This document shows positions 1-64,000 of a stretch of DNA of 64,000 bases, in pieces. Under the pieces are notes generated by a model. That model searched no databases, had not been told where the DNA came from, and worked only from the letters and a program-made list of their open reading frames with translations. Each line of letters opens with the position of its first letter. Position 1 is the stretch's first letter. The stretch comes from Arenibacter hampyeongensis (lineage in GTDB: Bacteria > Bacteroidota > Bacteroidia > Flavobacteriales > Flavobacteriaceae): contig NZ_PIOB01000002.1 in the NCBI RefSeq assembly GCF_002909255.1, positions 372,001 through 436,000 of the forward strand, read 5' to 3'. The position numbers and the translations under genes are program-made.

Positions 1-51
1 TTTCATTTCATCTTCAATGTTAATCGGAATTAATTTTTCTCCTTCTGCCAT
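1..51 (-). CDS. gyrA: DNA gyrase subunit A, N-terminal tip (partial)
   Basis: Only the first 17 codons lie in the window, reading leftward from ATG at 49-51. The peptide begins MAEGEKLIPINIEDEMK, which matches the conserved extreme N-terminus of Bacteroidota GyrA. GyrA is the DNA-breaking and rejoining subunit of gyrase, which introduces negative supercoils with GyrB. The gene is divergent from clpC across 257 bp, an arrangement seen in related flavobacteria. The identification rests on this short but distinctive peptide; the catalytic tyrosine and the C-terminal domain are outside the window. Confidence 0.8.
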   Translation of the reverse strand, partial: MAEGEKLIPINIEDEMK

Positions 52-308
52 TTAAAATCTTCTATTTATTTTATGTTAAAAAAGCACGACAATATACGTA
101 AAATCGATACTATACAAGTATTTAGGGCATACTTTTGTAAAGAATTTATCAACACTTTCAATATCGGCCATGGTTAACAAATTGATTGTTAATTTTTTTG
201 TAATTCATGGATTTTTTCGTCACTTAGACCGTCTTTAACGAATATTAGGTATAGTATTTGCCATAGATTGGTATAGATTTACTATTTTTAAAGTTGAAAG
301 GATATTTT

Positions 309-2861
309 ATGGACGACAATTTTTCCCCTAGAGTAAAAGATGTAATTGCTTACAGCAAGGAAGAGGCCTTAAGATTGGGCCACGACTTCATTGGTACTGA
401 GCACTTAATGCTTGGATTACTGCGTGATGGCAATGGAAAAGCAATAAGCATTTTAGACGCATTGGATGTGGACTTGGATCACCTGAGAAGAAAAGTGGAG
501 ATATTAAGTCCTGCCAATCCAAACGCTGGTAGTGCACAAAAGGACAAAAAGAACCTGCATTTGACCAGACAGGCGGAGCGTGCTCTGAAAACAACATTTC
601 TGGAAGCTAAATTATTTCAAAGCTCCTCTATCAATACAGCCCATTTATTACTGTGTATTCTGCGCAATGAGAACGACCCTACCACCAAATTATTGCATAA
701 ATTAAAAGTGGATTACGATGGGGTAAAGGACCAATTTAAATCAATGATAACCAGTGATGACGATTATATAGACTCTCCAACTTCCGAATCCTTTCCCAGT
801 GATTCAGACGAACCCAATGAGGAAAAAGAAGGAAGTTTCGGCACCTCAGGAACAGGACAAAAAGGAAGTAAAAAATCCAAAACCCCCGTTTTGGACAATT
901 TTGGGCGCGACCTTACCAAAATGGCCGAGGAAAACAAGTTGGACCCAGTCGTGGGCCGTGAAAAAGAGATAGAAAGGGTTTCGCAAATCCTTAGTAGAAG
1001 AAAAAAGAACAATCCCCTATTAATTGGAGAACCTGGTGTTGGTAAAAGTGCCATTGCCGAAGGTCTTGCCCTGAGAATTATTAACAAGAAAGTCTCAAGA
1101 ATTCTTTACAATAAGAGAGTTGTAACCTTGGACTTGGCATCCTTGGTGGCCGGCACCAAATATCGCGGCCAATTTGAAGAAAGAATGAAGGCGGTCATGA
1201 ACGAATTGGAAAAAAACGATGACGTTATTTTATTCATTGATGAGATCCATACCATTGTAGGAGCAGGCGGAGCAACTGGTAGTTTGGATGCCTCCAATAT
1301 GTTTAAGCCAGCTTTGGCAAGGGGAGAAATTCAATGTATAGGAGCCACTACTCTTGACGAGTACAGACAATACATAGAAAAAGATGGTGCATTGGAAAGG
1401 CGCTTTCAAAAAGTAATTGTTGAACCTACAACCGTCACGGAAACCATTGAAATATTAAAAAACATTAAAGGCAAATACGAGGACCACCATAATGTAATTT
1501 ATACTGACGAAGCTATAATTGCCTGTGTAAAACTTACAAACAGGTATATGACCGATAGATTTCTTCCAGACAAGGCCATTGATGCCCTGGACGAAGCCGG
1601 ATCTCGTGTCCACATCGTAAACATGGATGTTCCAAAACAAATCTTGGAATTGGAAAAACAGTTGGAAGACGTTCGTGAATTAAAGAATACGGTCGTTAAA
1701 AAACAGAAATACGAGGAAGCTGCAAAGCTGAGGGACGATGAAAAAAGGATAGAAAAAGATTTGGCCATTGCCCAGGAAAGATGGGAAGAGGACAGTAAAC
1801 TTCACAAGGAAACCGTTACTGAGGATAATGTTGCGGACGTGGTATCCATGATGAGCGGTATTCCCGTGAACAGGATTGCACAAACAGAAAGCAACAAATT
1901 GGCAGAATTGCCAAAGCTTATCAAGAGCAATGTAATAGGGCAGGATGATGCAGTTGCCAAGGTAGCCAAGGCTATTCAACGTAACCGTGCCGGTCTTAAA
2001 GATCCGAACAAACCTATTGGCTCCTTTATCTTTTTAGGACAGACAGGAGTTGGTAAAACACAGCTTGCCAAAGTATTGGCTAAAGAATTATTTGATTCCG
2101 AGGACGCCTTGATCAGAGTGGATATGAGCGAGTATATGGAGAAATTCGCCATATCCAGACTAGTTGGTGCACCTCCGGGATACGTAGGATACGAGGAAGG
2201 TGGACAGTTGACCGAAAAAGTACGCCGTAAGCCTTATTCCGTTATTTTGTTGGATGAAATTGAAAAGGCCCACCCAGATGTATTCAACATGCTTCTACAA
2301 GTGTTGGATGACGGCTATTTAACAGATAGTCTTGGCAGAAAGATCGATTTTAGAAATACCATCATCATAATGACCTCGAACATTGGGGCAAGACAACTTA
2401 AGGATTTTGGTCAGGGAGTTGGTTTTGGTACCTCAGCAAAAAAGGCCCAAGCAGACACCCATCAAAAAAGTGTTATTGAAAATGCCTTAAAAAAGGCCTT
2501 TGCTCCGGAATTCTTGAACAGAATTGATGACGTAATTGTATTCAACGCACTGGAACGTGAGGATATTCATAGGATAATAGATATTGAACTTAACAAATTG
2601 TTCCTTAGAATTAAGGACATAGGATACGATTTACAACTTACCGACAAGGCCAAAGATTATATTGCTGAAAAAGGCTTTGACAGGCAATACGGTGCAAGAC
2701 CGCTTAAGAGAGCCATTCAAAAATACATTGAAGATGCCTTGGCCGAAGAAATCGTAAATTCCAAATTAGAGGAAGGTGATACTATCCACATGGATTTGGA
2801 TGAAGCAAAAGAAGAGCTTACCATTAACATCAAAAAAGCAGAAAAGTCGTCCAAAACCTAG
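309..2861 (+). CDS. clpC: ATP-dependent Clp protease ATP-binding subunit ClpC
   Basis: This is a class I Hsp100/Clp ATPase of 850 residues that unfolds proteins and feeds them to ClpP in the cytoplasm. Two Clp_N repeats occupy roughly residues 2-145. The first AAA+ domain has Walker A GEPGVGKS near 240. A UVR-like coiled-coil stretch lies near 465. The second AAA+ domain has Walker A GQTGVGKT near 578 and Walker B VILLDEIEKAHPD. A VGFG loop near 700 fits the ClpP-docking position. An in-frame TTG at 294 would add five residues, but ATG at 309 gives the family's usual MDDNFSPRVKDVIAYSKEE start. A strong terminator follows directly. Confidence 0.96.
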   Translation: MDDNFSPRVKDVIAYSKEEALRLGHDFIGTEHLMLGLLRDGNGKAISILDALDVDLDHLRRKVEILSPANPNAGSAQKDKKNLHLTRQAERALKTTFLEAKLFQSSSINTAHLLLCILRNENDPTTKLLHKLKVDYDGVKDQFKSMITSDDDYIDSPTSESFPSDSDEPNEEKEGSFGTSGTGQKGSKKSKTPVLDNFGRDLTKMAEENKLDPVVGREKEIERVSQILSRRKKNNPLLIGEPGVGKSAIAEGLALRIINKKVSRILYNKRVVTLDLASLVAGTKYRGQFEERMKAVMNELEKNDDVILFIDEIHTIVGAGGATGSLDASNMFKPALARGEIQCIGATTLDEYRQYIEKDGALERRFQKVIVEPTTVTETIEILKNIKGKYEDHHNVIYTDEAIIACVKLTNRYMTDRFLPDKAIDALDEAGSRVHIVNMDVPKQILELEKQLEDVRELKNTVVKKQKYEEAAKLRDDEKRIEKDLAIAQERWEEDSKLHKETVTEDNVADVVSMMSGIPVNRIAQTESNKLAELPKLIKSNVIGQDDAVAKVAKAIQRNRAGLKDPNKPIGSFIFLGQTGVGKTQLAKVLAKELFDSEDALIRVDMSEYMEKFAISRLVGAPPGYVGYEEGGQLTEKVRRKPYSVILLDEIEKAHPDVFNMLLQVLDDGYLTDSLGRKIDFRNTIIIMTSNIGARQLKDFGQGVGFGTSAKKAQADTHQKSVIENALKKAFAPEFLNRIDDVIVFNALEREDIHRIIDIELNKLFLRIKDIGYDLQLTDKAKDYIAEKGFDRQYGARPLKRAIQKYIEDALAEEIVNSKLEEGDTIHMDLDEAKEELTINIKKAEKSSKT

Positions 2862-2881
2862 TTTGGACCACAATATAAAAG

Positions 2882-2917
2882 AAAAAAGGAGTAGCCATTG
2901 GCTACTCCTTTTTTTTT
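2882..2917 (+). terminator. Rho-independent terminator of clpC
   Basis: A perfect 9-bp stem (GGAGTAGCC, loop ATT, GGCTACTCC) is preceded by six A and followed by nine T, 20 bp after the clpC stop codon. Confidence 0.93.
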
Positions 2918-3066
2918 AGGTATTCCCCAAGCTTTGTAAGAAATAAAACACAGTAATCCAATTTCCACTCCACATAAACGATTAAAGTGTCTTTTATCTA
3001 ATAATTTTTTAAATAGTTCCACTTAATTCTACATTCGCTCCAGACACACTATATAAAATACGAAGA

Positions 3067-3477
3067 ATGAAAGTCGGACGACCCAAGAAGACTATTATCG
3101 TACGAGAATATCAACTGGACATTGGAAAAGTACAGGTATTTGACGATTACATGGTTTCTATTTTTGATGAAGGAAGCACTATTACCAAGGAACGCGTTTT
3201 TCAAATTATTGGTATCATGGAAATTCATTTCAGAAATAAAAATTTCGGTTACATAAGTTTAAGAAAAAATTCCTATGCCATTGACCCAATGGTATACAGT
3301 CAGATCAGGGAAATAGATAATCTCAAAGCTTTCGCCGTAGTTTCTATCAAAGAAATAGACATGCACAATTTTAATATTGAGAGACTGTTTTACAAAAAAT
3401 CCATGAAATTTTTCATTGACCAGGACAATGCCCTTGCATGGATTAAAAGGCGTGTAAAAACAGCGAATATTGACTAA
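3067..3477 (+). CDS. Small STAS/SpoIIAA-like protein of unknown function
   Basis: A 136-residue soluble protein with no signal peptide or membrane segment. It opens with a basic MKVGRPKKTI and ends with a FFIDQDNALAWIKRR stretch. That ending resembles the last helix of SpoIIAA-like STAS proteins found widely in flavobacteria. Such folds usually mediate protein-protein or small-ligand regulation, but no role can be assigned here. The ATG at 3067 is the first in frame. The gene stands alone between the clpC terminator and the convergent nnr gene, with which it shares a bidirectional hairpin. The STAS assignment is inferred from pattern only. Confidence 0.7.
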   Translation: MKVGRPKKTIIVREYQLDIGKVQVFDDYMVSIFDEGSTITKERVFQIIGIMEIHFRNKNFGYISLRKNSYAIDPMVYSQIREIDNLKAFAVVSIKEIDMHNFNIERLFYKKSMKFFIDQDNALAWIKRRVKTANID

Positions 3478-3480
3478 ATT

Positions 3481-3509
3481 ATGTCATTATCATGAATTGA
3501 TAATGACAT
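3481..3509. terminator. Bidirectional hairpin between convergent genes
   Basis: Perfect 12-bp inverted repeat ATGTCATTATCA / TGATAATGACAT with a 5-nt loop, filling the 33-bp gap between the small STAS-like gene and nnr. It is AT-rich, so a weaker terminator than a GC stem; T-rich sequence follows on the plus side. Confidence 0.75.
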
Positions 3510-3510
3510 A

Positions 3511-5055
3511 CTATTTTTCACTTTCCCTCTGGACACCTTCAGGTTCCGGTACATGAAAGAGGTCCAAATAAGCCTTGCCAATATTATCGATTATCCCACT
3601 TGCAATTAAGGCCTGAAAACCACAGTTCTCTACGGCAATATCAGCCGCTTTACCATGAATATACACTCCAAATATAGCCGCATTTAAGGGCAAATATCCC
3701 TGTGCAATAAGCCCAGTTATAATTCCAGTCAGCACATCGCCACTTCCACCAGTTGCCATTCCCGGATTCCCAGTAGTATTTACATAGCCTTTATCCCCAT
3801 ATATTATGATGGTATTAGCGCCCTTAATTATAACGATACAATCGTATTTTTTGGAAAATTCCTTGGTCTTTTTCAACTTGTCAAAATCATCCTTCCATTT
3901 TCCAATGATGCGCTCCAACTCCTTGGGATGTGGCGTTAAAACGGTTTTCGATGGCATTTTTTTGAACAAATCAGGATTCATGGAAAGTATGTTCAGGCCG
4001 TCCGCATCTATAACCAAAGGAACCTTATTCCTATTCAGAAATTCGGAAAACGCCTCAACGGAAGACTTACTTGTACCAATGCCGACCCCAATACCAATTA
4101 CACTCGGGGACAAACTAAAATCAATATTTGTAATTTCCCCCTCTTGGCTATCCGTTAAGACCATTGCTTCGGGCAAGGCCGTTTGCAAGGGCAAATAGCC
4201 ACATTTAGGTACATAGGCAGTGACCAATCCGCTGCCTGCGCACATACAACCTTTGGCAGCCAAAACAACAGCCCCGATCTTGCCATAACTGCCCCCGATA
4301 ATCAAAGAATGTCCATAACTGCCCTTATGGGAATATTTTTCCCGAGGCATATACATTGATAACGTTTCACTTTTGCCAACCAATTCATATTCAGATTCTG
4401 AATTGGCTAAAAATTCCTGATCCAAACCAATATCCAAAATCTCCCAGTGACCTATATATTTACCGGTTTCGGGAAGAAAAAACACGAGTTTCGGTACTTG
4501 AAAAGTAAGCACATAATTTGCCCTTATTACCCCATCCTTATTAGGTAGTCCACTTTCCATGAAGAGTCCGGAAGGCAGGTCAATTGAAAGTATAAATGCA
4601 CTTGAACCATTAAGGTGTTGCATTAGTTTAACAACCCAAAGATCAGGTAGCCTGTTCAATCCAATTCCGAAAATGGCATCGACCACAATATCCTCTTGCC
4701 CAATAACTGGTAATTCAGATTCTTCGTTCAAAAAATTGGGCCATATCTTTATTTCCTTTAATCTATCAAGATTTATTAAAAAATCTTTTGACCTATGCTC
4801 ACTATAGTTAACTACATGAACCTCAATATTATATCCGTGTTCCCGTAAATGCCGGGCTAGCACCAACCCATCACCTCCATTATTACCAATCCCACTGAAC
4901 AAATAAATCTTTGTTTGCGCACCTTGCAACCGCGAATGTATCCAGTTAAAAATCTGAATTGCAGCCCTTTCCATGAGTTGGTCACTGGATATCCTCTCCT
5001 TATCTATTGTGAATTTATCAGCATCGTATATCTGTTTGGTATTAAAAATCTTCAT
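3511..5055 (-). CDS. nnr: Bifunctional NAD(P)H-hydrate epimerase / ADP-dependent NAD(P)H-hydrate dehydratase
   Basis: Repairs damaged NADHX and NADPHX. The N-terminal YjeF_N half epimerises the R/S hydrates, and the C-terminal ribokinase-like half dehydrates the S form using ADP. The N-half carries NNGGDGLVLARHL. The C-half carries LTPHPKELERI, VIIKGANT and the glycine-rich GNPGMATGGSGDVLTG nucleotide site. The fusion of 514 residues has the usual length. The frame is open to ATG 5121, but homologs begin at MKIFNTKQIYDADKF, so ATG 5055 is chosen. A TATTTTTG -7-like element on the minus strand (5123-5130) lies upstream of both starts. The gene is convergent with the STAS-like gene and divergent from the thr operon. 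Confidence 0.93.
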   Translation of the reverse strand: MKIFNTKQIYDADKFTIDKERISSDQLMERAAIQIFNWIHSRLQGAQTKIYLFSGIGNNGGDGLVLARHLREHGYNIEVHVVNYSEHRSKDFLINLDRLKEIKIWPNFLNEESELPVIGQEDIVVDAIFGIGLNRLPDLWVVKLMQHLNGSSAFILSIDLPSGLFMESGLPNKDGVIRANYVLTFQVPKLVFFLPETGKYIGHWEILDIGLDQEFLANSESEYELVGKSETLSMYMPREKYSHKGSYGHSLIIGGSYGKIGAVVLAAKGCMCAGSGLVTAYVPKCGYLPLQTALPEAMVLTDSQEGEITNIDFSLSPSVIGIGVGIGTSKSSVEAFSEFLNRNKVPLVIDADGLNILSMNPDLFKKMPSKTVLTPHPKELERIIGKWKDDFDKLKKTKEFSKKYDCIVIIKGANTIIIYGDKGYVNTTGNPGMATGGSGDVLTGIITGLIAQGYLPLNAAIFGVYIHGKAADIAVENCGFQALIASGIIDNIGKAYLDLFHVPEPEGVQRESEK

Positions 5056-5152
5056 TCCATAAGATTGTTTAGTAAAAATTGATGATTTAGTAAAAATCCC
5101 TCCAAACGTTTGATTGGGCATTCAAAAATACTACATTTGATTCTTTATATTT

Positions 5153-5254
5153 ATGATGACATTTAACAATCTGGACATAAAACTACCTAAATCACCATTA
5201 TTTGATGGTTGCATTGCTATTACCGTTATCAGCAACACTACCCCATTGGGGTAA
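5153..5254 (+). CDS. Candidate thr operon leader peptide
   Basis: A 33-codon ORF sits between nnr and thrA, starting with two adjacent ATG codons. Its C-terminal part reads IAITVISNTTPLG, so Thr (three) and Ile (three) codons cluster near the end, as expected of a threonine-attenuation leader. The stop codon is inside a perfect hairpin TACCCC-ATT-GGGGTA (5239-5253). No U-run follows that hairpin, so a classical terminator is not evident. Thr/Ile enrichment is modest and could be chance. Reported at low confidence because of its position 69 bp before thrA. Confidence 0.3.
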   Translation: MMTFNNLDIKLPKSPLFDGCIAITVISNTTPLG

Positions 5255-5323
5255 GCTACTACATATACGTCCATTACACAATTTTATCAAAATACAGTTT
5301 TTATTACTTAATCCTATTGAACC

Positions 5324-7768
5324 ATGAAAGTTCTAAAATTCGGTGGTACTTCGGTTGCCAACGCTAAAAATATAAGCTTAGTAAAAAACATTATAGCCAA
5401 CCTTGAATCGGATAAAACCGTAGTTGTGGTTTCAGCTCTTGGCGGAATTACAGATCTGCTATTAAAAACCGCAGCTTTGGCTTCCTCACAGGACCAAACC
5501 TATAAATCTATTTTAAAAGAAATAGAGGACAGGCATCTATTGACAATTAAGGAACTAATTCCCATTCATTCCCAAAGCAAGGTACTAAGCAAGGTAAAAA
5601 GTGAGCTCAATACACTGGAAACACTTCTTGAGGGGGCTTTTCTCATTGGAGAGATCACCCCTAAACTATCAGACAAAATTGTTAGTTATGGAGAGTTGCT
5701 TTCCTCCTATATTATAAGCGAGTATTTTATTGTTGAAGGATTGGACATTTGTCATGCCGATAGCAGGCAGCTCATAAAAACCAACTCCAATTTTGGAAAG
5801 GCGGCCGTAAACTTCGAACTAACAAACCAAAACATCACTGCTTACATTGAGAATTGCAAAAACAGTGTTATAGTCATAGGGGGCTTTATTTCCTCTGCTG
5901 TAAACGGCGATTCCACCACTTTGGGAAGAGGAGGCTCGGACTATACCGCCGCAATTGTAGCCAATGCAATAAATGCGGAAGTTTTGGAAATATGGACCGA
6001 TGTAAGTGGCATGTATACCGCCAACCCGAAAATAGTAAAACAAGCTATGGCCATTCCCCATATTTCTTATGAAGAAGCTATGGAACTGTCCCACTTTGGG
6101 GCCAAAGTCCTTTACCCTCCCACAATTCAACCGGTATTGACCAAGGGTATTTCCATAGTCATTAAAAACACTTTCGATCCAGAAGCTCCAGGTACTTTAA
6201 TTACCAAAAACAAAAATGGTCAAGGTAAAACGGTCCGCGGCATAAGCCATGTGGAAAATATTGCTTTGGTATCGCTTGAGGGGCCCGGCATGGTGGGAAT
6301 CACCGGTATTTCCAAACGCTTTTTCGAAGTTATTTCCACTGCAGGCATCAGTGTTGTAATGATTACCCAGGCTTCATCGGAACATTCCATATGCATAGGA
6401 ATTGATAATCAGGACGCTGACCATGCGGTACAGGTAATTAACGATGCTTTTGATATAGAAATTTCCCTAGGTAAAATAAAGCCGGTAATAGCAGAAAAAG
6501 ATTTGGCTATAATCGCTCTTGTTGGGGATAATATGAAAAGTCATCAAGGCCTAAGTGGAAAAATGTTCAGTACCCTTGGCAAAAACAACGTTAACATAAG
6601 GGCAATAGCGCAAGGCGCTTCCGAAAGGAATATATCCGCTGTTATCCTGAAGGAAGATGTTAAAAAGGCGCTCAATACCTTACATGAAGAATTTTTCGAA
6701 GAAAATGTAAAGCAATTGAACCTCTTTGTTATGGGGGTAGGTAATGTAGGGGCAAAGTTTTTGAACCAGATACAATCCCAAAAGAAATATCTAAAGGAAA
6801 AACTAAAACTTAATATCAGGGTTATTGGCATGTCCAATTCCAGGAAAATGATTTTTGATGAAGATGGAATTCCCCTTAAAAACTGGCAAGAACTGCTAAA
6901 TAATGGAGAGGAAGCCAACAGGGAATTATTTTTTGACAAGATTAAAAAACTCAATTACAGAAATAGCATTTTTGTTGACAATACTGCCAGCCATGAAGTT
7001 TCAGAAACCTACAATTCCTATTTAAGAAATAGCATTTCGGTGGTAACCTGCAATAAAATTGCTTGTTCATCGGCTTATGACAACTATCAGGAATTAAAAG
7101 ATCTGGCAAGACAGTACAATGCTCCTTTTCTTTTCGAAACCAATGTTGGAGCAGGCTTGCCAATTATAGACACTTTAAAACACCTAGTGGCATCGGGAGA
7201 CAAAATACTTAAAATTCAAGCTGTACTGTCCGGTAGTTTAAATTTTGTATTCAACAATTTTAACGACAACACTACATTCCATGATATAGTAAAGGAAGCA
7301 CAGGTGGAAGGCTATACGGAACCAGACCCCAAAATAGATTTGAGCGGGGTGGATGTTATGCGTAAAATATTGATTCTGGCAAGGGAAAGCGGAAATGTAC
7401 TGAATATTGAGGATATACAAAACAATCCTTTCTTACCTAAAGAGAGTTTGGAAACAACCAACAATGAAGATTTCTTCAAGTCGTTGACGAAGCATGAATC
7501 ATCGTTTCAAGAGATGTACAAGAAGGCAGTGGACGAAGATAGCAAGTTGAAATATGTGGCCCAGTTCGAAAACGGCAAAGCCAGTGTAGGCTTGCAACGT
7601 ATCCCAAAAGGACATGATTTTTACAATTTGGAAGGAAGTGACAATATTGTGTTGTTCTATACAGAACGCTATCCCAACCAACCCATGATTATAAAAGGGG
7701 CCGGGGCCGGAGCCGATGTTACGGCATCCGGAATATTCGCCGATATTATACGCATCGGTAATTTTTAA
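5324..7768 (+). CDS. thrA: Bifunctional aspartate kinase / homoserine dehydrogenase
   Basis: Catalyses the first and third steps from aspartate to threonine: phosphorylation of aspartate, and reduction of aspartate semialdehyde to homoserine. The kinase half begins MKVLKFGGTSVANA and carries GGFISS and TTLGRGGSDYTA. Two ACT-type regulatory segments follow at roughly 305-460, typical sites of threonine feedback inhibition. The dehydrogenase half begins at the Rossmann motif VMGVGNVGAKFL near 469 and contains NVGAGLPIIDTL and the DLSGVDVMRK substrate region. The 814 residues match the usual fused length. It is the first gene of thrA-thrB-thrC, with 36 bp to thrB. Confidence 0.96.
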   Translation: MKVLKFGGTSVANAKNISLVKNIIANLESDKTVVVVSALGGITDLLLKTAALASSQDQTYKSILKEIEDRHLLTIKELIPIHSQSKVLSKVKSELNTLETLLEGAFLIGEITPKLSDKIVSYGELLSSYIISEYFIVEGLDICHADSRQLIKTNSNFGKAAVNFELTNQNITAYIENCKNSVIVIGGFISSAVNGDSTTLGRGGSDYTAAIVANAINAEVLEIWTDVSGMYTANPKIVKQAMAIPHISYEEAMELSHFGAKVLYPPTIQPVLTKGISIVIKNTFDPEAPGTLITKNKNGQGKTVRGISHVENIALVSLEGPGMVGITGISKRFFEVISTAGISVVMITQASSEHSICIGIDNQDADHAVQVINDAFDIEISLGKIKPVIAEKDLAIIALVGDNMKSHQGLSGKMFSTLGKNNVNIRAIAQGASERNISAVILKEDVKKALNTLHEEFFEENVKQLNLFVMGVGNVGAKFLNQIQSQKKYLKEKLKLNIRVIGMSNSRKMIFDEDGIPLKNWQELLNNGEEANRELFFDKIKKLNYRNSIFVDNTASHEVSETYNSYLRNSISVVTCNKIACSSAYDNYQELKDLARQYNAPFLFETNVGAGLPIIDTLKHLVASGDKILKIQAVLSGSLNFVFNNFNDNTTFHDIVKEAQVEGYTEPDPKIDLSGVDVMRKILILARESGNVLNIEDIQNNPFLPKESLETTNNEDFFKSLTKHESSFQEMYKKAVDEDSKLKYVAQFENGKASVGLQRIPKGHDFYNLEGSDNIVLFYTERYPNQPMIIKGAGAGADVTASGIFADIIRIGNF

Positions 7769-7804
7769 GGAAGTTGGATAAGACTGAAATGAAATTGATT
7801 TTAA

Positions 7805-8737
7805 ATGAAAACTAACGAAATAAGAATCTTTTGTCCTGCTACCATTGCAAATGTTTCCTGTGGCTTTGATGTTTTAGGACTTGCTTTGGACTCCGTAGGT
7901 GATGAAATGGTAGTTAGGAAAACCAGTGAAAAAGGCATAAAAATCACTAAACTCATCGGCCAGGACCTTCCCACAGAGACCTTGCAAAATGTTGCCGGAG
8001 TTGCCGGTCTGGCCCTATTGGCAGAAAGCGATCAAGTTGGCGGTTTCGAAATCGAAATTTATAAGAACATAAAGGCAGGCAGTGGCATAGGAAGTAGTGC
8101 TGCCAGTTCTGCCGGAGCCGTATGGGCCATGAACCAGTTATTGGGTAAGCCTTTTAGCACTTTGGACTTGGTGAAATTTGCCATGGAGGGCGAGCGTTTG
8201 GCGAGTGGGGTTGCCCATGCCGATAACGTGGCCCCTGCCCTATTTGGCGGTTTTACCCTGGTACGCAGTTACCTACCCTTGGATATTGTAAAAATTCCGA
8301 CACCCCCAGAATTGTATGCCACAGTTATACACCCGCAAATAGAAGTTAGGACATCGGACTCCAGGCGGATTCTTAAAACATCAATTTCTTTGGAGGACGG
8401 TATTAAGCAATGGGGCAATGTTGGTGGATTAATTGCCGGACTATATACCAATGACTACGCCCTAATTGGAAGATCTTTAGTAGATCATATCGTAGAACCC
8501 ATCCGCTCCATTCTTATTCCAGGATTCGATAAGGTCAAGGAAGATGCCTTAAATGCCGGAGCTCTAGGCTGCGGAATTTCAGGCTCTGGCCCGTCTATAT
8601 TTGCCCTGAGCAAAGGAAAAGAGAACGCTATTAAAGTAGGTGAAGCCATGAGAAATGTTTATGAAAAAATTGGTGTTGATTATGATGTACACGTATCAAA
8701 AATTAACACGGAGGGTATTAAAATACTAGAAAATTGA
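7805..8737 (+). CDS. thrB: Homoserine kinase
   Basis: A GHMP-family kinase of 310 residues that phosphorylates homoserine to O-phosphohomoserine. The N-terminus has ATIANVSCGFDVLGLAL. The ATP-binding loop reads GSGIGSSAASSAGAVWA near residues 97-113, and the C-terminal GHMP motif is GCGISGSGPSIFAL near 258. Length and motif order are normal. It lies 36 bp after thrA and 68 bp before thrC in the same orientation, forming a complete aspartate-semialdehyde-to-threonine branch except for asd, which is not in the window. Confidence 0.96.
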   Translation: MKTNEIRIFCPATIANVSCGFDVLGLALDSVGDEMVVRKTSEKGIKITKLIGQDLPTETLQNVAGVAGLALLAESDQVGGFEIEIYKNIKAGSGIGSSAASSAGAVWAMNQLLGKPFSTLDLVKFAMEGERLASGVAHADNVAPALFGGFTLVRSYLPLDIVKIPTPPELYATVIHPQIEVRTSDSRRILKTSISLEDGIKQWGNVGGLIAGLYTNDYALIGRSLVDHIVEPIRSILIPGFDKVKEDALNAGALGCGISGSGPSIFALSKGKENAIKVGEAMRNVYEKIGVDYDVHVSKINTEGIKILEN

Positions 8738-8805
8738 GAAACAAGTCTGCATGAAGTTTTGAAATCAGAACTAAAAAATATATTTCACCATAATAATAAT
8801 TACCA

Positions 8806-10101
8806 ATGAACTTTTATAGCCTAAACAAACAAGCTCCAAATGTATCCTTCAAAGATGCCGTTATAAAAGGAATTGCCCCTGATCGCGGGTTATATTTCCC
8901 AGAGTCCATTACAGCATTGCCCAACACTTTTTTTGAAAAGATAGAAGATTACTCCCATCTTGAAATCGCCTATTTGGCTATACAGCAATTTGTGGGGGAT
9001 GATATCCCAGAAGAAGCTTTAAAGGAAATACTTGCAGATGTATTGGATTTTGATTTTCCCATAGTGGAAATTGAAGATGGGGTGTCCACATTGGAACTCT
9101 TTCATGGCCCTACCTTAGCTTTTAAAGATGTGGGAGCTAGATTTATGGCGAGATGTCTTGGATATTTTTCATCGGAGAACACAAATGATGTTACCGTATT
9201 GGTAGCGACTTCCGGAGATACCGGAGGTGCCGTAGCTAATGGATTTCTTGGAGTGGAAGGGGTTAAGGTTGTTATTCTATACCCTAGTGGAAAGGTTAGC
9301 GATATACAGGAAAAGCAGTTGACTACCTTGGGCAAAAATATTAAAGCCTTGGAAGTGAACGGCACTTTTGACGACTGCCAAAGTATGGTGAAATCAGCCT
9401 TTTTGGACGAAGAGTTGATTCAGAATATGCAATTGACCTCTGCCAATAGTATTAATGTGGCTAGATGGCTTCCCCAAATGTTTTATTTTTTGTTTGCCTA
9501 CAAGGAGATGAAATCCAAAGGCAAGGAAATCATATTTTCAGTACCTAGTGGCAACTTTGGAAATATCTGTGCAGGTATTATGGCCCAAAGGTTGGGAATG
9601 CCTTGCAATCATTTTATTGCTTCAACGAATGTGAATGATGTAGTTCCGCGTTATATGACAACTGCTTCCTATGACCCTATGGATTCCATCGCCACTATAT
9701 CCAACGCCATGGATGTTGGGGATCCAAGCAATTTTATTAGGATTAGGCATTTGTACAATGATAATTTTGAAGAGCTCTCCAAAAACCTATCTTCCTATTC
9801 CTTTACGGATAAAGAGACTAAAGGGGCTATGCTTAAATTATACAACGATTATTCCTATGTAGCAGATCCACATGGTGCCGTGGGCTATTTGGGTTTAAAG
9901 AAGTATCAGGAAACCCATCCGGACACCTTTGGTGTTTTTCTCGAAACAGCACACCCTGTGAAATTTTTGGATGTTGTTGAGGATACGATTCGTGAAAACA
10001 TAGACATACCGGATAGCATAGTGAAAGTTATGGGCAGGAAGAAAAAGGCAATCAAAATTGCCCAATACGATGAACTAAAGGACTATTTATTAGGTAAGTA
10101 A
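8806..10101 (+). CDS. thrC: Threonine synthase
   Basis: A PLP-dependent fold-type II enzyme of 431 residues converting O-phosphohomoserine to threonine, the last step of the pathway. The N-terminus MNFYSLNKQAPNVSFKDA is typical. The PLP lysine lies in GPTLAFKDVGARF, and the phosphate-binding loop is VATSGDTGGAVANG. It ends the thr operon. The convergent glf gene ends only 7 bp away with no obvious hairpin between, so transcription may read into its antisense strand. Confidence 0.96.
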   Translation: MNFYSLNKQAPNVSFKDAVIKGIAPDRGLYFPESITALPNTFFEKIEDYSHLEIAYLAIQQFVGDDIPEEALKEILADVLDFDFPIVEIEDGVSTLELFHGPTLAFKDVGARFMARCLGYFSSENTNDVTVLVATSGDTGGAVANGFLGVEGVKVVILYPSGKVSDIQEKQLTTLGKNIKALEVNGTFDDCQSMVKSAFLDEELIQNMQLTSANSINVARWLPQMFYFLFAYKEMKSKGKEIIFSVPSGNFGNICAGIMAQRLGMPCNHFIASTNVNDVVPRYMTTASYDPMDSIATISNAMDVGDPSNFIRIRHLYNDNFEELSKNLSSYSFTDKETKGAMLKLYNDYSYVADPHGAVGYLGLKKYQETHPDTFGVFLETAHPVKFLDVVEDTIRENIDIPDSIVKVMGRKKKAIKIAQYDELKDYLLGK

Positions 10102-10108
10102 AAAGAAC

Positions 10109-11206
10109 CTAGTTGAAGATTTTTTTACATTTGACCAATGCAGAGCCTATTACCTGATGCATATCGTAATACTTATACTCTGCTAGCCTTCCACCAAAAA
10201 TAATATCGTCCTGTTCGGACAATGCCCTGTATTTGGTGTAAATTTCATTGTTCCTTTGGTCATTAATGGGGTAATAGGGTTCCTTATTACCAGACCACTC
10301 CGTAGGATATTCTTTTGTAATTACGGTCTTTTTCTGAGTCCCAAATTCAAAATGTTTATGCTCTAAGATACGGGTATAAGGTATATCCGAGGCAGTGTAA
10401 TTTACTACGGCATTGCCCTGGTAATTTTCCATATCCAAAGTTTCGTGCTTGAACTCCAAACTCCTGTATTCCAGTTTACCATAGCAGTAATCATAAAATT
10501 CATCAATCTTTCCAGTAAACACAACCTGATTTGCCAATGACATTAATTCGGCCTTATCCTTAAAGAAATCGATCTCTAACCTTGTTTCAATGCCATCCAA
10601 TAATCCATTGACCAACTTATTGTACCCACCAATTGGAATTCCTTGATATTTGTCATTAAAATAATTATTGTCAAACGTAAATCGCAAGGGCAACCTTTTA
10701 ATGATAAATGCCGGTAGCTCGGTAGCTTTTCTCCCCCATTGTTTCTCAGTATACCCTTTGATCAATTTTTCATATATGTCCTTTCCTACCAACGACAAGG
10801 CCTGTTCTTCCAAATTCTTTGGATTTTCAACCCCTACTTCCCTGACCTGTTCCGCTATGACCGCCTTGGCCTCCTTGGGGGTCTTTACCTTCCATAGCTG
10901 ATAAAAGGTATTCATATTGAAAGGCAAATTATAAAGCTCATTATTATAATTGGCTACTGGGGAATTGGTATATCTATTAAATTCCACAAAGCCATTTACA
11001 TAATCCCAAATTGCTTTGTCGTTGGTATGAAAGATATGTGCCCCGTACTTGTGTACATTTATACCCTCCACTTCCTCACAATAGACATTGCCCCCAAGAT
11101 GGGGACGTTTATCGATTACCAGGCATTTTTTACCTTTCTTCTTGGCCTCATGGGCAAAAACAGCACCAAAAAGTCCAGCTCCAACAATCAGGTAATCATA
11201 TTTCAT
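10109..11206 (-). CDS. glf: UDP-galactopyranose mutase
   Basis: A flavoenzyme of 365 residues interconverting UDP-galactopyranose and UDP-galactofuranose, the donor for galactofuranose in surface polysaccharides. The FAD-binding N-terminus reads YLIVGAGLFGAVFAHEAKKK, followed by VIDKRPHLGGNVY and the substrate region HKYGAHIFHTND. Conserved arginines and tyrosines in the C-terminal part (for example GGRLAEYKYYDMHQVI) agree with the family. It is divergent from a putative galactofuranosyltransferase 139 bp away, which supports the function. Confidence 0.96.
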   Translation of the reverse strand: MKYDYLIVGAGLFGAVFAHEAKKKGKKCLVIDKRPHLGGNVYCEEVEGINVHKYGAHIFHTNDKAIWDYVNGFVEFNRYTNSPVANYNNELYNLPFNMNTFYQLWKVKTPKEAKAVIAEQVREVGVENPKNLEEQALSLVGKDIYEKLIKGYTEKQWGRKATELPAFIIKRLPLRFTFDNNYFNDKYQGIPIGGYNKLVNGLLDGIETRLEIDFFKDKAELMSLANQVVFTGKIDEFYDYCYGKLEYRSLEFKHETLDMENYQGNAVVNYTASDIPYTRILEHKHFEFGTQKKTVITKEYPTEWSGNKEPYYPINDQRNNEIYTKYRALSEQDDIIFGGRLAEYKYYDMHQVIGSALVKCKKIFN

Positions 11207-11314
11207 TTTAGGTCAATTAGAGTAAGCATTATGTGATAAAAAAGTAAAACTAATGCATATTATAGTGTTTACGAATTGAATTCAAAAAAAAAATCCCTTT
11301 TGCAATAACATAAC

Positions 11315-11322
11315 TATATTTG
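11315..11322 (+). promoter_or_regulatory. Bacteroidota -7 promoter element of the galactofuranosyltransferase gene
   Basis: TATATTTG matches TAnnTTTG exactly and lies 23 bp before the ATG, giving a predicted 5' leader of about 17 nt. No TTTG is found at the consensus -33 spacing. Confidence 0.55.
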
Positions 11323-11345
11323 TAAGGCTTAACAATCAACCTGTA

Positions 11346-12389
11346 ATGACCAATTTATTTTACATCTCCCGAAATTACAAGGCTACCAATAGTGCGGCCT
11401 CCAAGCCCAAAACAGATTGCGAACGGATTTTGGATAATATAGGTTTCAAAAATTTAGGCTTTAAACAGACTACTTTTGCCAGTTCGGCCATTGGAGCTAT
11501 AGTAAGTTTTCTTGGCATTACAAAAGGGGTTATTCGTTTGCCTAAAAACTCCACCTTGGCCATTCAATACCCCCTAAGCAAATATTACAAATATATTACC
11601 ACCATAGCGGGAATTAAAAAATGTAAAATTGTATTGATCATTCACGATGTTAAATACCTCATGGGGAAAAACAAGGACATTGCTCGGGAAATGAAAAAAT
11701 TTTCCTGTGCCGATGTGATCATAGTACATAATGACAATATGAAGAAGTGGTTCGAGGAACAGGGATCCACTGCTAAACTAATACCGCTGTACATGTTCGA
11801 TTATTTGGACGATAGCTCTAACTATATTACTCCAGAATTATCTAAGAACGGTATGTTCGATGTAGTTTTTGCCGGAGGATTGGGAATGGCAAAAAGTGCG
11901 TTTATTTATAAATTGGATGCCCTAAAAAACAATAGTTTTCATTTAAAACTATACGGTAGTGGTTTTATAAAGGATGACGTAGAAACAGCAAACTCCATCA
12001 TAAGTTTTGAGGGCATGTTTTCACCGGATGAAGTGGCCAAACACATAAAAGGTTCCTTTGGCTTAGTTTGGAACGGTAATTCCATAACCGAATGTGCCGG
12101 TCATTTTGGGCAATATCTTTTATATAACAATCCACACAAAACATCCCTTTATTTGCTTTGCGGTCTTCCTGTAATAATTTGGGATAAAGCTGCCATCGCA
12201 GACGTTATCAAAGAACGTCATTTGGGTATTTGCATTTCGTCCTTGGAGGAGTTGGATGGGAAATTGAAGGACCTGTCCAATCAAGACTACCAAAAAATGG
12301 TAAAAAATGTGGCCGAAGTTAGGAAAGAAATTATTTCAGGTGGATTTTTAAAAGAAGCTATGAACAAGGCACTTGTAGAACTTTCCTGA
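11346..12389 (+). CDS. Glycosyltransferase, probable galactofuranosyltransferase
   Basis: A GT-B-like cytoplasmic protein of 347 residues with no membrane segment. Its opening (ISRNYKATNSAASKPKTD), the LIIHDVKYLMGK segment and the central VIIVHNDNMKKWFEEQGS block resemble beta-1,6-galactofuranosyltransferases of the WbbI/EpsH type, recalled from family patterns. The C-terminal half has a nucleotide-sugar-type region around GLVWNGNSITECAGHFGQY and LPVIIWDKAA. Its head-to-head position with glf, which makes UDP-Galf, supports a Galf donor. The acceptor is unknown. The gene converges on the aminopeptidase gene, leaving 18 bp between stops. Confidence 0.72.
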   Translation: MTNLFYISRNYKATNSAASKPKTDCERILDNIGFKNLGFKQTTFASSAIGAIVSFLGITKGVIRLPKNSTLAIQYPLSKYYKYITTIAGIKKCKIVLIIHDVKYLMGKNKDIAREMKKFSCADVIIVHNDNMKKWFEEQGSTAKLIPLYMFDYLDDSSNYITPELSKNGMFDVVFAGGLGMAKSAFIYKLDALKNNSFHLKLYGSGFIKDDVETANSIISFEGMFSPDEVAKHIKGSFGLVWNGNSITECAGHFGQYLLYNNPHKTSLYLLCGLPVIIWDKAAIADVIKERHLGICISSLEELDGKLKDLSNQDYQKMVKNVAEVRKEIISGGFLKEAMNKALVELS

Positions 12390-12407
12390 TTTATTTCAAG
12401 ACAATTA

Positions 12408-14021
12408 TTAATCCAGTAGTGGCAATTTAAAATTGTCCAGAGGGCTGGGCAGTTTCATCACCGCCTCTATAGCTTCGGTAGTCCTCGGGGCCATTCCCGA
12501 TAAATTTACGGGACCATCTTTGGTAATTAGGATATCATCTTCAATTCTTACTGCAATCCCCCACCACTTCTTATCACAATCACTGCCTTCCGGTATATAA
12601 ATTCCGGGTTCCACGGTGATAACCGTGTTTTCCTTAAAGGGCTGGTAAGTTCCTTTATCGTGAACATCGAGCCCCAAATAATGGGAGGTGCCATGCGGAA
12701 AATATTTTCTGGCCTTTTCAGGGCTATCAATAATCCCAAGATTAATCAGACCTTGCGCAACAACTTCATTAGCCGCTTCTCCAGGCGCCTGAAATGTAGC
12801 CCCTACCAAACTGGCCCTTATTCCAGCTTCTTGTGCGCTATACACGATATCGTAAATCTGTTTTTGTTCCTTAGAAAATTTTCCATTTGCCGGAATGGTT
12901 CTGGTAACATCAGCAGTATATCCGTGATATTCGGCTCCTAAATCCATCAACACCAAATCGTTCCCCACCTTAGGTTTATTATTTTCAATATAATGTAAAA
13001 TACAGCCGTTATTACCGCCACCAACAATAGAAGGATAACCTTCATATTCAGCGCCGTACTTCTTATAGACAAACTCATGTACACCTTGTATTTCCATTTC
13101 GGACATATTGGGGTGCATGGCTTTCATTACCTCCAATTGCCCCACTGCAGAAATCTCCACGGCCTTCTTTAAAAGCACCAACTCTTCCTTGGTTTTAATT
13201 TCTCTTAGGTTGTTCATTATCTCCTCCAACTTGGAGCTGTTAAGATTATTGGATTTCAACTGTAGGGCTACCTTTTCCTTAACTTCGTTCCTTGATTTAT
13301 CATCCGCGGCACCAACAAAATCAACCAACAACTTATCCGAATTTAATTCCTGATAATAGTTCAAGTACCTCCCCAAGGTTTGGGCAACATTGGCACTATT
13401 TTCTAAATCCGTAGATTTGATCATACCATAAAGTTGTTGTTTAGTGGCATTATAATCCGATGGATAATTGGATTTCTCCTTAAAACTTCGCACTAAATCA
13501 AATATATCCGCAGGGTCAGTGCCATCCCTAAAATCATTTTTAAAGTCGAAAAATAGCACATTATCAAACTTGGAAAAATCAATGTCCGAGCTCAAAAATT
13601 GTTCGGCATTAAAAGCACGTTCAAAACCCAATTGCTTTTTTACGCCTTCCACCCCCAGTCGCTTACCGTTCCATTGTTCCGCTTTTTCATCCCTTTTTTG
13701 AGCGTAAAATACCTCGTCAAATCCACTGCCTGCATTATCCCTTTGCATTTCGGAATAAATAATCAAAAGGGCATTGGGCTCTCTATAACCGGTTAAATAA
13801 TAAAAATCCGGATCCTGATGATATATATAATCCACATCATTTGCCCTATTCCTTACGGCGGCGGCAAAAAATACAGCTACACTGTTTGGAGGCATGGCCT
13901 TACGCACTTCCTGTCGTCTTCCATTATGAAAATCCGCAGTCAAAAAATCGTTGGGGACCTCCTGGGCTTGAAACCAGGAAGCACAGAAAAGAAAAAAAGA
14001 AACCACCAATAAATTCTTCAT
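12408..14021 (-). CDS. Secreted aminopeptidase P family (Xaa-Pro) metallopeptidase
   Basis: A 537-residue M24 peptidase that removes N-terminal residues preceding proline. A signal peptide (MKNLLVVSFFLFCASWFQAQ) points to export, unlike E. coli PepP. The aminopeptidase P N-terminal domain (residues ~25-200) contains DFYYLTGYREP. The pita-bread domain supplies the dinuclear metal ligands: two Asp in LMDLGAEYHGYTADVTRT, His in HGTSHYLGLDVHD, Glu in ITVEPGIYIP and Glu in VRIEDDILIT. All ligands are present, so it should be active. Length is slightly above cytosolic homologs because of the leader. It is a monocistronic unit. Confidence 0.93.
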   Translation of the reverse strand: MKNLLVVSFFLFCASWFQAQEVPNDFLTADFHNGRRQEVRKAMPPNSVAVFFAAAVRNRANDVDYIYHQDPDFYYLTGYREPNALLIIYSEMQRDNAGSGFDEVFYAQKRDEKAEQWNGKRLGVEGVKKQLGFERAFNAEQFLSSDIDFSKFDNVLFFDFKNDFRDGTDPADIFDLVRSFKEKSNYPSDYNATKQQLYGMIKSTDLENSANVAQTLGRYLNYYQELNSDKLLVDFVGAADDKSRNEVKEKVALQLKSNNLNSSKLEEIMNNLREIKTKEELVLLKKAVEISAVGQLEVMKAMHPNMSEMEIQGVHEFVYKKYGAEYEGYPSIVGGGNNGCILHYIENNKPKVGNDLVLMDLGAEYHGYTADVTRTIPANGKFSKEQKQIYDIVYSAQEAGIRASLVGATFQAPGEAANEVVAQGLINLGIIDSPEKARKYFPHGTSHYLGLDVHDKGTYQPFKENTVITVEPGIYIPEGSDCDKKWWGIAVRIEDDILITKDGPVNLSGMAPRTTEAIEAVMKLPSPLDNFKLPLLD

Positions 14022-14273
14022 AGCTATGCAATAAATTAAAGTTTAAAAATAATCAATTTTGATACCAAACCAATCGAGCGCTATAAATAGTGGGCAAAAA
14101 GTTATCCTTAAAATCCATAAGGACACAAAATACATAAAATTCAATTTAAACAATTGGGCCACTCCATTTGGAAAACGTGTATATCCCATTTAACATTAAT
14201 TTGTGCAAAACTATAAGTCTATAGATTTTCCCTTCGATTAATTTTCGATATTTTTACCCTCTAATCTATTCAA

Positions 14274-15359
14274 ATGAAAAACACAGCACTGACTAAGATT
14301 CACGAAGCACTAGGTGCTAAAATGGTACCTTTTGCAGGATATAATATGCCTGTTTCCTATGAAGGAGTTAACATAGAGCATGAAACCGTCCGTACCGGTG
14401 TGGGCGTTTTTGATGTATCCCATATGGGTGAATTTTTAATAAGTGGGCCCAAGGCATTGGACCTTATACAAAAAGTAACTTCCAATGATGCCGCAAAATT
14501 AACCATAGGAAAGGCACAATACAGTTGTCTGCCCAATGAAACTGGTGGAATTGTTGATGATCTTATAGTCTATAAAATTAAGGAAGAACAATATCTATTG
14601 GTCGTAAACGCCTCCAACATTGATAAGGATTGGGAACACATTAGCAAATATAACAAGGACTTTGATGCTGATATGCGGAATATATCGGAAGGTTATTCCC
14701 TTTTGGCCATTCAGGGTCCAAAAGCTGTGGAAGCAATGCAAGCGCTAACTTCAATAGACTTAAGCACTATTAAGTTCTACAATTTTGAGGTGGCTGATTT
14801 TGCCGGTGTAGAGCATGTAATTATTTCTGCCACAGGATATACAGGTTCGGGCGGTTTTGAAATATATTGTAAGAATGAAGAAGTGCAGCAGATTTGGGAC
14901 AAGATCTTTGAGGCCGGTGATGCACTTAACATAAAGCCCATTGGACTTGCCGCTAGGGATACCTTGCGATTGGAAATGGGTTACTGTTTGTACGGTAATG
15001 ATATTAACGATTCCACCTCTCCTCTGGAAGCCGGTCTGGGATGGATTACCAAATTCACCAAGGATTTTGTGAATAGTAAAGCCTTGGCAAAACAAAAAGA
15101 AGAAGGAGTTACCAAAAAACTGGTAGCTTTTGAGATGGATGAAAAGGGAATTCCAAGGCACGATTATGATATTGTGGATCAAAAAGGAAAGAAAATAGGG
15201 GTCGTAACCTCGGGTACCATGTCACCGTCCATGGGGAAAGGTATTGGTTTAGGATATGTCCCTACTGGTATATCCCAAAATGGCGGTAAAATCTTTATTC
15301 AAATTAGGAAAAATATAGTTCCTGCTACCATTGTTAAACTCCCTTTTTATAAGGAATAG
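14274..15359 (+). CDS. gcvT: Glycine cleavage system aminomethyltransferase (T protein)
   Basis: The 361-residue T protein releases ammonia from the lipoyl-bound aminomethyl group on GcvH and transfers the methylene to tetrahydrofolate. The N-terminus contains [15 protein letters not shown]. The conserved FDVSHMGEF and the folate-site segment [12 protein letters not shown] are intact, as is the C-terminal [17 protein letters not shown]. GcvH and GcvP are not nearby, which is common in this phylum. No glycine riboswitch is recognisable in the 252 bp upstream. The next gene begins 39 bp downstream behind a perfect Shine-Dalgarno. Confidence 0.95.
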
Positions 15360-15382
15360 CAGTGGTAACGGTTGAGTTTTGC

Positions 15383-15395
15383 AAAAGGAGGTGAT
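15383..15395 (+). promoter_or_regulatory. Perfect Shine-Dalgarno before the epimerase gene
   Basis: AAAAGGAGGTGAT is fully complementary to the 3' end of 16S rRNA, with GGAGG at 15387-15391, seven bases before ATG 15399. It decides this start over the in-frame TTG at 15372. No other gene in this window has such a site. Confidence 0.85.
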
Positions 15396-15398
15396 AGA

Positions 15399-16217
15399 AT
15401 GAACAAAATACTCATTTTAGGAGCGAGCGGTTTTATAGGAAATGCCATATATAAGGAATTACATTCCTATTTTGACACCTATGGTACCTACTATTCTTCA
15501 AGAAAGAGCTTTGAGAACAATCAACAGTTCTTCAGGTATGATCTGGAAGAAGATGATGTATATGGAATATTGGAAAAGGTAAAGCCCGATCTAATTATCT
15601 CTGCCATAAGGGGAAATTTCCAGGCACAGGTCATGGCACATCAACATATCGTAGAATACATTCAAAATAGGGACTGTAAATTGTATTTTATATCCTCTGC
15701 CAATGTTTTTGACGCCTACAGCAAATACCCTTCCTATGAAAATGACAAAACCTTGTCTGAAAGTATCTATGGCCGACTCAAAATTAAAATAGAAAATATG
15801 TTGCTAAGGATACCCATTTCAAAAATGGCAATTCTTAGAGTCCCTATGGTTTTTGGCAATAATTCACCAAGGATTAAAGAAATTAAAAACGCCCTGACCC
15901 ATAATGAACCTATTGAGGTATTCCCCAATTTGATCATAAACGTCACCAATGATGACAAGCTAACACAACAGATACATTACCTTATAAATCACAATAAAAC
16001 AGGGATTTTTCATTTGGGCAGTGTAGACCTAATACACCATGAAGATTTTATAAAGGAAATTGTAAACAGGATGGGCAATTTCAAACCTATCTACAAGCGT
16101 GTCTTTACCACCAATGAAGACCGCTATCTGGCCGTACTGCCAAAATCCAACCGACTTTCAAAGAACTTATTATTCAATTATCAGGAAATAATTGACCATC
16201 ACATCTTTAGTGAATAG
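15399..16217 (+). CDS. NAD(P)-dependent epimerase/dTDP-4-dehydrorhamnose reductase-like protein
   Basis: A 272-residue extended short-chain dehydrogenase. The Rossmann motif ILGASGFIGNAIYK is at the N-terminus, followed by ISAIRGNFQAQV and FISSANVFDAYS. An LRVPMVFGNNSPR segment in the second half is characteristic of RmlD-like sugar nucleotide reductases. The catalytic Tyr is probably in SESIYGRLKIKIEN (YxxxK-like, YGRLK). The substrate is unknown; no rhamnose genes are nearby. It lies between gcvT and a pterin dehydratase. Notably, it carries a perfect Shine-Dalgarno, unlike its neighbours. Confidence 0.8.
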   Translation: MNKILILGASGFIGNAIYKELHSYFDTYGTYYSSRKSFENNQQFFRYDLEEDDVYGILEKVKPDLIISAIRGNFQAQVMAHQHIVEYIQNRDCKLYFISSANVFDAYSKYPSYENDKTLSESIYGRLKIKIENMLLRIPISKMAILRVPMVFGNNSPRIKEIKNALTHNEPIEVFPNLIINVTNDDKLTQQIHYLINHNKTGIFHLGSVDLIHHEDFIKEIVNRMGNFKPIYKRVFTTNEDRYLAVLPKSNRLSKNLLFNYQEIIDHHIFSE

Positions 16218-16265
16218 GCCACAATGAATTGTGCCGTTTTAATTAACTTTATAAAAAATAGCGAC

Positions 16266-16553
16266 ATGAAAAAATTATCGGAAGCAGAAATAGAAAAACG
16301 ATTGGAAGAATTGGATGGATGGGACTATGTGGATGGTGCCATTGAAACTTCGTTTGAATTCAAAAATTTCAAGGATGCCTTCTCTGTAATGACGAGAATT
16401 GCCTTTGAATGTGAATCCCAAAATCATCATCCAGATTGGAGTAATGTATATAATTCCCTTAATATAAGGCTATCTACCCATGATGCGGATGGCGTTACTG
16501 AAAGGGATTTTAAATTGGCGCACAGTATTGAAGAAATTATCGTAAGCAACTAA
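16266..16553 (+). CDS. 4a-hydroxytetrahydrobiopterin dehydratase (pterin-4a-carbinolamine dehydratase)
   Basis: A 95-residue protein of the PCD/DCoH family, which dehydrates 4a-hydroxytetrahydropterin during recycling of the pterin cofactor of aromatic amino acid hydroxylases. The family signature is complete: the HHPDWSNVYN block followed by LSTHDADGVTERD. The frame is open from 16224, but homologs start at MKKLSEAEIEKRL, so ATG 16266 is chosen. Its position 48 bp after the epimerase suggests co-transcription. No aromatic amino acid hydroxylase is in the window. Confidence 0.92.
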   Translation: MKKLSEAEIEKRLEELDGWDYVDGAIETSFEFKNFKDAFSVMTRIAFECESQNHHPDWSNVYNSLNIRLSTHDADGVTERDFKLAHSIEEIIVSN

Positions 16554-16562
16554 GCTTAACAC

Positions 16563-16592
16563 TTGCAACAGGAGTAAAAATTATTAAATTTG
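16563..16592 (+). promoter_or_regulatory. Bacteroidota promoter of yebC
   Basis: TTG at 16563-16565, a 19-bp spacer and TAAATTTG at 16585-16592 match the -33/-7 consensus of this phylum. The predicted start near 16599 leaves a leader of about 22 nt before ATG 16621. Confidence 0.72.
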
Positions 16593-16620
16593 TTTCATAT
16601 TATTCTAATTAAACCAAGAA

Positions 16621-17331
16621 ATGGGAAGAGCTTTTGAATTTAGAAAAGCACGTAAAATGAAAAGATGGTCCGCAATGTCAAAGGCCTTTACCAGAATAGG
16701 CAAAGATATTGTTATGGCGGTAAAAGAGGGAGGACCAGACCCGAATTCCAATGCACGGTTAAGGGCGGTAATCCAAAATGCCAAGGCCGTAAACATGCCC
16801 AAGGATAATGTGGAAAGAGCCATTAAAAGAGCCTCTGACAAGAGTTTAGGGGACTTTAAGGAAGTTCTTTTTGAAGGATATGCACCTCACGGAATTGCCA
16901 TATTGGTGGAAACAGCTACAGACAATAATACAAGGACCGTGGCAAATGTTAGAAGTTACTTCAACAAATGTAATGGTAGTCTGGGAACTTCCGGTTCCGT
17001 TGAGTTTATGTTCGACCATACCTGTAATTTTAGGATTTCAGCTGAAGATATCGACCCTGAGGAATTGGAATTGGAAATGATCGACTTTGGAGCCGAAGAA
17101 GTTTTTGCCGATGAGGATGGTATTTTAATTTATGCTCCCTTCGAAAGTTTTGGAGCCATTCAGAAAGAACTGGAAAACAGGGAGATTGAAATTCTATCTT
17201 CCGGTTTTGAACGTATTCCACAGGTAACCAAGGCCTTGAGTGAGGAAGAAGCTGCAGATGTTGAAAAACTCCTGGAAAAAATAGAAGAGGACGATGATGT
17301 ACAAAACGTATATCACACCATGCAGGAATAA
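16621..17331 (+). CDS. YebC/PmpR family DNA-binding regulatory protein
   Basis: A 236-residue three-domain protein of the YebC family, known in various bacteria as a transcriptional regulator and, for some members, as a factor easing ribosome stalling at proline stretches. The N-terminus MGRAFEFRKARKMKRWSAMS is the Bacteroidota form of the usual GHSKW start. NMPKDNVERAIKRAS, YAPHGIAILVE and TDNNTRTVANVR are family landmarks. The acidic C-terminal tail is typical. The gene has its own promoter and ends at a strong shared terminator. Confidence 0.93.
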   Translation: MGRAFEFRKARKMKRWSAMSKAFTRIGKDIVMAVKEGGPDPNSNARLRAVIQNAKAVNMPKDNVERAIKRASDKSLGDFKEVLFEGYAPHGIAILVETATDNNTRTVANVRSYFNKCNGSLGTSGSVEFMFDHTCNFRISAEDIDPEELELEMIDFGAEEVFADEDGILIYAPFESFGAIQKELENREIEILSSGFERIPQVTKALSEEEAADVEKLLEKIEEDDDVQNVYHTMQE

Positions 17332-17351
17332 TTATTTTCATTAGTCAATTA

Positions 17352-17455
17352 CCTCATGGGCTTGCCTTGAGGCATCGGATGGAAACTACTGATAATATTT
17401 CAACGTCCGCCCGAACGGTACCGACCGGCAAGTGTCGTAGCATTCATATCTCACT
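17352..17455. repeat. GC-rich intergenic segment with REP-like palindrome
   Basis: Between yebC and its terminator lies about 100 bp of distinctly higher GC than its surroundings. It starts with an inverted repeat, CCTCA at 17352-17356 and TGAGG at 17368-17372, around GGGCTTGCC. It continues through CCGAACGGTACCGACCGG, which has further dyad symmetry. The first motif resembles extragenic palindromes recalled from other flavobacterial genomes. There is no second copy in the window, so the repeat status is inference. Confidence 0.4.
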
Positions 17456-17471
17456 TAGTGGGTAAAAAAAT

Positions 17472-17503
17472 AAAGAAGAGGCCCTTGATGAGGCCTCTTC
17501 TTT
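17472..17503. terminator. Bidirectional terminator between yebC and the truncated adhesin paralog
   Basis: Perfect 12-bp stem AAAGAAGAGGCC / GGCCTCTTCTTT with an 8-nt loop. A-rich sequence on the left and T-rich sequence on the right allow use from both sides. Confidence 0.92.
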
Positions 17504-17564
17504 ATTTATGGATTTAATGCTTTTTATATTATAAATCAATTCCAACATTTGGAAACACCCAACT

Positions 17565-18659
17565 TTAGTGCAGTTCTTCGTCAGCTTCTATTAGGAGTGA
17601 TTTGTTCAAGTTAAGAAAAACAGTGCCGTCATTTTCCGATGGAGAAACCGATTCAATAAAATTGTTCTGTTGGTTTCCAGTTGCTACGATAGGATTACCG
17701 TACCACATATTTCCATTGTTGACAAAAATATTATTCGTAATAGTAGTTTTGGAATCATGTTTAAAACCTCCGCCAGTATTAATAATAGTTCCTGTATTGC
17801 CCTGAAATAGGTTTCCGTCAAAAAGGGTATTATTGGCACCCAGGGTATCCTCGCCCCACGATGGAGTGTCTCCAATTTTACTTGAAAACGTAAACAGCAG
17901 ATTGCCGGTATTGTTTACGAAGGTAGAATTCAAAACCTGGTAGCGGTTTACCCCCCTAAAACTGGCAATTTGACTATGGTTCCTACTAAATTTGCAATTT
18001 TCTATTTTTACATAGCGCTCCGTGGAAAAAATTAAGTCCCGATTGTTGCTAAATGTAGATCCCGTTACCGTAATTCTATTTGTATAGTCACTTTCATTAT
18101 CTGATGTTATACTTGGAGTAGATCCCCAATAGCTTCTAAATAGGGTGGCCGAATTGTTTTTAAAAATGGAATTGGTGATATCAATGGTCGAATTGTCACC
18201 TTTGGACCAAAAAGCAGTTTGGTTGGAAATTCCGGTAACCACTATTTCAGTAGCTATAACAGATGATCCGGAGACATCAAAAATAGTCCCGTTATTATAA
18301 TTATCGGCAGAATCTGTAAAGGTGAATCCAGATATATCCAATGTAAATCCCGATTCAATTACAAACATTCGGTATTCACTAGCACCAGAAATAGTAATAT
18401 TATCTGCCCCGCCCCCTCTAATAATCATATTACTGGTCACATTCGGTAGGTTGGAGTTTAAGTTAATTAAACCCTTCAGCCCTGTATCAAAAACAATTTT
18501 ATTGATTTTGAAATCCTCATTGGCCCTATTTATCGCCCAGCGTAAGGTTCCTATACTATTATCATCGGCAAGGGAAGTTACCGATATATCCCCTTGTGCA
18601 TAAGATCCTGAAAAACAGAAGATGGCAATGAGAAAATATATTATTTGATTTCTTTTCAT
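17565..18659 (-). CDS. Secreted beta-helix protein, truncated paralog of the T9SS adhesin head
   Basis: A 364-residue exported protein with signal peptide (MKRNQIIYFLIAIFCFSGSYAQ). It is co-linear with the first ~370 residues of the large adhesin at 19997: both share ITNSxFxNNSATLFRS, TNRITVTGSTFSxN and RYVKIEN. Asn- and Thr-rich turns (NNxxxF, GNTGT) indicate a right-handed parallel beta-helix. It stops about where the adhesin head ends (GNPIVxxxN, FIxSV), after which a short unrelated tail follows. It has no thrombospondin repeats and no T9SS sorting domain, so attachment is unclear. Its promoter region is a near copy of the adhesin's. It could be a secreted free head, a decaying copy, or a donor for gene conversion. 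Confidence 0.75.
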   Translation of the reverse strand: MKRNQIIYFLIAIFCFSGSYAQGDISVTSLADDNSIGTLRWAINRANEDFKINKIVFDTGLKGLINLNSNLPNVTSNMIIRGGGADNITISGASEYRMFVIESGFTLDISGFTFTDSADNYNNGTIFDVSGSSVIATEIVVTGISNQTAFWSKGDNSTIDITNSIFKNNSATLFRSYWGSTPSITSDNESDYTNRITVTGSTFSNNRDLIFSTERYVKIENCKFSRNHSQIASFRGVNRYQVLNSTFVNNTGNLLFTFSSKIGDTPSWGEDTLGANNTLFDGNLFQGNTGTIINTGGGFKHDSKTTITNNIFVNNGNMWYGNPIVATGNQQNNFIESVSPSENDGTVFLNLNKSLLIEADEELH

Positions 18660-18754
18660 TCTCGATGGAATTTATACAATAGTTGCTGGTTTGTACAATG
18701 CTTTTCCTTGATATAAATACGCTTATACATTGTTCATTCATAACGTATTGATAT

Positions 18755-18830
18755 CAAATTTAGTATTTCAACTATAGTAAAGGATTTATTACAATACTAA
18801 AGATGTGTAAGTGTTAAAAAATGTTGTGAA
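18755..18830 (-). promoter_or_regulatory. Promoter module shared with the adhesin gene
   Basis: On the minus strand, TAAATTTG (18755-18762) is a -7 element about 96 bp before the start codon. Exactly 36 bp further upstream is a 32-bp bipartite element, TTCACAACAT, 7-bp spacer, CACTTACACATCTTT (18799-18830). The same arrangement with the same spacing precedes the adhesin gene. There is no TTTG at -33, suggesting the element binds an activator. Confidence 0.65.
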
Positions 18831-19018
18831 CTGCCCTATTGGTACAGTCTTGTTTTCGGAGAGTTACCAATTCCATGCCAAAAACTGCTCTTGGATTAAA
18901 AACCGAATATTGAAATTTGTCCATTCCGGAATACTATATTGGAGAATACTATAATTGAGACTCTTCCCGTGCATATGAAGAAATGGGAAAGAGGCTTCAA
19001 TTCAAAATAGTTTTGAAT
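18831..19018. other. Non-coding stretch upstream of the truncated paralog
   Basis: Part of the 415-bp gap between porP/sprF and the truncated paralog. It has an imperfect inverted repeat (TTGAGACTCTTCCC at 18955-18968 against GGGAAAGAGGCTTCAA at 18985-19000). No ORF, RNA gene or other motif is apparent. Confidence 0.4.
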
Positions 19019-19021
19019 CAA

Positions 19022-19055
19022 AAAAAGGGCTAACACCTGTGTATTAGCCCTTTTT
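19022..19055 (-). terminator. Terminator of the adhesin-porP/sprF operon
   Basis: 12-bp stem AAAAAGGGCTAA / TTAGCCCTTTTT with a 10-nt loop, 20 bp beyond the porP/sprF stop. The A-run on the plus strand is the U-run of the minus-strand transcript. Confidence 0.9.
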
Positions 19056-19074
19056 ACAATAGTTTATATCTTCT

Positions 19075-19962
19075 TTAAAACAAAAACCTCAACAAAAATT
19101 CATTGGTATTTTTGGCACTGGCCAATTCGCTCCTAGTACTTACTTCATAGGCATATCCCAATTGCAATCTTTTTTTGATGCTGAAATTTACCAGCCCGGC
19201 AAAAGCACCATCAGTCCGGTAACTGCCCCCGAACTCAAAGCTTTCGTCGAAAGATAGCATGGCATTGAAGTCCACTGAAACCGGTGCCCCACTTACATAA
19301 CGCCCCATGACCGAAGGTTTAAGCATTAGGTTGCTAGGTGCATTTAATAGAACCGCATATCCGGCCGTAGCGTAGACATGTGGCTTGGCCAAAGCTGCCG
19401 TGGCCACTCCATTGTTATTATCCGCTCGGTCTGTGGACAAAAGCCGTGGTACGGCCAGGGAAGCGTACCACTTGCCATTTTTCAACAAGGCCCCTACCCC
19501 CACATTGGGATTAAAACGGGAAATTGATGAGATACTCGGGTCTGAATTTACGTTATATGTTTCCAGTCCGGAGGTATTGACACTATAAGAGTTACCGCCT
19601 GCCTTTAGCCCCAGATAAAGATCCGTCCCTTGGGTCAACTGTAACCTATAGGAAAAATCGATACCTGTAAAAGTCTGGCTTTCCACAAAAGTATTACTGT
19701 TGTAGATGGATATGCCAATTCCCAGCTTTTTGCCCAAGGTGGTCCCAAAGGATACCGCTTCCGCACTTGGCGCATCCTGGATGCCGGTCCATTGTTGTCT
19801 GAATGTCGCCGTGACCATTGTCTCCCCGTCCACCCCAACATAGGCCGGATTATAAGAATTCATATGGTACATATAATTGGTGATTACCCCTTCCTGCTGG
19901 GCAAACATACTTCCGCCCACTAACAAAAGTGCGCCTATAATAATCTTATTGTATTTCTGCAT
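19075..19962 (-). CDS. Type IX secretion membrane protein, PorP/SprF family
   Basis: A 295-residue outer-membrane beta-barrel protein with signal peptide (MQKYNKIIIGALLLVGGSMFAQ). The start of the mature part, GVITNYMYHMNSYNPAYVG, and the ending QLGYAYEVSTRSELA plus NTNEFLLRFLF are typical of PorP/SprF. These proteins help T9SS cargo with type B sorting domains reach or stay at the surface; SprF is needed for SprB secretion in gliding flavobacteria. It begins 34 bp after the adhesin stop and is almost certainly its dedicated partner. A terminator follows. Confidence 0.94.
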   Translation of the reverse strand: MQKYNKIIIGALLLVGGSMFAQQEGVITNYMYHMNSYNPAYVGVDGETMVTATFRQQWTGIQDAPSAEAVSFGTTLGKKLGIGISIYNSNTFVESQTFTGIDFSYRLQLTQGTDLYLGLKAGGNSYSVNTSGLETYNVNSDPSISSISRFNPNVGVGALLKNGKWYASLAVPRLLSTDRADNNNGVATAALAKPHVYATAGYAVLLNAPSNLMLKPSVMGRYVSGAPVSVDFNAMLSFDESFEFGGSYRTDGAFAGLVNFSIKKRLQLGYAYEVSTRSELASAKNTNEFLLRFLF

Positions 19963-19996
19963 GTTAAAATGTCTTTGGTTCTAATTTATGGTTATG

Positions 19997-22900
19997 TTAA
20001 CGTGAAGTGATATAAAGCCATCCGTCCTGGTCTACTTTTCCATCACCTTCAAAATCGATCTGGAAATAGTAGGATCCGGCATCTGGAAGTTTGGCTCCTA
20101 GGTCTTTGTAACGGCCGTCCCATGTATTTTGGTAATTCCTAGCCGAGAAGACCTCTTTTCCCCAAGAGTTGAATACCCTTACCAAAGAATTGGGATAGTT
20201 CTCTATGTTATGGATCATCCAGGTATCATTGATTCCATCGCCGTTAGGAGTAAATGATTGGGAAACGTTGAGTTCCATGGTATCACAAACATCACCAAGA
20301 CCATCGTTGTCCCGGTCTTCCTGACCTGGATTGCGCACTTCCGGGCAGTTGTCCAATGAATCCTGAACACCATCACCGTCGGCATCCTTCTGGGAGTCGG
20401 CACAGCCTTGGGCATCTACACTTTCACTGGACGGAGTATTGGGACATTCGTCCATATTATCACTTACTCCGTCGTTGTCGGAATCCTTTTGGGAAGGAGT
20501 ACACCCATAGGTGTCCACTGCTTCATCTTCGGGCGAATCAGGACATTGGTCCTCTTCATCGTTCACCCCATCAAAATCATTGTCCTTTTGGGAATCGGAA
20601 CAACCATTGGTGTCAACAGACTCTCCAGCGGGAGTAGCAGGACAATCGTCCATCTCATTGTTGACGCCATCACCATCTGCATCTTTTTGAGAAGCGGAAC
20701 AGCCCGTGCTATCTGCATTTTCACCTCCTGGGGTATTACCACAGATATCAATTGCATCGGAAACACCATCGTTATCTGCATCCTGTTGGCTATCTGAACA
20801 TCCGTTGGCATCTACTGTTTCTCCAATTGGTGTGTTAGAACAGGTATCAATTGCATCAGAAACACCGTCATTGTCGCTATCCTTTTGACTATCCGAACAA
20901 CCATTGCTATCTACAGATTCCCCACTTGGAGTATTCGCACAGATATCAATTGCATCTGAAACACCATCGTTATCAAGGTCTTTTTGACTGTCCGAACAAC
21001 CATTCGCATCAACTGTTTCTCCATTTGGAGTATTCACACAGGTATCAATTGCATCAGAAACACCGTCATTGTCGCTATCCTTTTGACTATCCGAACAACC
21101 ATTGCTATCTACAGATTCCCCACTTGGAGTATTCGCACAGGTATCAATTGCATCTGAAACACCGTCGTTATCACCGTCTTTTTGACTGTCCGAACAACCA
21201 TTCGCATCAACTGTTTCTCCATTTGGAGTATTCGCACAGGTATCGACATCATCCATAACACCATCGCTATCACTGTCCTTTTGACTATCCGAACAACCAT
21301 TGCTATCTACAGATTCCCCTGTAGGCGTATCGGCACAAGTATCGATAGCATCTGAAACACCATCGTTATCGGCATCCTTTTGACTGTCTGAACAACCGTT
21401 GGCATCTACTGTTTCTCCTGTTGGGGTATCACCACAAATATCAATAGCGTCTGAAACACCATCATTATCGGCATCTTTTTGAGAATCTGAACAACCGTTG
21501 GCATCTACTGTTTCTCCTTCAGGAGTGCCCAAGCAATTATCCAAACTATCTTTTATTCGATCCCCATCTTCATCAGGACTAGCCGTACTTCTCTCATAAC
21601 TAAAACCACCACCGCTTCCACCACTTTCCCATGATAGGATTTTAACATCAATATAGATATCATCCGTAATAAGGTGAAGAACAAAATCGGTATTGGTATA
21701 ACAGGGAGGACACCATCCCATGGTATTTATCCAAGTTGAAAAATTAAGAGATCCAAAATCTGCAGTGGTACCCTGCGCCCATTCGGTATCTTTTGGGGAA
21801 ATATAAATATTCTCATCGTAAACAGTTTCAGCAGCAATGTTAAACAAGCCTTTATTATTGGCTCGGGTAATTATTACGTTATCTGTTAAAAAATCCTGAT
21901 TCTCCCCTTGGGTCCAATCTGTACTGGATATTTTTTCAACAATAATTTTCGGACCGTCCCAAATAAATGGTAGCTGTGGTTGATTATTAATTATTGCACC
22001 GGAAACACTTTCGTTACCTGCCAAATCATAGGCCTTCAGGCTGTAATAATAGGTGGTATTGGCTATTAAACCCGTATGGTAAAATTCATTATAGCTAATA
22101 TGGGAAAGATCTGCAATCAAAGTCAAGGAGTTTTCATCTGTCCCTCCATATAAGTGGTATCCTACCGTATCTTCTGTATTAGAATCCCATTCCAAATGTA
22201 TTTGGTATGCACCAGCAGTACTTGTGAATCCAATGGGAGCCAGTGGTTCCGTAATATCCGTACATCCATCTGCTTCCACAACCTCACCAGAAGGAGTGTT
22301 AGGGCAAAGATCTTGGTAATCGGCAACCCCATCATTATCATCATCCAAAAAATTTAAATTGATTGTACCATTATTCTGTGCAATACTTGCTCTATTCACA
22401 TCTACATCATAAATAGAAATCTCATCAAATGGGGATATAGTTAACTCCTCCGTTCCGTGAATAGTGCCCAAAATATTTATTCCTAAGACATAAGTATTTC
22501 CACTAATAGATATACTAGTCGGTGACGAAGAGCCCAAAGTAGCATTACCGCCTGAAAGTGAAAATTGAAAGTCATTGGCTTCCAATGCACCAGACCCTAG
22601 ATCTGAATTAAAAACAGGTCTGCTCATGGTTACCGATACCGTAGCATCAATTGCGGAATGTGTAACCGAGGTAATAAAATTTGGCAATAAATTACTGGAG
22701 ACCACAATTGGATTACCCGTCCAATTGGTGCCATTGTTTTCAAATATATTATCAAATATGGTGGTCTTATTGTCATAATTGGAACTCCCTCCGGGATTAA
22801 TAACGGTTCCAGTGTTCCCAATAAAGGTATTGCCCTCAAAAAGAGTATTATTGGTACCTAAGGTTCCTTCGCCCCAGGAAGGATTCTGCCCAATCCAACT

Positions 22901-23677
22901 ATAAAATGAAAATAATTGATAGCTGGTATTATTGGTAAACGTTGAATTTAATACCTGATACCTGTTGACTCCTCTAAAAAGTCCAATTTGACCGGTATTA
23001 TCCTCAAAAATACTATTCTCAATTTTCACATAACGTTCTGTATAGAATATTAGGCCTGAATTGGAACTGAAAGTAGATCCGGTGACGGTTATTCTATTGG
23101 TATAGTCAGTTTCATTATCAGATGTTGTAGTAGGTGTTGAACCCCAATCACTCCGGAACAAGGTGGCCGAATTGTTATTGAAGGTAGAGTTGGTTATATT
23201 AATAACAGAATTGTCACTTTTGGACCAAAAGGGAGTACTATAAATAATCCCCGAAACCACTATATCTGAAGCATTTACGGTTGATCCGGATACTGCAAAA
23301 ATAGTTCCATTGTTATAATCATTTGCACTATTGGCAAAGGTAAACCCAGAAACATCCAAAGTATAACCAGAATTAATAACAAACATTTTAAACTGATTGT
23401 TTCCAGAAATAGTAATATCTGAAGCGCCAGGACCTGTAATGACCATACTACTGGTCACATTTGGAAGATTGGAAGTTAAGGTAATAGTCCCTGATAGCCC
23501 GGAATCGAAAATAATCTCATTGATATTGGCATCGGCATTGGCCGTGGTCATTGCCCAACGCAAAGTGCCTAAAGTGCCATCATCGGTTAGCGAAGTTACC
23601 GTGACGGTTGTTTGCGCCCAAGATGCCGAAAAACATAAAAGGGCAATTAAATAAGTAAAAACAGTTTTTTTTTTCAT
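19997..23677 (-). CDS. T9SS-secreted adhesin: beta-helix head, FN3-like domain, 13 thrombospondin type 3 repeats, type B sorting domain
   Basis: A 1226-residue surface protein. Order: signal peptide ending SASWAQ; parallel beta-helix (~25-350); linker; one isolated TSP3 unit near 445 (LDDDNDGVADYQDLCPNTP); an FN3-like domain (~480-560); an unclassified domain with a PPCYTN segment (~570-690); 13 tandem 33-residue TSP3 repeats, each with calcium-binding DxDxDGVxD and a Cys pair; and a gliding-type C-terminal sorting domain (QSFTPNGDGINDTW, RVFNSWGKEVF, GSYYFQIDFEGDGK). ATG 23677 is preferred over the in-frame TTG 23683. The start is followed by ten A, a slippage-prone tract. The gene is followed by porP/sprF. 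It probably mediates adhesion or gliding; the ligand is unknown. Confidence 0.9.
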   Translation of the reverse strand: MKKKTVFTYLIALLCFSASWAQTTVTVTSLTDDGTLGTLRWAMTTANADANINEIIFDSGLSGTITLTSNLPNVTSSMVITGPGASDITISGNNQFKMFVINSGYTLDVSGFTFANSANDYNNGTIFAVSGSTVNASDIVVSGIIYSTPFWSKSDNSVINITNSTFNNNSATLFRSDWGSTPTTTSDNETDYTNRITVTGSTFSSNSGLIFYTERYVKIENSIFEDNTGQIGLFRGVNRYQVLNSTFTNNTSYQLFSFYSWIGQNPSWGEGTLGTNNTLFEGNTFIGNTGTVINPGGSSNYDNKTTIFDNIFENNGTNWTGNPIVVSSNLLPNFITSVTHSAIDATVSVTMSRPVFNSDLGSGALEANDFQFSLSGGNATLGSSSPTSISISGNTYVLGINILGTIHGTEELTISPFDEISIYDVDVNRASIAQNNGTINLNFLDDDNDGVADYQDLCPNTPSGEVVEADGCTDITEPLAPIGFTSTAGAYQIHLEWDSNTEDTVGYHLYGGTDENSLTLIADLSHISYNEFYHTGLIANTTYYYSLKAYDLAGNESVSGAIINNQPQLPFIWDGPKIIVEKISSTDWTQGENQDFLTDNVIITRANNKGLFNIAAETVYDENIYISPKDTEWAQGTTADFGSLNFSTWINTMGWCPPCYTNTDFVLHLITDDIYIDVKILSWESGGSGGGFSYERSTASPDEDGDRIKDSLDNCLGTPEGETVDANGCSDSQKDADNDGVSDAIDICGDTPTGETVDANGCSDSQKDADNDGVSDAIDTCADTPTGESVDSNGCSDSQKDSDSDGVMDDVDTCANTPNGETVDANGCSDSQKDGDNDGVSDAIDTCANTPSGESVDSNGCSDSQKDSDNDGVSDAIDTCVNTPNGETVDANGCSDSQKDLDNDGVSDAIDICANTPSGESVDSNGCSDSQKDSDNDGVSDAIDTCSNTPIGETVDANGCSDSQQDADNDGVSDAIDICGNTPGGENADSTGCSASQKDADGDGVNNEMDDCPATPAGESVDTNGCSDSQKDNDFDGVNDEEDQCPDSPEDEAVDTYGCTPSQKDSDNDGVSDNMDECPNTPSSESVDAQGCADSQKDADGDGVQDSLDNCPEVRNPGQEDRDNDGLGDVCDTMELNVSQSFTPNGDGINDTWMIHNIENYPNSLVRVFNSWGKEVFSARNYQNTWDGRYKDLGAKLPDAGSYYFQIDFEGDGKVDQDGWLYITSR
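20282..21577 (-). repeat. Tandem 99-bp repeats encoding thrombospondin type 3 units
   Basis: Thirteen consecutive 33-codon units (consensus DSDNDGVSDAID, CxNTPxGExVDxNGCSDSQK). Units near the middle alternate between two versions, giving a 198-bp higher-order period. The 100 bp starting at 20841 recurs identically from 21039. The end units are more diverged, the usual pattern when unequal crossing-over acts in the array centre. Confidence 0.92.
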
Positions 23678-23780
23678 TCTCAATGTAAATTAAAATTTTG
23701 ATTAGTTGGTATTTATATGTAGCCTATTTCCTGAATTTTAACAATCCAATACTTATTACGTAAATAGATTACTACGGAAT

Positions 23781-23856
23781 CAAAAGTAGTATTATACCCA
23801 TATAATGTGTAGTTTGTCAGCGCCAAAGATGTGTAAGTGCCGAATTATGTTGTGAA
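23781..23856 (-). promoter_or_regulatory. Promoter module of the adhesin-porP/sprF operon
   Basis: Minus-strand -7 element TACTTTTG (23781-23788) lies about 104 bp before ATG 23677. The bipartite element TTCACAACAT, 7-bp spacer, CACTTACACATCTTT (23825-23856) sits exactly 36 bp further upstream, as in the truncated paralog. The predicted leader is about 95 nt. Confidence 0.65.
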
Positions 23857-24077
23857 ATTTATTAATACCGTAGTAGGATTAATTTGTAGGAAAATTAATC
23901 GCTTACAACTATTCTAAAAACAGATAATTTTAGTACTAAACTATTGCCGTAATCTAGGAATTAGATTAAGAATTTAAGAGAAAAATAGATTCAATAAAGA
24001 AATTGGATAGTATAAAATAGGCAGTTGTACGGAACTCAAATAAATTCCATGTCAGACAAAAACAAATTTTCGGAACC
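23857..24077. other. AT-rich non-coding stretch upstream of the adhesin operon
   Basis: The rest of the 400-bp gap between the adhesin and plsC. I see no ORF, RNA gene or repeat in it. Transcription of plsC ends here without an obvious hairpin terminator. Confidence 0.5.
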
Positions 24078-24617
24078 TTAAAAACTATTCTCGGGAATCT
24101 TGCCTTCCACTCCCTTAAAGAATTCCTTATAGGTTGAGAAATCCTGTTCCTTGTCGTCTGTAGGATATTGTGGTTTGGAAATTTTTATTTGCTTTTTTCC
24201 AAAATCGAACGCCACCATTACAATGGGAACTTTGGCCGCCTTGGCAATATAATAGAACCCTGTTTTCCATTCCGCAACTTTTTTTCTAGTTCCTTCAGGG
24301 GATAGCGCCAATCTGAACTTTTTATTCTGCTCGAATATTTTGGTCGTGGCACCTACGGTATCCATTTGTTTGCTTCTATCTATAGGGGCACCACCCATCC
24401 AGCGAAAAAACCACCCAAAAGGCGGTTTAAAAAGAGCTTTCTTTCCTATAAAATGAATATCCTCGTTCAAGACCCGTCGAATTAGCAGTCCCAGGAAAAA
24501 ATCCACCCAGCTGGTATGAGGCACCACAATTACAACGCATTTGTCCAACTGTGGAAAGGAACCAATTAGTTTCCATCCTAATATTTTAAAATAAATAAAC
24601 TTTGCAAGTGCATGCAT
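24078..24617 (-). CDS. 1-acyl-sn-glycerol-3-phosphate acyltransferase family protein (PlsC-like)
   Basis: A 179-residue acyltransferase. The catalytic HX4D motif is VVPHTSWVDFFLG near residue 34. The glycerophosphate-binding motif SPEGTRKK lies near 106, preceded by GGAPIDRSK. It is shorter than standard PlsC (about 240 residues) and lacks a clear N-terminal membrane anchor, as in other small PlsC-like proteins of this phylum. The acceptor could be lysophosphatidic acid or an aminolipid. It stands alone on the minus strand, 139 bp downstream of kdnB. Confidence 0.85.
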   Translation of the reverse strand: MHALAKFIYFKILGWKLIGSFPQLDKCVVIVVPHTSWVDFFLGLLIRRVLNEDIHFIGKKALFKPPFGWFFRWMGGAPIDRSKQMDTVGATTKIFEQNKKFRLALSPEGTRKKVAEWKTGFYYIAKAAKVPIVMVAFDFGKKQIKISKPQYPTDDKEQDFSTYKEFFKGVEGKIPENSF

Positions 24618-24756
24618 AAACCATCAATTATTTAAAATGTTAAGGTCTCAGTTAATTTTTAATTCAAAAAAAACATTTTATCATTTTCTACCCAATCCCC
24701 AATGAAATCAAGTTGCAAATTGGCATTAATAAACAGATTACGAATTTTTGGTAATA

Positions 24757-25884
24757 TTATATTTTTTTATAAATAGACTTTAATTTCTCTGGGTTTATAA
24801 TAGTTCTCCAAGCACTTCCCAAGGCGTTTTCCCATAGGGGTTCGAGGCTTAAAGCTACATTGATCATAATATCAAAATCGTTATTGGTCAATTCATTGCA
24901 GATGCCTTTTGGAAGTTGGATATTGTGTTTTTCCTTCATTTCATTAAACAACTCAACACCATCTGGATAAAACTCTTCCAAATGCTGAAAAACCAAGCAA
25001 TTGCCAATACCATGCCGTACTCCCAACAAGTAGGACAAACCATAGCTCATTGCATGGGCCACGCCCACCTGCGAATATGCAATACTCATACCGCCATGCC
25101 AAGAAGCCATCATTAACTTATTTCTGGAATCATCTTCCTTCAAATCTCCCAAATAAACTTCTTTGCACAATTCCAATGACTTTTCCCCGTAGCTTTGACT
25201 AAAGGCATTTAAAAAAGTGCCGTTCAGTGATTCTATGCAATGTATAAAACAATCCATTCCTGTATAGAACCATTGTTCTTTTGGGACACCCAGTGTTAGA
25301 TCGGGATCCATGAGCACTTGATCAAAAGTGGTGTAATCCGAATTAATCCCTAGTTTTTTCTCGGGCCCCAATAATACAGTGGTCCTGGAGACCTCAGCTC
25401 CCGTACCACTAATTGTGGGAATACCTACGTGATATATTGATGGTTTATTAACTAAATCCCATCCTTGATATTGATAGGCATTGCCCTTATTGGTCAACAT
25501 GATTGCCACAGCTTTTGCCAGATCCAACAATGTACCTCCGCCAATACCAATAATTCCTGAAGGCAAATCGGCAAAATCATTTTTAATTTTAATTACCAAG
25601 GCGTCTACTTGGTCTGTTTTTGGTTCCTCTTCCGCTGAAATAAAAATTATCTGATCGTTAAATATCAGAGGTATTCTGGAAACTAGTTCAGTGCCTTCAA
25701 ACACATCGTCGACCAAAAAGATAAATGGTGCCTCTGAATGAATCCTTTTGGGCATCAAAATTTCCCCCAATTGTCCAAAACATCCTTGGCCAAAAATGAC
25801 CCGGGGTACCATAGGAAAGTTCTTATAATTCGTCATCAATCCGGGGTGGCTAATAGTATTATTATTTTTACTCTTTACATTCAT
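24757..25884 (-). CDS. kdnB: Iron-containing alcohol dehydrogenase, probable 3-deoxy-manno-octulosonate 8-oxidase KdnB
   Basis: A 375-residue group III metal-dependent alcohol dehydrogenase. The nucleotide-binding loop is GIGGGTLLDLAKAVA, with PTISGTGAEVSRTTVL next, and the metal ligands are Asp in GMDCFIHCIES and His in AHAMSYGLSYLLGVRHGIGN. The opening YKNFPMVPRVIFGQG resembles Shewanella KdnB, which oxidises C8 of Kdo before KdnA transaminates it to 8-amino-Kdo. The context supports this: 4 bp downstream of a HAD phosphatase gene that overlaps kdsB. KdnA is not in the window. ATG 25836 is an alternative start. Confidence 0.75.
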   Translation of the reverse strand: MNVKSKNNNTISHPGLMTNYKNFPMVPRVIFGQGCFGQLGEILMPKRIHSEAPFIFLVDDVFEGTELVSRIPLIFNDQIIFISAEEEPKTDQVDALVIKIKNDFADLPSGIIGIGGGTLLDLAKAVAIMLTNKGNAYQYQGWDLVNKPSIYHVGIPTISGTGAEVSRTTVLLGPEKKLGINSDYTTFDQVLMDPDLTLGVPKEQWFYTGMDCFIHCIESLNGTFLNAFSQSYGEKSLELCKEVYLGDLKEDDSRNKLMMASWHGGMSIAYSQVGVAHAMSYGLSYLLGVRHGIGNCLVFQHLEEFYPDGVELFNEMKEKHNIQLPKGICNELTNNDFDIMINVALSLEPLWENALGSAWRTIINPEKLKSIYKKI

Positions 25885-25888
25885 AAAC

Positions 25889-26590
25889 TTAATTAAGATA
25901 TTCCAATATATCCGAGATAGTGTTCAAGGTAAGATGATCATTCTTGTGTTCTTCCAACTTTACTTCTTCATGTTGCCATGTGGTATGAAATGGAATATGT
26001 ACCGCCTTTGCCCCAATATTCAAAATTGGCAATACATCCGATTTCAATGAGTTTCCGATCATCAAAAACTCCTCTACAGGAATTTCCAAATGATTCAGTA
26101 GATTCTTATAATTATCCTCCTTTTTATCACTAAGTACCTCTACATGATGAAAATATTTGGACAAGCCCGACTTTTCCAATTTTCTTTCCTGATCCAACAA
26201 ATCACCTTTTGTCAATACAATTAATCGATATTTATCCTTTAATTTCTCCAACACTTCCTCCACACCATCCAATAACTCAACCGGGTGCAACAACATTTCC
26301 TTTCCTAGATTCAATATCTCGACAATCCTTGTCTGAGAAATCCTATTATTGGATAAATCCAGGGCAGATTCAATCATGGACAACATAAATCCTTTTATAC
26401 CATAACCGTATAATTCCAAATTCTTGATCTCGGTTTTAAAAAGTTCCTGATCAATTTGATTTTTGGTTTCATAATTATCCAAAAGGCTGGCAAATTTTTC
26501 TTCCGCATTCCTAAAATACGTTTCGTTTACCCATAGCGTATCATCGGCATCAAAACCAACTACTTTTATTTTCTTAAAATCTATTTCCAT
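25889..26590 (-). CDS. HAD family hydrolase
   Basis: A 233-residue haloacid-dehalogenase phosphatase. Motif I is [11 protein letters not shown] (nucleophile Asp in DADDT), motif II is the Thr in IVLTKGD, and motif III/IV is the [17 protein letters not shown] block. The helical cap between residues 20 and 90 is of the C1 type. It overlaps kdsB by 10 bp and precedes kdnB by 4 bp, so the three form one transcriptional unit. A role in the Kdo pathway (for example phosphate removal) is possible but unproven. KdsC itself is usually smaller and lacks a cap, so this is not a typical KdsC. Confidence 0.85.
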
Positions 26591-27309
26591 ACCTTCTTGG
26601 CTTTTTCCAAATCTTCGGGCGTATCAATTTCAATACCTGATACGTTGGTTTCTACCATTTTAATTTTTTTTCCATATTCCAAATAACGAATTGCTTCTAT
26701 TTTTTCAGTAGCTTCCAATATTAGCATGGGCAATCTCTGAAAATCCATGAGTGCACTTTTTCTAAAGGCATAAATTCCTTTATGCTTAAAATACGGAATG
26801 TCCAATTCCCTTGACCTAGGGTAAGGAATGGGGGCACGGGAAAAATAAAGGGCAAAATTCTGATTATCAACAATTACTTTTACTGTATTGGGGTCATTGA
26901 TTTCCACCCAATCCGTGATTCTTGTCATTAAGGACGCTAAATCTATTTCTTTGGCAATATCGTGCTTAAAAACTTCAATTACACTAGCAAGACTTTCCCT
27001 GTCCGTAAATGGTTCATCTCCTTGAACATTAACAATAATATCGACATCCATAGCCTCCACAGCCTCAGCAATACGATCACTACCGCATTCATGCTGCTTA
27101 ATGCTCATAATAGCTTTTCCCCCCACTTTTTTAATAGTATCATATATTATGGCACTATCCGTAACTACATACACTTCCTGAAACAAGCCAGTATTTACTG
27201 CTGCTTCATATGTCCTTTGTATTACCGGTTTCCCCTGTAGGTCCTGCATAAGCTTTGCCGGAAATCTTGATGCGGCGTAACGCGCCGGTATCATTGCAAT
27301 GATTTTCAT
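26581..27309 (-). CDS. kdsB: 3-deoxy-manno-octulosonate cytidylyltransferase (CMP-Kdo synthetase)
   Basis: A 242-residue enzyme that activates Kdo (or 8-amino-Kdo) with CTP for incorporation into lipopolysaccharide. The N-terminal nucleotide loop is [15 protein letters not shown]. The metal-binding NVQGDEPF, the [10 protein letters not shown] segment and [12 protein letters not shown] are all standard. It is the first gene of a three-gene operon with a HAD phosphatase and kdnB. That context suggests its substrate may be 8-amino-Kdo, as for the Shewanella enzyme. Confidence 0.95.
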
Positions 27310-27425
27310 TTGTAGATATTTATTGTTTTTGAACGGTCATATGTAATACGCATATCTTCATTGATTTTGTGACCAGTTTTGGATCATGGCCATTTCACAC
27401 GAAAATTATTTAAGGTTAATTTGGA

Positions 27426-27989
27426 TTATGTTTTAGGTTTAAGTTTTCTATAAACCCTAAAAATGACGACCAATATTATAAGGACCATGAAGGCTGCCAG
27501 AATGGGTGCAAAGATTGAAGCTGTAGCCACTGCGGCGGCAGTCCCTGTTTCCACTAGACCAATTACAGGATTGGCCGTACCACCGGTGGTGGCCGTCGAT
27601 GCCAATCTACCTGTGGCAGAAGCTCCTTTTATGGCCGTAGCTGTTCCACCTCCGGCAATTATAGCTAAAGTCCAAGTAATCAGGGGATCTAAATTGGATG
27701 CCGTTGAAACCATTACTGCTGTACCCGCCAAGGCGGCCATAGGTACGGCAAAACTATCCAACAGATTGTCCAGCCAAGGTATAAAGTAGGCAAAAATTTC
27801 CACGATCGTTGCAACCCCTAGAACTATTAGAGCTGTAATACTTCCTATCCACTGCCAATTTTCATTCAATTCCCACAAATTAAAATAAGCGGCCAAACTT
27901 AAAAAAAACAATGGTAAAAAGATTCTAAATCCCACAGATGCCGCTAGCCCGACACCTAAAAATATGCTTAAAATGGTCTCAAAAGTCAT
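27426..27989 (-). CDS. DUF4126 family integral membrane protein
   Basis: A 187-residue hydrophobic protein with about five predicted membrane segments, rich in Gly, Ala and Thr. GVGLAASVGFRIFLPLF at the N-terminus, PMAALAGTAVMVSTAS in the middle and GGGTATAIKGASATGRLAST are typical of DUF4126. A short basic tail (YRKLKPKT) follows the last membrane segment. The function is unknown; the glycine-rich pattern suggests a small transporter or channel, which is inference only. A TAATTTTG -7-like element ends 4 bp before the ATG, which would give a leaderless message. Confidence 0.85.
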   Translation of the reverse strand: MTFETILSIFLGVGLAASVGFRIFLPLFFLSLAAYFNLWELNENWQWIGSITALIVLGVATIVEIFAYFIPWLDNLLDSFAVPMAALAGTAVMVSTASNLDPLITWTLAIIAGGGTATAIKGASATGRLASTATTGGTANPVIGLVETGTAAAVATASIFAPILAAFMVLIILVVIFRVYRKLKPKT

Positions 27990-28022
27990 ATTCCAAAATT
28001 ATAATGCGAAATTAGACTATTC

Positions 28023-29456
28023 CTAATCAACAAAAAAATCGTTCTTGAAGCCTATAAGATACAGTTTGTGCTTTGCCCTGGTCACCGCAGTATACAACCA
28101 TCGAAGATACTCCCTGTCTATTCCGTTGGGTAAATAAGGTTGTTCCACAAACACAGTATTCCATTGACCTCCCTGTGACTTATGACAGGTAATGGCATAA
28201 GAGAATTTAACCTGAAGCGCATTGAAAAATTTATTGTTCTTAACCGCCAGAAACTTCTTGTATTTGGATTTTTCATCAGCATAGTCCCTCATCACTTCCT
28301 GATACAGCCGATTACCATCATCATAGGATAAAGACGGGGTCTCCGCCATAATGGTATCCAGCAATAGAACTGTTTCAAAAGGCTTTTGGTTGGGATAATC
28401 TACCATTTTCACCTTTACCTCGGCAAATTTAAAACCGTACAACTCTTTTATCGAAAATATCTCCAACACTTCAATAATATCCCCATTGGCAATAAAACCA
28501 GCCTCTGAAGTAGGCTTCAACCAAAAATAGTTGTTTTTAACCACCATCATGTAATCCCCTACGGCAAGTTCATTTTCAAGGTAGAGAATTCTATTCCTAA
28601 TGTTTTCGTTATATAAATTGGCCCTCTTGTTGGACCTAACGATAATGGCGGTTTCCTCCTTGCCATTTTGCGAATAGGATTCGTCTATTGCCTCCTGAAT
28701 ATCATTCCCATCCACTAGGCGCACAATATCACTATACTGACTTACCAAAAATTTAAAATCATCGTAAAATTCGCCCTGAAGCTGTTCCCTTAAATTAGTG
28801 GCATTTACCAATATTCCAGAATCCTCTGCCTGTCTAACTACCTCGTCCAATTCCAATTTTATGACTTCCTTATTATAATTTAAGGACAATTGATTTTCGT
28901 CCAAGGCAGGACTAATATTCAAATGTACAGGGGGAAGCTGAGCGGTATCACCAATTAGAATCAACTTGCAGTTGTGTCCTGAGTAAACAAACATCAATAA
29001 ATCGTCCAATAGAGAGCCATTCTCAAACAACTTGGAATCTGCGGGAGTATCCGGAATCATTGAGGCCTCGTCCACAATAAATATAGTATTTCTGTGCTTG
29101 TTGGGCGACAATACAAATTGAACCCCACCTCCACTTTGTTTTTTGGGGAAATAAATTTTTCTGTGAATTGTAAAAGCCTGTGTTCCGGAATAATTGGACA
29201 TTACCTTGGCCGCCCGGCCCGTGGGGGCCATTAAAACCGCCTTCATCGTGGTTTTCCAAAGATTGGTTACTATGGTGCCGACAATGGTTGTCTTTCCCGT
29301 CCCTGCAAACCCTTTTAACATGAAAACACTATCCTTTTCCTTGGATAAAACAAAGCTTGCAAGTTTTTCCAAAGCAACTGTCTGCTTGGCAGTTGGATCA
29401 TGGGGAAATTTGTCTTTGAGTAGTTTAAAAAAAGTAGCGTCCGTTATAGAAGTCAT
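28023..29456 (-). CDS. RecD-like superfamily 1 DNA helicase
   Basis: A 477-residue SF1B helicase. Walker A is MLKGFAGTGKTTIV near residue 50 and Walker B is IFIVDEASMIPD. Motif III lies in LILIGDTAQLPPV, motif V region is CHKSQGGQWNTVFVEQP and motif VI is YTAVTRAKHKLYLIG. It lacks the N-terminal region of RecD2 and the partners RecB/RecC are not adjacent. It therefore resembles the stand-alone RecD/exonuclease V alpha-like helicases common in Bacteroidota. A role in recombination or repair is likely; the exact substrate is unknown. Its promoter lies so close that the message may be leaderless. Confidence 0.88.
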   Translation of the reverse strand: MTSITDATFFKLLKDKFPHDPTAKQTVALEKLASFVLSKEKDSVFMLKGFAGTGKTTIVGTIVTNLWKTTMKAVLMAPTGRAAKVMSNYSGTQAFTIHRKIYFPKKQSGGGVQFVLSPNKHRNTIFIVDEASMIPDTPADSKLFENGSLLDDLLMFVYSGHNCKLILIGDTAQLPPVHLNISPALDENQLSLNYNKEVIKLELDEVVRQAEDSGILVNATNLREQLQGEFYDDFKFLVSQYSDIVRLVDGNDIQEAIDESYSQNGKEETAIIVRSNKRANLYNENIRNRILYLENELAVGDYMMVVKNNYFWLKPTSEAGFIANGDIIEVLEIFSIKELYGFKFAEVKVKMVDYPNQKPFETVLLLDTIMAETPSLSYDDGNRLYQEVMRDYADEKSKYKKFLAVKNNKFFNALQVKFSYAITCHKSQGGQWNTVFVEQPYLPNGIDREYLRWLYTAVTRAKHKLYLIGFKNDFFVD

Positions 29457-29463
29457 AGGTCAT

Positions 29464-29492
29464 CAAAGATAATCAGTATTTTTAAGGTCAAA
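29464..29492 (-). promoter_or_regulatory. Promoter of the RecD-like helicase gene
   Basis: Minus-strand TTTG (29489-29492), a 17-bp spacer and TATCTTTG (29464-29471). Only 7 bp separate the -7 element from the ATG, so transcription would start at or next to the start codon. Confidence 0.55.
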
Positions 29493-29517
29493 TACTTTTA
29501 CCATTAAAAAAAAATTG

Positions 29518-29525
29518 TAGATTTG
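29518..29525 (+). promoter_or_regulatory. -7 promoter element of the pseudopilin-like gene
   Basis: TAGATTTG matches TAnnTTTG, 32 bp before ATG 29558. The -33 region holds only a T-rich stretch. Confidence 0.5.
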
Positions 29526-29557
29526 TGACAACCACTAAATAAAATAACACTTACAAG

Positions 29558-30208
29558 ATGAAGACCATATTACAAATTTTCCTTTGGATAGTATCTATCG
29601 TGTTGGGATATATGATTTATAATTCTGTGAACGGCCCAATTGAATTTAAAAAAGTTAAACAGGAACGCTATGCTAAAGTGATATCCAATTTAAAGGACAT
29701 CAGAAATTCCCAAGAAGCCTATAAAACTGTAAATGGTAGATATGCAAAAGATTTTAACGCACTTGTTAGTTTTGTAGATACTGGCCATTATACCATTACC
29801 CAACAGAGAGATTCCTCTTACTTGGAATACGACAAGAATTTCGGAATAGATATGTTGAAGGAAGTTAAAATAGTAGATACACTTGGTACTGTTTCCGTAA
29901 AGGATTCCTTATTCAAAAAAGATGATCGTTTCAAAACAATGATGAATGTACCTTTTGCCGCCAATGGCGAAAAATTCGAAATGAAGTCGACCATCATCGA
30001 AAAAAGTGGATACAAAGCTCCTGTTTTTGAAGCAAAAGTGAGTAAAGCTGTAGTATTACATGACCAACCCAAAACTTTGTTGGCAAGGGAAAATGCCCAA
30101 ATTAATGTTGATGAGGTAAATGGAAACATAATTAGGGTTGGATCTTTGACCGAGGTAAGCACCAGTGGAAATTGGCCATCTATATATGACAAACGAAACG
30201 ATCAATAG
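29558..30208 (+). CDS. Membrane-anchored pseudopilin-like protein of unknown function
   Basis: A 216-residue protein with one N-terminal membrane segment (residues ~5-22, ILQIFLWIVSIVLGYMI) and a periplasmic remainder. Just after the anchor, KVISNLKDIRNSQEAYKTVNGRYAKDFNALVSF resembles the helix-and-loop of GspG-type pseudopilins. The expected prepilin peptidase motif (G before the hydrophobic helix) is absent. It overlaps the DUF3822 gene by 23 bp. No specific function is known to me. The pilin resemblance is inference from sequence pattern. Confidence 0.7.
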   Translation: MKTILQIFLWIVSIVLGYMIYNSVNGPIEFKKVKQERYAKVISNLKDIRNSQEAYKTVNGRYAKDFNALVSFVDTGHYTITQQRDSSYLEYDKNFGIDMLKEVKIVDTLGTVSVKDSLFKKDDRFKTMMNVPFAANGEKFEMKSTIIEKSGYKAPVFEAKVSKAVVLHDQPKTLLARENAQINVDEVNGNIIRVGSLTEVSTSGNWPSIYDKRNDQ

Positions 30209-31022
30209 CATTTTAGAAAATTCTAAATCGGAATATCATAAATTGTCCATTCAAGTTAGCTTGAATGGACTTTCTTTTTGTGTTCTGGACACACTTTCCA
30301 ACACAATCCTGACTTCTGAAAAGATAGTATTTGAAAATGAGCTTACCCCATATGCCGTTCAAAAGGAAATAAAACAGCTTTTTGAAAAAAACAAGATAAG
30401 GGATGTACAGTTTTCCGAGGTCGTTGTAATCCATAGGAACAATCTTTTTAGCCTTGTCCCACAAGCCCTTTTCAACAAAGAAGAACTTGCCAATTACCTG
30501 AAATTCAATGCGAAAATCCTGGCCAACGACCATCTGGAATATGATGAAATTAAAAGTTTGGACATGGTAAACGTTTATGTTCCCTTCATGAATATAAATA
30601 ATTACATCTATGACCTTTTTGGAGAATTTGAATTTTTGCACCATGGTACTATCCTAATCCAGACTTTGGCCAACAGCCATGGCAACCTAAGTGATCCCAT
30701 TTGTTATATACATCTCATTGAGGGGCATATGGACATTACTGTGATTTCGAATAAAAAGTTGATTCTATACAACAACTTTAGTTTTAACACCAAAGAGGAT
30801 TTTATCTACTATCTATTATTTACTTTGGAACAATTAAAATTGGACACTGAAACTACCAAACTTAAACTTTTTGGATCTATAGAAGAAAATGATGAATTGT
30901 ACAATATGTGTCATCAATATGTAAGGGATATTTCCATTTTTATCCCTTCCAACACAACATTTTATCATTTTGGGGGATCGGATAAGGAGACTATAGATTT
31001 TACACTGCTAAACACCCTTTAA
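30186..31022 (+). CDS. DUF3822 family protein
   Basis: A 278-residue soluble protein of the Bacteroidota DUF3822 family, which I recall as having an actin-like (ASKHA) fold related to PilM/GspL. The sequence has SIQVSLNGLSFCVLD near the N-terminus and DITVISNKKLILYNNF in the second half, which fits the beta-hairpin pattern of such folds. ATG 30186 matches the homologous start and overlaps the upstream pseudopilin-like gene. Its stop overlaps the rsmD start in TAATG, so the three are co-translated. The function is unknown. Confidence 0.82.
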   Translation: MTNETINSILENSKSEYHKLSIQVSLNGLSFCVLDTLSNTILTSEKIVFENELTPYAVQKEIKQLFEKNKIRDVQFSEVVVIHRNNLFSLVPQALFNKEELANYLKFNAKILANDHLEYDEIKSLDMVNVYVPFMNINNYIYDLFGEFEFLHHGTILIQTLANSHGNLSDPICYIHLIEGHMDITVISNKKLILYNNFSFNTKEDFIYYLLFTLEQLKLDTETTKLKLFGSIEENDELYNMCHQYVRDISIFIPSNTTFYHFGGSDKETIDFTLLNTL

Positions 31023-31570
31023 TGCGCATAATATCTGGCAAAAACAAAGGCCAAAGACTTACTGCCCCGAGACAACTCCCGGTTCGTCCTACAACGGATA
31101 TGGCAAAGGAAGCCTTGTTCAACATCCTAAACAATCAATACTACTTTAACGATGTAAGCGTATTGGATCTTTTCGCAGGCACCGGAAATATCAGTTATGA
31201 ATTTGCTTCCAGAGGCTCTGAAAATATAACAGCGATAGACGCTGACCTAGGGTGTATTAAGTTTATTGCCAAAACCTCCACAGACCTTAACTTTCCCATT
31301 ATTGCAATAAAGAAAGATGTTTTTCAATATTTGGAAGCCAACCCAAAAAAAGCACACATCATCTTTGCCGATCCACCTTACGACCTATCCCCGGAAGAAT
31401 TCTCGGCTATTCCCAAACTGGTTTTTGAAAAACAATTATTGTTGGAGAATGGTGTTTTGATTATGGAGCATTCCAAGCATACTGATTTATCCCATTTGGA
31501 ATATTTCACCAATCAAAGAAAATACGGTGGCAGTGTGTTTAGTTTTTTCGAATGGACCGAGGACAATTGA
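31022..31570 (+). CDS. rsmD: 16S rRNA (guanine(966)-N(2))-methyltransferase
   Basis: A 182-residue class I SAM-dependent methyltransferase modifying G966 of 16S rRNA. The N-terminus MRIISGKNKGQRL is typical, followed by RPTTDMAKEALFNIL. The SAM motif is VLDLFAGTGNISYEFASRG and the catalytic motif IV is IIFADPPYDL. Start and stop positions agree with family length. The ATG overlaps the stop of the DUF3822 gene. No clear terminator follows; the 180 bp up to the repeat array at 31751 contain nothing I recognise. Confidence 0.95.
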   Translation: MRIISGKNKGQRLTAPRQLPVRPTTDMAKEALFNILNNQYYFNDVSVLDLFAGTGNISYEFASRGSENITAIDADLGCIKFIAKTSTDLNFPIIAIKKDVFQYLEANPKKAHIIFADPPYDLSPEEFSAIPKLVFEKQLLLENGVLIMEHSKHTDLSHLEYFTNQRKYGGSVFSFFEWTEDN

Positions 31571-31750
31571 AGTCTTATATCCCGGAGCAATACTTTAAAA
31601 AAAGACCTGAAACGCCATTGGGGAACTAATTAGTTGTGCCTTTTAATAATATAACTAGTTGAACTATTTGGCTTTAGATATAAAACCTATTGACAGGATA
31701 TCCCCTTTGGCATCATTATATTGTCCCTATACCACCATCAAGTGGCATTA

Positions 31751-32074
31751 GTTGTTATTATACCGCCTGCGGCGGCATTAATTCGACTACGCATTTGCTG
31801 CGCAAATTAATCAAAACGATACCGTATGGGACGGCAGTATGTTGTTATTATACCGCCTGCGGCGGCATTAATTCGACTACGCATTTGCTGCGCAAATTAA
31901 TCAAAGCGTTACCGTATGGGACGGCAGTATGTTGTTATTATACCGCCTGCGGCGGCATTAATTCGACTACACATTTGCTGCGCAAATTAATCAAAGGGAT
32001 ACCGTATGGGACGGCAGTATGTTTTTATACCGCCTGCGGCGGCATTAATTCGACTACGCATTTGCTGCGCAAAT
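31751..32074. repeat. Tandem 90-bp palindrome-rich repeat, 3.6 copies, next to rnpB
   Basis: Copies start at 31751, 31841, 31931 and 32021; the last is partial and has a 3-bp deletion. Copies 1-3 differ at only a few positions, mainly a 5-bp window after ATCAAA. Each unit holds three dyads. In copy 1 these are CCGCC-TGC-GGCGG (31763-31775), ATTTGC-TGC-GCAAAT (31793-31807) nested in ATTAATT/AATTAAT, and CCGT/ACGG (31822-31834). The array ends 15 bp from the rnpB 3' end. One plus frame stays open through all copies because 90 is divisible by three, but the sequence looks structural, not coding. There are no spacers, so it is not a CRISPR array. Confidence 0.9.
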
Positions 32075-32089
32075 GCTGTCTCATTAAAA

Positions 32090-32400
32090 AAAGCAGGTCA
32101 TAAGCCGGATTCTGTTGACCTTGAATTACTTCAAGGTCTCCTTATCATTTATCTAGGCCAAAAGTTGCCCGTTGGCTCCAACCGCCTACCCTTCAGCTCG
32201 AGCGTGCAGCCCTCAAACACTGATTTACATGACGTTGCACCGTATAGAGTTTACCTGGTTTCACTACAGCATAACCTGTACATACTTTCTGTTGCACTTG
32301 TCCTCATCTCACGACGGACGGGCGTTACCCGCTATACTGCACTATGGTGTCCGGACTTTCCTCCCCCCACGGAACGCGGGGAGCGATAAGGCGACCTGCT
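32090..32400 (-). ncRNA. rnpB: RNase P RNA (bacterial type A)
   Basis: The catalytic RNA of RNase P, which matures tRNA 5' ends. On the minus strand the conserved core GAGGAAAGTCCGGAC (CR I) lies near 32360, and the conserved 3' part ACAGAATCCGGCTTA near 32110. The helix P1 strands AGCAGGTC (32393-32400) and GACCTGCT (32092-32099) pair and define the ends. A seven-T run follows the 3' strand of P1, so P1 may double as part of the terminator. The approximately 310-nt length is slightly short for type A. Overlapping ORFs on the plus strand are spurious. Confidence 0.96.
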
Positions 32401-32404
32401 GCTG

Positions 32405-32412
32405 CAAAGGTA
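32405..32412 (-). promoter_or_regulatory. -7 promoter element of rnpB
   Basis: Minus-strand TACCTTTG matches TAnnTTTG; transcription starting 5-7 nt later would begin exactly at the P1 strand of RNase P RNA. A TTTT lies at the -33 spacing. Confidence 0.65.
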
Positions 32413-32477
32413 ATTCAATTGTTGATAAATAAAATACTAAAGAGCGTTAAATAGGCGCTATAATGCAATGCTATTTT

Positions 32478-32485
32478 TATATTTG
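32478..32485 (+). promoter_or_regulatory. -7 promoter element of dnaX
   Basis: TATATTTG matches TAnnTTTG. It lies inside the frame if ATG 32463 were the start, which supports the downstream TTG at 32535 as the true dnaX start. Confidence 0.55.
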
Positions 32486-32534
32486 TACCTCACCCTCCGC
32501 GCAGTATTTTTGCGCTGAACTTAAGTCGATAGCC

Positions 32535-34382
32535 TTGGAACCTTTTATAGTATCCGCCCGAAAATACAGGCCCCAAACATTTAAGGATGTTGTTGGGCAA
32601 CAGGCTATTACCAATACATTGACAAATGCCATAGACAATAATCATCTGGCGCAGGCACTTTTGTTTACAGGGCCAAGAGGTGTTGGAAAAACCACTTGTG
32701 CCCGTATTTTGGCCAAACAAATCAACCAAGATGGCAGGGCACATGAAGATGAGGACTTCGCTTTTAATATATTTGAACTCGATGCTGCATCCAACAATTC
32801 AGTGGATGACATAAGGGAGCTGACCAGTCAAGTGCGCATACCTCCACAAGTAGGAAAATATAAGGTATACATTATTGATGAGGTACATATGCTATCCCAG
32901 GCAGCCTTTAATGCTTTCCTAAAGACCTTGGAGGAACCACCTGCGCATGCCATATTTATATTGGCCACGACGGAAAAGCATAAGATTATCCCTACCATCC
33001 TATCCCGTTGCCAGATATTCGACTTTAAACGCATTACAGTTAAGGATGCCGCAGAATACCTAAAATATATTGCCGAGAACCAAGAAATTGAAGCGGAGGA
33101 CGATGCACTCCATATTATAGCCCAAAAGGCCGATGGCGCCATGCGCGATGCATTATCCATCTTTGATAGGGTAGTGAGTTACTCCGGCAAAAAACTGACT
33201 AGAAAAGCCGTAACGGAGAATTTGAATGTTCTGGATTACGATACCTATTTCGCTGCCACCGATCTTATTCTGAAGCATGATATTCCCGGCTTATTGATTC
33301 TTTTCAATGAAACCTTGGCCAGAGGGTTTGAAGGACACCATTTTATAAGTGGTCTGGCTTCGCACTTTAGGGATTTAATGGTTTGCCTACACCCGAACAC
33401 CATAGAACTCCTGGAAGTTGGTGAGGAGGCAAAAAAGCATTATAGCGATCAATCCAAAAAAACTTCGAGTTCCTTTTTATTAACGGCTATTGACCTCGCC
33501 AATGATTGTGACATAAAGTACAAGTCCAGTAAAAATCAGCGCCTTCTTGTTGAATTAACTCTAATGAAATTAGCCTCTATCGATTTTGATGGAGAAAAAA
33601 AAAAGTCTGAATCCTTAGGAAATGGTCGTAGCAAGCCGGATTTTATAATTCCTGCCTCATTTTACAGGATAAACCGCCCTGCAGTGGGGAACAAGGAACT
33701 TAAGTCCAAGAAAACTGAGGAAGGTGGAATTAATACTACAGCCCTACCTACAGAAACTATCCCTAAGGAAAAACAAGGTATTCAGCCCCAAACATCTACA
33801 CCCAGTACCTCCGATCAACCTCACCGTAAGGAAGAGGCTGGCAGTATGGAGGTTACCTTGGATCATATTCCAGACCCTACTCCCAGTCCCAGGACCAAAA
33901 TAAATCTAAAATCGAACGAAAGGAGGGTTTCAGGTCTTTCACTTTCCAGCTTAAAGGCAAAAAAAGAACATCAACTAAACAAAAAGGAAGATGTTATAGA
34001 TGAAAGCAACCTTCCCAAAGCTATATTTACGGAAGAGGAAATGCAAAAACATTGGGCAGATTTTGTAGATATGGCGGATAAGGATGGACGTAAAATTTTA
34101 GCTTCCAACCTACATTCCGATGTGCCCAAGTTAACTGAAAATTTTACCATTTGGATAGAATTGCCAAATGGCACTATGAAGAAGGAAATTGAGCGGGATA
34201 AGTATGACTTAATGGAATACCTAAAATTAAAACTCAACAATCACTTTGTAAAACTTAGAATATCGGTCAACGAGGCTACTGCCAAGAAATTTGCCTTTAC
34301 CCCTGAAGAGAAGTATCTAAAATTAAGGGAGAAAAATCCAGCCATCGACCTTCTGCGCAAGGAGTTCGATTTAGATATTTAA
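32535..34382 (+). CDS. dnaX: DNA polymerase III subunit tau (and possibly gamma)
   Basis: A 615-residue clamp-loader subunit. Walker A GPRGVGKTTCARIL lies near residue 44, the DEVHMLS Walker B motif follows, and sensor 1 is ILATTEKHKI. Family members begin EPFIVSARKYRPQTFKDVVG, so TTG 32535 is chosen. The four-cysteine zinc module of most DnaX proteins is replaced by a short QINQDGRAHEDEDFAF stretch, as in other flavobacteria. Domain III ends near residue 352. At codons 354-357 is GAA AAA AAA AAG (ten A in a row); a -1 shift gives GTC TGA, a stop after one residue, predicting a gamma-like product of about 358 residues. The C-terminal tau part is Pro/Ser/Lys-rich, then folded. Confidence 0.95.
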   Translation: MEPFIVSARKYRPQTFKDVVGQQAITNTLTNAIDNNHLAQALLFTGPRGVGKTTCARILAKQINQDGRAHEDEDFAFNIFELDAASNNSVDDIRELTSQVRIPPQVGKYKVYIIDEVHMLSQAAFNAFLKTLEEPPAHAIFILATTEKHKIIPTILSRCQIFDFKRITVKDAAEYLKYIAENQEIEAEDDALHIIAQKADGAMRDALSIFDRVVSYSGKKLTRKAVTENLNVLDYDTYFAATDLILKHDIPGLLILFNETLARGFEGHHFISGLASHFRDLMVCLHPNTIELLEVGEEAKKHYSDQSKKTSSSFLLTAIDLANDCDIKYKSSKNQRLLVELTLMKLASIDFDGEKKKSESLGNGRSKPDFIIPASFYRINRPAVGNKELKSKKTEEGGINTTALPTETIPKEKQGIQPQTSTPSTSDQPHRKEEAGSMEVTLDHIPDPTPSPRTKINLKSNERRVSGLSLSSLKAKKEHQLNKKEDVIDESNLPKAIFTEEEMQKHWADFVDMADKDGRKILASNLHSDVPKLTENFTIWIELPNGTMKKEIERDKYDLMEYLKLKLNNHFVKLRISVNEATAKKFAFTPEEKYLKLREKNPAIDLLRKEFDLDI

Positions 34383-34732
34383 ACCTTCCCTACCCTTTTT
34401 ATCCTCCAAGCATAAAACAACATCACCAAGGCGTTTATTATAAGGCCCAAAGATTCCCGTGCATGTTCTATATTATTTATATTTCCCCCATCTATGGAAA
34501 CCCCTTCAAAGTGCTCTGGCCAAAATATATAGGCACCTATTAAAAAAGCAAACGATAGTACCACCGGCACTATCAAAACCAATTTTTCCATTAAAAACAA
34601 AAACGAAGCTATTGCCGCCAAACCGTAAATAAAATACCATAACAGGGCATCGGGATCGTTGTACTGTAGAAATGTCGCCCAAATAAACAGTATGGTAAAT
34701 ACAGCCGAAATAATCTTGGAAAAAAGTCGCAT
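34379..34732 (-). CDS. TMEM220-like small membrane protein
   Basis: A 117-residue protein with four predicted membrane segments, matching the transmembrane 220 family pattern ATFLQYNDPDALLWYFIYG near the N-terminus. No molecular function is known. It begins 1 bp after the stop of eboF and may be the last gene of the ebo operon. Its stop overlaps the dnaX stop by 4 bp on the opposite strand. Confidence 0.82.
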   Translation of the reverse strand: MRLFSKIISAVFTILFIWATFLQYNDPDALLWYFIYGLAAIASFLFLMEKLVLIVPVVLSFAFLIGAYIFWPEHFEGVSIDGGNINNIEHARESLGLIINALVMLFYAWRIKRVGKV

Positions 34733-34733
34733 A

Positions 34734-36110
34734 CTAAGAATTTAAAAGGTGGTTTTCTATAATGCCGCATACTTCTGTCGCCATCAAAGTCTCATTTAAA
34801 TCAGCTCCCCTTTTGTTGGTAATCAGAATCGGATGATCATTGGAATCTTCCGGGATTCTACCATGTGAACCCTTCACCAAAGTGGCGTCCAACGGAATAA
34901 TATCCATTATGGTTCTGAAACCTAATTTCTTCTTCAATAACTTCCAAATAACCTTTGGCATCAATAGTTTATCCTCTGGATCTGTCAACATCTCAACGGG
35001 GTCATATCCAGGCTTTTTGTGAATATCCACCATTCTGGCATAATCGGGCGCCTTGCTGTCATCCAACCAAAAGTAGTAGGTAAACCAAGAATCCTTATCT
35101 GCCAACACTACTAAATCCCCACAACGTTCATGATCTAATTGTAATTTTTGAATTTCACTGCCCGAAAGCACTTGTTCCACCCCTTTGATATTCTTCAATA
35201 TGGCCTTAACCTTGGCCACATCCTCTTTATCCTTCACATAAACATGGGCCAACTGATGATCTGCAACCGCAAAGGCCTTACTTGCACCGGCATCCAATAA
35301 TTCCAATCCCCTTTCGACTCGAATATCTAGGTATCCCTCTTGCCTTAGCTTTCTATTTAAATGAACGGGATTGTTAACATTGGTTATCCCATATTCTGAT
35401 AACAAAATAATATGGGCGGATTTACTTTCATAATACTCTACCAACTGCTTAACCACATTATCAATCTTATTTAAGTCCTTAGATATTTTACTTAAATCAG
35501 TTCCATAACGTTGCATATTATAATCCAAATGCGGCAAATACACCAAAGTCAGGGTAGGATCATGTAATTTATCGGTCTTCAAGGCAGCGTCTGCTATCCA
35601 TTGACTAGATTTAATGGAGGTTTTTGGGCCCCAAAAATGAAAAAGAGGGAAGGTACCCAATTCACTTTGCAATTGGTCACGAAGTTCCGCCGGATAGGAA
35701 TACACATCCGGGATTTTTCTTCCATCGGCCAAATAATTTGGTCTTGGAGTAACACTGTAGTCTACATTGGAATACATATTATACCACCAAAACATATTGG
35801 CACAGGTGAAATTTTTATCCTGCTTTTTAAGTTTGTCCCAAATTTTTTCTGCTTGGATCAAGCTATTGGATTGTCGCCAAAATTTAACCTCTTGTTCTTC
35901 TTTAAAATACCAACCGTTTCCCACTATTCCGTGTTCCGATGGTGTTTTTCCGGTCAAGTAAGTAGCCTGCACACTACATGTTACTGCGGGTAATTGCGGC
36001 CTAACTGTTGCCGATGTACCTTTCTCCAAAAAAGAATTGATAAAGGGAGTATGCACCCCTATCAATCCCCTAGTTAATCCAACTACGTTAAGTACTACGG
36101 TTTTCTTCAT
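34734..36110 (-). CDS. eboF: Alkaline phosphatase superfamily phosphodiesterase, EboF-like
   Basis: A 458-residue protein of the nucleotide pyrophosphatase/alkaline phosphatase superfamily. The expected nucleophile Thr lies in PAVTCSVQATYLTGKTPSEHG. Metal ligand regions include LPHLDYNMQRYG, LLSEYGITNV and VKGSHGRIPEDSNDHPIL. There is no evident signal peptide, so it appears cytoplasmic. In ebo clusters of cyanobacteria, Pseudomonas and Bacteroidota this family is the last conserved gene. Here it follows eboE by 3 bp. Its substrate is unknown; a phosphate-bearing cyclitol or sugar would fit the neighbouring EboD. Confidence 0.85.
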   Translation of the reverse strand: MKKTVVLNVVGLTRGLIGVHTPFINSFLEKGTSATVRPQLPAVTCSVQATYLTGKTPSEHGIVGNGWYFKEEQEVKFWRQSNSLIQAEKIWDKLKKQDKNFTCANMFWWYNMYSNVDYSVTPRPNYLADGRKIPDVYSYPAELRDQLQSELGTFPLFHFWGPKTSIKSSQWIADAALKTDKLHDPTLTLVYLPHLDYNMQRYGTDLSKISKDLNKIDNVVKQLVEYYESKSAHIILLSEYGITNVNNPVHLNRKLRQEGYLDIRVERGLELLDAGASKAFAVADHQLAHVYVKDKEDVAKVKAILKNIKGVEQVLSGSEIQKLQLDHERCGDLVVLADKDSWFTYYFWLDDSKAPDYARMVDIHKKPGYDPVEMLTDPEDKLLMPKVIWKLLKKKLGFRTIMDIIPLDATLVKGSHGRIPEDSNDHPILITNKRGADLNETLMATEVCGIIENHLLNS

Positions 36111-36113
36111 GCT

Positions 36114-37307
36114 TTATAGATTGCACTTTAACCATTCCAATTCACGTACAATGGAATTGGACAGTTCAGTTTTAAGATTTTTGGGCAATACGTCCCAAGT
36201 ATAGGTCTCTATCTCCAATTGATCGGAGAATTGATCTTTCTTAAGGTATTCCAACACCTTGATTATTTGATCCTGGGTGGAAAATAAATGATCATACTTT
36301 TCCAAAAAAATGGGAACATGAAAGTGGGATCTTAACTCTGCCACCTTTGGGCGTTTCTCCAAGACCTCTGCCAAATCCTTATAAGTAATAACTTTGCCCC
36401 CAACTTTTTCAGTCACCTGATGTAAGTATGTGGGTTCATTGAACTGAGCCAAAGAGCGCCATATTTCCTCATTTTCGCCTTCATTAAAAAGTATTTTAAG
36501 AGCCGAGCTCACTTGTATTTTTCCAACCTTTATCCCAGCCTTTCCAAATTTTTCCAAAGTATACTCCGGTTCTTCATAGGCTAAAGAAAAATGACAAACG
36601 TCGTAACAAATTGTTATATGTTTTAAAATTAATTCCCTGGCCGTTTCTTTGGTACAGCCCAGAGCTGCCGTCAATTTATGAGTGGCTAAAGGTATTAGAT
36701 ATGCTTCGTAAAAATGAAGTACCTCATCGCTATTCTCCATCATACCATCAGGTTCAGGTTCAATGTCCAAATGAAGACTTTTACCCGTATTTCTTTCAAT
36801 ATCCACCAAATGTAAAACAACCTTAGACATACTTTCCGCGCCTGTTATGAAAGCCTTATCCAATGCTTCCGATGAAGTATGCCAATGCCTGTAACTGACA
36901 GGCGAAGTAGAAATACCCCCTGAAATACCTTCTGGGATCAAAAAAGCCAATTGATCAAAAAGACGTTTGGTATAATCCAATCTTTCCTTGGTGGTCCAAT
37001 CCGGTGCATGAACCATATCCTTTACCCGCTCATTGTGAAAGTTCCCATAAGGGAATCCATTCATGGTAAAGACGTAAAATTGATTTTGATCCAACCAAAC
37101 CTTAAAATCCTGCAAATTATCACCTTCATTAAGTCCCAAACTCGCAATATTGGACAAGCGTAATCCTATTCCAAAAGGTGTTTCCGGGGAAACATCCTTT
37201 TTAATTTTGGGTAGATAGGTTTTTAGGCTATGTAAGGTCTGCTCCCAATCTTCACCGGGATGTATGTTGGAACAATAACTAACATGATATTTATTATCTA
37301 CTAACAT
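36114..37307 (-). CDS. eboE: Metabolite traffic protein EboE (xylose isomerase-like TIM barrel)
   Basis: A 397-residue sugar-isomerase-like TIM-barrel protein of the EboE family. The opening VSYCSNIHPGEDWEQTLHSLKTYLP is characteristic. Likely metal-site segments are Glu/Asp in HLDIEPEPDGMMEN, His in TICYDVCHFSLAYEEP and the FHVPIF strand. It overlaps the stop of eboD by 7 bp and precedes eboF by 3 bp. No enzymatic activity is established for EboE. In Nostoc punctiforme the ebo cluster is needed to move a scytonemin precursor to the periplasm. Confidence 0.88.
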   Translation of the reverse strand: MLVDNKYHVSYCSNIHPGEDWEQTLHSLKTYLPKIKKDVSPETPFGIGLRLSNIASLGLNEGDNLQDFKVWLDQNQFYVFTMNGFPYGNFHNERVKDMVHAPDWTTKERLDYTKRLFDQLAFLIPEGISGGISTSPVSYRHWHTSSEALDKAFITGAESMSKVVLHLVDIERNTGKSLHLDIEPEPDGMMENSDEVLHFYEAYLIPLATHKLTAALGCTKETARELILKHITICYDVCHFSLAYEEPEYTLEKFGKAGIKVGKIQVSSALKILFNEGENEEIWRSLAQFNEPTYLHQVTEKVGGKVITYKDLAEVLEKRPKVAELRSHFHVPIFLEKYDHLFSTQDQIIKVLEYLKKDQFSDQLEIETYTWDVLPKNLKTELSNSIVRELEWLKCNL

Positions 37308-38482
37308 ATGCTATTGGATACTTGAGGTTTGTACTTTTCCTTTAACCAAATTATTGCTTTTCCCATGGTAGCCAAATCAATTTCATGCACATCATGCTTA
37401 GCTCCTATTTTGGAGATCAATGTTATGGTAAGTTCACCACCTAAATGTTCCCTAAATTCCTGAATACCATTTAACAACTCATACAATTCATTATCTTTTT
37501 CAATAGGTATATGTAAATTGAATCCAATTTGCTCCAATACACCTAATATACGGTCCAGCGTAACTTTATTAATTAAGCCTATAAAATGGGCATAGACCAG
37601 ATCTACGGCCATACCTATTGCAACAGCCTCTCCATGCCTAAGTTGGTAATTGGTCATGTATTCCAATTTATGTGCGGCCCAATGACCAAAATCCAAAGGT
37701 CTGGAAGAACCACTTTCAAAAGGATCTCCTCCTTGGGCAATATGCTCCATATGCATCTCTGCACAGCGATAAACCAAGTACTCCATTGACTCCATTTCGC
37801 GTAACTGAAGTTTTGTGCTGTTTTTCTCTATAAATTCAAAGAATTTCCCATCCTTGATCAAAGCTACCTTCACTGCTTCCGCTATACCTGAAATCCAGTC
37901 GCGTTGATGTAAGGTGGTTAAAAAATTACTGTCATTAATAATGGCATAGGCAGGGGCAAATGTTCCCAAAAAATTCTTTTTGCCTAAAATATTAAAGCTG
38001 TTCTTAACGCCAACGGCGGAATCGTTCTGAGAAAGTACTGTGGTAGGTATTCGTATAAGTTTTACTCCCCTGTGTGCAATGGCAGCGGCATATCCAACCA
38101 GATCTATTATTGCCCCCCCTCCAATAGCAACAACAAAAGAATGTCTACAGATACGATTGTCATTTATAGCCTTCAATATACGCTCCACATTTTGGTAGTC
38201 GTTCTTACACTGTTCCCCACCCGCAATCTCCATTTGTGCGGTCAGATTTATTACTGAATCATTCAACTTGCAATAGGAGGATATTTGTGAGCTTAAATTT
38301 GGATGACATTCCTGAACACCACTGTCTATAACAAAAAGCACCCTTACGCCTCCCTTCTTATTGTAACCCTTAATGATATCTTTGAACAGAGGGTTATGGG
38401 TACTAAATACATGTTCGGTAAAATGCAACCTATACTCATAAGATACTTTGAAGGACTGCTCAATTGGCTGATAATGTGACAT
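37301..38482 (-). CDS. eboD: 3-dehydroquinate synthase-like cyclase EboD
   Basis: A 393-residue sugar phosphate cyclase. The NAD site is VVAIGGGAIIDLVGYAAA, followed by IPTTVLSQNDSAVGVKNS. The metal-site His are in DFGHWAAHKLEYM and LRHGEAVAIGMAVDL. It belongs to the EboD branch of the superfamily, distinct from AroB, so it probably cyclises a sugar phosphate other than DAHP; the product is unknown. The frame extends to 38569, but homologs begin at MSHYQPIEQSFKVSYEY, so ATG 38482 is chosen, 11 bp after eboC. It overlaps eboE by 7 bp. Confidence 0.88.
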   Translation of the reverse strand: MSHYQPIEQSFKVSYEYRLHFTEHVFSTHNPLFKDIIKGYNKKGGVRVLFVIDSGVQECHPNLSSQISSYCKLNDSVINLTAQMEIAGGEQCKNDYQNVERILKAINDNRICRHSFVVAIGGGAIIDLVGYAAAIAHRGVKLIRIPTTVLSQNDSAVGVKNSFNILGKKNFLGTFAPAYAIINDSNFLTTLHQRDWISGIAEAVKVALIKDGKFFEFIEKNSTKLQLREMESMEYLVYRCAEMHMEHIAQGGDPFESGSSRPLDFGHWAAHKLEYMTNYQLRHGEAVAIGMAVDLVYAHFIGLINKVTLDRILGVLEQIGFNLHIPIEKDNELYELLNGIQEFREHLGGELTITLISKIGAKHDVHEIDLATMGKAIIWLKEKYKPQVSNSIC

Positions 38483-38493
38483 ACTCTTAAAAG

Positions 38494-39393
38494 TTAGGTA
38501 ACTGCGAACAGTTTGGATAAAAAAATTGACAGGGGCAATAGCAATAAGGTTATCAAACCTACCCACCAATAGGAAAATCCAACGGCCAAGGTTGCATCCA
38601 AAACAATGATCGATATTACCCCGGCCATCACTGCTTTTTTTATGTTTTGTGGTGAATTTTCCCTGTAGGCTTTCAATAAGGGCTTAAATACTAAAAAAGA
38701 AAAGAGCAATAAAAAGGGAAGGGATTCCAGTAGATTCAATTCGGAAATTGAAAAAAGTATTATTATACCCAAGATAACACTGGAATATAACCCTCCTGCA
38801 AACAGAATGTGACTCCTATTTTGCCCGTGAACTTCCCCTCTACTGATAAGTGTTATGGCCGCGATGTAAACCACCGGGAAGATGAAATATCCCCAATTGC
38901 TCAAATCGCTCAAAATGGAAATTCCGAGCAACAAGTTCAATCCCCTACAAATACCCATATTTAATGGGCCAAAGAAGGAATGATGCTTCCCCAACGCATC
39001 ATACAAAAGAATGGAAAGCCCCAGAGCAAAAGCGATTATGCCACATACGGAGCTCACTAAAAATGCACTTAGCACCCCCAAATTCATTAATACACCACCA
39101 AAGATGGCTGCATATTTCACCGGAATTAATCCAGAAGGAATGGGTCTTTCCGGGCGCTCTATTTTATCCAACCTATGATCAAAGACATCATTGAGCACAA
39201 CACCTGCAGCATATAGGAACACTGAGGCAAATACCAACAACAATATTTCTACAAACCTAGATGTACCCCAGGTACTTGCGGTTATGCCTAAAAATAAGCC
39301 CGAGATAGCTACGCCTGCTATAATATCGGCAGCCGCGGTAGGTAAATTTGCAGGTCTGGCCAGACGTAAATATCCTTTAAATACAGGATTCAT
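38494..39393 (-). CDS. eboC: UbiA-family prenyltransferase EboC
   Basis: A 299-residue integral membrane protein with about eight hydrophobic segments. The Asp-rich prenyl diphosphate motif NDVFDHRLDKIERPERPIP (NDxxDxxxD) lies near residue 68. The second loop contains DALGKHHSFFGPLNMGICRG. UbiA proteins attach polyprenyl groups to acceptors at the membrane, so this is the most likely lipid-linking step of the ebo pathway. Its ATG overlaps the stop of eboB in TAATG, and eboD starts 11 bp downstream. Confidence 0.9.
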   Translation of the reverse strand: MNPVFKGYLRLARPANLPTAAADIIAGVAISGLFLGITASTWGTSRFVEILLLVFASVFLYAAGVVLNDVFDHRLDKIERPERPIPSGLIPVKYAAIFGGVLMNLGVLSAFLVSSVCGIIAFALGLSILLYDALGKHHSFFGPLNMGICRGLNLLLGISILSDLSNWGYFIFPVVYIAAITLISRGEVHGQNRSHILFAGGLYSSVILGIIILFSISELNLLESLPFLLLFSFLVFKPLLKAYRENSPQNIKKAVMAGVISIIVLDATLAVGFSYWWVGLITLLLLPLSIFLSKLFAVT

Positions 39394-40301
39394 TATACTA
39401 TTTTATTCGCATCAACCTTAGGCTCCTGCCCTCGCAAAACACTATTATCATTATATAACTTGGTCTGATTGATGCCTCCTGGTTTCAACCAATCGGATTC
39501 TTTCATTTTACCATTCTTGCCAAAAATATCCAGTGCATTTTGGTAACAAGTTTTAACCACATCCGATTTGGCTATTCCCCTTTTCAACATAAGGGATGCC
39601 GTTTTTGGCACCGCTAGCGGATCACTAACACCCCAATCGGCGGAACTATCCACAATGATACGATTGCTTCCATAATTTCTTACCACCTCAACCATTCTTT
39701 CATTACCCATTTTGGTTTTTGGATAGATTGTAAATGCAGCCCAAAAACCGCGATCCAATACATCTTTAACGGTTTCTTCATTGTTGTGATCAATAACAAC
39801 CATAGCTGGATCTAAACCATGCTCCAAACAAACCTCCATACTTTTTAAGGTTCCCGATTTTTTATCCCTATGTGGGGTATGTATTTGTACCGGTATATTT
39901 AATTCTTTGGCCAACTCCAATTGCATCCTAAAATATTTGTCCTCTGCCGGAGTCTGATCGTCATATCCTATTTCGCCAATGGCCACTACATTTTCCTTAT
40001 GTACATATAGCGGTAATAACTCAATTACTTGTTCTGCCAATGCCTCATTATTGGCTTCCTTTGAGTTTAACCCTATAGTGCAATAATGATGTATTCCAAA
40101 CTGGCTAGCTCTAAATGGCTCCCAACCTACAAGGCTGCTGTAATAGTCCTGAAAAGAACCAACCTGAGTACGCGGTTGCCCCAACCAAAATGAAGGCTCT
40201 ATAATAGCCACTACACCAGCTGCTGCCATTGCCTCATAATCATCTGTAGTCCTAGACGTCATATGCACATGTGGGTCTATAATCATCATTTTCTCTTCCA
40301 T
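39393..40301 (-). CDS. eboB: TatD-family metal hydrolase EboB
   Basis: A 302-residue amidohydrolase-superfamily TIM barrel. Metal-binding residues are in IIDPHVHMTSR, GEIGYDDQ, VQIHTPHRDK, MVVIDHNNEE and VDSSADWG, so the active site is complete. It is annotated in ebo clusters as EboB and heads the tight eboB-C-D-E-F run. The 248 bp upstream, toward the ThuA gene, show no clear TAnnTTTG promoter. The substrate is not known. ATG codons a few residues in are alternative starts. Confidence 0.87.
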   Translation of the reverse strand: MEEKMMIIDPHVHMTSRTTDDYEAMAAAGVVAIIEPSFWLGQPRTQVGSFQDYYSSLVGWEPFRASQFGIHHYCTIGLNSKEANNEALAEQVIELLPLYVHKENVVAIGEIGYDDQTPAEDKYFRMQLELAKELNIPVQIHTPHRDKKSGTLKSMEVCLEHGLDPAMVVIDHNNEETVKDVLDRGFWAAFTIYPKTKMGNERMVEVVRNYGSNRIIVDSSADWGVSDPLAVPKTASLMLKRGIAKSDVVKTCYQNALDIFGKNGKMKESDWLKPGGINQTKLYNDNSVLRGQEPKVDANKIV

Positions 40302-40549
40302 AATATTCTTGTATACTTTAATTGATAAACATGCCTAAACCAAAATGTTGCATTGCACAATTCGGACTTAATTATAATAATCTGAATAAATCATCTTTTT
40401 AAAAGCAATTCCAACCGCTAAAGTTAATTAAATAATGGGTTTTAACGCTTATAACAACTCCATTTTAAAAGTGTTTTAACAGAAAACCAAATTACAATCC
40501 TGAGTTTCGGACTAAAAAAATCACAATAACTACAAATACGATCTTCGCC

Positions 40550-43500
40550 TTAATATTTCAATATCATAGAGTTAAAATTTCCAATAATTTGTTCCTTATC
40601 GCCCTCACCCTTAAATACTAGATATATATCCTCAAAATCCGAAATTGGCTTAACAGGGATATCATATTTCTTCTTGGCGCCTTTTTCCTTATTAAAATAC
40701 TTCAATGAACTTTCTCCTATAAGGTTACCGGTAGGACTATTCTCCCTTATTTCAAATGTTCCCTCGTATGGATAGTCCGCTCCAAAATACATGGACAGCT
40801 CTATATTCTTCAGACCCTCCAATCCAATATTATTAAATTTCAAATAAGAATTATTTTTAATGGACCCAACTACTTCATCACCCTCTACTTTCCAATTACT
40901 TAATCCCCCACTTTTTTCATCGGCGTTCACGCCTACATATTTTGGGAATTTAAAAATTATTTGATCTCTTGCCGACAGGGAGGATTCAGGCTGCGCTTTG
41001 CTTCCTTTATCCGAATATGAGGCCATTAAGACATACTTTCCTTGGCTTCTTTTAGCCTTATGTTCATTAAAACCAACTTCGCCGGATAGGGGAAGTTGGT
41101 TTTCATCTTTCCCCATTTTCGGATCGAGTGAAAGAATGTAATCCACTATTCTATCTACTTCTGCGACCTTTAATTGAGGGTGTGCAGACATCATACTCTC
41201 TCCCCAAACCCCAGAACCGCCTTTGATGATTTTATCTATCAGATAATTTTTATCCTCTGCTGAATAACGGGCTGCAATTTCCTCATAAGTAGGCCCATTC
41301 ACCTTTACATTCACGGCATGACATGCCTTACAGTCCGTTTCGTCCATAATTAATTTGCCTTCCGGAATAGTGTTCTGCTGATGGCCAATGGTGGCCTTAA
41401 CCATATCCTCACCCTCGGGAATATAATCGAAGGTAACTTTAACCTCCTTGGGGTCAATGGTACCGTCCAGTGTACTACCATCCTGTTTATCGGTCACAAT
41501 AACCTTGTAAGCCACTTTCCGGCCATCCCAATAGGTCTTGTTTTTAGAGTCCAATTCTATTTTTATTTCGGGTATATCATTCCCTACCAATATTTTATGG
41601 GTCGATATATCCCAATTTCCGGCTTCGTCGGTCACCTTTAAACGGACCGTATAATTCCCTGGCTCGTGGAATGTAAAACTAGGTTCCATTGAAGCATCTT
41701 GGACCTCATCTGAATTAAAATACCATTCATACTTCAACTTATCCTTATCAAAATCCTCTGATGAACTACCGGAAAATTGTACCGTAAAGGGTTGGGCCCC
41801 TACCATTTTGTCCGATGTTATTCTGGACACTGGTTTGCGATTACCACTTACGTAACCAATTCTATTTAAACGGGCATCCATATTTTGTGAATTCCATTTT
41901 TGTCCATATTCAAGAACATATAGATTGCCATCCGAAGCAAAAAGCATGTCCATTGGATGGGAAAACTCACTACTCGGCATAAAGGGATCTGCCTTGACAT
42001 AGTTGTGATTGTCATCCAAGGTCACCACATATACCCAATCCCTCATCCACTCATATAAAAGAATCTTATTCTCAAAATAATCTGGAAAATTATTGGTGGC
42101 CTTAGGATAATTCGAAGCATGATAAATAGGACCTGCCATAGGGTTAACACCTCCCGAACCCAACCATGGAAATTCCTCAGAAGCGGCATAGGAAAACCAT
42201 ATCATTGACTCCTGTGCAGGGGGAAGCTCCCTTATACCCGTATTATTTGGTGAATCATTTATTAATTTATTAGGGTTAAATTTTTCTCCAGCTGTTTCCG
42301 TAGCAAAATCATAATCGTTGTACGGCTGATTGTTTCCTCGAGTATACGGCCAGCCCCAATTCCCGGCTTTTCGAGCTTGGTCAAATTCGCCCATACCATG
42401 AGGTCCACGTTTGGGGTCCCCCTTACCTGCGTCCGGACCAACATCTCCCCAATAGAGATAGCCCGTTGCACTATCAATAGAAAATCTAAACGGATTTCGA
42501 CTACCCATTACGTATATTTCAGGCCTTGTATTTGCGGTGCCTTCTGGAAAAAGGTTGCCCTCCGGTATAGAATAAGTACCGTCATCCTCTGGTTTAATCC
42601 TCAATATTTTTCCTCTAAGATCATTGGCATTGGCGGCCGATTTTTGAGCATCCCATAACGCTCTGCCTGCCCTTTCATCTATTGGGGCATACCCAGAAGA
42701 TTCAAAGGGGTTAGTGTTGTCCCCCAAACCAATAAATAAGTTGCCATCCGGTCCAAATTCCAACGCACCTCCACTATGACAGCACTTACGGATTGTTGGT
42801 ATGGTCAATAAATTTTTCTCTGACGCCAAATCCAACGAATCGCTCACCAAGGTGAATCTTGAAATACGTTGTTCAGATATTTCCCCAGGTGCGGAATAGC
42901 ATAAATAGATCCAATTATTATTCTGATAATCGGGGTCAACTGCAATACCCAATAATCCGTCTTCATTGCCATAAAACACATCCAGCTGGGCTATTTTCTT
43001 TGTTTTTTCCTCCTTAAAATCATAAAGTTTTAAAGCTCCCCTTCTTTCCACGAACAAAATTCCCCTACCAGGAAGTTCTTCGAGTTCCATGGGCTCGTTC
43101 AGGTTAAAATCGAGTACAGTGCGAACATACCTGTTTTCCTCTGGAATCCTTTCCGTTTTAGACTTACTATAATCCAAGTCAACTTTCCCAATAACGTACT
43201 GAAGTCCGCCCAAAACATGATTTAAAAAATCACGATTTTCAAAAGTGGCATCGGTATGCCCCATTTCCGTATAAAACGATTTACCCCCGTCATAGTCATG
43301 ATACCAAGATATTGGATGATGTTCCCCATTTTCCCCACCCTCATAACTGGTTTCGTCAATTTCAATTAGTACCTTAATATCTGGATTGATATCCCTAAAA
43401 TTATACCATTCGTCCGTCTTCATCCATGTGTCGGACATAGATTTTGTAGCTGGATGGTTTTTGTCCACAATATTCAACCTTGCTTCTTGAATTTTCGGGT

Positions 43501-43900
43501 GTCCTTTAAAATATGCCCCGACCAAATCATTGTACCATGACCAACCGTATTCGGTATCTGTAGCGGCATGTATTCCAAAAAATCCGCCGCCCGCCTGAAT
43601 ATATCTCTCAAAATCGGCCTGTTGCTCCTCATTTAAAATATCTCCCGTAGTGTTTAAAAATATCACGGCGGAGTATTGCTTTAGTATTTCCTCGGTAAAA
43701 TAGGTAGCATCTTCGGTAGCATCAACATTATAAGCGTTTTGTTCACCTAATTTTTTCATAGCTACCACACCTGCCTCGATGGAACCATGTCTAAATCCTT
43801 CCGTTTTACTAAACACCAATAATTTTACTTCCTTGGATGTACATGAACCAAGAAAACCAACCAAGATCAATACTAGTAATGATTTTGAAATGTTACCCAT
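40550..43900 (-). CDS. ThuA / sugar dehydrogenase / PKD / cytochrome c lipoprotein
   Basis: A 1116-residue exported protein. ATG 43900 gives a lipoprotein signal ending FLGSC (lipobox); upstream in-frame codons to 43945 are not needed. Domains: ThuA (~25-240, with SKTEGFRHGSIEAGVVAMK and GIHAATDTEYGWSWYND); a PQQ-dependent glucose/sorbosone dehydrogenase-like beta-propeller (~265-690, GNEDGLLGIAVDP and GSRNPFRFS); PKD near 727; class I cytochrome c with CKACH near 857; and a C-terminal carbohydrate-binding-like beta domain. The order suggests oxidation of a sugar or sugar-like compound with electrons passed through heme. Its substrate is unknown. It sits between eboB and the divergent DUF1080 gene. 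Confidence 0.9.
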   Translation of the reverse strand: MGNISKSLLVLILVGFLGSCTSKEVKLLVFSKTEGFRHGSIEAGVVAMKKLGEQNAYNVDATEDATYFTEEILKQYSAVIFLNTTGDILNEEQQADFERYIQAGGGFFGIHAATDTEYGWSWYNDLVGAYFKGHPKIQEARLNIVDKNHPATKSMSDTWMKTDEWYNFRDINPDIKVLIEIDETSYEGGENGEHHPISWYHDYDGGKSFYTEMGHTDATFENRDFLNHVLGGLQYVIGKVDLDYSKSKTERIPEENRYVRTVLDFNLNEPMELEELPGRGILFVERRGALKLYDFKEEKTKKIAQLDVFYGNEDGLLGIAVDPDYQNNNWIYLCYSAPGEISEQRISRFTLVSDSLDLASEKNLLTIPTIRKCCHSGGALEFGPDGNLFIGLGDNTNPFESSGYAPIDERAGRALWDAQKSAANANDLRGKILRIKPEDDGTYSIPEGNLFPEGTANTRPEIYVMGSRNPFRFSIDSATGYLYWGDVGPDAGKGDPKRGPHGMGEFDQARKAGNWGWPYTRGNNQPYNDYDFATETAGEKFNPNKLINDSPNNTGIRELPPAQESMIWFSYAASEEFPWLGSGGVNPMAGPIYHASNYPKATNNFPDYFENKILLYEWMRDWVYVVTLDDNHNYVKADPFMPSSEFSHPMDMLFASDGNLYVLEYGQKWNSQNMDARLNRIGYVSGNRKPVSRITSDKMVGAQPFTVQFSGSSSEDFDKDKLKYEWYFNSDEVQDASMEPSFTFHEPGNYTVRLKVTDEAGNWDISTHKILVGNDIPEIKIELDSKNKTYWDGRKVAYKVIVTDKQDGSTLDGTIDPKEVKVTFDYIPEGEDMVKATIGHQQNTIPEGKLIMDETDCKACHAVNVKVNGPTYEEIAARYSAEDKNYLIDKIIKGGSGVWGESMMSAHPQLKVAEVDRIVDYILSLDPKMGKDENQLPLSGEVGFNEHKAKRSQGKYVLMASYSDKGSKAQPESSLSARDQIIFKFPKYVGVNADEKSGGLSNWKVEGDEVVGSIKNNSYLKFNNIGLEGLKNIELSMYFGADYPYEGTFEIRENSPTGNLIGESSLKYFNKEKGAKKKYDIPVKPISDFEDIYLVFKGEGDKEQIIGNFNSMILKY

Positions 43901-44348
43901 ATTACCTTTTTTATTTAGTTTAGTTAATAAATTATAGAGACTCAATCTTGGTCCAGTAATGATTTTCCGACCTTAATAAATTTCAAGATTATATAAATAT
44001 ATGCCGAAATTGATACTTTTTTTGCTTAAACACCATGATATCGTCCAATAATGTGGCAATTTAAATCATTTGAAAATAATTCTACAAAATCTTGGGAAAA
44101 AATACCACAATGCCCAAGAATTCATCTTTCCAGCCCTATTTCTTCCATAATCCAAACAATTCCAAATAAATCGTCTAGATACAGGCATCCCAACCAAAAA
44201 AACAATCTAAAATCATTAAGTTATTCTTTCCTCGTGGCCAAGAAAAAAAACCACAAATGCATTAAATGTTAAATTACCACAGACCCTATTGTTAAACTCT
44301 GATTAATGATACCTTTAGATCCAATTTTTAACAACCAAGTATATCAAA
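43901..44348. other. Divergent intergenic region between the two exported-protein operons
   Basis: 448 bp separate the ThuA lipoprotein gene from the DUF1080-PA14 gene. Near the right end, TTG (44289-44291), an 18-bp spacer and TACCTTTA (44310-44317) approximate the phylum promoter consensus for the plus-strand gene. No clear promoter is seen for the minus strand. An open frame at 44051-44272 has no protein-like composition and is dismissed. Confidence 0.4.
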
Positions 44349-46238
44349 ATGAAAATTAAATTAGCAATCCTATTACTTTTTTCCGGATTTAGCATGATGT
44401 CCCAAGTACAATTATCGCTGGAGAACCTTAATGGTTTTAAGGACCCGACCAGCAATTGGAAAATAGTGGGTGATGTCGTTGCCGACCGCAACATTACCGT
44501 TCACACGCATCAGGACCCGGAACCAATTATTTTATCCAAAAAGGAAAAACGAAGACAAAAAAAGTCAAAAGAATCCATACACCCCATACATATTGAGCCC
44601 GGAACGGGTGTTTTGTTCAATGATTACTCCTTTACACAAAAAGATCATCTTTTGTCGCAGTGGCAACATGGGGATATAAAATTGGAAATGGAGGTCCTAA
44701 TACCTAATGGCTCTAATTCAGGAATATATTTACAAGGCAGATATGAACTTCAAATTAAGGATAGCTGGGGTGTATTGAATCCTACTTCCTATGATTTTGG
44801 TGGTATCCATCGAAATTGGGAAGAAGAGCCATCAAAGAAATTTCTGGGAATTACCCCATTGAGCAATCCGGCCAAGGCACCAGGTTTATGGCAAAAGATC
44901 AATATTCACTTCGAGGCTCCAAAATTCAATGAATCCGGAGAAAAAATTGCAAATGCTAAATTTGTTTCCGTAACATTGAACGGAGTAACAATCCACAGCA
45001 ATGTAGAAGTTCCGTTACCTACCGGCGGTCCTATTTCCACACAAGAAACCGCTATGGGCCCGCTTATGATTCAAGGAGATCATGGCCCGATGGCATTTCG
45101 GAATATTAAGTATCAGCTATTGAAAGAATCACAAGTCACTTTATCGGATTTAAGTTACATCACCTATAAAGGCGATTTTAAAGGCTTGGAAGAATTGGAA
45201 GATGCAGTGGCGTCGGAAAAGAAATCAGGGGAACTAATAGACGTTAATGCTGTACATGAGGAAGATCGTTATGGTATTGCCTATACGGGTAAAATTATTA
45301 TTCCCGAAGCGGATGACTACCACTTTTCCATAGGATACACAGGTGGAATAAATTTTACCATTGACGGCAAAACCATTGTCACCAATAATTCTTCGGATGC
45401 CCAGGAAAATTTGGAGAAAACGGTTTCTTTAAATGCGGGAGCGCACGTATTTACATTGACCAATATAAAAAATGCAGGCTGGAGAGCACCTAGGTTGGGA
45501 CTTTCAATTGCAACAGCCAGTACCAATCCCAAAAACTTTCATGTTTATGATTCCTATCCACCAGATATAAGTTCTGTTTCCCCAATTTTAGTCAACGCCG
45601 AGGCTACTCCACGTATGTTAAGGGGTTTTGTAAGTTTTAAGGGTAATGAAGAGCGGCTTTCCCACACCATAGGCCTAGGGACACCCGAGGGCATTAATTT
45701 TGTATATGATATGGGTGCCGAAAATCTTGTAGGCATGTGGCGCGGTGCTTTTATAGACGCTACACCTATGTGGCACAGTAGAGGTAACGGATCCTTTAAA
45801 CCTAATGGAGCCGTTCAGTGGACTTTTTTGAACCAGCCTCTGGCCGAACTGGCGGACTTAAATAGTCCATTTCCCAAAACTGGAAGCGCTCCTGAATTTA
45901 AATCTGGAGGATATACTATGAACCCGGCCAACGGGCTACCTATCTTTAAATACACTTACAAAGGCGTTGAGGTAGAGAACAGGATTTATCCCAATGACAA
46001 AAACACCCATCTGATAAATGAAGTGAGTTTTTCCAAAACCGGAGATCCTAATTGGTACTATAAAATTGCCTCTGGAAAAGCCAAGAAATTAGCTGACGGG
46101 TCATTCGATGTTGATGACCACCAATTCTACATAAACATACTTTCTGGGCAAGAACCCATCCTTAGAGAGGTTAATGATGAAGCTGAAATAATTATTCCAG
46201 TGGATGGCAGTACTATTAAATATGAAATAATTTGGTAA
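44349..46238 (+). CDS. Secreted DUF1080 (3-keto-disaccharide hydrolase-like) and PA14 protein
   Basis: A 629-residue exported protein with signal peptide (MKIKLAILLLFSGFSMMSQ). The DUF1080 concanavalin-like fold (~20-275) shows GSNSGIYLQGRYELQIKDS and PGLWQKINIHFEAP. A PA14 domain (~290-400, GDDYHF-like GIAYTGKIIIPEADDYHFS) follows, then a C-terminal beta domain with MPTHWHS-like GMWRGAFIDATPMWHSRGNG. DUF1080 proteins act on or bind oxidised sugars in some systems. The gene lies 5 bp before the cytochrome-bearing propeller gene, so the two are co-expressed. It is divergent from the ThuA lipoprotein. Confidence 0.85.
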   Translation: MKIKLAILLLFSGFSMMSQVQLSLENLNGFKDPTSNWKIVGDVVADRNITVHTHQDPEPIILSKKEKRRQKKSKESIHPIHIEPGTGVLFNDYSFTQKDHLLSQWQHGDIKLEMEVLIPNGSNSGIYLQGRYELQIKDSWGVLNPTSYDFGGIHRNWEEEPSKKFLGITPLSNPAKAPGLWQKINIHFEAPKFNESGEKIANAKFVSVTLNGVTIHSNVEVPLPTGGPISTQETAMGPLMIQGDHGPMAFRNIKYQLLKESQVTLSDLSYITYKGDFKGLEELEDAVASEKKSGELIDVNAVHEEDRYGIAYTGKIIIPEADDYHFSIGYTGGINFTIDGKTIVTNNSSDAQENLEKTVSLNAGAHVFTLTNIKNAGWRAPRLGLSIATASTNPKNFHVYDSYPPDISSVSPILVNAEATPRMLRGFVSFKGNEERLSHTIGLGTPEGINFVYDMGAENLVGMWRGAFIDATPMWHSRGNGSFKPNGAVQWTFLNQPLAELADLNSPFPKTGSAPEFKSGGYTMNPANGLPIFKYTYKGVEVENRIYPNDKNTHLINEVSFSKTGDPNWYYKIASGKAKKLADGSFDVDDHQFYINILSGQEPILREVNDEAEIIIPVDGSTIKYEIIW

Positions 46239-46243
46239 GTGAT

Positions 46244-48190
46244 ATGAGAACCATAACAAAAAATATAAAAACAGCCATTAAGACATTCGGCTTCCTGACG
46301 ATACTTCTTTCAGCAACATTTTTAGTTGCTCAAAATGCTTCCACCGAAGAGGATTACTACAGACTAACCACGGTACCAACACCAGAGGGAATCCAAATGG
46401 AAGGCGGAGGCGTATTATCCCTTCCCAATGGAAATCTTGCCGTGTGCACGAGACGGGGAGATGTTTGGATTATTGAAAATCCGTCCATGGCCAATGGTGT
46501 TTCGTCAACATTTAAAAAATTCGCTTCTGGTTTACACGAACCCCTGGGACTTGCCTACCATGACCAAGCTCTTTACACTGCACAAAGAGGCGAGCTAACT
46601 AAACTAATTGACACCAACGGAGATGATATTGCCGATGAATACAAGACCATCTATGCCTGGCCTGTTTCCACCCACTATCACGAATATTCCTTTGGACCGG
46701 TACTGGCCCCCGACAATACCTTTTTCGTGACCGCCAATGTTGCCTTTGGCGATGAAGAATGGTGGAGAGGAGAAAGCAGGGTGCCATGGAGGGCCTGGAC
46801 CATGAAGATAACCGAGGACGGCAAAATGGAACCATGGGCAACGGGCATGCGGTCTCCCGCTGGATACGGCCTGGTAAATGATGAATTATTCTATACGGAA
46901 AACCAAGGGGACTGGGTAGGATCCGGGGCTATTTGGCATCTTCCAAAAGGGGCATTTGCAGGACACCCCGCAGGACTAAGATGGACTGGTCACGAAGATT
47001 CTCCTATTAAACTGACGGAGGAAGAATTTTACGGGAAGGTGGACAAAAGACAAGTCAGGGTAAATGGCCGGTATGTAAAACCCGAAAATATTAGGGATGA
47101 GGCAAATCCGGATTTTGCATATGAATTAAAGAAATCTTTCCCTGAATTAAAATTACCGGCAGTAATCTTACCGCACGGCATTTTGGGCATATCCAATTCC
47201 GAAATCAAGGTGGACGAGACCCAAGGTAAATTTGGGCCATTTAATGGCCAATTACTTGTTGGGGACATGGGCCAAAGTAAAATTATGAGGGTAGTTCTCG
47301 AAAAAGTCAAGGGTGAATATCAGGGAGTGGCATTCGACTTTAGGACAGGCTTCCAATCTGGAGTTATGCGTATGGATTTTGATAACGAAGGAAGACTTTT
47401 TGTTGGGGAAACCAATAGAGGTTGGGGATCTGCCGGTACTACCAATTCCGGCCTGGAATATTTGACATGGACAGGGCGCACACCCTTTGAAATGAAAACT
47501 GTAAACGCTATGCAGGATGGATTTGAAATTGAGTTTACATTGCCTGTAGACAAAGTTTCGGCGGAAGATCTGGATTCCTATTTTGGCAAGAGCTACATCT
47601 ATAAATATCATGCTGCATATGGCAGTCCGCAAACCAATATAGAGGAGATCAAGTTCAAAGGGGTAAAAGTAAGTGATGACGGAATGAAAGTACGTGTCGT
47701 TGTAGACAATCTTCGTCAATACTATGTTCATGAAATTATGTTGCCTGGGATAAAAGCCAAAGAATCTGGCAATACTATCTTACACCCTACATTGTATTAC
47801 ACTTTGAACAATATACCAGAAGGTGCTACTGTGCCCATATCTGAACTCTCCACCAAACGCTCCAGCTTATTAAAAAAAGCGGTTAGCACTAAGAAAACCA
47901 CACCAAAAAAATCGACCACTACTGCCAAAGCATTAACAGACACTGAAGTACAGCCTCTATTAATGACCAATACTTGTGTGGCCTGCCATCATAAGGACAA
48001 GAGGGTCATTGGACCTTCCTTTACGGAGATTTCAAAAAGGAATTACAGTAATGAAAAAATTGTGGAATTAATTTACAATCCACAGCCCAAAAACTGGCCG
48101 GAATATGCCACTCCAATGGCTCCAATGCCCCATGTTCCAGAGGACGAGGCACTAAAAATAGCTGGGTGGATCAACTCATTGAAAAAGTAG
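46244..48190 (+). CDS. Exported beta-propeller / cytochrome c protein
   Basis: A 648-residue protein with an N-terminal export signal (FGFLTILLSATFLVAQ) after a basic stretch. A PQQ-type six-blade propeller region (~35-400) contains EGGGVLSLPNGNLAVCTRRG, TKLIDTNGDDIADEY and FNGQLLVGDMGQSKIMRV. A lysine/threonine-rich linker (~535-555) leads to a class I cytochrome c with CVACH near 576 and distal Met in the TPMAPMPHVP segment. ATG 46244 is chosen over GTG-like codons upstream. It is the second gene of a pair with DUF1080-PA14. A terminator follows. It probably passes electrons from an extracytoplasmic dehydrogenase; the substrate is unknown. Confidence 0.87.
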   Translation: MRTITKNIKTAIKTFGFLTILLSATFLVAQNASTEEDYYRLTTVPTPEGIQMEGGGVLSLPNGNLAVCTRRGDVWIIENPSMANGVSSTFKKFASGLHEPLGLAYHDQALYTAQRGELTKLIDTNGDDIADEYKTIYAWPVSTHYHEYSFGPVLAPDNTFFVTANVAFGDEEWWRGESRVPWRAWTMKITEDGKMEPWATGMRSPAGYGLVNDELFYTENQGDWVGSGAIWHLPKGAFAGHPAGLRWTGHEDSPIKLTEEEFYGKVDKRQVRVNGRYVKPENIRDEANPDFAYELKKSFPELKLPAVILPHGILGISNSEIKVDETQGKFGPFNGQLLVGDMGQSKIMRVVLEKVKGEYQGVAFDFRTGFQSGVMRMDFDNEGRLFVGETNRGWGSAGTTNSGLEYLTWTGRTPFEMKTVNAMQDGFEIEFTLPVDKVSAEDLDSYFGKSYIYKYHAAYGSPQTNIEEIKFKGVKVSDDGMKVRVVVDNLRQYYVHEIMLPGIKAKESGNTILHPTLYYTLNNIPEGATVPISELSTKRSSLLKKAVSTKKTTPKKSTTTAKALTDTEVQPLLMTNTCVACHHKDKRVIGPSFTEISKRNYSNEKIVELIYNPQPKNWPEYATPMAPMPHVPEDEALKIAGWINSLKK

Positions 48191-48214
48191 TCCCCGCGAA
48201 GACCAAATAAAAAA

Positions 48215-48260
48215 GTGCGGTTCAAAAAGTTATACACAGAACTTTTGAACCGCCTTTATT
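48215..48260. terminator. Bidirectional terminator between the exported pair and eboA
   Basis: Stem GCGGTTCAAAAAGTT / AACTTTTGAACCGC (one bulged A) with an 8-nt loop, flanked by an A-rich run on the left and T-rich run on the right, between convergent genes. Confidence 0.9.
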
Positions 48261-48278
48261 TTTACATTTGGTATAGTA

Positions 48279-49136
48279 TTATTCTTTTATGTTCTCCCAA
48301 GTAATAATTCCCTTTTCAATTTCTTTTGAAAGATCGGGAAATTCGGCCAACAGTGCCTTTGCAGCACTTGAATTGGAATTATAGCAACAAAGACCGGCAG
48401 CTTTTCTTTCGGTCAGATTATCACTGGAAAATAGCCGTTTCATATCCTTTAGCAATTTTTCGTCCATGAAGTTGCCCACCGGCCTCCAAAAGCTTGGATC
48501 TATTGCCCTTGATGCTGCCCAACGCTCGTGAGCATAGTCGGAAATAATTCGAGTCAGTTCCTTATTTGCCCTTTTATCTACTTGAACTATTTCATTAAGA
48601 TTTTGCTGCATAAATGCCGCCTTAAGATACATTTGGTTCCATTGCTGCTCATTAAAATAAAGTGCAGGATAAGGATTGTTCAATGCAATGGCATCAAAAA
48701 CGGTAGCTATATTGGTCCGGAGTGCCTCTACAGCCTGAAACTTATAATTTTCGGGATTAGGAAGCAACACCAGAAATTTCAAAAAGGTTTCCAATTCACT
48801 CTTATCAGCAACTTCTATAATATTTGCCACCTTGGCTTTAAAAAAATCTTCCTTTGCCTCCAATACCTTGTAAAGCAGGAAAATTCTAGCAATCTGTTGT
48901 AGGTTTGCTTGTTGAACTTCCAGATATGCCTTTAATTCTTTGTCATCCAATAAAAGTGACAAATCTTTCTCCGTCTTAATTTTGGTAGGAACCAAACTAT
49001 AGGTTAAATACAGATCCTTAGTTGACTCCGTTTCCACAATGCTTTCTATTTTGGACAATAGCCATTGCCTATTTTCCTTATCCACATTATCCTCCAAAAT
49101 TTTTAAGAGCTGTGAACCTATATTTTCAAATACCAT
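48279..49136 (-). CDS. eboA: EboA domain protein
   Basis: A 285-residue all-helical soluble protein without signal peptide, matching the EboA family. The C-terminal part is diagnostic: YAHERWAASRAIDPSFWRPV followed by DLTERKAA-like NLTERKAAGLCCYNS. Helical repeats fit a HEAT-like scaffold. Its molecular role is unknown. In most ebo clusters eboA directly precedes eboB. Here it has the same orientation but is separated by three exported-protein genes, two on the opposite strand. It is divergent from miaE. Confidence 0.85.
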   Translation of the reverse strand: MVFENIGSQLLKILEDNVDKENRQWLLSKIESIVETESTKDLYLTYSLVPTKIKTEKDLSLLLDDKELKAYLEVQQANLQQIARIFLLYKVLEAKEDFFKAKVANIIEVADKSELETFLKFLVLLPNPENYKFQAVEALRTNIATVFDAIALNNPYPALYFNEQQWNQMYLKAAFMQQNLNEIVQVDKRANKELTRIISDYAHERWAASRAIDPSFWRPVGNFMDEKLLKDMKRLFSSDNLTERKAAGLCCYNSNSSAAKALLAEFPDLSKEIEKGIITWENIKE

Positions 49137-49288
49137 ATAACAAGATACTTTTTATTGTTAAACCAAATGTTTTAATAAGACCATGCGTAGGCAATTTTGT
49201 CTATTCAAATCAATTTCCATTGCACACCTAGAAGGCTTAAATATAAAACTATATCATCATAAATTACTGCGGTTTATGGTATTCTTTC

Positions 49289-49296
49289 TATTTTTG
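49289..49296 (+). promoter_or_regulatory. -7 promoter element of miaE
   Basis: TATTTTTG matches TAnnTTTG, 16 bp before ATG 49313, giving a leader of about 10 nt. No -33 element is apparent. Confidence 0.5.
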
Positions 49297-49312
49297 AAAA
49301 GAAAATTACACT

Positions 49313-49894
49313 ATGCTAGGATTAAAATTACCCACAGACCCCAGATGGGTCAATATTGTTGAAAAAAATATCGATGAAATATTGACAGATCACGCCTATT
49401 GCGAACAAAAGGCGGCTAGTACAGCTATTTCCTTAATAGTGAGCTTTCCTGAGTACACCGAGCTTACCCAAGAAATGATAGCGCTATCCCGGGAAGAAAT
49501 GGGGCATTTTAAAATGGTACACGATCGTATTTTGGCCCGTGGCAAAACCCTTGGAAGGGACAGAAAGGACGAGTATGTGGTAGCCCTGTTAAAATTCTTT
49601 CCAAAAGGTGGTAGTAGAACAACCCAACTGGTTCATCGCTTACTCTATGCCGCATTAATTGAGGCCCGTAGTTGTGAACGCTTCAGATTGCTTTCCGAGG
49701 AATTAAAGGATAAAGAGTTAGCTGATTTTTACCACAAACTAATGGTCAGTGAGGCTGGCCATTATACCATGTTCCTAAATTTTGCCCGTCAGTATGGAGA
49801 TCGAAAAGAAGTGGACAGGAAATGGGATGAACTACTAACTTACGAGGCGGCCATAATGAAGGACCTGGGTAAGAATGAATCGGTCCATGGCTAA
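49313..49894 (+). CDS. miaE: tRNA-(ms2io6A)-hydroxylase (MiaE-like)
   Basis: A 193-residue ferritin-like non-heme di-iron enzyme that hydroxylates the isopentenyl group of modified A37 in tRNAs reading U-starting codons. Iron-ligand motifs are in SREEMGHFKMVHDRI, EARSCERFRLLSEEL and VSEAGHYTMFLNFA. The N-terminus LKLPTDPRWVNIVEKNIDEI is typical. It stands alone on the plus strand between eboA and the convergent polyphosphate block; 41 bp separate it from ppx with no clear hairpin. Confidence 0.93.
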   Translation: MLGLKLPTDPRWVNIVEKNIDEILTDHAYCEQKAASTAISLIVSFPEYTELTQEMIALSREEMGHFKMVHDRILARGKTLGRDRKDEYVVALLKFFPKGGSRTTQLVHRLLYAALIEARSCERFRLLSEELKDKELADFYHKLMVSEAGHYTMFLNFARQYGDRKEVDRKWDELLTYEAAIMKDLGKNESVHG

Positions 49895-49935
49895 AAATCA
49901 CTACGTCCACAAAGGCTTTTCAACACTTAACATCC

Positions 49936-50823
49936 TTATTTTTTGGCGTAGTAAAGGGTCTTTATAATTCCATCTGACAGCCCTATTTTGGGAACATGAA
50001 TTTTTTTGGCCCCGATCCACTTGGCAGAAGAAACAAAAATCTCGGTTGCCGGAATTATTACGTCCGCCCTATCTGGATTTAGTCCCAATTCCGAGACCCT
50101 TTCCTCAAATGTTAAACTGGACAAAAAATGATATTGTGCCCTTAACCAAATATAGGAAAGTGACTCGCCTTCCTTCCTACCCGACATTTTATGCAATTTA
50201 TTAATATTGCCCCCAGAACCAATGATCGATAGATTGGGCAGCCCCTTAACATGCTTCTTCAACCAAAGTTCCAATTCATTCCACATTGCATCATCCACCA
50301 TACCGTTTAGTAGCCTAACGGTTCCAATCTTGAAGGATTCGGATATTTTTATTTTCCCTTCGGAAAAGACCGTAAATTCGGTACTTCCTCCGCCAACATC
50401 AATATAAAGATAAGTTTCATCTTTCCTTATCAAATTCTTAAGGTCTGTAGATGCAATGATAGAAGCCTCTTTTTCCCCATCGATCAATTGAATTTTTACT
50501 CCTGAAGCTTCCAAAATATTAGCAATAACCATCTGACCATTATCCGCCTCCCTCATTGCCGAGGTAGCACATGCCATATATTTCTCCACCCCATGTACTT
50601 CCATTAAAAGTTGAAATGCCTTCATAGCACTTAACAATCGCTCTTCGTTACGCTTGGAAATGCTCCCATTCTTAAAGACATCCTCCCCCAATCTGATAGG
50701 CAATCGGACCAAAGCGCTTTTTCTAAAAAGGGTTTCTTTCCCTTCCTCTTCTATTACGTTATGGGTAAGCAAACGTATGGCATTGGAACCGATATCTATT
50801 GCGGCATATTTCCGTACTTTCAA
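49936..50823 (-). CDS. Ppx/GppA family phosphatase
   Basis: A 295-residue ASKHA-fold phosphatase that degrades polyphosphate or hydrolyses pppGpp. Signature segments are YAAIDIGSNAIRLL at the N-terminus, MACATSAMREADNG in the middle and YIDVGGGSTEFTV near residue 138. It uses TTG 50823 as start; a stop codon lies just upstream in frame, so no ATG alternative exists. It is short compared with E. coli Ppx (about 510 residues) because only the catalytic domain is present. It lies 13 bp after ppk1, linking polyphosphate synthesis and breakdown. Confidence 0.92.
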   Translation of the reverse strand: MKVRKYAAIDIGSNAIRLLTHNVIEEEGKETLFRKSALVRLPIRLGEDVFKNGSISKRNEERLLSAMKAFQLLMEVHGVEKYMACATSAMREADNGQMVIANILEASGVKIQLIDGEKEASIIASTDLKNLIRKDETYLYIDVGGGSTEFTVFSEGKIKISESFKIGTVRLLNGMVDDAMWNELELWLKKHVKGLPNLSIIGSGGNINKLHKMSGRKEGESLSYIWLRAQYHFLSSLTFEERVSELGLNPDRADVIIPATEIFVSSAKWIGAKKIHVPKIGLSDGIIKTLYYAKK

Positions 50824-50836
50824 ATGAGATTTATTT

Positions 50837-52915
50837 TTAAGAGTTCAATTTATTCAGGTAATAATCATAAGTCGCGAATTGCGATCGCACTTTTGTGTTA
50901 TTGTTCTTTCTATAGGCATTGTCATGCTTTTCAGAAAACACCCTAGCTTTAACGTTATCCCTCCAAGAGATGTCGAAAGTGTCCAAAAGTTCCTGTTTAA
51001 CATCAGTATCATATATTGGTACACCAACTTCTACCCGATAGTCCAAATTTCTTGTCATCCAATCAGCCGAGGATATATACACTTTGGAATTGCCATCATT
51101 ACCAAAAATAAAAACCCTTGGGTGCTCCAAAAATTTATCCACAATACTAATGGCTTCTATATTTTCGCTCATCCCCTTAACACCGGGCACCAAACAACAA
51201 ATACCTCTTATAATAAGTTGAATTTTTACACCTGCCCTACTAGCTTGATACAGTTTGTCCACCATTTTATAGGAGGTAAAGCTGTTCATTTTAATTTTAA
51301 TGTAGGCTTCTTTGCCTGCCTTGGCATTTTGAATTTCCTTATCTATCAATTTCTTGAACACATTTTTGGTGTAATGTGGAGAAACTATGAGATGTTTGTA
51401 TTTGTTGATTTTATAGGTTGTTTCAAAGAAATCGAAAACCTTGTTCAATTCCTTTAAAATTCCATCATGGGCCGTAAACAAGGTATAATCTGTATAGATA
51501 CGGGCCGTAGATTCATTAAAATTTCCTGTACTGACAAATCCATATCGCTTAATATGTGAACCTTCTTCCCTTTCCACCAAACATATTTTACTATGCACTT
51601 TTAGGCCACGAACACCAAATATTAGTTTAACGCCCTCTGCCTGTAACTGTTCCGCATATTCTATATTGGCCTGTTCGTCAAATCTGGCCTGCAATTCTAT
51701 CTGTACCGTTACGTGTTTTCCATTTTTTACGGCATTTATCAAGGATGCCGCTACTTGGGAGTTATCTGCCAATCTATATACCGTAATCTTGATGTTTCTA
51801 ACTTTGGGGTCCAAAGCTGCTTCCCTTAAGAATTTTATGATATAGGAAAAGGTCTGGTACGGCGTATATTGTAAGAAATCCTTTTCTGAAATCCTTTCAA
51901 AAAGACTACCCTCCATCGAAATTCCTTTAACGGGCAAGGCAGTAATCTTTTCATACATTAAATCATTTCTACCCAAACTTGGAAAGCCCATATAATCACG
52001 TCTGTTGTGGTACCTTCCTCCAGGAATTACGCTATCGGTGTCCTCAATGTCCATTTTTTCCTTTAGAAAATTAAGTGTATCCTTTCCAATACTCTTATCA
52101 TATACAAAACGAACAGGATCACTAATTTTGCGATGCTCTACACTCGAGGATATTTTTTCTATAAAACTCTTACTTAGATCGTTATCAATGTCCAGCTCCG
52201 CATCACGTGTAATCTTGATCATATGAGCCGATATGGATTCGTAATCGAACATATTAAAAATACTCCCCAAGCAAAATCTGATAAGATCATCCAAGAGGAT
52301 TATATAATTTTTATCCCCCTCTTTTGGAAGCACTACAAAACGGTCTATACCTTTGGGGATTTCAATAAGGGCATAGCGTTTCTCTTTGACAGTTGAGCCG
52401 CTCCCCGGTTGTTTCTTTAAAATCAATTTTACCGCCAGATAAGCTGCTGTGTCTTTTAGCATTGGAAAGCTTGCCAAATCGTTCAAAATTATTGTCATCA
52501 GGACCGGACTCACCTTTTCAATGAAATAATTCTTGATAAACGAGCACTGGGCCTCAGTTATTTTTGATTCATTGATCAAAAAAATATTTTGGGTTTCCAA
52601 CTCCTTTTCAATATCGCTGAGTATTTTTAAGCTTTTGGTTTGCTGTTCAATAACGATCTCGGTAATTTCTTCCAACAAATCCTTGGCACTTTCACCACCC
52701 AAAACACTTTTTCCAGTTCTGCCAGCTTCTACTATTCTTTTTACAGTGGCATACCGGACCTTAAAGAATTCATCCAAATTATTCGAAAATATTCCTAAAA
52801 ATCGAAGTCGCTCTATTAAAGGAACATTCTTATCAGCACTTTCTTGTAAAACCCTCTCATTAAAACTTAACCAACTAATTTCTCTGTTTATATATTGATT
52901 CTTACTTTTAATCAT
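50837..52915 (-). CDS. ppk1: Polyphosphate kinase 1
   Basis: A 692-residue enzyme making polyphosphate reversibly from ATP. The N-terminal helical domain starts YINREISWLSFNERVLQES. The phosphorylated catalytic His is in FGVRGLKVHSKICLV, within the phospholipase D-like core that also holds RNIKITVYRLADNSQVA and YGFVSTGNFNESTA. The C-terminal core has YISSADWMTRNLDYRVEV. Length and motifs are complete. It overlaps the upstream sixA gene by 8 bp and precedes ppx, forming a sixA-ppk1-ppx operon. Confidence 0.96.
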   Translation of the reverse strand: MIKSKNQYINREISWLSFNERVLQESADKNVPLIERLRFLGIFSNNLDEFFKVRYATVKRIVEAGRTGKSVLGGESAKDLLEEITEIVIEQQTKSLKILSDIEKELETQNIFLINESKITEAQCSFIKNYFIEKVSPVLMTIILNDLASFPMLKDTAAYLAVKLILKKQPGSGSTVKEKRYALIEIPKGIDRFVVLPKEGDKNYIILLDDLIRFCLGSIFNMFDYESISAHMIKITRDAELDIDNDLSKSFIEKISSSVEHRKISDPVRFVYDKSIGKDTLNFLKEKMDIEDTDSVIPGGRYHNRRDYMGFPSLGRNDLMYEKITALPVKGISMEGSLFERISEKDFLQYTPYQTFSYIIKFLREAALDPKVRNIKITVYRLADNSQVAASLINAVKNGKHVTVQIELQARFDEQANIEYAEQLQAEGVKLIFGVRGLKVHSKICLVEREEGSHIKRYGFVSTGNFNESTARIYTDYTLFTAHDGILKELNKVFDFFETTYKINKYKHLIVSPHYTKNVFKKLIDKEIQNAKAGKEAYIKIKMNSFTSYKMVDKLYQASRAGVKIQLIIRGICCLVPGVKGMSENIEAISIVDKFLEHPRVFIFGNDGNSKVYISSADWMTRNLDYRVEVGVPIYDTDVKQELLDTFDISWRDNVKARVFSEKHDNAYRKNNNTKVRSQFATYDYYLNKLNS

Positions 52916-53399
52916 TCTTTAATTGTTTTGGAAAAAGTGTCCGTACCGTAATCCCTTTTGTGACGGCACTCCAATCGTTAGTGTCAAATTTTAATTGTAC
53001 CAATCCACTTGTGGGAACATTGTCAATATACATGTTTCCCAGAGAATTGGCAATATGGGTAAAGGCTTCATTGTGCCCAAATATAATAACGGTGTCCTTA
53101 TCATTTTTCAAACCCTTTATAAACCTGTGAACATCCTCACCTGAAAAATCATATAATTCATTGGACAATTCAAAATTTGCAAATGAAAAATTCAATGATC
53201 TTAGGAAAATCATAGCTGTATGCATGGCCCTATTGGCAGGACTTGAATATGCTGCATCGATATGAACCAAATCTGACAGAAATGCCTTGGCAACTCTGTT
53301 AACATCTTTGATTCCCCTTTCCATTAACGGTCTATCCCTGTCCGAAACATTATATTCCCAAGACGATTTTCCATGCCTTACCAATATTATCGTTTTCAT
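52908..53399 (-). CDS. SixA-family histidine phosphatase
   Basis: A 163-residue member of the histidine phosphatase superfamily. The catalytic RHG is in ILVRHGKSSWEYN and the second His in VIIFGHNEAFTHIANS. SixA dephosphorylates phosphohistidine domains such as that of ArcB in E. coli; in this context the target is unknown. It starts the sixA-ppk1-ppx operon, overlapping ppk1 by 8 bp, which suggests a link to polyphosphate metabolism. Confidence 0.9.
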   Translation of the reverse strand: MKTIILVRHGKSSWEYNVSDRDRPLMERGIKDVNRVAKAFLSDLVHIDAAYSSPANRAMHTAMIFLRSLNFSFANFELSNELYDFSGEDVHRFIKGLKNDKDTVIIFGHNEAFTHIANSLGNMYIDNVPTSGLVQLKFDTNDWSAVTKGITVRTLFPKQLKND

Positions 53400-53561
53400 A
53401 TCTTTAAATCTTTTTAATTATAGAAAAAAAATTAAAAAATTGGGACCGTATATTACCGTTACGCACTCACATAAAAAAAATTAAACCTCACATTTTATGA
53501 AATAAATTCAAAATTAGTCAATGCTTTCCCGCTTCAATGCCAATCAAAAGGAATTGGTCAA

Positions 53562-54209
53562 CTAAGGCGCCAGCCTTTCAATTTTCCAATCAAAATTATC
53601 CTGTAAACTATAACGTATTCTATCATGCAATCTATTGGGCCTACCCTGCCAAAATTCCAAGGATATAGGCTTCACAATAAATCCGCCCCAATATTTGGGT
53701 CGCTCTATCTCCTTATTTTCATATTCCTTCTCCAAATCCTTTAATTTCTTCTCCAAAAACTCCCTACTTGGAATTACCTCGCTCTGGTTAGAGACTATGG
53801 CACCCAGTTTACTGCCATCCGGCCTAGATTCAAAGTAACCATCGGATAAATTTTCAGCTATTCTCTCTGCCTTTCCTTTTATAATAATCTGCCTTTCCAT
53901 ATTAGGCCAAAAAAACGAAATACACATATTGGGGTTATTGGCTATTGCCCTCCCTTTTTCACTTTCGTAATTGGTATAAAAGATAAAGCCCTCATAGGTA
54001 TACTTTTTTAGAAGGACCACCCTATTCTTTGGAAAACCATCCAAACCAATGGTTGAGACCGTCATGGCATTGGGCTCATCTACCCCATCCGATGCCTCTA
54101 CCTCATAAAACCATTTCTGAAACAACTCCATGGGGTTATCAGAAATAACCTCTTCGTTAAGAGCGCTTTTCTCATAGGATTTCCTGTAATTCCCTAGGTC
54201 TTTTTGCAT
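53562..54209 (-). CDS. pdxH: Pyridoxamine 5'-phosphate oxidase
   Basis: A 215-residue FMN enzyme that oxidises pyridoxine and pyridoxamine phosphate to the cofactor PLP. FMN-binding segments are DGFPKNRVVLLKKYT, FYTNYESEKGRAIANNP and FFWPNMERQIIIKG. The C-terminal substrate region is WGGFIVKPISLEFWQGRPNR plus LHDRIRY. Length and motifs are standard. It is monocistronic; the 268 bp upstream show no strong promoter match. Confidence 0.95.
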   Translation of the reverse strand: MQKDLGNYRKSYEKSALNEEVISDNPMELFQKWFYEVEASDGVDEPNAMTVSTIGLDGFPKNRVVLLKKYTYEGFIFYTNYESEKGRAIANNPNMCISFFWPNMERQIIIKGKAERIAENLSDGYFESRPDGSKLGAIVSNQSEVIPSREFLEKKLKDLEKEYENKEIERPKYWGGFIVKPISLEFWQGRPNRLHDRIRYSLQDNFDWKIERLAP

Positions 54210-54477
54210 GTGGGCTCTTGGATAATTATATCGTGAAAGTTACTATACAAAATTGCATAAAACAAACTGAAACACGAAAAGTAAGCCGAGTTTTTTTAAG
54301 GTCTTTAACCATAGTATTGTTAAATAAAACAAGCAATATTTACAGCTAAATGGCAAATTGGCCAAAACATTGCAATTAACACCAATTAATAGCAAGGCTT
54401 TTACGAATATAAACCTCAAAGAAAGTTACCCAAGATTATAGGCCCACAGCGCAGTATTACAATGTAAATGCTTGCAA

Positions 54478-55383
54478 TTAAAGATCAAACTCCCTGCCGT
54501 CATCAGCAAGTTCCACATTGGGAAATATGGTTTTGGCCTCATCCCTAAAAAGGTCCAATGATTCATATCTAGTAGAGAAATGACCTAAAATCAACATCCC
54601 AACATTGGCCTCTTTGGCAATGGCAGCAGCCTCCTTGGCAGTGGCATGTTTTGTTTTTGGAGCCAATTTCCTTTCAGTTTCCAAAAAAGTGGCCTCATGG
54701 TATAACACATCCACATTTCTGATCCAAGGAATAATTTTCTCCGAATAAGCAGTATCACTACAAAATGCATAACTCTTGGGCAAAGGGGGGTCAAATGTCA
54801 ATAAGGCATTGGGTATTATCGTGCTATTTTCCAAAACAATGTCCTTACCGTTCTTTATATTCTGAAAATAACACTTGTCAATTTTGTATTTGGCAACTGC
54901 AGAAATATTCAATTTGCGTTCCGCCAACTTTTCCCTAAACAGGAAACCATTGGTGTAGATTCTATGATCCAAAGGAATTGTAGTAATTGAAACTTTGTCA
55001 TCCCCATAAATTTTTTCGGGCTCTGTTGATGATAACTCGTGGAAAATAAGCGGATAATTAGTCCATGAATCGCCCAATTTTAAAAATAAAGTAATGGCTT
55101 CCTTTATTCCCTGGGGACCATAAATATGCAATTCATTGGTTCTGCCCAATAACCTGAAGGTAGAAATTAATCCGGGTAAACCAAAAAAATGATCTCCATG
55201 TAAATGGGAGATTAGAATATGGTTGATCCTTGAAAATTTGATCTTGCTTTTTCTTAATTGTACTTGTGTACCCTCGCCACAATCTATTAAAAACAAATGA
55301 TTTTTAATCTCCAGTACCTGGGATGTGGGATTGTTCAAAGATCTTGGCGTTGCCGCATAACAACCCAATATAGTTAGTTTCAT
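54478..55383 (-). CDS. rnz: Ribonuclease Z
   Basis: A 301-residue metallo-beta-lactamase-fold endonuclease that cleaves the 3' trailer of tRNA precursors. The zinc-binding HxHxDH is in ILISHLHGDHFFGLPGL; other ligands are in YCSDT-like FCSDTAYSEKI, VLYHEATF and ILGHFSTRY. DCGEGTQVQLRKSKIK is another landmark. Length is normal for the short bacterial form. It lies downstream of the STAS-like gene, with 149 bp between that contain three copies of the 7-bp unit GAAAATG (55398-55418). Confidence 0.95.
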   Translation of the reverse strand: MKLTILGCYAATPRSLNNPTSQVLEIKNHLFLIDCGEGTQVQLRKSKIKFSRINHILISHLHGDHFFGLPGLISTFRLLGRTNELHIYGPQGIKEAITLFLKLGDSWTNYPLIFHELSSTEPEKIYGDDKVSITTIPLDHRIYTNGFLFREKLAERKLNISAVAKYKIDKCYFQNIKNGKDIVLENSTIIPNALLTFDPPLPKSYAFCSDTAYSEKIIPWIRNVDVLYHEATFLETERKLAPKTKHATAKEAAAIAKEANVGMLILGHFSTRYESLDLFRDEAKTIFPNVELADDGREFDL

Positions 55384-55532
55384 AAAAATGAAATATTGAA
55401 AATGGAAAATGGAAAATGGAATATCATACCCTTGCTATTTCGTTTTGAGGATTTTACAATTGATGCCAACAAACCTATACTTTGAGTTAATTCTTCAACT
55501 ATATTCCCACTTCCGTTTTCAATTATAAATTC

Positions 55533-55865
55533 CTATAGCTCCAAATCCCTTTCAATCTCTTCCATTTCAATAATGTCTTTCGCCTCTTGAAGGGTAGGCA
55601 CAACACAGATACTATCAGGAACTTCATCGTAGGTTACTTTTTCGGTCACCAAAACGAAGGATTTTTTGGTTTTTCGATGCGTATCCGAAAGCTCCAAAAA
55701 CTCCAAGACATCATTGGAAGTAAGTTTTGCAAATGAAAAAAGATTAATAACAATATGATCGTTCTTAATTTTAGGATATATATCCCTAAAATTGGAAATA
55801 AACTTGTTTAATGAAATATTCTCTTGGAGAACAGTAGTCACATTTCCTTCTTTATCCAATATCAT
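55533..55865 (-). CDS. Small STAS-like protein linked to pyrB and rnz
   Basis: A 110-residue soluble protein with the alternating beta/alpha pattern of STAS (anti-sigma antagonist-like) domains: HIVINLFSFAKLTSNDVLEFLEL is the core strand-helix, followed by SFVLVTEKV and the PTLQEAKDIIEMEEIERD tail. It is 7 bp after pyrB, so it belongs to the pyrR-pyrB unit. The conserved phosphorylatable Ser of SpoIIAA is not obvious. Relatives are often labelled ribonuclease Z by neighbourhood, which the sequence does not support. Function unknown. Confidence 0.72.
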   Translation of the reverse strand: MILDKEGNVTTVLQENISLNKFISNFRDIYPKIKNDHIVINLFSFAKLTSNDVLEFLELSDTHRKTKKSFVLVTEKVTYDEVPDSICVVPTLQEAKDIIEMEEIERDLEL

Positions 55866-55872
55866 AGGTCTA

Positions 55873-56799
55873 TTATTTAATTTTTGACGCCAATAAATAA
55901 ATCACCGCCATACGTATGGCTACCCCATTTTCCACCTGATTCAATATAATGGATTGCTTTGAATCAGCTACATCACTAGTAATCTCCACACCGCGATTAA
56001 TGGGCCCGGGGTGCATAATTACTATTTCCTTGTCCAAACTATCCAATAACGCCTTGTTAACCCCAAACTGCTGGGTATATTCCCTTGTCGTCGGAAAATA
56101 ACTGATATCCAAGCGTTCATTCTGAATACGTAGCATATTGGCCACATCGCACCAGTTTAAAGCTTTGCGCAAATTGGTTTCTACCGTAACTCCCAAGGAT
56201 TCCACATGTTTGGGGAGTAAAGTTTTGGGCCCACAAACCTTTACATTTGCTCCCTGCAATTGCAAAGCAAAAATATTGGAAAGTGCCACCCTGGAATGAA
56301 GGATATCACCCACGATGACGACATTTTTTCCAGCTACGTCGCCTAACTTCTCCCTTATGGAATACGAATCCAGCAAGGCTTGTGTAGGGTGCTCATGAGC
56401 ACCATCACCTGCATTTACAATAGAAGCCTTAACATTTTTGGACAGGAATATTCCAGCTCCCGGATTTGGATGGCGCATTACCACCATATCTACCTTCATC
56501 GATAGAATGTTGTTTACCGTGTCTATCAAGGTTTCCCCTTTCTTTACGGATGACTGTGCCGCAGAAAAATTGATAACGTCCGCAGATAGCCTTTTTTCCG
56601 CCAACTCAAAGGAAAGCCGGGTACGTGTACTGTTTTCAAAAAATACGTTTGCTATAGTAATATCTCGAAGTGAGGGAACTTTTTTAATAGATCGATTAAT
56701 TACCTCTTTAAAATGATCGGCAGTTTCAAAAATGAGCTGAATATCCGATTCTTTCAGATATTTTATTCCCAACAAGTGTTTTACACTTAATTCGCCCAT
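55873..56799 (-). CDS. pyrB: Aspartate carbamoyltransferase catalytic subunit
   Basis: A 308-residue enzyme that joins carbamoyl phosphate and aspartate in pyrimidine synthesis. The carbamoyl phosphate loop is FFENSTRTRLSFELAEKR, followed by MRHPNPGAGIFLS, DGAHEHPTQALLDSYS and HPGPINRGVEITS. No PyrI regulatory subunit is adjacent. It is 3 bp after pyrR, so the two are one unit; PyrR probably controls their expression. Confidence 0.96.
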   Translation of the reverse strand: MGELSVKHLLGIKYLKESDIQLIFETADHFKEVINRSIKKVPSLRDITIANVFFENSTRTRLSFELAEKRLSADVINFSAAQSSVKKGETLIDTVNNILSMKVDMVVMRHPNPGAGIFLSKNVKASIVNAGDGAHEHPTQALLDSYSIREKLGDVAGKNVVIVGDILHSRVALSNIFALQLQGANVKVCGPKTLLPKHVESLGVTVETNLRKALNWCDVANMLRIQNERLDISYFPTTREYTQQFGVNKALLDSLDKEIVIMHPGPINRGVEITSDVADSKQSIILNQVENGVAIRMAVIYLLASKIK

Positions 56800-56802
56800 G
56801 CG

Positions 56803-57342
56803 CTATGTCTTTACTAAATAAATTACATCCTCCCCATCATTCTCCTCCCACATTACCTTGACCTTTTCTCCATTTATCGCATCCACTTGCCGTCCCCTAT
56901 AATTGGGCTGTATGGGTAAATGCCGGCTAAATCGGCGGTCGATCAAGGTTAACAACTCTATTTCCAACGGTCTTCCAAAAGATTGTATTGCCGTCAATGC
57001 CGCCCTAATACTTCTTCCTGTATAAAGTACGTCATCTACAAAAACTACTTTTCTATCCTCCACAAGAAAGTCGATTTTGGTCTTGTTAGCCTCCAGAGTC
57101 TTCTCGCCCCTTCTAAAATCGTCACGATAAAATGTAATGTCCAAAAAACCCAGATCGATCTTCTTTACCCCGTAATCCTCTTTAAGGATCTTAGCCAGAC
57201 GCGATGCCAAAAATATGCCCCTAGGCTGTATGCCTATTAGAACAGTATTTTTAAAATCCAGATGATTTTCTAATAATTGACAAGCCAAGCGATGCAGGAT
57301 AATATTTATTTCTTTGGAAGAAAGTAATACTTTTTGACTCAT
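56803..57342 (-). CDS. pyrR: Bifunctional pyr operon regulator / uracil phosphoribosyltransferase PyrR
   Basis: A 179-residue phosphoribosyltransferase-fold protein. The PRPP-binding loop is VFVDDVLYTGRSIRAAL near residue 96, and the N-terminus SQKVLLSSKEINIILHRLA is typical. In Gram-positive bacteria PyrR binds pyr mRNA to control attenuation; here no obvious binding loop is recognised. The frame is open to 57426, but homologs start at MSQKVLLSS, and a TACTTTTG element (57371-57378) lies upstream of ATG 57342 and inside the longer frame, which supports this start. Confidence 0.94.
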   Translation of the reverse strand: MSQKVLLSSKEINIILHRLACQLLENHLDFKNTVLIGIQPRGIFLASRLAKILKEDYGVKKIDLGFLDITFYRDDFRRGEKTLEANKTKIDFLVEDRKVVFVDDVLYTGRSIRAALTAIQSFGRPLEIELLTLIDRRFSRHLPIQPNYRGRQVDAINGEKVKVMWEENDGEDVIYLVKT

Positions 57343-57572
57343 AGATGATTTGGCCAATGCTTTTGAATTACAAAAGTAGGGATTTCTATTTAATATTGGC
57401 GTTATAAAGACAAAAGACCTCCACAATACCGGACTAAGGAAATTGTACCGCCTTACAACCCGTTGAGAGCCTAGGAGTTGTCTATTACACTATAACTGAA
57501 AATCCCAAACCAAAAACAGATTGTGAGATAATCATATTAGTAAGGGATTTGTATTCCAATTCAATTTATTCC

Positions 57573-57603
57573 AAAAAAAAGCCCTGACAAATGCCAGGGC
57601 TTT
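57573..57603 (-). terminator. Terminator of rpsA
   Basis: 9-bp stem AAAGCCCTG / CAGGGCTTT with an 8-nt loop, 23 bp after the rpsA stop, followed on the minus strand by a run of U. Confidence 0.92.
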
Positions 57604-57625
57604 CCTATATCAATAATCTAAAAGC

Positions 57626-59467
57626 TTACTTCTTCTTCTTGTCGTTAGCTTCCATTTTATCTTTCAACGCTTGCAAAGCTTCGTTTGCGTCACCTAAAGT
57701 AGGCTTGGCTTCGTCTGCAGATGCTGCAGCTTTCTTAACGGCCGCTTTTACATTACGTTGTTCCTCTTCTCTAAAAATAGCGGTATGACTAGCTACAACT
57801 CGTTTGAATTCTTTGTTGAATTCAATGATTTTAAACTCAGCCTCTTCACCTTTTACCAATTTCTTGCCATCTTCTTTTTCCAAATGACGTGATGGTACAA
57901 AGGCAACGATATCTTCGTTAAAATCGATTGTTGCTCCTTTATCCACTATTTCAGCTATACTTCCTTTGTGAACAGTGTCCAAAGCAAATTCAGTTTCGTA
58001 CTTGTCCCAAGGATTATCAGTAGTTTGTTTGTGTCCTAAACTTAATTTACGACCATCAACATCCAACTCCAATACCTCAACTTCCAAAGTGTCACCTACA
58101 GTAACAAACTCGGATGGATGCTTAATTTTCTTGGTCCAAGAAAGATCGGAGATATAGATCAATCCGTCTATTCCTTCTTCCAATTCAACAAAAACACCAA
58201 AATTAGTGAAGTTACGTACAATACCTTTATGCTTAGATCCAACAGGATATTTGGTAGTGATATCAGTCCATGGATCTGGAGTTAATTGCTTAATTCCAAG
58301 AGACATTTTACGGTCTTCCCTATCCAAAGTCAATACTACAGCTTCAACCTGATCACCAACTTTTACGAAATCCTGAGCGGAACGTAAATGTGTGGACCAA
58401 GACATTTCGGAAACGTGGATCAACCCTTCAACACCCTCTGCAACTTCGATAAATGCACCGTAATCAGCGATAACAACTACCTTACCTTTAACTTTGTCTC
58501 CAATTTTAATGTCTTCGCTAAGAGCATCCCAAGGATGTTTCTCCAATTGCTTAAGACCTAATTGAATTCTAGACTTGTTCTCATCAAAGTCAAGGATAAC
58601 CACATTCAGTTTCTGATCCAATTCCACCACTTCATTTGGATGATTGATCCTGCTCCAAGAAAGATCGGTAATATGCACCAATCCATCTACACCACCAAGA
58701 TCTATAAAGACACCATAAGAAGTAATGTTTTTAACAACACCTTCCAATACCTGTCCTTTTTCCAATTGACCGATAATCTCTTTTTTCTGCTCTTCAATAT
58801 CGGCTTCGATCAAGGCTTTATGGGAAACAACTACGTTTTTGAATTCGTGGTTTATTTTCACCACTTTGAATTCCATAGTTTTGTTTACATATTGATCGTA
58901 ATCACGAATAGGCTTAACATCTATTTGTGAACCTGGCAAGAATGCCTCAATTCCAAATACATCCACAATCATACCTCCTTTAGTTCTGCACTTAACAAAA
59001 CCACTAACAATTTCCTCTTTGTCATGAGCCGCATTTACGCGATCCCAAGCCATGATAGTTCTTGCTTTTCTATGGGAAAGTACCAACTGTCCACTTTTAT
59101 CCTCACGGATATCGATCAACACCTCTACTTTATCACCAACTTTTAGGTCTGGATTGTAACGGAATTCGTTCAGAGAAATAACACCTTCAGATTTGGCATT
59201 TATATCAATAATTGCCTCACGCTCTGTTAGGTAAACTACCGTTCCCTGTACAACTTCTTCGTCTGCAGTATCTACAAAGTTTTCCGCCACCAACTCCTCA
59301 AACTCCTTTAGTTTGGTATCATCAACGCGCTCAATTCCTTGCTCATACTTGTCCCAATCAAAATTTGCCAAAAACTCTTTTGGATCCTGTACTGGGGCCT
59401 CTACTTTTGTTTCTTGTGTAGTTGCAGTAGTTTCCTCTACCTCAACTGTTGTTTTTTCTTCAGCCAT
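57626..59467 (-). CDS. rpsA: 30S ribosomal protein S1
   Basis: A 613-residue protein with six S1-type OB-fold domains that binds mRNA at the ribosome platform. Repeated S1 signatures include GVISLNEFRYNPDLKVGDKV, GLVHITDLSWSRINHPNEVV, GLIHVSEMSWSTHLRSAQDF and GLIYISDLSWTKKIKHPSEF. The N-terminus is acidic (MAEEKTTVEVEETT) and the C-terminal tail is Ala/Lys-rich. In Bacteroidota, where Shine-Dalgarno sites are rare, S1 is expected to matter greatly for initiation. It is transcribed alone from a consensus promoter and has a long leader of about 110 nt with an overlapping upstream ORF. Confidence 0.96.
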   Translation of the reverse strand: MAEEKTTVEVEETTATTQETKVEAPVQDPKEFLANFDWDKYEQGIERVDDTKLKEFEELVAENFVDTADEEVVQGTVVYLTEREAIIDINAKSEGVISLNEFRYNPDLKVGDKVEVLIDIREDKSGQLVLSHRKARTIMAWDRVNAAHDKEEIVSGFVKCRTKGGMIVDVFGIEAFLPGSQIDVKPIRDYDQYVNKTMEFKVVKINHEFKNVVVSHKALIEADIEEQKKEIIGQLEKGQVLEGVVKNITSYGVFIDLGGVDGLVHITDLSWSRINHPNEVVELDQKLNVVILDFDENKSRIQLGLKQLEKHPWDALSEDIKIGDKVKGKVVVIADYGAFIEVAEGVEGLIHVSEMSWSTHLRSAQDFVKVGDQVEAVVLTLDREDRKMSLGIKQLTPDPWTDITTKYPVGSKHKGIVRNFTNFGVFVELEEGIDGLIYISDLSWTKKIKHPSEFVTVGDTLEVEVLELDVDGRKLSLGHKQTTDNPWDKYETEFALDTVHKGSIAEIVDKGATIDFNEDIVAFVPSRHLEKEDGKKLVKGEEAEFKIIEFNKEFKRVVASHTAIFREEEQRNVKAAVKKAAASADEAKPTLGDANEALQALKDKMEANDKKKK

Positions 59468-59585
59468 TTGCTGATTATAAATTTGTATTCCATGGAGTTA
59501 CAAGAGTTAACAATTACCACAGAAGAAGTTATATTGATTTTTTTTCGTCCCTTTTTTCTCTTGATACTTCGCTAAAAAAGGAGTG

Positions 59586-59616
59586 CAAAAATACAACTAA
59601 AAAATGGTTTCACAAA
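59586..59616 (-). promoter_or_regulatory. Consensus promoter of rpsA
   Basis: Minus-strand TTTG (59613-59616), 19-bp spacer, TATTTTTG (59586-59593): an exact match to the phylum -33/-7 consensus. The predicted start near 59579 gives a leader of about 110 nt. Confidence 0.82.
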
Positions 59617-59729
59617 CCTAAAAATGAGATGAGTGCCAATTACTTAACTATTTTGCACAAATTGATGAAAAACATGCCAAGATTTCCTATATTGGATTGT
59701 TAAATATTAACCGTTAAATAAATTCTATT

Positions 59730-60107
59730 ATGAGTGTTAAAGCAAAGTATCAAGCTGTATTGAACCTAGGTGAGGAACTAAAAATAAAAGGTGGGGACGT
59801 TAGCGAAGAAGCAGGTATTCTAAAAATAAAAGGTCAGGCCGCAACCCAGTACGAAAAAAACCTTTTGTGGGATAAAATTAAAGAATTGGGTGGAGAAAAT
59901 CCTTCTGATATCAAAGCGAATATTACCGTTGCAGACGAAAGTGTTTACCACAGGCACACTGTAAAAAGCGGAGAGTCTCTTAGCAAGATTGCCAAAAAGT
60001 ACTACGGTGACCCTATGAAGTATAAGAAAATTTTTGAGGCTAACACCAATATCCTAAAAAATCCGGATGTTATTCATCCAGATCAAGTTTTAGTCATCCC
60101 TAACTAG
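59730..60107 (+). CDS. BON-like and LysM domain protein, similar to potassium-binding protein Kbp
   Basis: A 125-residue protein with no signal peptide. The N-terminal part (~20-60, with LKIKGGDVSEEAGILKIKG) is a BON-like domain and the C-terminal part (~74-124, YHRHTVKSGESLSKIAKKYY and VIHPDQVLVIPN) is LysM. This two-domain order and length match E. coli Kbp (YgaU), a cytoplasmic potassium-sensing protein. Similarity to Kbp is an inference from architecture. It is divergent from rpsA and convergent with cmk; a long dyad (TTTGGGCG at 60125-60132 / CGCCCAAA at 60175-60182) lies in the gap. Confidence 0.88.
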   Translation: MSVKAKYQAVLNLGEELKIKGGDVSEEAGILKIKGQAATQYEKNLLWDKIKELGGENPSDIKANITVADESVYHRHTVKSGESLSKIAKKYYGDPMKYKKIFEANTNILKNPDVIHPDQVLVIPN

Positions 60108-60211
60108 ATGCTGAATTAATTCATTTTGGGCGGAGTCTGGAGATTGGTCGAATTGGCCAATACCTTCATTGCTGCGCCCAAATTGGTATTTTACAAAATA
60201 AAAATTAACAA

Positions 60212-60901
60212 TTATCCCCCTATTTTACGGAGCGCAAAATTATACATACGTTCCAACTGCTCCTTTAAACCCATATCGCTATTATCAAATTCTATGGCGT
60301 CCTCCGCTTTTCTCAAAGGCGAAAATTCACGATGTGAATCTATATAATCCCGGGTTTGAACATTTTTGAGCACTTCCTCGTAGGTTACCTTCTCCCCTTT
60401 TTCCAAAAGCTCTTTATATCTTCTAAAAGCTCTGGTTTCAGGAGATGCGGTCATGAAAATTTTAAATTCGGCATCCGGAAATACTACGGTACCAATATCC
60501 CTGCCATCCATTACTACCCCTTTTTTCTTTCCCATTTCCTGCTGCATAGCTACCAATTTCAAACGTACCTTCTCAATGGTAGCGATCTTACTCACTTGCT
60601 GTGAAACAGCCAAGGTTCTAATTTCATTCTCCACATTTTCCCCATTCAAATACATTTCTGAAAATCCAAGGGATTTATTGTAAACAAATTTAAGATCAAT
60701 CCCAGAAAGAGCATTTCCCAAACCTTCCAGATCATCCCTTTTACCTCCAATAAAACCCTGCCGCATGGCAAAAAGGGTCACCGCCCTATACATGGCACCG
60801 GTATCTACATAAACATAATCCAGTGCTTTTGCCAACTGTTTTGCTATAGTGCTCTTTCCTGTTGATGAAAATCCATCAATTGCAATAGTAATCTTTCCCA
60901 T
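60212..60901 (-). CDS. cmk: Cytidylate kinase
   Basis: A 229-residue NMP kinase that phosphorylates CMP and dCMP. Walker A is IAIDGFSSTGKSTIAKQL; the CMP-binding VDTGAMYRAVTLFAM follows, as does MDGRDIGTVVFPDAEFK. The lid contains TRAFRRYKELLEKG. Length and motifs are standard. It is monocistronic. Upstream lies the lon terminator, and downstream the convergent Kbp-like gene. Confidence 0.96.
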   Translation of the reverse strand: MGKITIAIDGFSSTGKSTIAKQLAKALDYVYVDTGAMYRAVTLFAMRQGFIGGKRDDLEGLGNALSGIDLKFVYNKSLGFSEMYLNGENVENEIRTLAVSQQVSKIATIEKVRLKLVAMQQEMGKKKGVVMDGRDIGTVVFPDAEFKIFMTASPETRAFRRYKELLEKGEKVTYEEVLKNVQTRDYIDSHREFSPLRKAEDAIEFDNSDMGLKEQLERMYNFALRKIGG

Positions 60902-61046
60902 GTGTCTAAAAATAATAAGAATTGCTCAATTCCATAGTATGGATAAGGCTAATGTTGACAATAAAATATCCCAAAGTTAATAAATTGGACCTATCCGGAA
61001 TCTCCAACCGCTTTACGGTTTATTCCTTCCTCAAAAAACAAAACAA

Positions 61047-61080
61047 AAAAGTACCTAGCCCTTAATTGCCAGGTACTTTT
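61047..61080 (-). terminator. Terminator of lon
   Basis: Stem AAAAGTACCT / AGGTACTTTT with an interrupted GC extension, 25 bp after the lon stop; six A on the plus strand become the U-run. Confidence 0.88.
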
Positions 61081-61104
61081 GATAAAATAATTTTAAAAAA
61101 TTAC

Positions 61105-63555
61105 TTAGAGTTGCTTCGGATTTTTAACGGAATCGTTTGTAATGGCAATATCTATTACCTCCTGCATATCGGTCACATAATGAAAAGTAAGACCCTTTAG
61201 ATAATCTTCCTTAATTTCCAAAATATCCTTCCTATTATCCTCACAAAGTATAATCTCCTTTATTCTTGCACGCTTAGCGGCCAATATTTTCTCTTTTATT
61301 CCCCCTACAGGAAGCACCTTGCCCCTTAAAGTTATTTCCCCTGTCATGGCCAAACTCTTTTTAATTTTTTTCTGTGTAAACAGGGACACCAAAGAGGTTA
61401 ACATAGTAATACCCGCACTAGGTCCATCTTTTGGTGTTGCCCCTTCAGGAACGTGGATATGTACATTGTATTTATCAAACACCTCCGGATCTAAGCCATA
61501 CCTATCCGAATTGGATTTAATGTATTCCATGGCTATAGTGGCAGATTCCTTCATCACGGTACCGAGGTTACCGGTAATACTTAGATTTCCTTTTCCCTTA
61601 GACAAAATGGATTCAATAAAAAGAATATCGCCACCAACACTGGTCCATGCCAATCCCGTAACCACTCCTGCCACATCATTATTCTCATATTTGTCCCTTT
61701 CCATACGTGCCGGACCCAAAATCTTTTCAATATCTTCCGAGGAAATCTTAAGGTTATACTCCTCCTCCATGGCAATGGATTTAGCTGCATAACGGACCAT
61801 TTTGGCAATTTGCTTTTCCAAAGACCTAACCCCAGATTCCCTGGTATAGCCTTCAACAATTTTTTCCAATTGTGGCTTGCCAATTTTCAAATCTTTCGTG
61901 GACAAGCCATGTTCTTTCAATTGCTTTGGCAATAAATGCTTTCTGGCAATTTCTACCTTTTCCTCAATGGTATAGCCTGTTACGTGAATTATCTCCATTC
62001 TGTCCCTGAGGGCAGGCTGAATTTCACCTAGGCTATTGGCCGTAGCAATGAACATAACCTTGGATAGGTCGTAACCCATTTCCAAGAAATTGTCATGGAA
62101 CTCATTGTTCTGTTCAGGATCCAAGACCTCCAACATAGCAGAAGATGGGTCTCCTTGATGACTATTGGACAACTTGTCTATTTCATCCAAAATAAAAACG
62201 GGGTTGGATTTACCCGCCTTTTTTAGGCTTTGAACTATTCTGCCTGGCATTGCACCTATGTATGTTTTACGATGGCCACGTATCTCTGCCTCATCTCTGA
62301 GTCCCCCAAGGGATATCCTTACATATTCCCTTCCCAAAGCTTCCGCAACAGATTTCCCCAAGGAAGTTTTACCAACACCAGGAGGTCCGTACAAACAAAG
62401 GATAGGCGATTTCATATCGTTACGCAGTTTTAAGACAGCCAAATATTCAATGATTCTCCTCTTTACATCTTCCAATCCATAATGATCTCTATCCAATATT
62501 TTTTGAGCTCTTTTTAAATCAAATTTATCCTTGGAATACTCGTTCCAGGGCAATTCTATAAACAAGTCCAAATAATTACGTTGGATGGAGTACTCGGCCA
62601 CCTGTGGGTTCATCCGTTGCATTTTTGCCAATTCCTTGTCAAAATGCTCGGCAACTTCCTTACTCCACTTTTTCTTTTTGGCTTTAATCCGCATCTCATC
62701 CACTTCCTCTTCATATGAAATACCACCCAATTCTTCTTGGATAGTCTTCATTTGTTGATGAAGATAGTACTCCCTTTGCTGTTGATCCATATCGGTTCTA
62801 ACCTTGGACTGAATGTCATTTTTCAGTTCCAGCTTCTGAAGCTCTATGTTCATGTATTTAAGTGTGGCCAATGCCCGATCCTGCAAATTACCTATCTCCA
62901 AAAGCTCCTGCTTATCCTTTACGCTCAAGTTGAGATTGGAAGAAACAAAATTGATCAAGAATGAATCGCTCTGAATATTCTTTATGGCAAATGAGGCCTC
63001 ACTTGGGATGTTGGGATTATCCCTAATAATTTGCAGGGACAGTTCTTTAATAGAATCTATTATTGCCCTAAATTCCTTATTGTCCCTCTCTGGTCTTACT
63101 TCTTTTGTTTCCCTTACCGTAGCGGTGATATATGGTTTTTCTGTAAGCACTTCCGCCACTTCAAAACGTTTCTTGCCTTGAATGATCACCGTAGTGTTTC
63201 CATCGGGCATTTGAAGCACCCTCAAAATTCTGGCTACAGTTCCCAAGGTATTTATATCCTTTACCCCAGGATTTTCCGTTTCCTCATCCTTTTGGGAAAC
63301 AACCCCGATTACCTTTGAACCGTTATTGGCATCCTTTATTAATTTAATGGATTTATCCCTTCCTGCTGTAATAGGAATAACCACACCAGGAAACAAAACA
63401 GTATTGCGCAACGGCAATATAGGCAAGGTTTCGGGCAATGTTTCATTGTTAATTTCCTCCTCATCCTCTGGTGTCATCAATGGTATTAATTCCGAATCCT
63501 CCTCGATCCCGTGCAATGACATAGTGTCAAATTTTATGTTTTTTGTTTTAGCCAT
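61105..63555 (-). CDS. lon: ATP-dependent protease Lon
   Basis: An 816-residue LonA protease. The N-terminal substrate domain begins near residue 40 ([19 protein letters not shown]). A coiled coil lies near 230-300. The AAA+ Walker A is [17 protein letters not shown] near 390, with Walker [19 protein letters not shown]. The proteolytic Ser-Lys dyad is in [11 protein letters not shown] and [14 protein letters not shown]. It degrades damaged and regulatory proteins in the cytoplasm. An acidic N-terminal extension ([17 protein letters not shown]) is common in this phylum. It is divergent from a sigma factor gene. Confidence 0.97.
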
Positions 63556-63772
63556 ATTCTTATATCGGTCATTCTGTCATTCACAGACAGAAAAATAATT
63601 TATATTCAATCCTAAATACACCCTCATTCCTATAAAAATAAGGAGGTTATGGATCTTGTTATTTCCTTTTAATTCTAATTGGGCAATTCTTATGCCAACA
63701 AGTCAAATCTTTTTATAAATAAACTGTAACATTCCCTAAATTACTTCATCTATTAAGCAAACCAATTTCTTT

Positions 63773-64000
63773 TTGAGCCTAGAAAAGACACATATTGATG
63801 AACTAATACCAATGTGCTTAAGTAGTAACAGACACGCACAAATGGAAGTTTACAATCGCTATTACAAGGGAATGTACAATGTTTCTTTTAGGATTGTAAA
63901 AGATAGCGCCATTGCCGAGGATGTTATGCAGGAATCGCTTTTAAGTGCGTTGACCAAACTTGATACCTTTAAAGGAGAAGTATCTTTTGGGGCCTGGTTA
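63773..64000 (+). CDS. RNA polymerase sigma factor, sigma-70/ECF family (partial)
   Basis: The first 76 codons are in the window. The region includes YNRYYKGMYNVSFRIVKDSA and EDVMQESLLSALTKLDTF, the sigma region 2 hallmarks for core binding and -10 recognition. Sequence upstream of ATG 63812 is in frame to TTG 63773 (SLEKTHIDELIPMCLSSN), which matches the usual flavobacterial start, so TTG is chosen. The 217 bp between lon and this gene hold no clear promoter match. The downstream part and the anti-sigma partner are outside the window. Confidence 0.88.
   Translation, partial: MSLEKTHIDELIPMCLSSNRHAQMEVYNRYYKGMYNVSFRIVKDSAIAEDVMQESLLSALTKLDTFKGEVSFGAWL

Follow-up and report, generated by a model that had tools for sequence, protein, structure and literature searches.

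The window, as we call the whole 64,000-nucleotide stretch of DNA from the marine bacterium Arenibacter that was analysed, carries a genuine ebo locus with all six eboA-F genes, as found by open reading frames (ORFs), profile searches and synteny (Table 1). Comparison of genomes leads us to propose that the TMEM220 family gene at its end behaves as a seventh ebo gene and likely encodes the missing membrane partner. Ebo clusters are widespread: 31 of 395 Bacteroidota genomes have an EboE match above cut-off, and ebo is found also in cyanobacteria and algal plastids (PMC5133447). The candidate membrane partner, the invariant residues of EboF and the natural separation of eboA offer handles for testing ebo. 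As far as print was searched, the following are new: the proposed partnership of TMEM220 with ebo in Bacteroidota, how the Arenibacter insert arose and what it contains, and the replacement of EboF active-site residues. Recurrence of insert-type redox genes by other ebo clusters, which is suggestive, also goes beyond print.

Layout of the Arenibacter ebo locus

Genes eboF-E-D-C-B form a tight minus-strand run at 34734-40301, in which B and C overlap by 1 bp, C and D lie 11 bp apart, D and E overlap by 7 bp and E and F are 3 bp apart; the eboD start is taken to be ATG 38482, instead of the listed TTG 38569. EboA is encoded 8 kb off in the same orientation, and three ORFs, all with export signals, lie between. 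The sequence-only reading had described just this arrangement, an ebo cluster split by three exported-protein genes, and it is borne out. The assignment also withstood profile and neighbourhood checks: the models of EboE and EboC and the EboA domain model score above cut-off, no search led to unrelated families, and the neighbourhood is conserved in related genomes. The six genes, their families and the B-F order and strand match the ebo operon of ABCDEF type (Yurchenko et al. 2016, PMC5133447). For EboA, the stricter EboA_family model NF035937 gives 180.8 bits against a cut-off of 320. EboB and EboF have no match to a specific NCBIfam model in the profile search, and their identities rest on synteny and on orthologues in the compared loci (69-98% and 55-93% identity, respectively). 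TMEM220 lies one base past eboF on the same strand; the sequence-only reading is silent on it.

Table 1. Features of the ebo locus, in window coordinates.
Feature	Position	Strand	Description and match
TMEM220 family protein, PF15071	34379..34732	-	117 aa, small membrane protein; 66.4 bits, cut-off 27
eboF	34734..36110	-	NPP/phosphonoacetate-hydrolase fold, rebuilt active site; PF01663 226.8 bits
eboE	36114..37307	-	xylose-isomerase-like TIM barrel; NF035939 482.7 bits, cut-off 250
eboD	37301..38482	-	sugar phosphate cyclase superfamily; PRK06203, DHQ_synthase matches
eboC	38494..39393	-	UbiA-like prenyltransferase; NF035940 375.9 bits, cut-off 250
eboB	39393..40301	-	TatD-like metallo-hydrolase; PF01026 74.4 bits, cut-off 27
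conserved element TGTTAAA-N-TTTAAA	40464..40481	-	candidate part of the eboB-F promoter region, some 180 bp upstream of eboB
ThuA-GSDH (insert)	40550..43945	-	exported ThuA-GSDH-PKD-cytochrome c-CBM6-like protein; Pfam domains
KDH (insert)	44349..46238	+	exported 3-keto-disaccharide hydrolase (DUF1080) + PA14-like; PF06439 75.7 bits, cut-off 26.8
CytD (insert)	46232..48190	+	exported DUF7133-like protein, C-terminal cytochrome c region; PF23500 27.2 bits, cut-off 27
terminator-like hairpin with U-tract	48195..48262	-	between eboA and insert; fold z-score -3.62
eboA	48279..49136	-	all-helical protein; NF035938 155.3 bits, cut-off 50

The export signals of ThuA-GSDH, KDH and CytD are of Sec or lipoprotein type, as judged by eye at the start of each protein. 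For ThuA-GSDH (1131 aa), the TTG given as start is probably 15 codons too early, because a lipobox (LGSC) follows the ATG at about 43900. CytD reaches 19.6 bits with the cytochrome c model PF00034, under its cut-off of 21.3. One of the three insert genes lies on the minus strand; KDH and CytD are plus-strand genes, convergent with eboA, and therefore the whole locus cannot be one operon. Genes eboA-F are clustered but parted, and do not form a contiguous single transcription unit.

The conserved element upstream of eboB is present in every one of the 16 fetched Arenibacter loci that have eboB, in the window, and in 0 of 29 other genera, with a pattern chosen after viewing the alignment. A stricter first form, found in 7 of the 16 Arenibacter loci and not in the window, had been loosened after that viewing, and the counts are post hoc. 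Ahead of eboA and of eboB, the flavobacterial promoter consensus TTG-N-TAnnTTTG was not found. A simple consensus scan returned no terminator.

TMEM220 and the conserved residues of the Ebo proteins

TMEM220 adjoins ebo genes in 25 of the 29 other genera. It is present in 29/30 ebo-positive and 13/169 ebo-negative genera of the host's family, in a count that ignores kinship. Among Bacteroidota it is found in 24/31 EboE-positive versus 25/364 EboE-negative genomes and, at genus level, in 16/19 versus 14/152, again with statistics that ignore kinship; the Fisher tests of co-occurrence rest on genome lists compiled by hand. TMEM220 also lies at 7 of 20 ebo loci outside the common locus and in none of 40 control regions (5/20 versus 0/40 with the window TMEM220 as sole query). 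The control regions come from 20 of the 31 fetched genomes whose ebo region lies away from the common locus; among the others are five with short contigs or, for G539 and G578, no fetched region. The idea that TMEM220 merely travels with dnaX is disfavoured, since it co-occurs with ebo also when unlinked and adjoins ebo at places other than the dnaX locus (L085, L089, L092, L094, L164, L189, L193, L240, L246 and L251, among 42 chosen loci made up of 41 outside the common locus and L202). TMEM220 is not universal: the single cyanobacterial genome searched, G195 and 7 of the 31 ebo-positive genomes at phylum level lack it. It does not appear in the main text of PMC5133447.

Residues of EboB, EboC, EboD and EboF were counted over distinct sequences within set length ranges and without X. 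EboB keeps its ligand-type residues in 123/123 sequences. EboC has the first Asp motif NDxxDxxxD in 123/123 and, with NF035940 above cut-off, is a UbiA prenyltransferase; at the presumed place of the second Asp-rich motif it carries an RGEVHG-type stretch with E187, equally in 123/123. EboD groups with the sugar phosphate cyclases by E202, H267 and H283, present in 124/124, to which we ascribe the metal-ligand roles of these enzymes (H267 was located via alignment to 1dqs, E202 and H283 by motif). It does not qualify as a true 3-dehydroquinate synthase (DHQS): of the DHQS substrate contacts K250 and R264 (A. nidulans numbering), the first position is mostly M (102/124) and the second S (119/124) or A (5/124). 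EboA is modelled with pLDDT 94.2 and has no PDB fold match at E <=0.001, with just weak ARM/HEAT/TOG-like matches.

EboF was called alkaline phosphatase-like by the sequence-only reading. The fold stands: it is of the NPP/phosphonoacetate-hydrolase type, by its PF01663 score and by a model (pLDDT 87.1) that matches 1ei6 with E 5.5e-19. For the chemistry the label misleads: four canonical metal-ligand positions are occupied by V10, Q200, E239 and Y240 in 121/121 distinct sequences. Where canonical PF01663 enzymes have the two-metal ligands D, D, H, D, H, H and a Thr nucleophile, EboF has V, D, Q, E, Y, H and Thr in 121/121. A phosphodiesterase label is doubtful because of these replacements. 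Possibly, though we would not call it probable, EboF is still a phosphohydrolase acting with a one-metal or altered-metal site on a phosphorylated intermediate. T44, D196 and H416 are kept in 121/121, H194 is invariant as well, the protein folds like phosphonoacetate hydrolase and Glu replacing Asp could still bind metal; however, the exchanges of Asp for Val and of His for Tyr remove ligands outright in every sequence, and all five usable PF01663 paralogues of the same genome keep D, D..H, DH. That paralogue alignment leaves out two of seven ORFs, L097 and L101, as wrong picks, and in L096 and L100 it shifts the first Asp by two columns. The Asn of the T-x-P-N motif aligns with EboF position 47, not with Q48.

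Origin of the split and the inserted redox genes

Arenibacter has already been described as having a separate eboA, so that cluster and split are known (PMC5133447); the sequence-only reading does not mention this. All 17 Arenibacter loci that include both eboA and eboB (16 fetched and the window) have an insert of 1.3-9.8 kb between them, which rules out an artefact of the window, and a gene lies between the two in none of the 29 other genera, where they adjoin in 29/29. From this comparison we read the split as an insertion. By parsimony, the operon eboABCDEF of the relatives, with TMEM220 directly following, would have been parted between eboA and eboB in Arenibacter, and the content of the insert would keep changing while the ebo genes remained full-length. 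Of 18 Arenibacter loci (17 fetched and the window), four keep just the ThuA-GSDH gene and two just a short DUF1080 gene. In the wider set, whose 73 loci L132-L204 overlap in part with the genomes of the 29 other genera, Croceivirga thetidis (L202) has KDH and CytD at the identical eboA/eboB junction (CytD 68%, KDH 47-48% identical) and Croceivirga lutea (L194) has none of the insert genes there. EboD is not seen between eboC and eboE in L141, L164 and L255.

A link between ebo and redox genes of the inserted type is suggestive, not proven, on sequence comparison. Window-derived redox queries hit 6 of 20 ebo regions versus 3 of 40 control regions, a statistically weak signal at p 0.03. Recurrent neighbour families give 9/20 versus 6/40, a figure inflated by having picked families for recurring near ebo. 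The link is in part clade-driven: 7 of the 9 other genomes with close ThuA-GSDH orthologues (>=60% identity) carry ebo, and in just one does the gene adjoin it. ThuA-GSDH occurs in 25/30 ebo-positive versus 7/169 ebo-negative genera by statistics that ignore kinship; the lifestyle control, alginate lyase PF08787, is weaker (11/30 versus 37/169, p 0.07). This co-occurrence was dropped as proof of function: shared clade can explain it, because the gene is missing in four of the six ebo-positive genera outside the common locus (G002, G036, G049 and G195).

ThuA-GSDH, KDH and CytD could be genes for sugar use, unrelated to ebo, that chance brought between eboA and eboB in an Arenibacter ancestor, that are slowly being lost and that say nothing on ebo, a reading we hold to be tenable and somewhat less than likely. 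It is consistent with the restriction of the insert to Arenibacter in the comparison with 29 other genera, its decaying content, the location of close orthologues mostly away from ebo and the tie of DUF1080 proteins to 3-ketoglycoside use (PMC9007349). The shared junction in C. thetidis argues against it, as do genes of the same types inside or beside the ebo clusters of L237, L240, L241 and L092. So do 3 of the 15 genomes that have TMEM220 at a distance from ebo, in which KDH together with CytD or ThuA-GSDH genes adjoins it or lies in its vicinity; the other 12 lack such redox genes near TMEM220.

Possible role of the ebo product

It is for us an evenly balanced question whether the locus is best read as a split ebo operon with a prenylated cyclitol made by EboD/B/E/C, an altered EboF, TMEM220 as membrane partner, periplasmic placement and redox proteins. 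A sugar phosphate, for instance sedoheptulose 7-phosphate, would be turned by EboD into a C7-type cyclitol, which EboB and EboE would trim and EboC would prenylate. EboA could be a helical scaffold, EboF would act at its rebuilt NPP-fold site and not as a canonical two-metal phosphodiesterase, and TMEM220 would be the membrane partner. The conserved catalytic-type residues of EboB, EboC and EboD are compatible with a cyclitol-plus-prenyl product, an idea of the sequence-only reading that was already published as a hypothesis (PMC5133447, PMC6282210). The product would serve to position or retain a small molecule at the periplasmic face, a role reported in Nostoc for the scytonemin precursor, and secreted redox proteins like those of the insert could act on the molecule there. 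The ebo genes of the Nostoc scytonemin operon belong to the same protein families, and there the precursor reaches the periplasm and then periplasmic ScyE, which resembles ebo plus exported redox genes in Arenibacter (PMC6282210). Unlike in Nostoc, the exported proteins of Arenibacter are ThuA-GSDH, DUF1080 and DUF7133/cytochrome c proteins, and CytD scores below the cut-off of the ScyD/ScyE family (NF033206 16.7 bits, cut-off 80; best CytD-type protein 27.7, L237).

The ebo product could instead be a secreted or membrane-bound prenylated defence metabolite, such as a farnesylated quinoline or similar ring, and not a carrier, which we find rather unlikely. EboC orthologues of Maribacter, Zobellia and Algoriphagus (Ubi-297, of the same prenyltransferase family and within an ebo cluster, likened to Arenibacter EboC by family only) farnesylate 8-hydroxyquinoline-2-carboxylic acid (8-HQA) in vitro, a finding that the sequence-only reading does not mention, but 8-HQA is the acceptor that did best among 14 tried, not a demonstrated natural substrate, and in the text searched we found no assay of Arenibacter EboC (PMC9235831). 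The EDB cluster of Pseudomonas fluorescens NZI7, with ebo near exported-protein genes and likened to our locus by description only, protects against nematodes (told in PMC6282210). Export nevertheless fits better, because Nostoc mutants of the studied ebo genes (eboD not among them) retain scytonemin monomer in the cytoplasm (PMC6282210).

A further conjecture, to which we give little credence, is that ebo and TMEM220 would produce a prenylated cyclitol-derived membrane cofactor for periplasmic electron-transfer enzymes (beta-propeller, cytochrome c, cupredoxin). If true, precursor export in cyanobacteria and the sugar-oxidising gene sets of Bacteroidota would be two uses of one lipid cofactor.

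The ebo genes of the window

The sequence-only reading claimed a complete eboA-F set, and this is borne out: the EboA domain, EboC and EboE score above curated cut-offs, and EboB, EboD and EboF fall in the expected families. ORF positions likewise uphold the tight minus-strand run of eboB-F, in which overlaps do not exceed 7 bp and gaps 11 bp (ORF list and sequence), with eboA 8 kb away in the same orientation and three genes of exported proteins splitting the cluster. EboA is present in 18/18 Arenibacter genomes, and among named genomes the top seven EboB matches all come from Arenibacter. The cluster is of a known kind and its split, too, has been noted before: a passage of PMC5133447 states that eboA stands apart from the remaining ebo genes in Arenibacter. 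The points to follow are TMEM220, the site of EboF and the recurring redox genes.

Ebo genes, inserted genes and neighbours in the window
Feature	Position	Strand	Assignment or context
TMEM220	34379-34732	minus	PF15071; one base after eboF
eboF	34734-36110	minus	family described for Ebo proteins (profile search)
eboE	36114-37307	minus	profile above curated cut-off
eboD	37301-38482	minus	family described for Ebo proteins (profile search)
eboC	38494-39393	minus	profile above curated cut-off
eboB	39393-40301	minus	family described for Ebo proteins (profile search)
ThuA-GSDH	40550-43945	minus	between eboB and eboA; exported; ThuA, GSDH, PKD, cytochrome c
KDH	44349-46238	plus	between eboB and eboA; exported; DUF1080, PA14-like
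CytD	46232-48190	plus	between eboB and eboA; exported; DUF7133-like and C-terminal cytochrome c region
eboA	48279-49136	minus	8 kb from eboB-F run; domain model above curated cut-off
Upstream neighbours	49313-54209		MiaE-like gene, Ppx/GppA, polyphosphate kinase, histidine phosphatase, PNP oxidase

Residues were audited in distinct sequences taken from the fetched loci. The EboB set H-x-H, E, H, H, D, which we take to be the ligand residues of TatD-like enzymes, is kept in 123/123 sequences, as is NDxxDxxxD of EboC. In EboC a conserved RGEVHG-type stretch appears to take the place of the second Asp-rich motif known from UbiA enzymes. In EboD, E202, H267 and H283 are invariant (124/124 sequences); where A. 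nidulans DHQS has K250, R264, N268 and H275, presumably functional sites, EboD has mostly M, S or A, D, and H, respectively (alignment to 1dqs). ValA (4p53), a sedoheptulose 7-phosphate cyclase according to part of PMC4426668, has the D of EboD at the N268 position and Leu at the K250 position, but retains Arg at the R264 position and has Pro at the H275 position. Matches of the EboD profile begin at position 14 for 4p53 and 5tpr, and at position 44 or later for the other solved sequences. EboD is thus not exactly like either A. nidulans DHQS or ValA, which fits the separate clade described in a section of PMC5133447.

EboF has V10, D196..Q200 and E239-Y240 in 121/121 sequences where PF01663 paralogues (five usable ones from its own genome) have D, D..H and D-H, and T44 and H416 are equally kept in 121/121. 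The structure model of EboF, with a pLDDT of 87.1 and a weak stretch at 361-372, shows the fold of phosphonoacetate hydrolase/NPP enzymes (match to 1ei6, E 5.5e-19). Because the site is invariant yet non-canonical, its residues suggest selection for a different use rather than decay. EboA is predicted with high confidence to be all-helical (pLDDT 94.2), and nothing in the PDB matches its model at an E-value of 0.001 or below.

Irregular clusters occur elsewhere. A search at the locus found no eboD match between eboC and eboE in L141, L164 and L255, and a Leeuwenhoekiella ebo operon without eboD is mentioned in a passage of PMC5133447. Three loci of one genus (L253, L254, L259) carry other genes and no eboC match between eboB and eboD; their eboC was possibly lost, moved or diverged. 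The eboE gene of L258 (genome G386) lies in two overlapping pieces, a possible frameshift or assembly error.

An insert at the eboA/eboB junction

EboC scores above cut-off in 30/199 genera of the family, Arenibacter among them, and in all 29 others eboA stands immediately before eboB, the two matches being under 130 bp apart. The comparison of ebo neighbourhoods among related genomes, called for by the sequence-only reading, speaks for a conserved locus: 23/29 of these genera have flanking genes in common with the window, from the set MiaE-like, ppx, ppk and histidine phosphatase on one side and TMEM220 and dnaX on the other. An insert of 1278-9768 bp occupies the junction in the window and in 16/16 fetched Arenibacter loci with both genes; the slice of one further Arenibacter locus, L062, stops short of eboB. 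The full trio is found in nine fetched loci and the window. ThuA-GSDH stands alone in four loci, and among such ThuA-GSDH-only loci CytD remnants adjoin eboA in L055 and L061 and one is also seen for L057, in its copy L127. A short DUF1080 gene is alone in two loci, being split over two ORFs in L060, and accompanies ThuA-GSDH in L062 and in L063, the latter with two more ORFs. Matches to eboA-F in the 16 loci span at least 98% of their length. From this changing content beside full-length ebo genes it follows that the insert entered once, or several times at one spot, and that its content is still changing.

Outside Arenibacter, only one of 73 loci in a named collection (L132-L204) has genes at the junction: in Croceivirga thetidis (L202) a CytD gene (68% identity) and a KDH gene (47-48%) are oriented as in Arenibacter. 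Croceivirga lutea (L194) has none there. CytD proteins of three genera lacking CytD at the junction are 78, 76 and 69% identical to that of Arenibacter, and as the Croceivirga protein is no closer than these, sequence identity argues against its simple transfer from Arenibacter.

Between eboA and the insert there is a hairpin with a U-tract and a fold z-score of -3.62; a simple consensus scan found no terminator. The motif TGTTAAA-N-TTTAAA, picked after viewing the Arenibacter alignment so that its counts are post hoc, occurs about 180 bp (145-192 bp) 5' of eboB in the window and in all 16/16 Arenibacter loci fetched, the two without ThuA-GSDH among them, and upstream of eboA or eboB in 0/29 other genera. 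No known promoter consensus matched upstream of these two genes. We infer a candidate promoter region at the motif, which could allow expression of eboB-F without eboA.

TMEM220, a proposed seventh ebo gene

TMEM220, on which the sequence-only reading is silent, adjoins the ebo genes in 25/29 other ebo-positive genera; in the remaining four it is 3.2 kb off (L070), on another contig (genomes G018, G110) or absent (G195). Ten loci outside the dnaX context (L085, L089, L092, L094, L164, L189, L193, L240, L246, L251) have it 3-45 bp from ebo, either 5' of eboA, 3' of eboF or, in L240, 5' of eboE, and Pfam confirmed it in the five of them submitted (5/5). Across 20 genomes it is found in 7/20 ebo loci versus 0/40 control regions (Fisher p 0.0002), and in 5/20 versus 0/40 when only the window protein served as query. 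Among 395 Bacteroidota genomes it exceeds the cut-off in 24/31 EboE-positive and 25/364 EboE-negative ones (raw counts), by genus in 16/19 versus 14/152, and within the family in 29/30 ebo-positive versus 13/169 ebo-negative genera, all three comparisons ignoring kinship. Since TMEM220 is distant from ebo or on a different contig in a number of ebo-positive genomes, their co-occurrence goes beyond common location.

The one cyanobacterial genome searched has no TMEM220. Single copies are found in a Pontibacter, a Neolewinella and two Neomarinimicrobiota MAGs. Two loci in MAGs labelled Candidatus Neomarinimicrobiota (L193, L198) carry ebo with TMEM220 and are near flavobacterial clusters (EboB 78%), by either transfer or mis-binning. 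A search of the open-licence literature yielded no paper on TMEM220 in bacteria or operons, the matches listed dealing with human disease; the word is likewise missing from the main text of PMC5133447.

Periplasmic redox genes and a possible pathway

In the pathway we propose, EboD would make a cyclitol, EboB and EboE would trim it and EboC would prenylate the product, with EboA holding the complex together, EboF acting at its altered site and TMEM220 supplying the membrane part. The ebo product may have a part in positioning a small molecule on the periplasmic side, and the exported redox proteins would act there. Passages of earlier papers contain the cyclitol-prenyl idea (PMC5133447), an export role of ebo (PMC6282210) and in vitro farnesylation by flavobacterial EboC (PMC9235831). 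A periplasmic DUF1080 protein is proposed as a 3'-ketolactose hydrolase in part of PMC9007349.

Genes like those of the insert recur at other ebo loci: ThuA-GSDH sits between eboB and eboC in L240 and 3' of eboF in L092 (69%), CytD and KDH lie 3' of eboC in L237, and a ThuA-GSDH-like gene (28% identity) is close to eboC in L241. The window proteins as queries hit 6/20 ebo regions of 20 kb versus 3/40 control regions (p 0.03), one of the six (L239) being a weak match 6 kb off; a broader gene set, picked after the fact, gave 9/20 versus 6/40 (p 0.015). Counting against the link, other genera have nine close orthologues of ThuA-GSDH, seven of them in ebo-positive genomes, and only one adjoins ebo. 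CytD-type proteins resemble the ScyD/ScyE family below its cut-off (16.7-27.7 bits, cut-off 80), too weakly to be assigned to it.

In 15/199 genera (13 ebo-negative, plus G018 and G110) TMEM220 occurs away from ebo, and insert-type genes accompany it in three of these 15 and not in the other 12. In L303, from G110, whose ebo genes are on another contig, it lies 82 bp from KDH, which CytD follows. The other two genomes, G051 and G006, have no ebo: TMEM220 is near KDH and CytD in L305 (G051) and precedes ThuA-GSDH in L304 (G006), a TonB-type receptor gene intervening in both. These surroundings (L303 1781-6208; L304 1649-10262; L305 1084-8451) contain DUF1080, cupredoxin-bearing CytD-type, ThuA-GSDH, Gfo/Idh/MocA, TIM-barrel and TonB-receptor genes.
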